Assembly (NCBI GenBank): GCA_007122455.1
Contig: SKTU01000035.1
Coordinates: forward strand, 1-32,883
DNA: 32,883 bases
Reading direction: 5' to 3'
Source of the DNA: Haloarculaceae archaeon
Lineage (GTDB): Archaea > Halobacteriota > Halobacteria > Halobacteriales > Haloarculaceae
Both the position numbers and the translations under genes were made by a program. Below are positions 1 through 32,883 of this stretch, in pieces; position 1 is the first letter of the stretch; every line of letters starts with the position of its first letter. A model generated the notes under the pieces. The model saw nothing but the letters and a program-made list of their open reading frames with translations. It did no database searches and was not told where the DNA came from.

Positions 1-31
1 CTATAACTGACAATGTTCGTAAGGAATATCA

Positions 32-48
32 GGGCCTTGTTTAAACGC
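32..48 (+). repeat. Left terminal inverted repeat of the IS
   Basis: This 17-bp repeat lies downstream of the transposase stop. It pairs with 996-1012 with one mismatch (position 44 against its partner). Confidence 0.8.
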
Positions 49-54
49 GTGAAT

Positions 55-915
55 TCACGGGTGTGAGTCCTCGATGGCGCGTTCGATGTTGCGGACGGCG
101 GATTTCATGACAAGTTCACGGGATTGGCCGAACCAGGTTCTCGACCAGAGCGTATCGCCGTATCTGCGTCGGAGTCAGAAAAACACCGATTCAGCGTTCG
201 AGCGCTGGTGGTACGCCCGATCCTTGATAAGCAAATTTCTCGCCCACCCCCGCATTCCAGGATCTCGCTGCGGAATCAGCGGCGTGATACTTTCCGCACG
301 CAACCTCGTACGAATCTCCTCCCAGTCGTAGCCCTTATCGGCAGCGACAGTCGTCAAATCGTCGAGATTCCGCACTAACACCTGCCAGCCGACCTGTGTA
401 TCGTGCGGTTGTTTCATCGAGCAGTGTATGTCGAGAATCGAACTGGTTTCACAATCGATAAGCAGCGTCGTCTTCACCGCCTCAAACGTATAGTCCGTCC
501 GTTTTGCGTAGTGCTGGCTGGCCTGGACGCGATCGACACCGGTTGCGTCGATCGACTGCACATCACCGAGATCATACAGCTCGACGGACTGATCGAGGAT
601 CGCTCGCCACCGCTTCATCGGAATTGCCTGCTTTCGCGTACACACCGTCGAGAAGTGTGGAACCGTTTCAGGCGTCAATCCGAGTGATTTTGTCACTCTC
701 GGCATCTCGCGGAGGACGTCCATCAGCTTCCGGTACGGATGGCCGAGATACTCTTTCAATCCCTGAACGGCGAGAATCACCCAGTCAGCGTAGCCTTCTT
801 CTCCCGGACGGTAGGCCGGTGCTGGCGTTCCAACGACGGCTTTTTGGGCGAGCGATACGATTTTCTCTGTGAAGCGGGAGGTCTTCGTGTGCACAACGAA
901 CCCGTCCCGCTTCAC
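55..915 (-). pseudogene. IS5-family transposase with in-frame stop
   Basis: A DDE transposase of the IS5 type. It starts with GTG at 915. The visible catalytic residues are Asp in QSIDATGVDR, Asp in VAADKGYDWEE and Glu in RSNAESVFF. An in-frame TGA at 175-177 ends translation after 246 residues, three residues after the Glu. Reading on in the same frame gives a normal IS5 C-terminus beginning LRRRYGDTLWSRTWFG and ending at a TGA at 55-57, so the intact protein would be 286 residues. A single substitution such as GGA to TGA explains the break; no frameshift is needed. The last 40 residues normally pack against the catalytic core, so I expect loss of activity. A sequencing error is the alternative. 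Confidence 0.85.
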
Positions 916-995
916 TTCCTAGTAGATTTGGTATTTTCCCCGAGCTACTAGCATGACGATAAGAGTTCGATCGACTCTACACTGCTGACGTTTGA

Positions 996-1012
996 GCGTC
1001 TAAACAAGGCCC
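996..1012 (-). repeat. Right terminal inverted repeat of the IS
   Basis: This 17-bp repeat lies upstream of the transposase start and matches 32-48 in inverted orientation, 16 of 17 bases. Confidence 0.8.
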
Positions 1013-1160
1013 ATCCTCTATATCCAGCAATCATCACCTGGCACTCTCTGGGACTTCAAGAGAGCCGAACATTTGGTTCTGCTGGAGTTCTGCTTCGCTG
1101 ACTTATACCCTATTTAAAGGGCTTTCTGCAAGAACCACCATCGACGCGCCGTCTTGCGAT

Positions 1161-1466
1161 TTACCGGTTGTGTCTTTGTTCTACCTTGTTCAGTTCGATC
1201 AGCAGCCGGAAGATCGCCTTCACGAGGTTCTCGTCGACGTCGAACCGCCGCGCGTTATCCCCGGCTCGCTCCATGACCGCGTCCTCCTGGGATTCGTCGG
1301 TCGTCGGGAGCCCCTGCTCGCGTTTCACCTCCGCGATGCTCTCGGCGACGTACGTCCGCTGGGCGATCTTCTCGACGATTTCGCGGTCGATACTCCGTAT
1401 CTCCTCTCGGAGCTCCTCGAGATTCATCTCCTCCGGGCTCCTCGTGTCTGTGTCGTTGTCAACCAT
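1161..1466 (-). CDS. aroQ: Chorismate mutase
   Basis: An AroQ-type all-alpha chorismate mutase of 101 aa, converting chorismate to prephenate in phenylalanine and tyrosine synthesis. After a short acidic leader the protein shows the usual three-helix pattern: LREEIRSIDREIVEKIAQR, then VAESIAEVKREQGLP, then VMERAGDN..RFDVDENLVKAIFRLLIELNKVEQ. The Arg in helix 1 and the Lys in VKREQ match the family's active-site positions. The ATG at 1464-1466 lies inside the end of the shikimate kinase gene, in another frame, overlapping it by 43 nt, so the two are co-transcribed. The start is chosen because the longer frame upstream is only a shadow of the kinase. Confidence 0.9.
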   Translation of the reverse strand: MVDNDTDTRSPEEMNLEELREEIRSIDREIVEKIAQRTYVAESIAEVKREQGLPTTDESQEDAVMERAGDNARRFDVDENLVKAIFRLLIELNKVEQRHNR

Positions 1467-2266
1467 GTGTGTCCGTCTCGCTGGCTCCAGATATCCCGCA
1501 GCTGCTGTAATTTCTCTCGGTCGCCGACGGCCGTAAAGCTCGGCCCAGTGCCGGAGAGCGAGGCCGCCGTGTCCGGGAGGGCTTCCACGATCGGTTCGCT
1601 CGGGAAGCCGAGCGCCGCACAGAACGCGATCCCGTTGACGCACATCGCATCCTCGTAGGCTCCCTCCATCGCCAGTTCGTAAACGACGTCGGCGATCGGG
1701 GCAATTCGTTCACACCGCTCGACGTCGGCGTCCGCCGAAAACGCCCGCTCCTCCGGCGTGTAGACGAGTACGTTCCACTCCGGTTCGTCTCGCCGAAGTA
1801 GCTCGTCCGTGGCGTTGTCGGTAACCGTGACGCCGCCGAGCATCGACGCGGAGGCGTCGTCGAAGGCGCCGGTGACGGTGACGCCGACCTCGCGAGCGGC
1901 GTCGACGCCGATCCGACAAGCGTCGATCCGTTCGAGCTCCTCCTCGAGCGCCTCCAGCGTCGCCAGCACGGTGGCGTTCGCGGCTGCGCTGGAGCTCTTC
2001 AATCCCGACGCCATCGGTACCTCGCTCTCGGTTCTGACGTGGCCGCCACGGCCGTCGTCGAACCGATCGAGAACCATCGCCACGCAACGCTCGATCAGCC
2101 GGGTATCAGCGTCCGGTTTTCCCGCGATCTCGCCGGTTACGTCGCCCGTCCCGTCGAGTTCGACCGTCGCTTCGGTGTACGCGTCGATGGCGAACGCCGA
2201 GCCGTAGCCGTTCGCCAGGGCGTTCAGTACCGTGCCTGCCGCGGGCGCAACTGCGCGACCCTCCAT
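1424..2266 (-). CDS. Archaeal shikimate kinase (GHMP family)
   Basis: A shikimate kinase of the archaeal GHMP superfamily, unrelated to bacterial AroK, that phosphorylates shikimate with ATP in the common aromatic pathway. It is 280 aa, the usual length. The ATP-binding motif is at about 84-97 (PMASGLKSSSAAAN), and the C-terminal GHMP motif is SLSGTGPSFTAVG. The N-terminus MEGRAVAPAAGTVLNALA fits the family, which supports the ATG at 2266 over upstream in-frame starts. It is the first gene of a two-gene aromatic operon with chorismate mutase, whose start lies within its last 43 nt. Confidence 0.93.
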   Translation of the reverse strand: MEGRAVAPAAGTVLNALANGYGSAFAIDAYTEATVELDGTGDVTGEIAGKPDADTRLIERCVAMVLDRFDDGRGGHVRTESEVPMASGLKSSSAAANATVLATLEALEEELERIDACRIGVDAAREVGVTVTGAFDDASASMLGGVTVTDNATDELLRRDEPEWNVLVYTPEERAFSADADVERCERIAPIADVVYELAMEGAYEDAMCVNGIAFCAALGFPSEPIVEALPDTAASLSGTGPSFTAVGDREKLQQLRDIWSQRDGHTWLTTTQTRGARRR

Positions 2267-2352
2267 CACACCCACCTCACTCGGGCGACTACAAAGCCGT
2301 GGCGATCCCGTGAGAGCGCGGCGCTTTTCCGCTCGCCCGTCGTAGCGGAGCC

Positions 2353-2787
2353 ATGAGCCAGCGGAGCGACATTGCCCCACAGACGCTACAGATCTCCCTG
2401 GAGCCGGAGGGCGTCGAGGTCGAGTATCTCGACGACCGATCCGTCTTCTATCACGGGGTTCCGGAGCGAGTCGAGGAATCCGTTCTCTGTCCCCCCGGTC
2501 GCGATGTCCACGTTCTCGTCACCTCGCCCGACGGCTCCGAGGGCGTGATGGTCTACGTCAACGACCGACGGACCCACGACGAAATCCTCGAATCCACCGG
2601 TGTCGGTCGAGTCGTCCTCGGCCGCGAGGAAACGACGTCGCTGTTCCCCGGCGTCGAGGCGACGAACCACGCCTATCGCGTGGAGATCACTGCCGATCCC
2701 GAGGACGCACGCGGTCGCGTCTTCGTGTTCGCCGAAGACGAGATGGGTGAGGCGGCCTACGAGATCGTCCCGCCCGAGGAGGCGTGA
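2353..2787 (+). CDS. DUF5796-like haloarchaeal protein
   Basis: A 144-aa acidic soluble protein of unknown function. I recognise it as a conserved haloarchaeal family, I believe DUF5796. It appears mostly beta-stranded (VEVEYLDDRSVFYHGVPERV, VHVLVTSPDGSEGVMVYVND, RVEITADPEDARGRVFVFAED) with no membrane segment and no cysteine motif. It is divergent from the shikimate kinase (86 bp between the starts), and its TGA overlaps the start of the next gene by one base, so the two are probably co-translated. No function can be inferred from sequence. Confidence 0.8.
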   Translation: MSQRSDIAPQTLQISLEPEGVEVEYLDDRSVFYHGVPERVEESVLCPPGRDVHVLVTSPDGSEGVMVYVNDRRTHDEILESTGVGRVVLGREETTSLFPGVEATNHAYRVEITADPEDARGRVFVFAEDEMGEAAYEIVPPEEA

Positions 2788-3029
2788 TGCCGCTTCGAAA
2801 GCGGTGGGAACCGCTCGAGCGTGCGACGATCGGCCGCGTTCCTGATCGGTACGGCGTCTACGAACTCGGTGACGACGACGGTGACGTGGTGGCGGTCGAC
2901 CACGGCCCGCTCCGTCGTGAACTGAAAGAGGCACTCGCCTACGGCGACGCAGTCTCCGTCCGATGGGAGACGACCGCGAGTCGCGAGCAGGCGAAACGGC
3001 TCGCGGAGACCCACCGCGATCGGTTGTGA
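2787..3029 (+). CDS. Small haloarchaeal protein, GIY-YIG-like start
   Basis: An 80-aa acidic protein of unknown function. The motif RYGVYELGDDDGDVVAVD followed by LRRELKEALAYGDA resembles the beta-hairpin and first helix of GIY-YIG-like folds, but the catalytic Arg/Glu of the nucleases cannot be assigned, so I infer at most a related fold. I believe it corresponds to an uncharacterised haloarchaeal DUF (DUF7508). The ATG at 2787 overlaps the upstream TGA (TGATG); a GTG at 2784 is in frame and possible. The overlap implies coupling with the preceding gene. Confidence 0.7.
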   Translation: MPLRKRWEPLERATIGRVPDRYGVYELGDDDGDVVAVDHGPLRRELKEALAYGDAVSVRWETTASREQAKRLAETHRDRL

Positions 3030-3030
3030 A

Positions 3031-3165
3031 CTACTGAATGTAGCTCGGTTCCTCCGCGTCGCAGTTTGCCTCGTGCTGTTGGGCGTCGGTTCGGTCGTCG
3101 AAGAGGAGGCCGCACCGTTCGCACTCGAACCAAGTCGACCCGTCCCGCTCGGTGGTTGCGACCAT
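3031..3165 (-). CDS. 44-aa zinc-finger microprotein
   Basis: A small protein with a C2H2-like zinc site: Cys-x2-Cys in FECERCGLLFDD, then His and Cys in QQHEANCDAEEP. It begins MVATTERDGSTW and is 44 residues long. Such one-finger microproteins are common in haloarchaea; I believe this family is listed as DUF7128. The role is unknown, and zinc binding is inferred from cysteine spacing only. The start is the ATG at 3165, because the longer upstream frame runs antisense into the CDC48 gene. It is convergent with the preceding gene, one base apart. Confidence 0.75.
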   Translation of the reverse strand: MVATTERDGSTWFECERCGLLFDDRTDAQQHEANCDAEEPSYIQ

Positions 3166-3217
3166 ACTTGGTATGGACCGTGGCGACCTATAGGCGTTTC
3201 TCCCGTCGGAACGGTAA

Positions 3218-5341
<2,124 letters not shown>

Positions 5342-5358
5342 GTGTTCTCGACCGACGG

Positions 5359-6531
5359 TTACATGTCGGGATAGGCGTTGGCGGCTGCCTTCATCCCCGC
5401 GATCTTGTTGATCCAGCGAACTGCTGCGGCCTTCTTCAGCTGTTTTGCGACCGGACCACCGAAGGTGTCCGCAAACGTCCGCACGCCCGTGACGTTGTGA
5501 GCGACCGCCTTGTCGCCGACGGAGATGAGCGTCCCCATGTCCTCGTACTCCCACTCCTCGAGCGGGTGGCCGCGGATCGCCCTGGCGATGTTTTCGCCCG
5601 CGACTTCGGCAGCTTGCCACGCGGCCTGTGCGGTCGGTGGGGCCGGGTGTTCGTCGCCCGGCTGATCGATTAGTGCGGCGTCGCCGATGGCGAAGATCCG
5701 CTCGTCGGAGGTCTGGAACGTGGAGGCCGATTGGATCCGGTGACTCCGCTCGTCCTGGTCGACGTCGGCCGTTGCGGCGGCGTCCTGTCCCGTGATCCCA
5801 CCCGTCCACAGCAGCACGTCGTAGTCGAGCTCGTCGTCCTCGCCGATGTAGACTGTGTCGGCGTCGACCCCCCCGATGAACTCTCCCGTGTGGATGGCGA
5901 CGTCCTTCTCCTGGAGGAGCTTCCGCAGCTTCGCCTGGACGACCGGATCGTTGTTCGGGAAAACGTTGTCGAGTCCTTCGACCAGGTGAATGTCGATCGG
6001 AGCGCGGTTGGCGTCCCGGAATTCAGCGATCTCGCCGGCGGACTGGATCCCCGACAGTCCTGCACCGCCGACGATGACCTGTGCCGGTTCCGACCGGGAC
6101 GCCTCCCGAGCGGCTTCCGTGATCGCGTCGTTGATCTCGAGAGCGTCTTCGAGATTCTTGAGTGTGAGAGAGTAGTTCTTGAGGCCGTCGATCCCGAAGA
6201 ACGCGGTTTTGGAGCCGAATCCGACGAGGAGATAGTCGTAACCGACCGTCGAGTCGTCGGCCAGCGTTACTTCGCGGTCGTCGACGTCGATCGTCTCGAC
6301 GCGTCCGTGAACGAACCGGGTCGTCGGCGCCTTCAGATCCGCGATCGGAAACGTGATCTTCTCCTTGACGGTCGGGTCCCGGATACAGCGGTGTGATTCG
6401 TGGAGTACGAGGTGGTGGTCGACGTCCGACACCCACGTGAGATCCGCTTCGCCGTCCAGCTCTGCTTCTAACTGCTTGATCGCACCGGCTCCGGCGTATC
6501 CGGATCCGAGTACGACAACGTCGTCCGTCAT
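5359..6531 (-). CDS. Type II NADH dehydrogenase-like flavoprotein
   Basis: A 390-aa FAD/NAD(P)-dependent oxidoreductase of the pyridine-nucleotide-disulfide fold. The FAD-binding Rossmann motif is at the N-terminus (VVLGSGYAGAGA), the NAD(P)-binding motif near 152 (VIVGGAGLSGIQSAGEIAE), and the second FAD motif in RIFAIGDAALID. The C-terminal stretch VAKQLKKAAAVRWINKIAGM is amphipathic and basic, like the membrane-docking helices of NDH-2. The likely role is electron transfer from NADH to quinone at the inner face of the membrane without proton pumping; a sulfide:quinone reductase is less likely because the expected redox cysteines are not seen. The gene stands alone; the next gene upstream is an HTH regulator in the same direction. 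Confidence 0.85.
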   Translation of the reverse strand: MTDDVVVLGSGYAGAGAIKQLEAELDGEADLTWVSDVDHHLVLHESHRCIRDPTVKEKITFPIADLKAPTTRFVHGRVETIDVDDREVTLADDSTVGYDYLLVGFGSKTAFFGIDGLKNYSLTLKNLEDALEINDAITEAAREASRSEPAQVIVGGAGLSGIQSAGEIAEFRDANRAPIDIHLVEGLDNVFPNNDPVVQAKLRKLLQEKDVAIHTGEFIGGVDADTVYIGEDDELDYDVLLWTGGITGQDAAATADVDQDERSHRIQSASTFQTSDERIFAIGDAALIDQPGDEHPAPPTAQAAWQAAEVAGENIARAIRGHPLEEWEYEDMGTLISVGDKAVAHNVTGVRTFADTFGGPVAKQLKKAAAVRWINKIAGMKAAANAYPDM

Positions 6532-6601
6532 AGGAATTTATCGGGATCCCTTGGATACAAACCTGTTGAAACGGCGCGGGCAAAATCCGAACGAACCGGC
6601 G

Positions 6602-7141
6602 TCAGTGAGCCGGGTCCTCGTCGCCCGCCGGCGCCTTCATCCGGTCGATCGTCAGAATGAGGCTGTTGTTCGTGTCGTCCTTCCCGTCCAGCGTTCCTTC
6701 GATGAGAAGCTTCGAGAGCGGTGTCGGGCCGACCGTGATGCTGTCGCCCTCGCTGAAGTCGGCGATCGATCCCTGGAGTTTGATCTCGGCGCGGCAGAGC
6801 TCCGGATGGTGGACGCTGGTGAGGTCGATTTCCTGAACGTTCGCGCCCTCGATGAGAGTGCCGTTGTGCTGGAACGGGACGTCGGCGGCCTGGTCCATCT
6901 CCTGAATCTTCAGCGCGTCGTACGCGTTCGCTGTCGGTTTATATCCTCCCTTCGGCCCCGGTACGCCCTCGACCAACTGCAGCGCTTTCAGACTCTGCAT
7001 CTGGTTGCGAATCGTACCGGGATTGCGGTCGACCTGTGCGGCGATCTCCTCGCCCTTCACCGCGCTTTCGGTCTCGCGAAACAGGTTGATGAGTTCCTGC
7101 AAAATGGTTTTCTGGCTCGGAGTGAGTTCGATCGATGACAT
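6602..7141 (-). CDS. Winged-helix transcription regulator (Rrf2-like)
   Basis: A 179-aa regulator. Residues about 5-75 form a winged helix (LTPSQKTILQELINLF, then VKGEEIAAQVDRNPGTIRNQ, then LVEGVPGPKGGYKPT). A C-terminal domain of about 100 residues (DLTSVHHPELCRAEIKLQG, DSITVGPTPLSKLLIEGTL) is probably the ligand or signal domain. The family is widespread in haloarchaea and usually labelled Rrf2-type; I do not know its target. No cluster-binding cysteine triad is present, only Cys in PELCRAE. The start at 7141 is supported by a TATA-like element about 28 bp upstream. It may regulate the NADH dehydrogenase just downstream; that is inference from position. Confidence 0.8.
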   Translation of the reverse strand: MSSIELTPSQKTILQELINLFRETESAVKGEEIAAQVDRNPGTIRNQMQSLKALQLVEGVPGPKGGYKPTANAYDALKIQEMDQAADVPFQHNGTLIEGANVQEIDLTSVHHPELCRAEIKLQGSIADFSEGDSITVGPTPLSKLLIEGTLDGKDDTNNSLILTIDRMKAPAGDEDPAH

Positions 7142-7164
7142 TGCTAAACGTTCGATGTTTCTTT

Positions 7165-7173
7165 CCTTAAAAC
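7165..7173 (-). promoter_or_regulatory. TATA-like element of the HTH regulator gene
   Basis: The minus strand reads GTTTTAAGG, centred about 28 bp upstream of the ATG at 7141, the position expected for a leaderless haloarchaeal transcript. Confidence 0.5.
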
Positions 7174-7337
7174 CGGCGGTGGGGCCGAACCCGGACGGGG
7201 CAGAGATCCGCCAGTACGTCATCGGAGGGTCGGACTAGCGTGACACAGCGTGTCGCCGTTTGACCGTTCGGTCCTCGTCGAATAGGGCGAATCCGTGCTC
7301 GCTCTCGAAAATGCGAAGTTGGGATCCGACTTGGGGA

Positions 7338-8666
7338 TCAGTCGATCATCGCGGCGTCGGAGACGTCGAGCGCGTCGTCGAGAACCGAAACCGCCTCGTC
7401 GATGTCGGATTCTGTGATCGTCAACGGCGGTGCGATGATCAGCGTGTTGATCATGTTCGCGACGTAGACGCCGCCGTCCGCTGCGGCACCCGAGACCTCG
7501 TCGACGACCGTCGACCCCTTCGACACCTTGTCCTCGCGGACGCCGAACGGGACGCGCTCCTCGGAACTCTTCGTCAGCTCGATCCCACGGAAGAGTCCGA
7601 CGCCGCGAACGTCACCGACGCTCGGGTGGCTCTCCTTGAGCTCCTCGAGTCGGTCCCCGAGATATTCGCCGACCTCGCTCGCGTACTCGACGAGGTTCTC
7701 CCTCTGGTAGGTTTCGACGGCTGCGAGCCCGGCCGCACAGGCGACCGGGTGGCCGGCGTAGGTGTGGCCGTGACAGAACATGTTCTCCTCGAAGTGGTCG
7801 GCGATCTCGGGAGTGACGATCGTCGCACCCAGAGGGGCGTAGGCGCCAGTGAGCCCCTTTGCCATCGTCATGATGTCCGGCGTCACGTCGAAGACGTCAC
7901 AGCCGAACCATTCGCCAGTCCGACCGAAGCCGGCCATGACTTCGTCACAGATCAGAAGCGCGTCGTGATCGTGAGCGATCTCCTTGAGCCGCGGGAGATA
8001 CTCCTTCGGAGGGACGAGGATCCCGTTGGAGCCGACGATCGGCTCGACGAGGATCGCTGCGACGGTATCGCCCTCGAGCATCAGCATCTCGTCGATGTAG
8101 TCGAGGCTCTCCATCGGATCGAGCGTCGAACCGTAGGCGTACGGGTCGGGTGCCTTGATCGTGCCGGGTATACCGGGTTCGGCGGCGAGGCGTCGGGGGT
8201 CGCCGGTGACGCTGATCGAGCCGTAGGTCGCCCCGTGGTAGGAGCGGTACCGGGAGATGATTTTCTGTTTGCCCGTGTACATGCGGGCGATCTTGATCGC
8301 CGCTTCGACGGCCTCGGTCCCGCTCGTCGAGAAGAACGTCTTCGAGAGGTTCCCCGGCGTCACTTCGGCGAGCTTCTCGCCCAGCTTCGCGCGAGCCTCG
8401 GTCGCGAACCCCGGCGCGAAGTACGCTCCCTGCTCGGCTTGCTTGGCCATCGCGTCCGAAACGGCGTCGGCCGAGTGGCCGAGGTTCGAGCACATGAGCT
8501 GTCCGGAGAAGTCGATCCACTCGTTGCCGTGGGCGTCGCGGAAACGAACGCCCTCACTGCCGACGATCTCCGTCGGATCGACCTCGCTCTGGTACGACCA
8601 CGTGCCGAACACGTACTCCTTGTCGAGACGCTCTACGTCCGTTTTCTGCTCTTCCATCTCGGCCAT
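7338..8666 (-). CDS. Class III PLP-dependent aminotransferase
   Basis: A 442-aa omega-type aminotransferase. The PLP signature is complete: STSGTEAVEAA in the phosphate-binding region, YRSYHGATYGS, Asp251 in LLICDEVMAGFGRTGEWFG, and Lys270 in MTMAKGLTGAYAPLGA as the Schiff-base lysine. This subgroup includes enzymes acting on 4-aminobutyrate, taurine, beta-alanine and ornithine, and the substrate cannot be told from sequence. Lengths and motifs are normal. An alternative start is the internal Met four codons in (MEEQKTDVERLD). It stands alone: 98 bp upstream is the MATE gene in the same direction. It could supply amino-group removal for the catabolic locus further along, but nothing links them directly. 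Confidence 0.9.
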   Translation of the reverse strand: MAEMEEQKTDVERLDKEYVFGTWSYQSEVDPTEIVGSEGVRFRDAHGNEWIDFSGQLMCSNLGHSADAVSDAMAKQAEQGAYFAPGFATEARAKLGEKLAEVTPGNLSKTFFSTSGTEAVEAAIKIARMYTGKQKIISRYRSYHGATYGSISVTGDPRRLAAEPGIPGTIKAPDPYAYGSTLDPMESLDYIDEMLMLEGDTVAAILVEPIVGSNGILVPPKEYLPRLKEIAHDHDALLICDEVMAGFGRTGEWFGCDVFDVTPDIMTMAKGLTGAYAPLGATIVTPEIADHFEENMFCHGHTYAGHPVACAAGLAAVETYQRENLVEYASEVGEYLGDRLEELKESHPSVGDVRGVGLFRGIELTKSSEERVPFGVREDKVSKGSTVVDEVSGAAADGGVYVANMINTLIIAPPLTITESDIDEAVSVLDDALDVSDAAMID

Positions 8667-8765
8667 TCTAGTTGAAATCGTAGGAACAGAGCACCAAGAA
8701 CTTTCCTACCACGGTTCGTCGTCGATCCGCCGCCTCGGCCGTACAGTGACTCGGTCGCCGCCAGA

Positions 8766-10139
8766 TCAGCTCGAGGCCTCGGCCCGTTCGTCGATCATCG
8801 CCGTGGCGGTTTCGATCCAGCCGCCGTGACGGAACCCCCAGGTGACGACGATCGCCCAGCAGACGTACGAGAGTACGAGCCCCGCGTACACGCCGGCGAG
8901 CCCGTAACCGAGCGGGACTGCTGCGACGAAGGAAAACCCCAGCAGAAAGAGGATCGATCCGGCAAAGCGCGCGTAGAAGGGCGTTCGGGTGTCGCCGGCT
9001 CCGCGGAGCGTCCCCGCAAGCGGGAAGAAGACGCCGAAGAACGGCATCGAGAGGCCGAACACCTGGACGAAGTCGATCGCGTAACCGATGGTCGTCGGAT
9101 CGCGGGTGAAGAGACGGACGATCGGCTCGGCGGCGACGAACAGCACGACGCCGGCGGCGCTCATCGTCCCGATCCCGAGGAGGAGAACCCCGTGCGCTGA
9201 AAACCTCGCCTCCGAGACGGCTCCCTCGCCGAGCTGCTGACCGACGATGATGCTCGAGACGGTGCTGAACGAGCGGTAGATCGGGCCGGTGAACTGCTGG
9301 TAGACCCGCCGACCGATGTGGTAGGCCGCGTTGGCTTCGGTCCCGAAGAGGAGCACGATGGCGTTGAAGGGAAAGTTCGCCAGCGACGTACTCATCCCCT
9401 CGGCGAAGTTCGGAACGCTGACCGCGACGAGCTGGCGAGTGATCGTGAGGTCGGACGGTCGCGCCAGCGACGGTTCCGTCGCCGGAGTCGCGATCGCGCC
9501 GACGATGAGGGCGGCCTCGACCGTTCGACTCACCGCAGTCGCGATGCCGACGCCGACGACGCCGAGTGCGGGGAGTCCGCCGACGCCGAGTCCCAATCCG
9601 ACCGTCCCGACGATGTTGAGAACGTTTGCGCTTCCGTTCACCACCATCGGCGTTCTGGTGTCGCCGGTTCCCTGCATCGCGCGAGCGCCGACCAACCCGA
9701 CGATTCGCATGGGCGCCGCTGCGAAGACGATCATCAGGTAGAGCCCCCCGAGCCGGACGACGTCGGACTCCGCACCGAGGACCGCGATGAGCGCGTGGCT
9801 GAACAGGACGCCGACGACGACGAGGGGGAGTCCCGCCAGAAAGCCGATGAGGAGTGCCTGGGTGACGGCCCGGTTCCGTGCGCCCTCCGCGCCTCGACCG
9901 GTGTCCTGACTCGACAGTGCGATCGCGCCGGTGCCGAGCCCCAACCCGATCCGGAGCGGTAGCTGGGCGTACAGATCCGCGAGCCCGACTGCGGCGACCG
10001 CGGCTGGTGAGATGAGGCCGGTGACAACGATGTCGACCGTCCGCATCAGCGTATTGAGCGTCTGCTCGACGGCGATCGGCCAGCCGAGCGCGGTCGCCCG
10101 TCGCCACAGCGCGAGCAACCGGGGCCATTCGACGTCCAT
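8766..10139 (-). CDS. MATE-family multidrug/cation exporter
   Basis: A 457-aa polytopic membrane protein with about twelve hydrophobic segments in two similar halves, typical of MATE transporters, which export organic cations or drugs in exchange for Na+ or H+. The paired repeats AMQGTGDTRTPMVVNGSANVL in the first half and LRGAGDTRTPFYARF in the second are the family's conserved loop after the middle helices. The N-terminal segment PIAVEQTLNTLMRTVDIVVTG is also characteristic. The start at 10139 gives MDVEWPRLLALWRRATALGWP. Its substrate is unknown. Confidence 0.92.
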   Translation of the reverse strand: MDVEWPRLLALWRRATALGWPIAVEQTLNTLMRTVDIVVTGLISPAAVAAVGLADLYAQLPLRIGLGLGTGAIALSSQDTGRGAEGARNRAVTQALLIGFLAGLPLVVVGVLFSHALIAVLGAESDVVRLGGLYLMIVFAAAPMRIVGLVGARAMQGTGDTRTPMVVNGSANVLNIVGTVGLGLGVGGLPALGVVGVGIATAVSRTVEAALIVGAIATPATEPSLARPSDLTITRQLVAVSVPNFAEGMSTSLANFPFNAIVLLFGTEANAAYHIGRRVYQQFTGPIYRSFSTVSSIIVGQQLGEGAVSEARFSAHGVLLLGIGTMSAAGVVLFVAAEPIVRLFTRDPTTIGYAIDFVQVFGLSMPFFGVFFPLAGTLRGAGDTRTPFYARFAGSILFLLGFSFVAAVPLGYGLAGVYAGLVLSYVCWAIVVTWGFRHGGWIETATAMIDERAEASS

Positions 10140-10233
10140 CAGTCCGACGTCTCGGCGATCCGGCTGAAGGAACTGACGATTGCGGCACCGTGCGATCGGC
10201 TACAGGTCGTTCCGATACGGCACACAGCGAAGT

Positions 10234-10279
10234 CGGCGCCAGGGTGTGAAGTGTCCATGATTCAGGGAGGCTGGCGCCG
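10234..10279. repeat. Perfect 9-bp inverted repeat, 28-nt spacer
   Basis: CGGCGCCAG at 10234-10242 pairs perfectly with CTGGCGCCG at 10271-10279. The spacer is 28 nt. No T-tract follows, so it is not an obvious terminator. It lies upstream of the MATE start on the minus strand (95 bp away) and could be an operator or a hairpin in a transcript. Confidence 0.6.
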
Positions 10280-10340
10280 GTAATCCGTTCCGACCGCTCC
10301 AGTGAATCAGTTCTGTTTGATATGTAAGGGTCGGTTGTCG

Positions 10341-10484
10341 CTACTGGCGATCGGCCAGCATCGGTGCAACCTGTTTGAACGCCTCGAGATGTTCGTCGAT
10401 GTCGTCGTTCTGCTCATCAGTATCTCGATCGCGGCCGCGGCGACCCGGCTGGAGCGACGGTAGCTCGGTCCCGCGAGATAGCTT
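10341..10484 (-). pseudogene. Possible C-terminal gene remnant
   Basis: On the minus strand a frame stays open from just after a TAA (10485-10487) to a TAG at 10341-10343. The last residues read DDIDEHLEAFKQVAPMLADRQ in part, acidic and helix-like as in true haloarchaeal proteins, but the frame has no ATG, GTG or TTG start. It may be the tail of a decayed gene, or chance. I do not recognise the family. Confidence 0.25.
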
Positions 10485-10489
10485 TTAAG
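10482..10489 (+). promoter_or_regulatory. TATA-like element of the hydrolase gene
   Basis: CTTTTAAG lies with its centre about 29 bp upstream of the ATG at 10515, fitting a leaderless or near-leaderless transcript. Confidence 0.5.
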
Positions 10490-10514
10490 CATCCCGTCCA
10501 CGAGTGAACGCGTC

Positions 10515-11276
10515 ATGAGCTACGACCGCGTGATCGGCGACGACGGCGTCTCGAGATACTACCAACAGGCCGGTAGCGGCCCGGCACTGGTCTTTCTCCA
10601 CGGCTTCAGCGGAAACCACCTCTCGTGGTACCAGCAGGTGCCGGCGTTCGCCGACGACTACCGCTGTATCGTTCCCGACCAACGAATGTTCGGCCGATCT
10701 GCCGATTCGCCGTCGGGCCCCGGTGCCGCCGCCTTTCCCGACGATCTCGTCGATCTCCTCGACCGGCTGGACGTCGATCGGGCAGCGATCGTCGGTCACT
10801 CGATGAGCGGGTGGACTGCGACGTCGGTCGCGACGCGGTGGCCCGACCGGGTTGCAGCGCTCGTCCTCTCGGGGACGCCCGGCGGGCTGATCTCCCCGGA
10901 TTGCCACGAGATCGCTCGGGAGGCCGCCGAGGGATCGATACCGGACGTCGATCCGCTCAACCCCGCGTCGTCGTACCTCTCGGAGTCGATCGCGGAGCTG
11001 AACCGCGACGCGCCCGAGGAGTTCGTCGAGATCCGACCGACGCTGGATGAACTCGACATAGACGCCGACGCGATCGTCTCGGCCGGCGTTCCGTCGTATC
11101 TGATCGCCGGCGAGGCGGATCCGTTCATGCCCTCACGGGCCCTCGAGGCGGTCTCCGAGACGCTCTCCGGTGCTCCGATATCCGTCGTCAACGGTGCGGC
11201 TCACTCGGCGAACTTCGAGCGTCCCGAGGCGTTCAACCGAGAGCTGCGATCGTTCCTCGAAGCGGCCGACTACTGA
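10515..11276 (+). CDS. Alpha/beta-fold hydrolase
   Basis: A 253-aa alpha/beta hydrolase. The nucleophile elbow is GHSMSG with Ser96. The oxyanion-hole motif is LHGFSGNH near residue 29. The acid is likely Asp202 (GEADPFMP) and the base His230 (GAAHSANFERPEAF). The closest functional groups are esterases, 3-oxoadipate enol-lactonase-like and epoxide-hydrolase-like enzymes; the substrate is not predictable. No signal peptide is present, so it is cytoplasmic. It is divergent from the MATE exporter and convergent with the acetyltransferase. Confidence 0.88.
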   Translation: MSYDRVIGDDGVSRYYQQAGSGPALVFLHGFSGNHLSWYQQVPAFADDYRCIVPDQRMFGRSADSPSGPGAAAFPDDLVDLLDRLDVDRAAIVGHSMSGWTATSVATRWPDRVAALVLSGTPGGLISPDCHEIAREAAEGSIPDVDPLNPASSYLSESIAELNRDAPEEFVEIRPTLDELDIDADAIVSAGVPSYLIAGEADPFMPSRALEAVSETLSGAPISVVNGAAHSANFERPEAFNRELRSFLEAADY

Positions 11277-11298
11277 ACGTCCCGTAGTGGCTCGGTGC

Positions 11299-11745
11299 TC
11301 AGTACGGCGACTCGGCCGAGAGATCCTTCTTGAACGTGTAGCAGTATTTCTCCATCCCGTTGTCCTCGTAGAAGCGGTGGGCCTCGTCCCGCCACAGCCC
11401 GGAAGCGAGTTCGACGCACGAACAGTCCCGCTCGTCGGCCCACTCGCTTACCCACTCGAGGAGCCGTCCGCCGTACCCCTGACCGCGGTACGGTTCGTCG
11501 ACGACGAGGTCGTGAACCCACGCGTGCTTGCCGTGATAGAGGTTCGTCTGGACGACGACGCCGGCGAGACCGCGGATCTCACCGTCCTCCCGGAGCGCGA
11601 ACAGCTGGTAATCGCTCTCCGCTCGCATCTGCTGGAGTAGCTGCGGAAACGCTTCCTCGCCGACCGGACGCAACTGGTCCAAAACTGGATACGCTTCCTC
11701 GAACTCGGCCTCTGTCGTTAGTTCGGTGATGTCGTCGGCGGACAT
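11299..11745 (-). CDS. GNAT-family N-acetyltransferase
   Basis: A 148-aa acetyltransferase of the GNAT fold, transferring acetyl from acetyl-CoA to an amine. The acetyl-CoA pyrophosphate loop is clear: VVDEPYRGQGYGGRLLEWV (R-G-x-G-Y-G). The following AHRFYEDNGMEK is the usual end of the fold. The substrate is unknown. A TATA-like GTAAATAAAG on the plus strand at 11765-11774 (read on the minus strand) lies about 25 bp upstream of the start, supporting a near-leaderless transcript from the ATG at 11745. Confidence 0.88.
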   Translation of the reverse strand: MSADDITELTTEAEFEEAYPVLDQLRPVGEEAFPQLLQQMRAESDYQLFALREDGEIRGLAGVVVQTNLYHGKHAWVHDLVVDEPYRGQGYGGRLLEWVSEWADERDCSCVELASGLWRDEAHRFYEDNGMEKYCYTFKKDLSAESPY

Positions 11746-11764
11746 ACAGATCCGAAAGCGGGCC

Positions 11765-11774
11765 GTAAATAAAG
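11765..11774 (-). promoter_or_regulatory. TATA-like element of the acetyltransferase gene
   Basis: The minus strand reads CTTTATTTAC, about 25 bp upstream of the ATG at 11745. Confidence 0.5.
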
Positions 11775-11803
11775 TGCTTGTCAGTTAGCCGCACTCAGAA
11801 CGC

Positions 11804-12655
11804 TCAGCTCTGTCTCTCGAGCCAGTCGACGATCCGGTCCGGAACGTCGACCGACGGAACGGCTTCGTTGAGCGCTTTGAACTCACACGTCGAGTTGACC
11901 TCGTGGACGGTGTAGCCGTCTCGCGTCTCCATGAGATCGACTCCTAGCAATCCCCCGCCGACGGCTTCGGAGGCGTCCTCGACGAGTCGTCTCACCTCCG
12001 GAACGATCTCGAACGCCTCGACGCGGCCGCCGCGGGCCGCGTTCGTGATCCAGTGGTCCGACGAGCGCGTCATCGCCGCGATCGGCACGCCGTCGGCGGC
12101 GAGCACGCGGATGTCCCGTCCCGGCTTCTCGACGTACTCCTGAATGTAGAACACCTTGTGCTCGTAGCCGCCGAGGGTCTCCTTGTGCTCGAGTACGGCT
12201 TCGGCGGCCGCGCGGGTGTCGAGTCGGGCGACGAGCCGACCCCACGAGCCCGTGATCGGTTTCAGAACGCAGGGGTAGCCGAACCGATCGCAGGCAGTGA
12301 GCGCCCCGTCGACGGTGAAGGCGACTTCGGTTTTCGGCGTCGGAACGCCGGCGCGCTCCAGCGCGAGGCTGCCGCGGATCTTGTCCGCACACACCCACGA
12401 GGTCTCCGGTCGGTTGACCACGGGGACGTCGTACTGGTGCAGAAACGCCGCCACGTATCGGACGCGGCTCGATTCGAGACACCGGTTGTACGCCAGATCG
12501 ACCCCCGAAAAGGCGTCCGGAGGGCGCGGTTCGCTGAGGCCGAAGCCGACGTCCGACGCGTCGACCTTCACCACGTCGTGGCCGCGATCGCGGAGTGCGT
12601 TCAACAGGAGCTTCTCATCCTCTCGGATGCGAGTGTACACGAAACCAAGTCGCAT
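11804..12655 (-). CDS. lysX: LysX/ArgX-type ATP-grasp ligase
   Basis: A 283-aa RimK-like ATP-grasp enzyme closest in pattern to LysX/ArgX, which attaches alpha-aminoadipate or glutamate to the C-terminal Glu of the carrier protein LysW in lysine or arginine synthesis. The N-terminus MRLGFVYTRIREDEKLL, the ATP-grasp strand PCVLKPITGSWGRLVARLD, EYVEKPGRDIRVLAADG and the end motif VHEVNSTCEFKALNEAV (N-[TS]-x-x-EFK-like) are typical. No LysW or other lys/arg genes are nearby; the upstream neighbour on the same strand is an Lrp-type regulator, 77 bp away. So it may be an orphan paralogue with another peptide-ligating role. The start at 12655 matches the family; upstream in-frame residues do not. 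Confidence 0.8.
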   Translation of the reverse strand: MRLGFVYTRIREDEKLLLNALRDRGHDVVKVDASDVGFGLSEPRPPDAFSGVDLAYNRCLESSRVRYVAAFLHQYDVPVVNRPETSWVCADKIRGSLALERAGVPTPKTEVAFTVDGALTACDRFGYPCVLKPITGSWGRLVARLDTRAAAEAVLEHKETLGGYEHKVFYIQEYVEKPGRDIRVLAADGVPIAAMTRSSDHWITNAARGGRVEAFEIVPEVRRLVEDASEAVGGGLLGVDLMETRDGYTVHEVNSTCEFKALNEAVPSVDVPDRIVDWLERQS

Positions 12656-12732
12656 ACCACGAGGTTTCTTCGAGTCGGTCTTAGTTGCTAGCACGCCCCG
12701 TTCCGTTCGGCACCTCGTCATTCCCCCGTTCA

Positions 12733-13215
12733 CTACGTTCGTTCACCTTCGATCAACCCCGACAGCTCGACGTAGTCCAGCGAGTCGGTGTGTTCGGCGC
12801 GGATGAGGTTCTCGTCGTTGATCTCCAGGGGGAGCTGATCGAGCTGCTCGGCGACGTGTGTGATGTCCCGGTCTTCCCCGCCGACCGCTTTGATGTGGAG
12901 GTTCTCCTGACCGGTCATCAGTTCCGTGACCTCGAGGACCTGCGACAGCTCCATCGCCCGCTCGGCCACCGTAGCGCGTTCGCTGATCGCCGCGGTACAC
13001 GTGAAGTGAAAGTAGAGGCGGAGTCCGAGCTTCCTGAAATCGGTATTCGTCGTGTAGTCGGTGACGATGCCAGCCTCCTCCAGTCGATCGATCCGGTTGT
13101 GGATCGTGTTGTCCGAGACCCCGACCGCCTCGGCCAGTTCGATGGCCGTGTATCGGGCGTTCTCCTGTAGGGCGTTGAGTATCTGCTTGTCCACGTCGTC
13201 GAGAGTGTACGCCAT
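12733..13215 (-). CDS. Lrp/AsnC-family transcription regulator
   Basis: A 160-aa Lrp/AsnC regulator. The N-terminal winged helix is at about 1-60 (TLDDVDKQILNALQENARYTA, then AEAVGVSDNTIHNRIDRLEEAGIV). The C-terminal RAM-like domain follows (LYFHFTCTAAIS, VLEVTELMTGQENLHIKAVG, AEQLDQLPLEINDENLIRAEH), where amino acids usually bind. These proteins form octamers and often regulate amino-acid genes and themselves. It is directly upstream of the LysX-type ligase on the same strand and may control it; the next gene on the other side, the HalOD1 protein, is divergent. The upstream gap has short palindromes that could be binding sites. Confidence 0.92.
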   Translation of the reverse strand: MAYTLDDVDKQILNALQENARYTAIELAEAVGVSDNTIHNRIDRLEEAGIVTDYTTNTDFRKLGLRLYFHFTCTAAISERATVAERAMELSQVLEVTELMTGQENLHIKAVGGEDRDITHVAEQLDQLPLEINDENLIRAEHTDSLDYVELSGLIEGERT

Positions 13216-13275
13216 CCTCCCTCCGTTTGGCGGCTCGAGTCAATCAGCCCATCGATACTCCACCAACTGATCGTT

Positions 13276-13304
13276 GAACAGTTCGAAATTCGATATTGAA
13301 TCGA
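13276..13304. promoter_or_regulatory. Two short palindromes between Lrp and HalOD1 genes
   Basis: GAAC-A-GTTC at 13276-13284 and TCGAT-attga-ATCGA at 13290-13304 lie in an unusually AT-rich divergent gap of 220 bp. They are candidate regulator sites, perhaps for the adjacent Lrp protein. The arms are only 4-5 bp, so chance is possible. Confidence 0.3.
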
Positions 13305-13388
13305 TTAGTTCTGAGATATCCGAAGAAAGTACACAATGATTTGAACATCTACGGGTAGAAATGGTATATCTCGAGCACATGTGGACAA

Positions 13389-13400
13389 TTTTTATATATC
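13389..13400 (+). promoter_or_regulatory. TATA box of the HalOD1 gene
   Basis: TTTTTATATATC is a strong archaeal TATA element. It lies 36-47 bp upstream of the ATG at 13436, so the transcript should have a leader of roughly 10 nt. Confidence 0.6.
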
Positions 13401-13435
13401 TCGATCCACTTCTCCCGACCGAGTAGTTGAATCTA

Positions 13436-13729
13436 ATGACACAGGTTTCGATCGAGACGGAAGACGAGCGGGTCTATCGAACGACCCACGACATGGAGGA
13501 GGGTGGGCTCTCCGTCACCATCGCGCAGGCACTCGCGGAGGTGGACGACGTGGACGCAGCCGAGGTGATACACGACTTTTCGGAGTACGCCGATCCGGAC
13601 GCGTTCGATCGGCTGTTCCGGATTCGCCCGTCCGAGAGCCACCGCCACGAAGCCGGTTTCGTCTCGCTGAAGATCCAGGGTGCCGACGTGACGGTGCGCG
13701 CGGACGGAAAAATCCGGATCGCGCTGTAG
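13436..13729 (+). CDS. HalOD1 output-domain protein
   Basis: A 97-aa protein made of a single halobacterial output domain (HalOD1). Visible features are the first helix LSVTIAQALAEVDDVDAAEV, the Asp-rich turn SEYADPDAFDRLFR, and the final beta pair GFVSLKIQGADVTVRADGKIRIAL. The domain occurs alone or fused to response-regulator and kinase modules in haloarchaea; its molecular activity is unknown to me. The ATG at 13436 is preferred over a TTG three codons upstream. It has its own strong promoter, and nothing else is in the same transcript. Confidence 0.82.
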   Translation: MTQVSIETEDERVYRTTHDMEEGGLSVTIAQALAEVDDVDAAEVIHDFSEYADPDAFDRLFRIRPSESHRHEAGFVSLKIQGADVTVRADGKIRIAL

Positions 13730-13866
13730 GATTTTCGAGCGTACACGCACGACTCCGTCCCCCGACCGCTTACCGGTAACTCCCTTCGCGGATCGATCGA
13801 AGACACTCAAATCGCCGTTTGAGATATAACAACTCTCTGGTAGGTGTGGTGCCATCTCGACGTACG

Positions 13867-14679
13867 ATGATCACTCGACGACGGATCCTCGCTACCACTG
13901 GCGTGACGTTCGCGGGCTCTCTGGCGGGATGTCTCGACCGCGAATCCGGAGCCGGAGCGGACCGGATCACGCCCACTAATCGGGAGTCGACCGGGACCGA
14001 AGAGGACTGCGGCCCGGCCGCCCAACCGCTTTCGGCACTGCTCTCCGAGGACGCGGGCGATCCGGAGCACTGCTTCGACGGTGCGACGCCGTCGTTTGCC
14101 GTCGAGAACGAACGCGACGAGGCGGTTACGGCCGACTTCGATCTCGAAACGGAAGACGGGTTCACCGAGACGTACGATCTCGACGCCGGCGAACGCGCCG
14201 TCGAATCGAGGGCGTTCGAGAGCCAACAGCGGATCGCGGGAACAGTGCACGTCGACGGAGTTGAGTGGACGATCGAGTGGTCCGAGCGATCCTGTCGCCG
14301 GTACGGGGTCGCCGTTGTCCCGGGCGGCGTCGAGGTCGGCTGGATCGAACCGCTGGAGGGCCCCGGCGATACACAGCACGACTGCTATCCCTGGACGTCG
14401 ATTCCCGTCGAGGTCGGGTCGGCCGGCGAGAGAAGATCGGTCGCCGTGACGATCACCGATCTGTGCGCCGAGACGACGATCGAAGAGCCGGTCGAGATCG
14501 CCGCGGACGACAGCGAGCGGATCGACGACGCACTCGTGAGCGGTGGCGTCTACGACGTCACCGTCGACGTCGACGAGGGCGACTCCCGGACGCGAGAGTT
14601 TCGAGACGTCTGCTGGGGCGTCGTCGCGGCGATCTCCGAGACTGGCGAGATCCGGATCGAACAGCTCCCGATCGACTGA
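13867..14679 (+). CDS. Tat-exported lipoprotein, function unknown
   Basis: A 270-aa secreted protein. The N-terminus is ITRRRILATTGVTFAGSLAGC: a twin-arginine motif followed by a hydrophobic stretch and a lipobox LAGC with Cys22, as in haloarchaeal Tat lipoproteins anchored by lipid on the outer face of the membrane. The mature part is acidic and appears beta-rich, with repeated segments such as AVENERDEAVTADFDLETEDG and VAVTITDLCAETTIEEPVEI, and several cysteines. No enzyme motif is seen. The ATG at 13867 is chosen because it places the twin arginines at residues 4-6; the upstream in-frame ATG would bury them. Confidence 0.78.
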   Translation: MITRRRILATTGVTFAGSLAGCLDRESGAGADRITPTNRESTGTEEDCGPAAQPLSALLSEDAGDPEHCFDGATPSFAVENERDEAVTADFDLETEDGFTETYDLDAGERAVESRAFESQQRIAGTVHVDGVEWTIEWSERSCRRYGVAVVPGGVEVGWIEPLEGPGDTQHDCYPWTSIPVEVGSAGERRSVAVTITDLCAETTIEEPVEIAADDSERIDDALVSGGVYDVTVDVDEGDSRTREFRDVCWGVVAAISETGEIRIEQLPID

Positions 14680-14791
14680 CCGTCTTCGATTCGCCTCGTC
14701 GAATAGCGTCCGGCTCGCTGTGGCGTCCCGTTCGGATCCAGTTTCACTGCGGTCTCGCAAGGTTAAGGAACGACCGCCCGTAGACGGCCGT

Positions 14792-16006
14792 ATGGCACGG
14801 CTTCCCGGCGTCGAGCGTCCCGAGAGAGTCGTCTGTCACGTCGACGTGGACTGCTTTTACGCCGCCTGCGAGCGACTCCGGGAGCCGGAACTGGTCGGGG
14901 AGCCGGTCGTCGTCGGCATGGGGTACGAGCCGGGCGACAGCCACGGGGCGGTCGCCACCGCGAGCTACGAGGCGCGGGCGTTCGGCGTCGAATCCGCGAT
15001 GGCGATCTCCGAGGCTCTCGAGCGACTCCCGCGGCGGGCCGACGCGGATCCGAGCGATCCAACCGCACCGGATTCCGACGAGACGGGCTACTACCGGCCG
15101 GTCGAGATGGAGTTCTACGAGTCGGTGAGTACAGAGGTCAAACGGGTTCTCGACGAGGCTGCCGAAACAGTACGGAACGTCTCGATCGACGAGGCGTATC
15201 TCGACCTCGGGGAGCTCCCGTGGAGCGACGCCGAGGCGTTCGGTCGCGACGTACGGGCCGAGATCGCTGCGGAGGCGGGCGTCGTTGCGAGCGTCGGGAT
15301 CGCCCCGACGATGTCGACGGCGAAGCTCGCCTCGGACGCCGACAAGCCGGACGGACTCGTCGTGGTTCGCCCCGGGGAGGTCGAACGGTTTCTCGCCCCG
15401 ATGGACGTCGTCGACCTCCACGGCGTCGGTCCGGTGACTGCCGCGGAGCTTCGGCGGATGGGGTTCGAGACCGCGGGCGAACTCGCCGCGGCCGACGAGC
15501 CGGCACTCGTCGACGCCTTCGGCGAACGCGGACGCGAACTCGTAGCGCAGGCCCGTGGCGTCGATAACAGGGAGGTCGAACCGCGAGGCCGACCGAAGAG
15601 CCTCTCGCGGGAGTCGGCGTTCGTCGAGCCGACGACGGATCGCGGCGAGAAACGAACGAAGGTGCGTTCGCTCGCGGCTGCGGTGACCGAGCGGGCGACG
15701 GCGAAGGACGCGCTGTACAAGACGATCGGCATCAAGGTCGTCGAACCGCCGTTCGAGGTCAACACGCGGGAGCGATCCCTCTCCGGCCCGGTCGACGATC
15801 CCGATCTGGTCGAGGCGGTCGCCCTCGAGTTGCTCGAGGAGTTCGACGAGGTGGCGGTGCGAAAGCTCGGCGTCCGCGTTTCGAACCTCTCGTTCGACGA
15901 TAGACAGCAGGCGACGATCGACGCGTGGGACGGCGACGACGCGGACGACCCTCGGCGACGACATCGCCGACGGAACGGACAGGCGGATCTGACGGAGTTC
16001 GAGTGA
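14792..16006 (+). CDS. dinB: DNA polymerase IV (Y family)
   Basis: A 404-aa translesion DNA polymerase. The catalytic acidic residues are in HVDVDCFYAACE near the N-terminus and in NVSIDEAYLDL. Next come the finger/palm region GIAPTMSTAKLASDADKPDG, the helix-hairpin-helix thumb LHGVGPVTAAELRRMG, and the little-finger domain starting at about KSLSRESAFVEPTTD. The C-terminus GQADLTEFE fits the PCNA-interacting pattern Q-x2-L-x2-F, so binding to the sliding clamp is expected. The start at 14792 follows a TATA-like GGTTAAGG about 27 bp upstream; longer upstream frames lie in the lipoprotein gene. Length is normal for archaeal Dpo4-like enzymes with an Asp-rich insert (RRADADPSDPTAPDSDE). Confidence 0.95.
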   Translation: MARLPGVERPERVVCHVDVDCFYAACERLREPELVGEPVVVGMGYEPGDSHGAVATASYEARAFGVESAMAISEALERLPRRADADPSDPTAPDSDETGYYRPVEMEFYESVSTEVKRVLDEAAETVRNVSIDEAYLDLGELPWSDAEAFGRDVRAEIAAEAGVVASVGIAPTMSTAKLASDADKPDGLVVVRPGEVERFLAPMDVVDLHGVGPVTAAELRRMGFETAGELAAADEPALVDAFGERGRELVAQARGVDNREVEPRGRPKSLSRESAFVEPTTDRGEKRTKVRSLAAAVTERATAKDALYKTIGIKVVEPPFEVNTRERSLSGPVDDPDLVEAVALELLEEFDEVAVRKLGVRVSNLSFDDRQQATIDAWDGDDADDPRRRHRRRNGQADLTEFE

Positions 16007-16042
16007 GTGGGGATTGAAGTCAGCTCCCGGAGTATGCGGTCC

Positions 16043-16855
16043 ATGGACTGGCAGATCGATCACGTGGTGGTTGCTGGCCGGGATCTCGATTCGCTCCAGC
16101 GTTCGTTCGCCGAGGCGGGGCTCGATGCGCCGTACGGTGGCGAACACGCCAACGGCGTCACGCACAACTGCATTCTCGGCTTCCCCGACGGGTCGTACTT
16201 CGAGCTGATCGGAAAACTCGGCGACGGCGAACCGCCCTGGTGGACGCGACAGATCGAGGGCGACGCGGGTCCGACCGCCTGGGCGCTCGTCGTCGACGAC
16301 ATCGAGGCGGCCGCGGCCGAACTCGCCGATCGCGGCGTCACCGTCGAGGAGCCCAACCGGCACGGACGCGAGCGCCCCGACGGAACCCCGATCGAGTGGG
16401 AGATGGCGATCGTCGGCGAGGAACTCGGGACCTCCCTCCCGTTCCTCATCCAGGACCGAACGCCTCGAACGGATCGGGTGTATCCGACGGGTGAGCCCGC
16501 GGATATCGGGGTCGAGGGCGTCTCGGAGCTCGTTCTCGCCGTCTCGGATCTGGAGGCGAGCGTCGACCGGTTCCGGGCGTTCTTCGACGCGGCCGAACCC
16601 ACCGTCCGCGAGCGGACGTTCTTCGGCGCCGAGGCGGCGCGCTTCGACGGCGCCCCAGTCACGCTCCTTCGAGCCAGCGACGACGAGACGCTCTCCGAGC
16701 GCGTCGACAGCTACGGGGACTGCCTGACCGCGTTGTTCTTCGAGACGACGAACGACGCGGATCTCGCGACGACCTCGACCGAGGAGTGGTTCGACAGATC
16801 GGTTTCGCTCCTCGACGTCGACGTCGACGGCTGGTACGGAGCGCTCAATCCGTAG
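16043..16855 (+). CDS. VOC-superfamily (glyoxalase-like) protein
   Basis: A 270-aa protein of the vicinal-oxygen-chelate fold, matching the glyoxalase-like domain pattern: IDHVVVAGRDLD with the first metal-ligand-like His, HNCILGFPDGSYFELIG with the first Glu, then a second half beginning ISELVLAVSDLE-like residues (VSELVLAVSDLEASVDRFRAFF). The reaction is unknown; members include dioxygenases, lyases and resistance proteins. A GGAG at 16029-16032 is 10 nt before the ATG at 16043, which is why I choose it over the ATG at 16034 or the GTG at 16007. It starts 36 bp after dinB in the same direction and may be co-transcribed. Confidence 0.8.
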   Translation: MDWQIDHVVVAGRDLDSLQRSFAEAGLDAPYGGEHANGVTHNCILGFPDGSYFELIGKLGDGEPPWWTRQIEGDAGPTAWALVVDDIEAAAAELADRGVTVEEPNRHGRERPDGTPIEWEMAIVGEELGTSLPFLIQDRTPRTDRVYPTGEPADIGVEGVSELVLAVSDLEASVDRFRAFFDAAEPTVRERTFFGAEAARFDGAPVTLLRASDDETLSERVDSYGDCLTALFFETTNDADLATTSTEEWFDRSVSLLDVDVDGWYGALNP

Positions 16856-16896
16856 CGGTTCCACAGCTATTTGCCGATCGTTCGCGAACGCCGACC

Positions 16897-17304
16897 ATGG
16901 AACCGATCCCCGAGGAGTTTCTCGATCTGTTCGACAAGCCCGCGATCGCGACGATCGCGACGCTGCTCCCGGACGGTCAGCCGCACAACGTCCCCGTCTG
17001 GGTCGGGTACGACGGATCCGACGTGCTCGTGGTCACCCGGCGGGCGACCAGAAAGTACAGAAATATCCGGCGGGATCCTCGAGCCACGGTAACGATCGTC
17101 GATCCGGACGACCCCAGCCGCTACGTGGAGGTACGCGGAACGGTCGAGACGCGTGACGACGACGATCCGCTCGAGGTGGTCGACCGGTTCGCCGACCGGT
17201 ACTGGAACGTCGAGAAGTATCCCCACTCCCGCGAGGCCGATCGGGCGCTGTTGCGGATACGCCCCGAACACGTCTCCGGGCGGCGAATCGAAACGCCCGA
17301 TTGA
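16897..17304 (+). CDS. PPOX-class F420/FMN-dependent oxidoreductase
   Basis: A 135-aa split-barrel flavin/F420 protein of the pyridoxamine-phosphate-oxidase-like class. Typical features are the opening PAIATIATLLPDGQPHNVPVW, the strand VLVVTRRATRKYRNIRRDPRATVTI and the end LLRIRPEHVSG. The R-K-x-R-N-I-R-R-D-P segment is the phosphate-binding loop for FMN or F420. The substrate is unknown; F420 is likely because haloarchaea make it. A TATA-like AGCTATTTG about 27 bp upstream of the ATG supports this start. Confidence 0.87.
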   Translation: MEPIPEEFLDLFDKPAIATIATLLPDGQPHNVPVWVGYDGSDVLVVTRRATRKYRNIRRDPRATVTIVDPDDPSRYVEVRGTVETRDDDDPLEVVDRFADRYWNVEKYPHSREADRALLRIRPEHVSGRRIETPD

Positions 17305-17333
17305 GAACCGGGAACTACCGAACCGCTCCCGTC

Positions 17334-17714
17334 TTACTCGTCAGTGGGCGGTCGCCCGTCGTTCTCGGCTGGCGGCGCACCGACGACGAGCCAGACGTGC
17401 TCACCCTCCGTGTCGTTGAGGATCTGCCGTGGCGTCTCCGGCGGGATCCGGATCGCTGTGCCTTCGGGAACGTCCCGCGGCTCCCCGTCGGCGCCGATCC
17501 TGATCCGTCCCGGTCCCTCGAGGACGTAGTAGAACTCCTCCTGCTCGGTCTGTCGGTGGAAGCTCATCGCGTCGCCCGGCGAGAGATACCACACCTTCGG
17601 TCGCATTTCGGTGCAGCCGAGCTCCTCGACGAGGTCGACGTGCAACGTTCCGGATTTCGCTGAGGGCTTCGGCTCGGCCTGCGTTACGTCTATTTCACTG
17701 TATTCGTCGGTCAT
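17334..17714 (-). CDS. Cupin-domain protein
   Basis: A 126-aa single-cupin protein. The first cupin motif is seen as MSFHRQTEQEEFYYVLEGPGRIRIG (His and Glu ligands), and the second as AIRIPPETPRQILNDTEGEHVWLVVG, in which the usual His is replaced or shifted. The ligand may be a sugar or a small acid, or it may act as a regulator-like binding protein. It lies 48 bp downstream of SDR1 on the same strand, so the two should form one transcript, and it belongs to the putative catabolic locus. Confidence 0.83.
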   Translation of the reverse strand: MTDEYSEIDVTQAEPKPSAKSGTLHVDLVEELGCTEMRPKVWYLSPGDAMSFHRQTEQEEFYYVLEGPGRIRIGADGEPRDVPEGTAIRIPPETPRQILNDTEGEHVWLVVGAPPAENDGRPPTDE

Positions 17715-17762
17715 GGCTTCGATACCGATCGAGAGGTGTTAAATCCCGGCCCTGTAGTCTGT

Positions 17763-18575
17763 TCAGGTTCCCTTGCTCCCCCAGCCGAAGGCGGTGAAGC
17801 CGCCGTCAGCGCGCATCGTCTCGCCGGTCATGTAGTGGTCGCCCTTGGCGAGAAACACCATGCAGTTGTTCATCTCCTCGATCGTTCCGAACCGGTCGAG
17901 CGGCGTTCGATTGTGGATGTGCTGATCCGTGTATCCGTAGTAGGGCCACGTATCGAAGTCTTCCGACTCCTCGTCGCCGCGGGTCTGTTCGTCGATCTGC
18001 GTCTTGATGAACCCCGGTGCCAGTGCGTTGACGTGGATGTCGTGTTCGGCGAACTCGACGGCGAGACACCGCGTCAGGTTGTGAACGCCGCCCTTCGAGG
18101 CACAGTACGGCCCACGGCCCTGTGCGCCGGAGAAGCCGTACGCGCTGCCGATGTTGATGATCTGTCCGCCGTCGTTCTGCTGGATCATCTGTTGGGCGGC
18201 GGCCTGGCAGCCGAAGAAGACGCCGGTGAGGTTGACGTCGATCACCCGCCGCCACTCCTCCTCGGTCATCTCGACGGCGGGCTTGATCACCGAGGTGCCG
18301 GCGTTGTTGACCATGATATCGAGACTGCCGAACTCCTCGACCGCGCCGTCGACGAGCGTCTGGACGTCCGCTCGGTTGCTGGTGTCGGCCTCGATCGCGA
18401 TGGCACTCCCCCCGGCTTCACGGATCAACTCCGCTGTGGTCTCCGCTCGCTCCTGGCTTCGCGAGTTCGTCACCACGTTCGCCCCTTCCTCGGCGAACCG
18501 GAGGGCCGTCCCCTCGCCGATCCCGCTGCTCGATCCCGTTACGACAGCCGTCTGCCCCGCTAGCTCTCCGGACAT
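17763..18575 (-). CDS. Short-chain dehydrogenase/reductase (SDR1)
   Basis: A 270-aa classical SDR oxidoreductase. The cofactor motif is TGSSSGIG at 13-20, NNAG at 90-93, and the catalytic set Ser144, Tyr157 and Lys161 (YCASK). The region after strand beta-2 is NSRSQER, which suits NADP(H) more than NAD(H). The C-terminus ends FGWGSKGT, as does SDR2 (21887-22705). The two proteins share a 40-residue identical stretch (102-141) with nearly identical DNA, though other segments differ. The substrate is probably an alcohol, sugar or hydroxy acid of the locus. It is divergent from the ThDP enzyme. Confidence 0.92.
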   Translation of the reverse strand: MSGELAGQTAVVTGSSSGIGEGTALRFAEEGANVVTNSRSQERAETTAELIREAGGSAIAIEADTSNRADVQTLVDGAVEEFGSLDIMVNNAGTSVIKPAVEMTEEEWRRVIDVNLTGVFFGCQAAAQQMIQQNDGGQIINIGSAYGFSGAQGRGPYCASKGGVHNLTRCLAVEFAEHDIHVNALAPGFIKTQIDEQTRGDEESEDFDTWPYYGYTDQHIHNRTPLDRFGTIEEMNNCMVFLAKGDHYMTGETMRADGGFTAFGWGSKGT

Positions 18576-18601
18576 GTGAGTAGATAACTGTGAACACGGA
18601 C

Positions 18602-18645
18602 TAATAATTTTCTCCGGGAGGTCGGAGTCCCCCCGAAAATCATTA
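18602..18645. promoter_or_regulatory. Mirror-image divergent promoters
   Basis: TAATAATTTTC at 18602-18612 and GAAAATCATTA at 18635-18645 form an inverted repeat with one mismatch. Read towards each gene, both arms are cGAAAATyATTA: a BRE-like purine tract plus an AT-rich TATA part. They end 26 bp before the SDR1 start and 23 bp before the ThDP enzyme start, the right place for two leaderless core promoters. Confidence 0.6.
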
Positions 18646-18668
18646 CCACCCCTTCCGTACGCCCCGAC

Positions 18669-20336
18669 ATGAACGGAGCCACGGCAGTTGTTCGATCGCT
18701 CGAGGCACACGACGTCGACTACGTTTTCGGCGTCTGCGGGGACACGAGCATCGGGCTCTACCGCGCACTCGAGGAGCTGGATCACGAGTTGACGCACGTT
18801 CTCGCCCGCGACGAGCGGGCCGCGGCGTTCATGGCCGACGCGTACGCTCGGCTCTCGAAGAAACCCGGGGTCTGTGAGGGGCCGAGCGGCGGCGGGGCGA
18901 CGTACCTGCTTCCCGGTATCGCCGAGGCGAACGACTCGTCGATTCCCGTCGTTTCGCTCAACACGAACATTCCGGTCCGATACCGGGGACGGGGGGTACT
19001 CACCGAACTGGACCAGGGAGATATCTTCGACTCGGTGACGAAGTGGAACCGCGTCGTCGACCACGCGGATCTGGTCCCGGGTTCGGTGCGGCAGGCGTTC
19101 CGGCAGGCGACGACGGGTCGTCCGGGAGCGACGCATCTATCCCTCCCGATGGACGTTCTCGACGGCGAAACCGACGAGGCGGTCTATGCGGACGAAGACG
19201 TCACGCGCTACCCGGCGTACCGTCCAGATCCGGATCCCGAGCGGATCAATCGCGCGGCGGCCGTTCTGGAGTCCGCCGAGCGTCCGGTGATCGTCGTGGG
19301 GGGCGGCGTCCACTCCTCGCGAGCGTGGGACAGCCTTCGGAAACTGGCCGAAACGGTCGGCGTGCCGGTCGCACAGACGCTGACGAGCGCCGGCGCGATC
19401 GGCTCGTCGCCCTATTCGATCGGCGTCGTCGGCGAGAACGGCTCCCGCGAGTACGCAAACGAGATCGTCCGCGAGGCCGACGCGCTGTTGCTCCTCGGAA
19501 CCGCGGTCGAGAGCGTCTGGACGGAAAAGTGGTCCCAGCCAGCGGACGGCGACACACGGATCGTCCACGCCGACGTCGACGCCGGATCGATCGGGAAGAA
19601 CTACCGGACCGAAGTCGCGCTCCCGGGAGACCTCCGGAAGACGATCGACGCGCTCCGTGGGGTCGTCGATCCACAACCCAACTGGAGCGAGACCGAACTC
19701 GAACGGCGACACCGCGAGTGGATCGAGCCGTTCGCCGCGGCGTTCGATGCCGAGGAGTTCCCGATCCGCCCCGAGCGGATGGTCGCCGGCGCGCGGGAGG
19801 TTCTCGACGACGACGCCGTCATCGTTTCCGATCCCGGAACCTCCTGTCCGTATTTCGCTGCACTGTACGAGTTCCGCACGGTCGGTCGCAACTGGCTCAC
19901 GCCGCGGGCTCACGGCGCGCTCGGATACACGATTCCCGGCGTCGTCGGTGCCCAGGTCGCACGGCCAGAGTCACAGGTCGTGGGCTTCACCGGCGACGGC
20001 AGCTTCGGAACGTCGGCCGGCGACCTGGAGACGATCGCTCGGCTCGACCTCCCAGTCACGGTCGTTGTGGTGAACAACGACGCCTTCTCGTGGATCGAGG
20101 CGGGCCAGCGGAGCCACGCGGAGTTCTCCTTCGGCGTCGATTTCGACGGCGTCGACTACGCCGGCGTCGCCGAGGCGTGCGGCCTCGCGGGATACCGAGT
20201 CGAATCGGCCGACGACTACGAGCCGACGCTCCGTGCAGCGGTCGAAGATGACGGGCCGGCACTCGTCGATCTTCCGACCCGTCCGCTTCCGTCTCTCCCG
20301 AACACCCCGGTCGACTGGCTCGAACCGGACGAGTAG
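18669..20336 (+). CDS. ThDP-dependent enzyme, acetolactate-synthase-like
   Basis: A 555-aa thiamine-diphosphate enzyme with the three-domain layout of acetolactate synthase, oxalyl-CoA decarboxylase, sulfoacetaldehyde acetyltransferase and benzoylformate decarboxylase. The N-terminal Pyr domain has the activating Glu49 (ARDERAAAFMADAYAR). The central domain begins near residue 190. The PP domain holds the ThDP/Mg motif TGDGSFGTSAGDLET at about 441 followed by VVVVNND. The FAD-binding residues of true acetolactate synthases are not obvious, and no ilvN-like small subunit is adjacent, so leucine/valine synthesis is unlikely. I infer decarboxylation or ligation of a 2-oxo acid in the locus. Confidence 0.9.
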   Translation: MNGATAVVRSLEAHDVDYVFGVCGDTSIGLYRALEELDHELTHVLARDERAAAFMADAYARLSKKPGVCEGPSGGGATYLLPGIAEANDSSIPVVSLNTNIPVRYRGRGVLTELDQGDIFDSVTKWNRVVDHADLVPGSVRQAFRQATTGRPGATHLSLPMDVLDGETDEAVYADEDVTRYPAYRPDPDPERINRAAAVLESAERPVIVVGGGVHSSRAWDSLRKLAETVGVPVAQTLTSAGAIGSSPYSIGVVGENGSREYANEIVREADALLLLGTAVESVWTEKWSQPADGDTRIVHADVDAGSIGKNYRTEVALPGDLRKTIDALRGVVDPQPNWSETELERRHREWIEPFAAAFDAEEFPIRPERMVAGAREVLDDDAVIVSDPGTSCPYFAALYEFRTVGRNWLTPRAHGALGYTIPGVVGAQVARPESQVVGFTGDGSFGTSAGDLETIARLDLPVTVVVVNNDAFSWIEAGQRSHAEFSFGVDFDGVDYAGVAEACGLAGYRVESADDYEPTLRAAVEDDGPALVDLPTRPLPSLPNTPVDWLEPDE

Positions 20337-20352
20337 CTCGACGCTCGGTCGA

Positions 20353-20664
20353 TCACCGGTACGTGCAGCAGTATTCGACGAGTTCGTCGACGTCGACGGT
20401 GAACGTCGTCCCCGCGTCGACGACGAACGACTCTCCGGCTCCGTACGTCTCGGTCGATCCGTCGAGTTCGACGGTCAACTCACCCGCGTACAGCTCGATC
20501 AGCTCTTCCTCGCTGGTATCGAACTCGTACCGACCGGGTTGCATGATGCCGAGCGTCTTCCTGACGCCGTCCTCGGTGACGAGTTCCCGACTCGTCACGT
20601 CGCCGTCGTAGTAGACGTTTGCACGTTTCGTCACTTCGACGTTCTCGAATTTCGTCTCCGTCAT
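20353..20664 (-). CDS. ppnP: Pyrimidine/purine nucleoside phosphorylase-like cupin (PpnP)
   Basis: A 103-aa cupin of the PpnP (DUF1255) family, whose bacterial members cleave nucleosides with phosphate. The family pattern is visible: FENVEVTKRANVYYDGDVTSR, GIMQPGRYEFDT, EELIELYAGELTVEL, AGESFVVDAGTTFTV and the terminal EYCCTY. The usual length is about 94. The ATG at 20664 gives MTETKFENV and fits. A TATA-like TTTAGT on the minus strand around 20690 lies about 27 bp upstream. Its place between the ThDP enzyme and the amino-acid dehydrogenase is unexpected for nucleoside metabolism, so it may serve another ligand here. It is convergent with the ThDP gene. Confidence 0.82.
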   Translation of the reverse strand: MTETKFENVEVTKRANVYYDGDVTSRELVTEDGVRKTLGIMQPGRYEFDTSEEELIELYAGELTVELDGSTETYGAGESFVVDAGTTFTVDVDELVEYCCTYR

Positions 20665-20743
20665 ACACCGCTGGCATGCCTCGCGGATCACTAAACGATT
20701 GCCCCAACATTAATGAGTTCACGAACTGAAATCGGTCCGGACA

Positions 20744-21841
20744 ATGGTTGGCATTCACACGCAGATGGGCGAGCACGGACACAGCGAACTCAAGGCCTTC
20801 CGGGACGACGCGGTCGGGCTTCGGGGTCTCATCGCGATTCACGACACGACGCTGGGTCCCGCTGCGGGCGGAACGCGACGGTACGCCTTCGAGTCCGAGG
20901 AGGAGGCCGTCGTCGATGCGCTCCGGCTCTCCCGCGCGATGACGTACAAGTACGCCATCTCCGGCATCAACATGGGCGGTGCCAAGGGCGTGATATGGGT
21001 CGAGGACGACGACCACAACAGCGAGGAGCTCTACCGCGCGTACGGTCGGATGGTCGACAGCTTCGGCGGGCGTTTCGTGACGGGAGGCGACGTCGGAACG
21101 GACGAGCGGGAACTGCGCTGGATCAACATGGAGACCGATTACGTGCTCGGCCTTCCCGAGCAGTTCGACCACCCGGAGAACTACCACGGCGGCGGATTGG
21201 GCGTGATTCGGGCGATGGAAGCCTGCTGTGAACTGGAGTACGACGGCCGCGAACTCGGCGATCTTCACGTGACCGTTCAGGGGCTCGGCGACATGGGTTC
21301 CAGTATCGTCCACTACCTCCACGAGCGTGGCGCGCAGATCACCGTCTCCGACATCGACGCCGAGCGGGTCGACGAGGCGGTCGACGAGTACGGCGCCGGC
21401 ACGGTCGCCCCCGACTCGGTCTACGACGTCGACTGTGACGTCTTTGCCCCCTCGGCGCTCGGTTTCGTCCTCAACGACGAGACGATTCCCCGGCTGAACT
21501 GCGACATCGTCTGCGGCGCCGCGAACAACCAGCTCGACGACGAGGATCGACACGGATGGATGCTCCAGGAGGCGGGCATTCTATACGCGCCGGACTATCT
21601 CGCGAATTCGGGGCGGACGATCGACGACACGGATCTCCTCCGGAAGGGTGGCTACAAGCACGATCGAGCGCGGGCGATGATCGACGGAATCGCCGACCGG
21701 ATGGTCGAAATCGGGCGTCGTGCCGAACGCGAAGAGCGACCGACCCACGAGATCGCGAACGAACTCGCCGAGGAGCGAATCGAGGCGATCGACCGGATGC
21801 GGCCGAAGGTACACGACGTCAGGCGTCCGGAGCTGAAATGA
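20744..21841 (+). CDS. Leu/Phe/Val dehydrogenase-like amino-acid dehydrogenase
   Basis: A 365-aa protein of the Glu/Leu/Phe/Val dehydrogenase family, matching leucine dehydrogenase in length and pattern: AIHDTTLGPAAGGTRRY, MTYKYAISGINMGGAKGV with both family lysines, FVTGGDVGTDERELRW, the NAD-binding VQGLGDMGSSIVHYLHERGA, and CGAANNQLDDEDRHGWML with ILYAPDYLANSG. The reaction should be oxidative deamination of a branched or aromatic amino acid to its 2-oxo acid with NAD+. The glycine loop is GLGDMG instead of the common GxGxVG. It is followed by SDR2 after 45 bp in the same direction and is probably co-transcribed. Confidence 0.9.
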   Translation: MVGIHTQMGEHGHSELKAFRDDAVGLRGLIAIHDTTLGPAAGGTRRYAFESEEEAVVDALRLSRAMTYKYAISGINMGGAKGVIWVEDDDHNSEELYRAYGRMVDSFGGRFVTGGDVGTDERELRWINMETDYVLGLPEQFDHPENYHGGGLGVIRAMEACCELEYDGRELGDLHVTVQGLGDMGSSIVHYLHERGAQITVSDIDAERVDEAVDEYGAGTVAPDSVYDVDCDVFAPSALGFVLNDETIPRLNCDIVCGAANNQLDDEDRHGWMLQEAGILYAPDYLANSGRTIDDTDLLRKGGYKHDRARAMIDGIADRMVEIGRRAEREERPTHEIANELAEERIEAIDRMRPKVHDVRRPELK

Positions 21842-21886
21842 CGCGGCGAACCCCCCAAACGATCGGGAGAAGTGGCCCGGGTTCAG

Positions 21887-22705
21887 ATGACTGAACGGTT
21901 CACGGACCGGACAGTGATCGTGACCGGGTCCAGCGACGGGATCGGTCGAGGGATCGCCGAGCGTTTCGCCGCGGAGGGGGCGAGCGTCGTCATCAACTCC
22001 CGAGCGTACGACCGTGCCGCGGCCACGGCTACCGAGATCGCCGAGGCTGGTGGTACGGTAGTGGCCGTCGAGGCCGACGTGAGCGATCGAAACGCGGTTC
22101 GCCGTCTCGTCGACGAAACTGTCGAGGAGTTCGGGAGCCTCGACGTCATGGTCAACAACGCCGGCGTGACCGCGGTCGAACCGGCGGTTGAGATGACCGA
22201 GGAGGAGTGGCGGCGGGTGATCGACGTCAATCTCACCGGCGTCTTCTTCGGCTGCCAGGCCGCCGCCCAACAGATGATCCAGCAGAACGACGGCGGACAG
22301 ATCATCAACGTCTCCAGCATCTTCGGCCGCGTCGGCGTCCCGGGTCGTGCGCCCTACTGCGCTTCGAAAGCCGCCGTGGACAACCTGACGCGGTGTCTCG
22401 CCGTCGAGTTCGCCGAACACGACATCCACGTCAACGCGCTCGCTCCCGGTCCGGTGCGCACGTCGATGGCCGAGGACGCAGGGACGGATGCGAATGTGGA
22501 TGCGGAGACCGACGCCGAGTGGCCCCGCTACTCGTACGGACCGAACGACGTCGAGCGCTGGACGCCGCTCTCTCGGTACGGATCGATACAGGAGATGGGG
22601 TCGTGTGCGCTCTTTCTCGCATCGGACGACAACTACGTCACCGGGGAGACGCTCGTCGCGGACGGTGGATGGCTCGCCTTCGGGTGGGGGAGCAAGGGGA
22701 CGTAA
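21887..22705 (+). CDS. Short-chain dehydrogenase/reductase (SDR2)
   Basis: A 272-aa classical SDR and paralogue of SDR1. TGSSDGIG is at 13-20, NNAG at 90-93, Ser143/144 in NVSSIFG, and Tyr157/Lys161 in YCASK. The end is FGWGSKGT, as in SDR1. Residues 102-141 are identical to SDR1 and the underlying 120 bp (22190-22309) differ at one base; a second block of 58 bp (22380-22437) is identical. The stretch 201-240 differs and is the likely substrate loop. The ATG at 21887 keeps the register with SDR1; an upstream in-frame start at 21872 would add MARVQ. It follows the amino-acid dehydrogenase. Confidence 0.92.
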   Translation: MTERFTDRTVIVTGSSDGIGRGIAERFAAEGASVVINSRAYDRAAATATEIAEAGGTVVAVEADVSDRNAVRRLVDETVEEFGSLDVMVNNAGVTAVEPAVEMTEEEWRRVIDVNLTGVFFGCQAAAQQMIQQNDGGQIINVSSIFGRVGVPGRAPYCASKAAVDNLTRCLAVEFAEHDIHVNALAPGPVRTSMAEDAGTDANVDAETDAEWPRYSYGPNDVERWTPLSRYGSIQEMGSCALFLASDDNYVTGETLVADGGWLAFGWGSKGT

Positions 22706-22849
22706 TGTTCGTGTAAACGACCTCGAGCGCGGTGGCCCGTGTCTTCGCCGTGGGCTCTGGCGCGAGGCCAGCGGAACGACCAAACGGTGATTGCGAATTT
22801 AATTCCGCTCGCGCTCGTCCGTATAAAGACTCGTGTGGAACCAGTAACA

Positions 22850-22983
22850 CCCGAATACACTGTGTGAGCCACCGTAACGGCGGTTGCCTGTTGCTGCCGT
22901 CACGGGTGTGTCCGTGGGCGTCCGCCCCTTCACGAGGGGGCGACACAGGCCCGAAGCCGGTCGAAAGTCGGGAACTTTCGTTT
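22850..22983 (+). ncRNA. Candidate structured RNA, unproven
   Basis: If GTATAAAG at 22821-22828 is a TATA box, a transcript would begin near 22850. It would contain the pair TGTGTC (22907-22912) and GACACA (22942-22947) enclosing GCCCC (22924-22928) with GGGGC (22937-22941). It would end at the hairpin CGAAAGT-CGGGA-ACTTTCG (22962-22980) plus TTT, which resembles a terminator. The size would be about 130 nt. No known RNA family is recognised. A relic of a transposon end with subterminal hairpins is an alternative. Confidence 0.3.
22962..22983 (+). terminator. Hairpin with short T tail
   Basis: The perfect stem CGAAAGT / ACTTTCG with a 5-nt loop (22969-22973) is followed by TTT. This looks like an intrinsic terminator, but archaeal terminators usually rely on T runs alone and this run is short. 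Confidence 0.4.
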
Positions 22984-23033
22984 AGACAGTTAATCACAGT
23001 AGCATTTATTAGTGATGCCTCATATCACGAGAT

Positions 23034-23189
23034 ATGTTAGCCCAAGCCATGCTGTTCGGACTTCCAGCATTGACCGTCCTAGCGTTCCTTCTCGTTTGGA
23101 GCTTACTTCTCGTTGCGTACGTTCTCTATCGAATCGATATGGAGCGGGCAGACGGCTACATCTCCATTTTCGGATGGAGGGGTGAATAA
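23034..23189 (+). CDS. 51-aa membrane microprotein, symporter partner
   Basis: A small protein not found by length-limited gene calling: MLAQAMLFGLPALTVLAF begins it, one transmembrane helix spans about residues 8-33 (ending LLLVAYVLYRID), and a short polar tail ends ISIFGWRGE. Its TAA overlaps the ATG of the symporter by one base (TAATG), so the two are translationally coupled. Small single-helix partners next to SSS-family symporters are known in bacteria (for example YhdT with PanF), which is the analogy I draw; sequence homology to those is not visible. An AT-rich promoter-like element lies 20-30 bp upstream of the ATG. Confidence 0.75.
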   Translation: MLAQAMLFGLPALTVLAFLLVWSLLLVAYVLYRIDMERADGYISIFGWRGE

Positions 23190-24664
23190 TGTCGATGATG
23201 CTTTCGGTTACGTTCGGAATCTATCTACTCTCCCTCATCGCGATCGGTGTTTACTTTTATTTCCAGGACGATGCCACGCTTCCCCGGGAGTATCTGATCG
23301 CGGATCGGAACGTCGGTCCGTGGCCGATGGCGTTCTCACAGATCGCGTCCATGGCGAGCGGATGGACGTTCTTCGCGTGGGTCGGTATCGGGTTCACGCT
23401 CGGCTTCTTCGGGTTCTGGTGGGCGTTCATTACGGTCGCACTATACATCCTGTTGTACCGCTATCTCGCGCCCAAGTTCCGGCGACAGTCCGAGGAACTC
23501 GACTCGATCACGATGGTCGACCACCTCTCGCGGTTTTACGAGGCCCGCGGGAGCGAGATGGCAAGCGTGATCCGGCTGATCGGCGGCATCACCGTGCTTG
23601 TATTCCTGACCGCGTACGTCGGCGCCCAGATCATCGCTGTCGGCGACGCTGCCGACATCGGGCTCGGAATCGATTACACGACGGCGATCGTCGTCGGCGG
23701 AGTCGCGGTCGCGCTGTACACCGGGCTCGGCGGATTCAACGCCTCCGTCTGGACGGACTTCCTGCAGGGAATTCTGATGGTCTTCCTCGCGTTCGCGCTC
23801 CCGGTCGCGCTGATCGCGAACATCGGTGGTTGGGGGACGTTCGCTTCCCGGGCGACGACGGAGTATCCGAACCTCGTCAGCCTGAGTGCCGGTCTGGGAA
23901 CCGTCGATCTGATCACGCTGATGGCGATCTTCGGGACGTTCGCCATCGCCGCGATCGGACAGCCTCACTCGCTCGTCCGGTTCCAGGCGATCGAGTCCGA
24001 GCGGGTGATCAGCAAGGCGATGGTGATCGCGATGTTCATCTCCGCGACGCGGATGACGATGCCGTTGCTGATCGGCGTGAGCGCACGCGTGCTCTACGAG
24101 ACGGCCGAGGCGCTTCCCGCCGCGAACCCGGAGAACGCCGCGATGTTCGCCATCGTCGATCTCTTCCCCGCGTGGCTGGCTGGCATCCTGCTCGCCGGCG
24201 TCGTGAGCGCGATCCTCTCGACGAGCGACTCGATGCTTCTGCTGTTGACCTCGGACGCGATCCGACTGTACGAGAAGTACATCAATCCGGACGCGAGTCA
24301 GCAGCGGAAAGTCGTTCTCAGCCGGCTTCTCGTCGCTACCGTCGCCCTCTTCGGTGTCGTCATCGCGTTCTTCCGGCCGGGAACGCTGTTCGACATCATC
24401 CTGTTCGCGTTCGTCGGACTCGGGGTCGCACTCGGCTTGCCGCTCGTGTTGCTCCTCTTCTGGGATCGAATGACCGCCGAGGGCGTCGTCGCCGGGCTCG
24501 TGGTCGGGCTGGGATCGAACATCGTCCACGCGTTCTGGATCGCCACCGACCTCTACCCGATCTTCACGTGGCCGGTGACGATCGTCGCCATCCTCGGCGT
24601 CTGTCTGGTAACCGGGGGCGAACGAGAGGTGACCCAGCCGGCCGGCGCGACGCCGGAGGATTGA
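23189..24664 (+). CDS. Sodium/solute symporter (SSS family)
   Basis: A 491-aa membrane transporter of the sodium:solute symporter family, with about thirteen hydrophobic segments. Family marks are the substrate/Na+ region FSQIASMASGWTFFAWVGIG in the first helices, AYVGAQIIAVGDAADIGLG, the SSF signature around YTGLGGFNASVWTDFLQG, and GVVSAILSTSDSMLLLLTS in helix 8 with the Ser residues of the Na2 site. It resembles proline/pantothenate-type members. The substrate is probably an organic acid or amino acid fed to the surrounding catabolic genes. It is coupled to the 51-aa membrane protein upstream and convergent with the Rieske gene. Confidence 0.93.
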   Translation: MSMMLSVTFGIYLLSLIAIGVYFYFQDDATLPREYLIADRNVGPWPMAFSQIASMASGWTFFAWVGIGFTLGFFGFWWAFITVALYILLYRYLAPKFRRQSEELDSITMVDHLSRFYEARGSEMASVIRLIGGITVLVFLTAYVGAQIIAVGDAADIGLGIDYTTAIVVGGVAVALYTGLGGFNASVWTDFLQGILMVFLAFALPVALIANIGGWGTFASRATTEYPNLVSLSAGLGTVDLITLMAIFGTFAIAAIGQPHSLVRFQAIESERVISKAMVIAMFISATRMTMPLLIGVSARVLYETAEALPAANPENAAMFAIVDLFPAWLAGILLAGVVSAILSTSDSMLLLLTSDAIRLYEKYINPDASQQRKVVLSRLLVATVALFGVVIAFFRPGTLFDIILFAFVGLGVALGLPLVLLLFWDRMTAEGVVAGLVVGLGSNIVHAFWIATDLYPIFTWPVTIVAILGVCLVTGGEREVTQPAGATPED

Positions 24665-24755
24665 GCGCGCAAGGAGTCGGCGTCCGGTTTTCGGGGCGGT
24701 AGCGCTTCTCGCGGACGTTTCGAACGTTCGGGTGACGATAAGTGCTGACTCTGCC

Positions 24756-25124
24756 CTATCGGACGATGTACAGTTCGCCGTCCCGCTTTTCGACGTCGTA
24801 CGTCGGGACGACGTACCGGCTGTCGCTGACGTTCGTCCCGTCCGTGATGTCGAACTTCCAGCCGTGCCACGGACAGACGACGTGTTTTTCCTCGTCGTCG
24901 TACGTCCACTCCCAGCCGTCCTCGTCGGTCGTCATTCGACCGGTGAGCCGCCCCTCACAGAGCGGTCCCGCCTGATGCACGCAGAAGTTCAGGACGGCGT
25001 AATACTCCCCGTCGTACCGGAACACCGTTATCTCCTGTCCGTCGACGTCGACCGTGATTCGCGCTCCGTCCTCGTCCAACCGATCGGCGTTGGGGACCCG
25101 ATGTTCCGTTGGCGACCTGCTCAT
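24756..25124 (-). CDS. Stand-alone Rieske [2Fe-2S] protein
   Basis: A 122-aa Rieske-type ferredoxin. Cluster ligands are Cys48 and His50 (FCVHQAGPL) and Cys84 and His87 (CPWHGWKFD). The spacing of 33 residues between the two pairs is longer than the usual 15-17, because of an insert TGRMTTDEDGWEWTYDDEEK. The rest is normal: the EYYAVLNF strand before the first pair and RYVVPTYDVEKRDGELYIV at the end. It is likely an electron donor to an oxygenase or a redox subunit; no oxygenase lies in the window. The ATG overlaps the amidohydrolase stop by 4 nt (ATGA), so it is translationally coupled to it. Confidence 0.9.
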   Translation of the reverse strand: MSRSPTEHRVPNADRLDEDGARITVDVDGQEITVFRYDGEYYAVLNFCVHQAGPLCEGRLTGRMTTDEDGWEWTYDDEEKHVVCPWHGWKFDITDGTNVSDSRYVVPTYDVEKRDGELYIVR

Positions 25125-26260
25125 GCTTCGATTCCGAAGAGATCCGCTGCGTTCTTCCCCATGATCTTCTCGACCGCCTCGTCGTCGAACTGTGACCGAA
25201 TGCGGTCGAACAGCTCCGCCGGGAGATCGAAGTCGGGGTGTGGGAGGTCGGCGGAGTACATGACGGAGTCGGGGCCGATCATCTCGATGATCTGTGCGAT
25301 GTGTCGCCCGTCACGGGCCGTGTGACCGAGCGGTTGCGTGGTGAAGTAGAACTGGTCGCTGATGTACTCGCTCGGGAGCTTCTCCAGTACCGGGACGTCG
25401 TGAGGAAGCTCCAGATAGTGGTCGTCGAGCCGCCACGTCATGTACGGGATCCAGCCGATTCCCGCCTCGTTGAAGACGAACTCGACATCCGGGAACCGCT
25501 CCGGCGTACCGTTGAACAGGAGCGAGGAGAGGTTCCACATGTGCGTGAACGGGTGCATTATCGCGTGCTCCTCGGCGTACGTCTGGGACCAGTTGTGCTG
25601 CATCGGGAACGACCTGTGAACTGCTCCCGTGTTGGAGTGGTAGTGAACCGGGAGGTCGTGTCGCTGAGCCGCCTCGTAGATGGGATCGTACCGTCGATCT
25701 CCCGCGGCCGGAACCAGCCCTGCCGGCGGGATCAGTACGCCGACGACGCTATCCTCGTCGGCCCACTCGTCGATCTCCTCGGCCGCGCGGTTCGGCTCGT
25801 GCGGTGCGACGACCATTATGTTGCTGATCCGGTCGCTGTCGGCGAAGTTGTCGATCAGATAGCGGTTGTACGCGCTCACGAGCGCGCGTGCGATCCGGGA
25901 GTTGTTGACCGTGTTCACGACCGCGACGAGCGTCGGGTTGACGATCGAGTGGTCGATGCCGTACTCGTCCATCAGATCGTGCTTCCCCTCGATGTCGTTC
26001 GCGCCGCTCCAGAGATCGACGTCGGCGGTCCCCTCGTCCTGCCCGTCGGGGAAGATCGGCGTCGGGGCGGTGATGGAGAAGATGTCGCTGAACGGGATCT
26101 CCGAGAGCTTTATCAGCTGCTTGATCCCCTCGTCCCGGTCGTCCATGTACGGATAGAGGTCGTCGACACTCTCGGTCAGGTGGGAGTCGGCATCCACGAC
26201 GAGTCCGACGTCGTCGATCGACGTCACGCTCGAACGTGCCTGTGATTGACTTGCTACCAT
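25121..26260 (-). CDS. Amidohydrolase-2 family protein (ACMSD-like)
   Basis: A 379-aa metal-dependent hydrolase or decarboxylase of the amidohydrolase_2 group, which includes ACMSD and the decarboxylases of resorcylate and 5-carboxyvanillate. Visible residues are VVDADSHLTES at about 21-30 (the usual D-x-D-x-H variant of the first metal motif), LPVHYHSNTGA in the middle, HPFTHMWNLSSLLFNGTPERFPDVEFVFNE and the Asp motif MYSADLPHPDFD near the C-terminus. The reaction is not predictable: C-C hydrolysis or decarboxylation of a ring product is typical. It is the first gene of a two-gene operon with the Rieske protein, and a TATA-like element lies near 26287 on the minus strand. Confidence 0.88.
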   Translation of the reverse strand: MVASQSQARSSVTSIDDVGLVVDADSHLTESVDDLYPYMDDRDEGIKQLIKLSEIPFSDIFSITAPTPIFPDGQDEGTADVDLWSGANDIEGKHDLMDEYGIDHSIVNPTLVAVVNTVNNSRIARALVSAYNRYLIDNFADSDRISNIMVVAPHEPNRAAEEIDEWADEDSVVGVLIPPAGLVPAAGDRRYDPIYEAAQRHDLPVHYHSNTGAVHRSFPMQHNWSQTYAEEHAIMHPFTHMWNLSSLLFNGTPERFPDVEFVFNEAGIGWIPYMTWRLDDHYLELPHDVPVLEKLPSEYISDQFYFTTQPLGHTARDGRHIAQIIEMIGPDSVMYSADLPHPDFDLPAELFDRIRSQFDDEAVEKIMGKNAADLFGIEA

Positions 26261-26280
26261 GGTTCGCGAATTTCGACTTC

Positions 26281-26294
26281 TAATTCATAAACAT
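26281..26294 (-). promoter_or_regulatory. TATA-like element of the amidohydrolase-Rieske operon
   Basis: The minus strand reads ATGTTTATGAATTA, centred about 27 bp upstream of the ATG at 26260. Confidence 0.45.
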
Positions 26295-26426
26295 TCGGCC
26301 GTATATTCGAGTGGTGACCGGGGGAACGGGATCTCTCTTCGCGGGAAATCCGGCCGTACCGGCCGCCGGTGCGGCTGACAGGTGTCTGACGGAGAACTAT
26401 GTACGGGCGGCGCCACTTGCCCGACG

Positions 26427-28181
26427 ATGGGCGAGGAAACGATCACTGTGGGCGAAATCAGTCGAGGGAGCGACGCGGGAGCCCCCGTCGAACTCCCCGT
26501 CGTGGACGTACTGACCGGGCGGTCGTTTATCACCGGGAAATCCGGTTCCGGAAAGTCGAACTCCGCGAGCGTCGTCTGCGAGAAGCTGCTCGACGAGGGG
26601 TATGGCATCCTCATCGTCGACATCGACGGCGAGTACTACGGGCTCAAGGAGGAGTACGAGATCCTCCACGTCGGCGCGGACAACGAGTGCGATCTGCAGG
26701 TGGGGGTCGAACACGCCTCCAAGATCGCCGAACTGGCGCTCGAGGGGAACGTTCCGATCATCCTCGACGTGTCGAGCTTCCTCGACGAGTCGAAGGCACG
26801 GGAGCTGTTGACCGAGGTGACCAAGCAGCTCTTCGCCAAGGAGAAGAAGCTGAAGCAACCGTTCCTGATGCTCGTCGAGGAGGTTCACGAGTACATTCCC
26901 GAGGGCGGCGGCGTCGACGAGTGCGGCCGGATGCTTATCAAGGTCGGAAAGCGCGGTCGCAAACACGGGCTCGGAATCGTCGGCATCTCCCAGCGTCCCG
27001 CCGACGTGAAGAAGGACTTCATCACGCAGTGTGACTGGCTCGTCTGGCATCGGCTCACGTGGAACAACGACACGAAGGTCGTCGGTCGCGTGCTCGGCGA
27101 GGAGTACGCCGACTACATAGAGGAGATGAACGACGGCGAGTGTTTCCTCATGACCGACTGGGCGGAGTCGATCCAGCCGGTACAGTTCGAACGCAAGCGG
27201 ACGTTCGACGCGGGGGCGACGCCGGGGCTCGACGACTTCGAGCGCCCCGAACTGAAGAGCGTCAGTAGCGGTCTCGTCGAGGAACTCCAGGAGATCTCCG
27301 ACGAGACCGAGCGCCGCGAGAACCGGATCGAGGAGCTACAGCGGGAACTGGCGAAGAAGGACGACCGGATCACCGACCTCGAGCGGCAGCTCTCGGACGC
27401 TCGCGATCTGAAGCAGATGGCCGACCGCTTCTCGAGAGCGATGATGGAACAGGCCACCGGTCGTCCGCTCTCCGGTTCACCCGGTCGACAGAGCGAACTC
27501 GACGAGGCGGCCGATCCGGTTCGACCGCCGGAGGAGCTCCGGGCGGAACTGGACGCGGTTCGGAACGGTGACCGGGAACCGGCGTCGACGCCGGTTCCGA
27601 ATGCCGCGGACACCGGCGTCGACGTCGGCGAGTTCGACACCGAGAGTGTCGGAGTCGGACCCGGGGCGTCAGATGCCGGTTCCGAGGACGCGTCCGACTC
27701 GAATTCGGAATCCACCTCGGAGGCGGTAACTGACGCCGCAGTGACCGACGAGTCGGTCGACGACGACACTGACCGATCGACGGTCGACGGGGACGTTCCG
27801 CCGCTCGTCGCGAGGCTCCGGCGGGAGATCGACTCGCTCGAGGAGCCGGCGCTGTCGATGTTACGGCACTACCGCGAGTACGGCCCGACGACGCCGGTCG
27901 AGGCTCACGCCGCCGCCGGCGGATCGGGTGATCGAACCGCGGCGTACGCCGCGAACCGACAGCTCCGAACCCGGCGGCTGGTCGAACACGTCGGTCGCGG
28001 CAATCACGATTACGCGCTCACGGCGCTCGTCTCCGAGGAGTGTCGCGATCCGTTCGCGGAGTCGGAGCCAGCCGAGGAGACGGTCGATCCGCTGGTGCGG
28101 ACGATCGAGGCGACGTTCGTCGACGGCGTCGAGCCGGCGTCGTTCGACGCAGACGAGGCGGCGCCGTGGCCCGAACCGTAG
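26427..28181 (+). CDS. HerA/DUF87-like ATPase
   Basis: A 584-aa ATPase of the HerA/FtsK-like fold found throughout haloarchaea. Walker A is GKSGSGKS at 37-44 and Walker B-like ILIVDIDGEYYGL at about 61-73. A second acidic motif is FLMLVEEVHEYIPEGGG (about 146-162), followed by a long conserved stretch GKRGRKHGLGIVGISQRPADVKKDFIT. After the ATPase core come a coiled coil at about 280-340, an Asp/Ser-rich linker at about 370-450, and a C-terminal helical, winged-helix-like part (RTAAYAANRQLRTRRLVEHV). The role is probably DNA or chromatin motor activity; no nuclease partner NurA is nearby. An alternative GTG at 26382 would add 15 residues; the ATG fits the family better. Confidence 0.85.
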   Translation: MGEETITVGEISRGSDAGAPVELPVVDVLTGRSFITGKSGSGKSNSASVVCEKLLDEGYGILIVDIDGEYYGLKEEYEILHVGADNECDLQVGVEHASKIAELALEGNVPIILDVSSFLDESKARELLTEVTKQLFAKEKKLKQPFLMLVEEVHEYIPEGGGVDECGRMLIKVGKRGRKHGLGIVGISQRPADVKKDFITQCDWLVWHRLTWNNDTKVVGRVLGEEYADYIEEMNDGECFLMTDWAESIQPVQFERKRTFDAGATPGLDDFERPELKSVSSGLVEELQEISDETERRENRIEELQRELAKKDDRITDLERQLSDARDLKQMADRFSRAMMEQATGRPLSGSPGRQSELDEAADPVRPPEELRAELDAVRNGDREPASTPVPNAADTGVDVGEFDTESVGVGPGASDAGSEDASDSNSESTSEAVTDAAVTDESVDDDTDRSTVDGDVPPLVARLRREIDSLEEPALSMLRHYREYGPTTPVEAHAAAGGSGDRTAAYAANRQLRTRRLVEHVGRGNHDYALTALVSEECRDPFAESEPAEETVDPLVRTIEATFVDGVEPASFDADEAAPWPEP

Positions 28182-28187
28182 CCGTAG

Positions 28188-28832
28188 CTACGCGAGCGGT
28201 TCGACGAGGTCCTCGAGCGCCGCGCGCGGATTCGAAGCCTTCGCCACGCCGGAGGCGAGCAACACGCCGCGGGCTCCGAGATCGGCAGCCGCGACCACGT
28301 CCTCGCCGGTCGAGATTCCGGCTCCACAGAGCACCGGTACGTCACCGACGTTGTCGGCAGCCGCGACCGCGTCCCGGACGACGTCCGGGTCGGCCTTCGA
28401 AACCGGCGTCCCGGTGCCGATGAGCTCCGGCGGCTCGACGGCCACCGCGTCGGGCTCCAGCGCCGCAGCGGCTGCACTCTGTCGCGGATTGTTCGCACAG
28501 GCGACGGTCTCCAGGCCGGCCCGCTCTGCGCCCCGGATCGCGGCATCGATATCTGCGAGCTTCAGTCGCTTCTCGGAGTGGTTCACGAGCGTTCCGACGG
28601 CGCCGGCTTCGGCGACGGCTTCCGGAAGCGTGCTGCCGGTGTTCGAGCCGTGCTCGACGGGGGAGACGTGCTGGGCCCACGTCTCGGCGCCGGTCGCGGC
28701 GACGCGCTCTACGTGGGCGGCCTGCGGTGCAACCGCGATCCGAACGCCGCTGTCGTCGGCGACGTCGGCAACCGCTTCGGCGACGGCCACGGGGTCACAC
28801 GGGTACGCCTTCAGATTGACGAGAACGAACAT
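28188..28832 (-). CDS. tpiA: Triosephosphate isomerase
   Basis: A 214-aa archaeal triosephosphate isomerase, converting dihydroxyacetone phosphate and glyceraldehyde 3-phosphate in glycolysis and gluconeogenesis. All catalytic residues are present: Asn6 and Lys8 (LVNLKAY), His85 (LVNHSEKR) and Glu133 ([12 protein letters not shown]). The phosphate loop is [10 protein letters not shown]. The short length is normal for archaeal enzymes, which lack the extra surface loops. The ATG at 28832 is supported by a TATA-like element at 28854-28862. It is convergent with the HerA-like ATPase and divergent from the acyl-CoA dehydrogenase. Confidence 0.96.
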
Positions 28833-28853
28833 ACCGGACGAGCGTCGGCCGGG

Positions 28854-28862
28854 CAAAAATAG
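28854..28862 (-). promoter_or_regulatory. TATA-like element of tpiA
   Basis: The minus strand reads CTATTTTTG, about 26 bp upstream of the tpiA ATG. Confidence 0.5.
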
Positions 28863-28907
28863 CTGACTATCCGACGGATTGAGGGCGCTTCGGGTCGTGA
28901 CCGTGGT

Positions 28908-30041
28908 ATGAGCTTTCGACTCACCGCCGAGCAGGCGGCGATCCGGGAGGCGGTCCGGAGCTTCGGCGACGAAGAGATCCGGCCGGTTGCCAGCGCCTAC
29001 GAGGACGACGAGCGGTATCCGGCGGCGCTTCTCGAGGCGGCGGCGGAACTGGATCTCGTCGCCCCGCACGTCCCCGAGGCGTACGGCGGTGCGGGAACGG
29101 ATCCGGTTTCGACGGTGCTGATCACCGAGGAGCTGTGGCGAGCCGACCCTGGAGTCGGCGGTTCGATCTCGGCTGCCGACTTCGGGACCGGAATGATTCT
29201 CGAGTACGGTGACGAGTGGATGAAGGAGAAGTGGCTCCCGAAGATCACGGCGGGAGAGACGCCGATCGCGACCGGCATCTCCGAACCGGCCCACGGATCG
29301 AACGTCGCGGGGATGGAGACGACCGCCGAGAAGGACGGCGGCGACTACGTCATCAACGGCACCAAGATGTGGATCACCAACGGTAGCGTCGCCGACGTGG
29401 CGATCATCATGGCAAAGAGTTCACCCGAGGAGGGCCACGCCGGCATCACCGCGTTTCTCACTCCGACTGACGTCGACGGCTACGACGCGACGCGCATCGA
29501 CAACAAGCTCGGGATCCGCGCACAGGACACCGCCGAGATCGTTCTGGACGACCTCCGGGTTCCCGAGGGGAACGTCGTCGGTGAGCTGGATCGCGGCTTC
29601 TACCAGCTGATGGAGTTTTTCGCCCCCGCGAGGGTCGACGTCGCCGGACAGGCGGTCGGCGTGGCGCAGGCCGCACTCGAGGAGGCGCTCGACTACGCCG
29701 GCGAGCGCGAGCAGTTCGACCAGAAGATCGGCGAGTTCCAGGCGATCCGCCACAAGATCGCCGGGATGGCGACGGACGTCGAAGCCGCTCGCTCGCTGGC
29801 GTACCGTGCCGCCGAGGCGCTCTCCGGTGGCGAGGAGGCGACGCGGCTGGCGTCGATGGCGAAGCTGTTCGCCTCCGAACGCGCGGTCGAGGTGACCGAC
29901 GAGGCGGTTCAGGTTCACGGCGGTGCCGGCTACGTGAGCGACCACCACGTCGAGCGGTTCTACCGCGACGCCCGTATCACGAAGATCTACGACGGAACGA
30001 GCGAGATTCAGAAGAGCATCATCGCCGACGAGCTGGGCTAA
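28908..30041 (+). CDS. Acyl-CoA dehydrogenase
   Basis: A 377-aa FAD enzyme that introduces a trans-2,3 double bond into acyl-CoA thioesters in fatty- or branched-acid oxidation, passing electrons to ETF. The domain order is normal: helical N-domain ([15 protein letters not shown]), a beta domain with [18 protein letters not shown] and [14 protein letters not shown], and a C-terminal helical domain with [19 protein letters not shown] and [22 protein letters not shown]. The position of the usual catalytic base reads IYDGTSEIQ: Asp362 where most short- and medium-chain enzymes have Glu (YEGT). An Asp can still work but less well, or a Glu elsewhere may serve. The gene ends 4 nt inside the convergent aMBF1 gene. 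Confidence 0.93.
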
Positions 30042-30565
30042 TCCTTTCGCTTTACGACGTCGCCGAGGGTCATCCCTCCCTCCGAGGATCCGCCCGACCA
30101 CTCGCTGTCGTCGGTTTCGCCGCCGGCACTCAGCGAGATATCGAGCGCCTTCTCGAGCTTTCGCTGGATTGCGTCGCTTGGAAACATGTCGCCGCGCTCG
30201 AGCTTCCGTATCAGACTCGCCTTCTCGTTGAGCTGGTTGGCCAGCTCCTCCTGGGTGAGCTCCCGCGACTCGCGGGCGGTTCGGATCCGGTCGTCGTAGT
30301 CGCTCGCGACCTCTTCCATATCGTCGAACATGTCGCGGCGGCGGCCACTGGACCCCCCGTCACCCCCGCTCGACGTGCCAGACGTGCTCTTCGACGTACC
30401 GGTGCTCGAGGACGTGGAGTACTTCGTCGACGTGCTGGAGGTTTCCTCCGTCCGGATCTCCGTGCCGAACTCCGCACAGTTGCCACAGACGTCGAGCTCG
30501 GCCCCCTCGATCTTCACCGTGGTCGGTGCCCCGGTTTCAGTTCCGCACATCTCACACTGGACCAT
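30038..30565 (-). CDS. Multiprotein bridging factor aMBF1
   Basis: A 175-aa archaeal homologue of MBF1, a transcription and translation-linked factor. The N-terminal zinc ribbon has Cys4 and Cys7 (QCEMCGTETG) and Cys27 and Cys30 (VCGNCAEFG). A Ser/Thr/Gly-rich linker of about 35 residues (about 45-80) follows, then a cro-type HTH at about 90-145 (RIRTARESRELTQEELANQL, SLIRKLERGDMFPS), and an acidic Ser/Gly tail. The start at 30565 begins with the zinc ribbon. A TATA-like CCCTTTTGC at 30589-30597 (minus strand) is about 27 bp upstream. Its stop overlaps the stop of the acyl-CoA dehydrogenase by 4 nt. Confidence 0.92.
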   Translation of the reverse strand: MVQCEMCGTETGAPTTVKIEGAELDVCGNCAEFGTEIRTEETSSTSTKYSTSSSTGTSKSTSGTSSGGDGGSSGRRRDMFDDMEEVASDYDDRIRTARESRELTQEELANQLNEKASLIRKLERGDMFPSDAIQRKLEKALDISLSAGGETDDSEWSGGSSEGGMTLGDVVKRKD

Positions 30566-30605
30566 ACTCGTTCGTTGCCCGTCGGACCGCAAAAGGGTTT
30601 CCCGG

Positions 30606-31235
30606 TTAGCTGAGCGCCGCCATCGAGTAGTAGAACCGCTGTAGCGCCGTCAGATGTCCGACGACGGCGAAAAAGACGAGTAGCCAGCCGACGATCGTCA
30701 GACCGGCGACGGTGGCGGAGCTGAACGCGGCGACGACGGTGACGAGCCCGATGATCGCGAGCCGGTCGGCGCGCCCGACCAGCCCGCCGTAGACGCGGTC
30801 GAGCCCGACTGCCTGTGCCTGCGTGCCGAGATACGACGTCATCAGGACGCCGGTGATCGCCAGAAAGCCGAGCAGATACGTGCCGGTTCCAGCGGCCAAC
30901 CCTGCGACGATGACGATGTCGGCGTACCGATCGAGGACGTGATCGAGGAGATCGCCCGCACGCGAATCCGTCCCCTGCCGTCTAGCGAGCGCCCCGTCGA
31001 GTAGATCACACCACCCGCTGAAGAAGACGAGAACCGCGCCGACCAGATAGAGCGACGCCTCCGGACCGATGCCCCAGACGGCGGTTCCGGCCAGCGTGTA
31101 CGCACCACCGGCACCGACGGCGAACACGAACGCGAGCACGCTGACGCCGTCGGGAGTCAATCCAGCCCGGTTCGCCGTGGTGACGAACGGTTCGAGTACG
31201 CGCTCGGCCATCGGTCGAAGTGTATCGAGTGTCAT
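30606..31235 (-). CDS. CDP-alcohol phosphatidyltransferase family protein
   Basis: A 209-aa integral membrane enzyme with about six transmembrane helices. It carries the complete CDP-alcohol phosphotransferase motif D77-x2-D-G-x2-A-R-x8-G-x3-D-x3-D102 (starting WCDLLDGALARRQG). Such enzymes transfer a polar head group to CDP-archaeol, making archaetidyl-glycerophosphate, -inositol phosphate or -serine; which one is not visible in the sequence. It overlaps the upstream adenylate-kinase-like gene by 4 nt and is the last gene of the hisC operon. Confidence 0.9.
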   Translation of the reverse strand: MTLDTLRPMAERVLEPFVTTANRAGLTPDGVSVLAFVFAVGAGGAYTLAGTAVWGIGPEASLYLVGAVLVFFSGWCDLLDGALARRQGTDSRAGDLLDHVLDRYADIVIVAGLAAGTGTYLLGFLAITGVLMTSYLGTQAQAVGLDRVYGGLVGRADRLAIIGLVTVVAAFSSATVAGLTIVGWLLVFFAVVGHLTALQRFYYSMAALS

Positions 31236-31738
31236 AGGTACTCCGTGAAGTCGACGGTTCCGGCGCTCGGCGCACGCTCGCCCGAGACGACGGATTCGAT
31301 CTCGGACGCGACTGCTCGCGGCGAGCGGTCGGTGGTGTCGATCTCGTACACCGCGTCCGTTCCGTGCCGGTCGACCGACTCCGAGAGAATCACGTCGAGG
31401 GCTTCGGCGTCGGCGTTCTCCGTCGCCTTCGCTTCGGATTCGCCCCGCCCCCTGAGCCGTTCGACGAGTACGTCGGGGCGACACCGGAGAACGGCGACGC
31501 GGTCCACGTTTAGGTGGTGGGACAGGTGTGACTCGACGACCACGTCGTCGGCGTCCGACAGCCGCTCGTCGATCGCATCGAGATCGGCGACCAGGCTTCC
31601 GCGATCGGGGTCCTCGCCGATCGAGAGTCCTTCCTCGGCGATCAGATCGTTGAGGTGGACGACGTCCAGATCGGTCTCGAGCAGTTCGGTGGCCGTCGTC
31701 TTTCCGGTTCCCGGGGTCCCAGTCACGGCGATTCTCAT
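31232..31738 (-). CDS. Adenylate kinase-like P-loop NMP kinase (Fap7-like)
   Basis: A 168-aa kinase of the AK6/Fap7 type, interconverting adenine nucleotides and, in eukaryotes and archaea, linked to small-subunit ribosome maturation. The P-loop is GTPGTGKTT at about 7-15 (MRIAVTGTPGTGKTTATELL). Further family marks are VVHLNDLIAEEGL, VVVESHLSHHL in place of a Walker B, and VAVLRCRPDVLVERLRGRG. The length is normal. It starts at the ATG overlapping the hisC stop by 4 nt and overlaps the next gene by 4 nt, so the three genes are translationally coupled. Confidence 0.88.
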   Translation of the reverse strand: MRIAVTGTPGTGKTTATELLETDLDVVHLNDLIAEEGLSIGEDPDRGSLVADLDAIDERLSDADDVVVESHLSHHLNVDRVAVLRCRPDVLVERLRGRGESEAKATENADAEALDVILSESVDRHGTDAVYEIDTTDRSPRAVASEIESVVSGERAPSAGTVDFTEYL

Positions 31739-32802
31739 ACGAGCTCGTTCAACACCTCAACCGCCCGTTTCGTCTCCTCGCGGGTTCCACAGCTGATTCG
31801 GATACACTGTGGAAGTCCGAACGAAGTCGTGTCGCGGACGATAACGCCGCGCTTTTGAGCCGCTTCCGAGACGGCAGTCCCGTCCTTGACGGCTGCGAGG
31901 ACGAAGTTCCCCGCACTCTCCCACGTCTCCGCTCGGAGGTTCTCGTAGATGTACTCGCGGGCCCATCGGACCCCATCGACCGATCGCTCGACGTGTTCGT
32001 CGTCGGAGAGCGCGGCCAATCCCGCCCGACAGGCGATCTCGGAGGCGGCGAACGGCGTGTTCACGCGGGCGTAGGCGCTCGCCCACTCGGCGGGGACGAC
32101 CGCGTATCCCAGCCGGAGGCCGGCCAGCCCGTAGGCCTTCGAAAACGTCCGCAGTACGGCCACGTCGTCGCGCGGTTCGAGAAGCGGGATCGTTGAAGGC
32201 GTCTCGGAGAACTCGCCGTACGCTTCGTCGACGACAACGAGCGTCTCCTCGTCGGTTCCGTCGGCGATCGTCTCGACGTCCTCGCGCGACAGTTCGCTCC
32301 CCGAGGGGTTGTGCGGACTGGTGAGATAGACGATCCGTTCGTCCTCGTAGCTGTCGAGAATCCGTTCGGGCGACTGTTCGAAGTCGTCGGCCTTTCGGAT
32401 CGGATAGCTCCGGACGGTGCCGTGGTGGTATCGGGCGCTCATCCCGTAGTAGGCGAACCCCGGTTCCGGGACGAGAACCGGATCCCCCGGATCGAGCATC
32501 GCTCGGGCGAGATAGTCGAGGGCACCGTCGCCGCCGTTCGCGAGCCAGATCTGTCCGGAGCTCACCGACCACCGGTCGCCGAGCCGATCGCGGAGATCGG
32601 CCGCCGACGTCTTCGGATAGCCGTGAACGCGCGGCGCGAACTCGCGGATCGCCGCGACCGCGTCCGGGCTGGCGCCGAAGGCGTTCTCGTTCGAGGACAG
32701 CTTCACCAGGTCGTCGGGATCGAGCCCGAGTTCGCGAGCCACTTCCTCGATCCCCCGGCCGGCTTCGTAGGCCACGTGGGACGACAGATCCCGCGGTTGC
32801 AT
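31735..32802 (-). CDS. hisC: Histidinol-phosphate aminotransferase
   Basis: A 355-aa PLP-dependent class I/II aminotransferase of the HisC type, converting imidazole-acetol phosphate and glutamate to histidinol phosphate in histidine synthesis. Visible are KLSSNENAFGASP (substrate-side loop), Asn165 in LTSPHNPSGSEL, Asp192 in VVVDEAYGEFSE, Lys222 in FSKAYGLAGLRLGYAV as the Schiff-base lysine, and the C-terminal Arg in CIRISCGTREE. Length and motifs are normal. It is first in an operon with an NMP kinase and a CDP-alcohol transferase. A TATA-like element is about 27 bp upstream of the ATG at 32802. Confidence 0.93.
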   Translation of the reverse strand: MQPRDLSSHVAYEAGRGIEEVARELGLDPDDLVKLSSNENAFGASPDAVAAIREFAPRVHGYPKTSAADLRDRLGDRWSVSSGQIWLANGGDGALDYLARAMLDPGDPVLVPEPGFAYYGMSARYHHGTVRSYPIRKADDFEQSPERILDSYEDERIVYLTSPHNPSGSELSREDVETIADGTDEETLVVVDEAYGEFSETPSTIPLLEPRDDVAVLRTFSKAYGLAGLRLGYAVVPAEWASAYARVNTPFAASEIACRAGLAALSDDEHVERSVDGVRWAREYIYENLRAETWESAGNFVLAAVKDGTAVSEAAQKRGVIVRDTTSFGLPQCIRISCGTREETKRAVEVLNELV

Positions 32803-32824
32803 AGCTGTGATATGAGTCGTCGAG

Positions 32825-32833
32825 CGTATAAGT
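32825..32833 (-). promoter_or_regulatory. TATA-like element of the hisC operon
   Basis: The minus strand reads CTTATACGC, centred about 27 bp upstream of the hisC ATG, fitting a leaderless transcript. Beyond it, to the window end, only 50 bp remain and no gene is seen. Confidence 0.55.
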
Positions 32834-32883
32834 ACACCTACATCGGACGGTTCGGGAAACCCTTTTTGCCGCTCCGTAACACC

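Follow-up and report, generated by a model that had tools for sequence, protein, structure and literature searches.

The conserved unit in this part of the contig is not a stretch of nine kilobases but a set of four genes: two paralogous SDRs, a PpnP-like cupin and an ELFV amino-acid dehydrogenase (DH). We consider it probable that SDR1, the cupin, DH and SDR2 form the core of a rare catabolic module acting on an unusual polar amino acid by the steps proposed below, the likely role being oxidative deamination and decarboxylation of a substrate that is perhaps guanidino- or ureide-derived. What had been a vague catabolic locus thereby becomes a defined four-gene module with the PpnP-like cupin as its marker, a gene found only together with the module DH in the Halobacteria sampled.

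The window, i.e. the whole stretch of DNA analysed, is a complete contig of 32.9 kb from a draft genome of 149 contigs (87.4% complete, 2.2% contamination). A Pfam profile search of its genes placed every family named by an earlier sequence-only reading where that reading had put it (Table 1); the PpnP and SDR2 starts were shifted inward on gene-model evidence. Strand and spacing suggest some six transcription units, spread over both strands of the 9 kb, in line with the earlier count of at least five promoters. The two SDRs are 64% identical in protein, as expected of the paralogues they had been taken for.

Table 1. Features of the 32.9-kb window, with the profile match or other evidence for each
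Feature	Position	Strand	Evidence and remarks
Glyoxalase_3-like protein, possible extra member	16034..16855	+	PF13468 104.6 bits
PNPOx-like protein, possible extra member	16897..17304	+	PF01243 75 bits
Cupin_2 protein	17334..17714	-	PF07883 44.1 bits; downstream of SDR1, same strand
SDR1, core module	17763..18575	-	adh_short 208.5 bits
POX/ALS-family ThDP enzyme, inside module	18669..20336	+	TPP_enzyme N/M/C
PpnP-like (DUF1255) cupin, core module	20353..20664	-	PF06865 106.3 bits, cut-off 25; divergent from DH
ELFV amino-acid dehydrogenase (DH), polar pocket, core module	20744..21841	+	ELFV_dehydrog_N 84 bits
SDR2, core module	21887..22705	+	adh_short 218.5 bits
51-aa microprotein, coupled to symporter	23034..23189	+	ORF
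SSS-family sodium:solute symporter	23189..24664	+	PF00474 184.7 bits
Rieske [2Fe-2S] ferredoxin, putative ARO partner	24756..25124	-	PF00355 58.2 bits
Predicted amidohydrolase-related dinuclear oxygenase (ARO), AibH2/SfbO-like	25121..26260	-	PF04909 (Amidohydro_2) 117 bits
Acyl-CoA dehydrogenase, possible extra member	28908..30041	+	PF00441 182 bits

The linkage of the core was surveyed in a sample of 391 Halobacteria genomes, scoring per genome the best three (ThDP enzyme), five (DH) or six (SDR1) first-look candidates. DH was found in nine genomes and PF06865 in five, all five DH-positive (hypergeometric 1.7e-9, for genomes that are not independent of each other). In these five the gap between PpnP and DH is 119-2158 bp, and each carries two close SDR homologues at most 20 kb from DH. 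Twelve of the 14 strongest SDR1 matches (at least 357 bits, the query's own included) fall in DH-positive genomes; the five PpnP-positive genomes, and no others, have two of them each. The remaining four DH-positive genomes (G011, G024, G041 and G153) gave no PF06865 match anywhere in the genome, and G041 and G153 gave no SDR1 match at E<=1e-75. Catabolic genes brought together by chance on a genomic island, sharing no pathway except as operon-mates, would fit the several transcription units on both strands, the location of one relative's module on a 1.6-Mb plasmid, and the lack of close homologues of the cupin, ThDP enzyme, symporter, Rieske protein and ARO in other module loci. Such a chance origin seems quite unlikely, as the cupin, the SDR pair and DH recur together in five of the 391 genomes, spanning four genera.

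Beyond the core the picture is different. Across 15 stretches with the module, taken from 11 other genomes (L049, L050 and L070 left aside), the ThDP enzyme, the Cupin_2 protein, the symporter and the ARO/Rieske pair had no homologue with at least 40% identity over at least 60% of the length. When these five genes were compared at any identity in 17 stretches, L049, L050 and L070 included, only a 32% SSS symporter adjoining the Halegenticoccus DH (L047) and 28-31% ThDP proteins near the Natronorubrum and Halocatena DHs (L043/L116, L051) were returned. On these two comparisons we rejected a single conserved pathway spanning all 9 kb; of the proposed neighbourhood, the co-occurrence holds for SDR, PpnP-like cupin, DH and SDR and fails for the remaining genes. 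Some genes flanking the 9 kb are possible additions: the Glyoxalase_3-like protein has homologues at 41-45% in three loci (L113, L114, L117), the PNPOx-like protein has a 45-47% homologue adjoining an SDR in Natronorubrum (a single gene, seen in L043 and L114), and the acyl-CoA dehydrogenase has 58-60% homologues in the compared stretches of three relatives (L028/L113, L046/L117, L048). We also looked for a common operator between PpnP and DH and rejected it; on visual comparison the divergent intergenic regions of five loci have little in common apart from a TATA-like stretch.

The DH model (AF2 pLDDT 90.7) has leucine dehydrogenase 1leh as its top fold match (TM 0.88), and the ELFV catalytic residues K68, K80 and D115 are kept, as is N261 (1leh numbering, as throughout). 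The enzyme had been described as Leu/Phe/Val-dehydrogenase-like, and family, fold and catalytic residues bear this out, but a Leu/Phe/Val substrate is disfavoured because the pocket is altered. Positions 40, 113, 291 and 294 are given as pocket positions in PMC8766677; where leucine dehydrogenase has the hydrophobic L40, A113, V291 and V294, the window DH has A40, G113, T291 and D294, and it has R290. The 13 haloarchaeal rows of its clade are monophyletic (support 100/100), after removal of the duplicates L027, L030, L031, L032, L056 and L057 and of the distant L053 (Y294) and L054 (T294). D294 occurs in 12 of the 13 rows and in none of the 21 other ELFV dehydrogenases compared, and is absent from 1leh; two copies at 56-57% carry H294, and G113 is present in four other DHs too. 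As R290 adjoins D294, the charge of the pocket is ambiguous.

These residues bear directly on what the module might degrade. An ordinary branched-chain or aromatic amino-acid island, made up of a Leu/Phe-type dehydrogenase, 2-oxo-acid dehydrogenase, acyl-CoA dehydrogenase and hydratase, would agree with the closest solved relatives of DH (leucine dehydrogenases and the Nostoc tryptophan dehydrogenase), with the 1leh fold match, and with the E1/E2, acyl-CoA dehydrogenase, enoyl-CoA hydratase and acyl-CoA ligase genes nearby in relatives. We find it unlikely, as the clade shows the shifts V291 to T, V294 to D, A113 to G and L40 to A, T or G, while other haloarchaeal DHs of the same family (L033-L036, L038, L039) keep L40 and V294, and as such an island leaves PpnP unexplained. 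Highly improbable is a scytonemin-like biosynthetic pair, in which DH would be a ScyB-like tryptophan dehydrogenase and the adjoining acetolactate-synthase-like enzyme a counterpart of ScyA, the ThDP acyloin synthase of the scytonemin pathway. ScyB is indeed the top NCBIfam match of DH, but its 310.2 bits are far under the equivalog cut-off of 600, and we rejected the pair on this score; moreover the pocket is polar, and the other orthologous loci compared have DH without a ThDP enzyme of the window type, which adjoins DH in the window genome only.

Within the preferred reading of an unusual polar substrate, we regard a narrower form as a tentative possibility, namely that DH acts on a guanidino or other cationic (arginine-like) amino acid, 2-ketoarginine or an analogue then being decarboxylated by a ThDP enzyme and the guanidino group taken off by a ureohydrolase. 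D294 together with A40 and G113 would suit a cationic substrate, and the same three residues are shared by a Mycolicibacterium DH. The latter has as neighbours a ThDP enzyme, for which 5-guanidino-2-oxopentanoate decarboxylase comes second among the NCBIfam matches (329 bits, the cut-off being 500), and a ureohydrolase that most resembles 3-guanidinopropionase (285 bits). Further, an arginase-family gene adjoins DH in 3 of 12 haloarchaeal loci, and a Pot-like ABC transporter lies near DH in two loci (L044 scanned, L045 by homology). On the other side, R290 is in the pocket, the haloarchaeal arginase-family genes score best as formimidoylglutamase (215 and 200 bits, below the 229 cut-off), and other relatives have hydantoinase, carbamoylase, creatininase-family or acyl-CoA genes instead. 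The window holds no ureohydrolase; the genome has two, both outside this contig, of which the more similar one, only 32% like the module type, was rejected as its orthologue. The Mycolicibacterium DH itself joins the clade at 72/84 only, on a long branch. A search for its mycobacterial relatives gave matches in 39 of 151 genomes (its own included), the others at no more than 45%; the 11 inspected have L40/A113/V294 pockets, and these relatives were rejected. The one hint of sulfonated amino acids is a sulfopyruvate-decarboxylase-like pair in two parts, which lies 9 kb from the Natronorubrum DH and scores below both cut-offs. It is from the pocket residues and the variable neighbours that we infer the substrate class.

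The neighbours of DH were compared in 12 orthologous loci (the window, L028, L029, L043, L044, L045, L046/L117, L047, L048, L049, L050 and L069), the G040 copy being counted as a duplicate of L050 and the second Halocatena copy and G153 (56-57%) being omitted; some copies were scanned and the rest assigned by clustering, in stretches that differ in length. A 2-oxo-acid dehydrogenase E1alpha gene stands directly behind DH in 6 of the 12, with E1beta in 4 and E2 in 3. This is the order expected for deamination followed by decarboxylation, and it lends weight to the earlier suggestion that a 2-oxo acid may be formed and passed to a ThDP step. In the window genome the candidate for this step is the lone ThDP enzyme, which has no relative at E<=1e-110 in the other 390 of the 391 Halobacteria genomes (three candidates per genome scored). 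Its best matches are in proteobacterial plasmids (42-46% identity among 25 of 105 records listed), and it groups with five such enzymes at a support of 100/99. It stays below the cut-off of all 25 NCBIfam matches shown, of 55, including acetolactate synthase large subunit (TIGR00118, 349.3 bits against 538) and the AruI-type 2-ketoarginine decarboxylase (PRK07524, 277.1 bits against 500), the latter also counting against the arginine-like substrate. The family as such is common, with 11 places in the genome, the window's included, and the ThDP enzymes near the Mycolicibacterium, Halocatena and Natronorubrum DHs belong to other subfamilies. A literature search for BbmA/CsmA, the names of the enzyme's PDB matches, gave no useful result. 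We rejected loss of E1/E2 as the reason for the ThDP enzyme, since a housekeeping-type E1alpha/E1beta pair adjoins a lipoyl-synthase-like gene on another contig; such a loss is therefore not shown.

The marker cupin passes the PF06865 cut-off with ease, and it matches solved PpnPs at 36-53 bits and the UPF0345 protein 3hqx at 63 bits, but it scores only 45.3 bits with the NCBIfam PpnP equivalog (cut-off 143). Ten other module stretches compared contain SDRs that share 62-71% identity with SDR1. The SDR tree has weak support, and the window SDRs are not assignable to particular paralogues; a near-identical tract in the two suggests that they may have undergone gene conversion.

The gene first called an amidohydrolase most likely encodes a dinuclear oxygenase (ARO) fed by a Rieske ferredoxin, as predicted from structure matches, metal ligands and the Rieske neighbour. 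Its five top-scoring distinct PDB matches are 8sm7, 8sm9, 8sm8, 6m1w_B (AibH2) and 8sm6 (SfbO), at 110-145 bits, with AibH1 chains at 97-98 bits; solved decarboxylases reach at most 54 bits, and the hydrolase or decarboxylase reading was rejected on this difference. PtmU3, also an ARO, matches at only 44 bits, which counts against the assignment. The ligands of the dinuclear site in AibH2 are D25, H27, H211, E265, D337 and H340 (PMC7782822), and in the alignment all six are present in the window protein as D25, H27, H208, E265, D338 and H341. The Rieske gene overlaps the ARO gene and has the CxH...CxxH motif (CVH at 48, CPWH at 84), and a Rieske gene adjoins the ARO in each of the 15 loci returned, among them that of the window. 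The genome has 14 such ARO-type places, and haloarchaea already appear in a tree of AibH2-like proteins (PMC10401708).

For the symporter with its supposed membrane microprotein, PF00474 confirms the former and the ORF of the latter is present, while the membrane span was judged by eye only. The last base of the microprotein ORF (51 aa) is the A of the symporter ATG, a one-base overlap, and the microprotein has no Pfam family match at E<=0.001.

We infer the reactions, and the links of the ThDP enzyme, ARO and symporter to the core, as follows. Using NAD(P)+, DH would deaminate an unusual polar L-alpha-amino acid to ammonia and a 2-oxo acid. This acid would next lose CO2 through a ThDP enzyme, which in several relatives presumably belongs to a lipoamide-type E1/E2 complex leading to an acyl-CoA, and in the window genome is probably the lone POX-family enzyme inside the module, leading to an aldehyde or to carboligation. 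The two SDRs may serve alcohol, aldehyde or ketone redox steps, and the PpnP-like cupin a dedicated step. The ARO-Rieske pair would stand apart as an O2-dependent C-H hydroxylase and the electron carrier serving it, and may feed the pathway, and the SSS symporter may bring in the substrate. Further we speculate, as a somewhat unlikely extension, that the cupin has left nucleoside phosphorolysis to become the dedicated partner of a new ELFV DH specificity class on guanidino- or ureide-derived amino acids, with either a lipoamide complex or, in exchange, a bacterial POX-type ThDP enzyme carrying out decarboxylation, and an ARO feeding, in this lineage, what would be a new haloarchaeal pathway.

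The pocket of the DH clade predicts a substrate class that is not known for the ELFV family. The substrate question can now be tested with one enzyme and one deletion strain, and the supposed amidohydrolase carries the label of a putative oxygenase.

Compared with known systems, the window DH resembles the ELFV leucine, phenylalanine and tryptophan dehydrogenases (1leh, 1c1d, 5b37) in fold, catalytic K68, K80 and D115, and length, but differs from 1leh in its A/G/T/D pocket plus R290, and from all three in its context of PpnP and two SDRs. The cupin resembles the pyrimidine/purine nucleoside phosphorylase PpnP (DUF1255) in its PF06865 domain, though in the Halobacteria sample that domain is confined to DH-positive genomes. 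The ThDP enzyme shares three TPP domains with acetolactate synthase/POX-family enzymes (PRK06112, AlsS, AruI), yet it groups with uncharacterised proteobacterial plasmid enzymes. The predicted ARO has the PF04909 fold, six ligands and small adjacent Rieske ferredoxin of AibH2 in the AibH1H2-AibG-AibF system (PMC7782822) and of SfbO (PMC10811679), while no AibH1-like second subunit or AibF-like reductase was recognised beside it. A similar logic is seen in the Aib catabolism of Rhodococcus wratislaviensis (PMC7782822), which likewise combines an ARO hydroxylase and Rieske protein with an alcohol dehydrogenase, an amino-acid dehydrogenase and a transporter; its dehydrogenases, unlike those of the window, are of 3-hydroxyisobutyrate-, aldehyde- and alanine-dehydrogenase types, its decarboxylase is of SHMT type, and PpnP is absent from Table 1 of that paper.

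The window is an entire contig from a draft genome, and the relationships of its matches mark it as haloarchaeal. Profile searches across the locus studied found every family named in the sequence-only reading in its place. That reading had also drawn the nine kilobases into one common pathway, which was not borne out. When the window genes were compared with 15 module stretches from 11 other genomes (threshold 40% identity and 60% length), wide recurrence was seen for four core genes only, namely SDR1, the PpnP-like cupin, the ELFV amino-acid dehydrogenase (DH) and SDR2. The cupin, the ThDP enzyme, the SSS symporter, the Rieske protein and the PF04909 protein had no homologue there at this threshold. 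In Halegenticoccus, the second gene behind DH encodes a symporter that belongs to the Pfam family of the window's symporter and is 32% identical to it. The Glyoxalase_3, PNPOx-like, acyl-CoA dehydrogenase and small proteins recur in some of the 15 stretches, and the class III aminotransferase is 82% identical to a copy that Natronorubrum carries about 20 kb away from its DH; it should be noted that these weaker recurrences are raw observations. The Natronorubrum aminotransferase lies near methylmalonate-semialdehyde dehydrogenase, dihydropyrimidinase-like and carbamoylase-family genes.

Coordinates of the features discussed, in gene order for the locus studied
Feature	Stretch	Position	Strand
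Locus studied	window	17334-26260	
Cupin	window		-
SDR1	window		-
SDR1, tract common with SDR2	window	18013-18356	
ThDP enzyme	window		+
PpnP-like cupin	window		-
DH	window	20744-21841	+
SDR2	window		+
SDR2, tract common with SDR1	window	22106-22449	
Microprotein	window		+
SSS symporter	window		+
Rieske	window	24756-25124	-
PF04909 protein	window	25121-26260	-
Class III aminotransferase	window	7338-8666	
Small protein	window	11299-11745	
Glyoxalase_3 protein	window	16034-16855	
PNPOx-like protein	window	16897-17304	
Acyl-CoA dehydrogenase	window	28908-30041	
Sulfopyruvate-decarboxylase-like pair	L043 / L116	1-820 / 1840-2959	
Diverged DH copy	L070	9495-10592	
Diverged DH copy	L051	10001-11098	
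Second PpnP gene and ARO-Rieske pair	L076 (contig C67)	1734-8284	
ThDP near ARO-Rieske	L107 (C108)	6639-10269	
ThDP near ARO-Rieske	L110 (C25)	3921-11829	
ThDP near ARO-Rieske	L092		

The core module is real. Of 391 Halobacteria genomes sampled, 9 gave a DH match at E<=1e-100. Scanning GTDB genomes by pattern yielded 12 loci, of which eight lie on named haloarchaeal contigs with at least 71% identity; another such contig has 56%, Mycolicibacterium 42%, and two distant bacterial matches 26-28%. PF06865, the PpnP-like family, matched in five of the 391 genomes, all DH-positive, at 119, 143, 244, 932 and 2158 bp from DH (between matches); four of the nine DH-positive genomes gave no PF06865 match. 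Such an overlap would have a chance of about 1.7e-9 for independent genomes, which these are not. The window's genome (G000) carries a second PF06865 copy on another contig. SDR1 matched in 56 of the 391 genomes at E<=1e-75, and 14 places scored at least 357 bits (the next scored 334): two each in genomes G222, G075, G238, G441 and G000, the query itself counted, and the others in G011, G024 and the DH-negative G147 and G116. The order in G222 (PpnP, SDR, DH, SDR) is near that of the window. The second SDR lies about 19 kb from DH in G075, 9.5 kb in G238 and 11 kb in G441. PpnP and DH are divergent across a short gap in the window, G075, Natronorubrum, Natrinema and Halorarius. Of the 12 orthologous loci (DH at least 71% identical), 8 have PpnP and 10 have a close SDR within the stretches compared. 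No description of the module was found in titles and abstract openings of the literature, a coverage mostly outside subscription papers.

SDR1 and SDR2 have in common a 344-nt tract, 86% identical, which holds 60-column blocks at 97-100%, the remaining gene being mostly 47-77% identical. From the sequences, this tract is likely to reflect gene conversion between the inverted paralogues.

Among solved structures, DH is closest to leucine dehydrogenases and to the tryptophan dehydrogenase of Nostoc, and its AF2 model (pLDDT 90.7) has a TM of 0.88 to 1leh, whose numbering is used here. According to PMC8766677, positions 40, 113, 291 and 294 line the pocket or alter specificity, and in a phenylalanine dehydrogenase position 290 is no more than 6 A away. 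The DH clade keeps K68, K80, D115 and N261, and 12 of its 13 haloarchaeal sequences show G113, R290, T291 and D294; position 40 is A, T or G. D294 was absent from 21 other dehydrogenases compared (10 haloarchaeal, 11 mycobacterial), four of which also have G113. The Mycolicibacterium DH shares A40, G113 and D294, and joins the haloarchaeal clade weakly (72/84) on a long branch. R290 clouds any argument from pocket charge. The second Halocatena DH and that of genome G153 carry T290, I291 and H294; near these diverged copies (56-57%) are genes that by eye resemble those for M20, Gfo/Idh/MocA and class III aminotransferase proteins.

The genes near DH suggest that its amino acid may derive from a ureide, a guanidine or a cyclic amide. 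In Mycolicibacterium they encode an M20 enzyme, a ThDP enzyme that comes near the model for 2-ketoarginine decarboxylase, SHMT-family and class III aminotransferase-family proteins, and a ureohydrolase nearest 3-guanidinopropionase. An arginase-family gene (best model formimidoylglutamase, below cut-off) adjoins DH in Halospeciosus, Halobacterium bonnevillei and Halegenticoccus; creatininase-family genes are near it in Halospeciosus, H. bonnevillei, G075 and Natrinema. Natronorubrum and Halegenticoccus have hydantoinase A/B nearby, and Natronorubrum also a carbamoylase-family gene and methylmalonate-semialdehyde dehydrogenase. The set, however, varies from locus to locus. The sole hint of a sulfonate comes from Natronorubrum, where a ThDP pair resembling the two-part sulfopyruvate decarboxylase lies 9 kb from DH; it scores 123 and 147 bits, below the cut-offs of 148 and 222.

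Behind DH, the 12 orthologous loci hold E1alpha (6/12), E1beta (4/12) and E2 (3/12). The window has a single POX-family ThDP enzyme between SDR1 and PpnP, and we infer its place in the pathway from position alone. No relative was found at E<=1e-110 in the other 390 of the 391 Halobacteria genomes. Among the 25 records listed of 105, plasmid matches are 42-46% identical, and their five annotated neighbourhoods contain GntR or LysR regulators, racemases and TTT/TRAP transporter genes. In a tree the window enzyme groups with the enzymes of those five (100/99), apart from the genome's own ThDP paralogues; its gene is similar in base composition to its neighbours.

The window's genome has 14 PF04909 places resembling amidohydrolase-related dinuclear oxygenases (AROs), against at most five in any of the other 22 matching genomes (126 searched), and a Rieske gene lies within 0.6 kb at nine of the 14. 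Some of these places adjoin genes that by eye encode transporters. Contig C67 carries an ARO-Rieske pair at a distance of 4 kb from the second PpnP gene, with CoA-transferase-like and MaoC-like genes (by eye) between or beside them. In a few cases, in this genome and G137, an ARO-Rieske pair has a ThDP enzyme of another subfamily 0.2-5 kb away.

The window's own pair had been read as an amidohydrolase coupled to a Rieske protein. A Rieske gene adjoins the PF04909 gene in all 15 loci returned (the window and 14 other genomes, from 23 matching genomes among 126 searched), and the amidohydrolase label probably gives way to that of an ARO. The best solved matches of the PF04909 protein are 8sm7 (145 bits), 8sm9 (131), 8sm8 (126), AibH2 (112) and SfbO (110), with only 44 bits to PtmU3; PMC10811679 names the matched PDB entries as AROs, and all six AibH2 ligands, as listed in PMC7782822, are present. 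In PMC10401708, a Rieske protein is reported to co-occur with 90% of AibH2-like proteins and their tree includes haloarchaea, hence the ARO-Rieske pair would be a new member of an already known kind.
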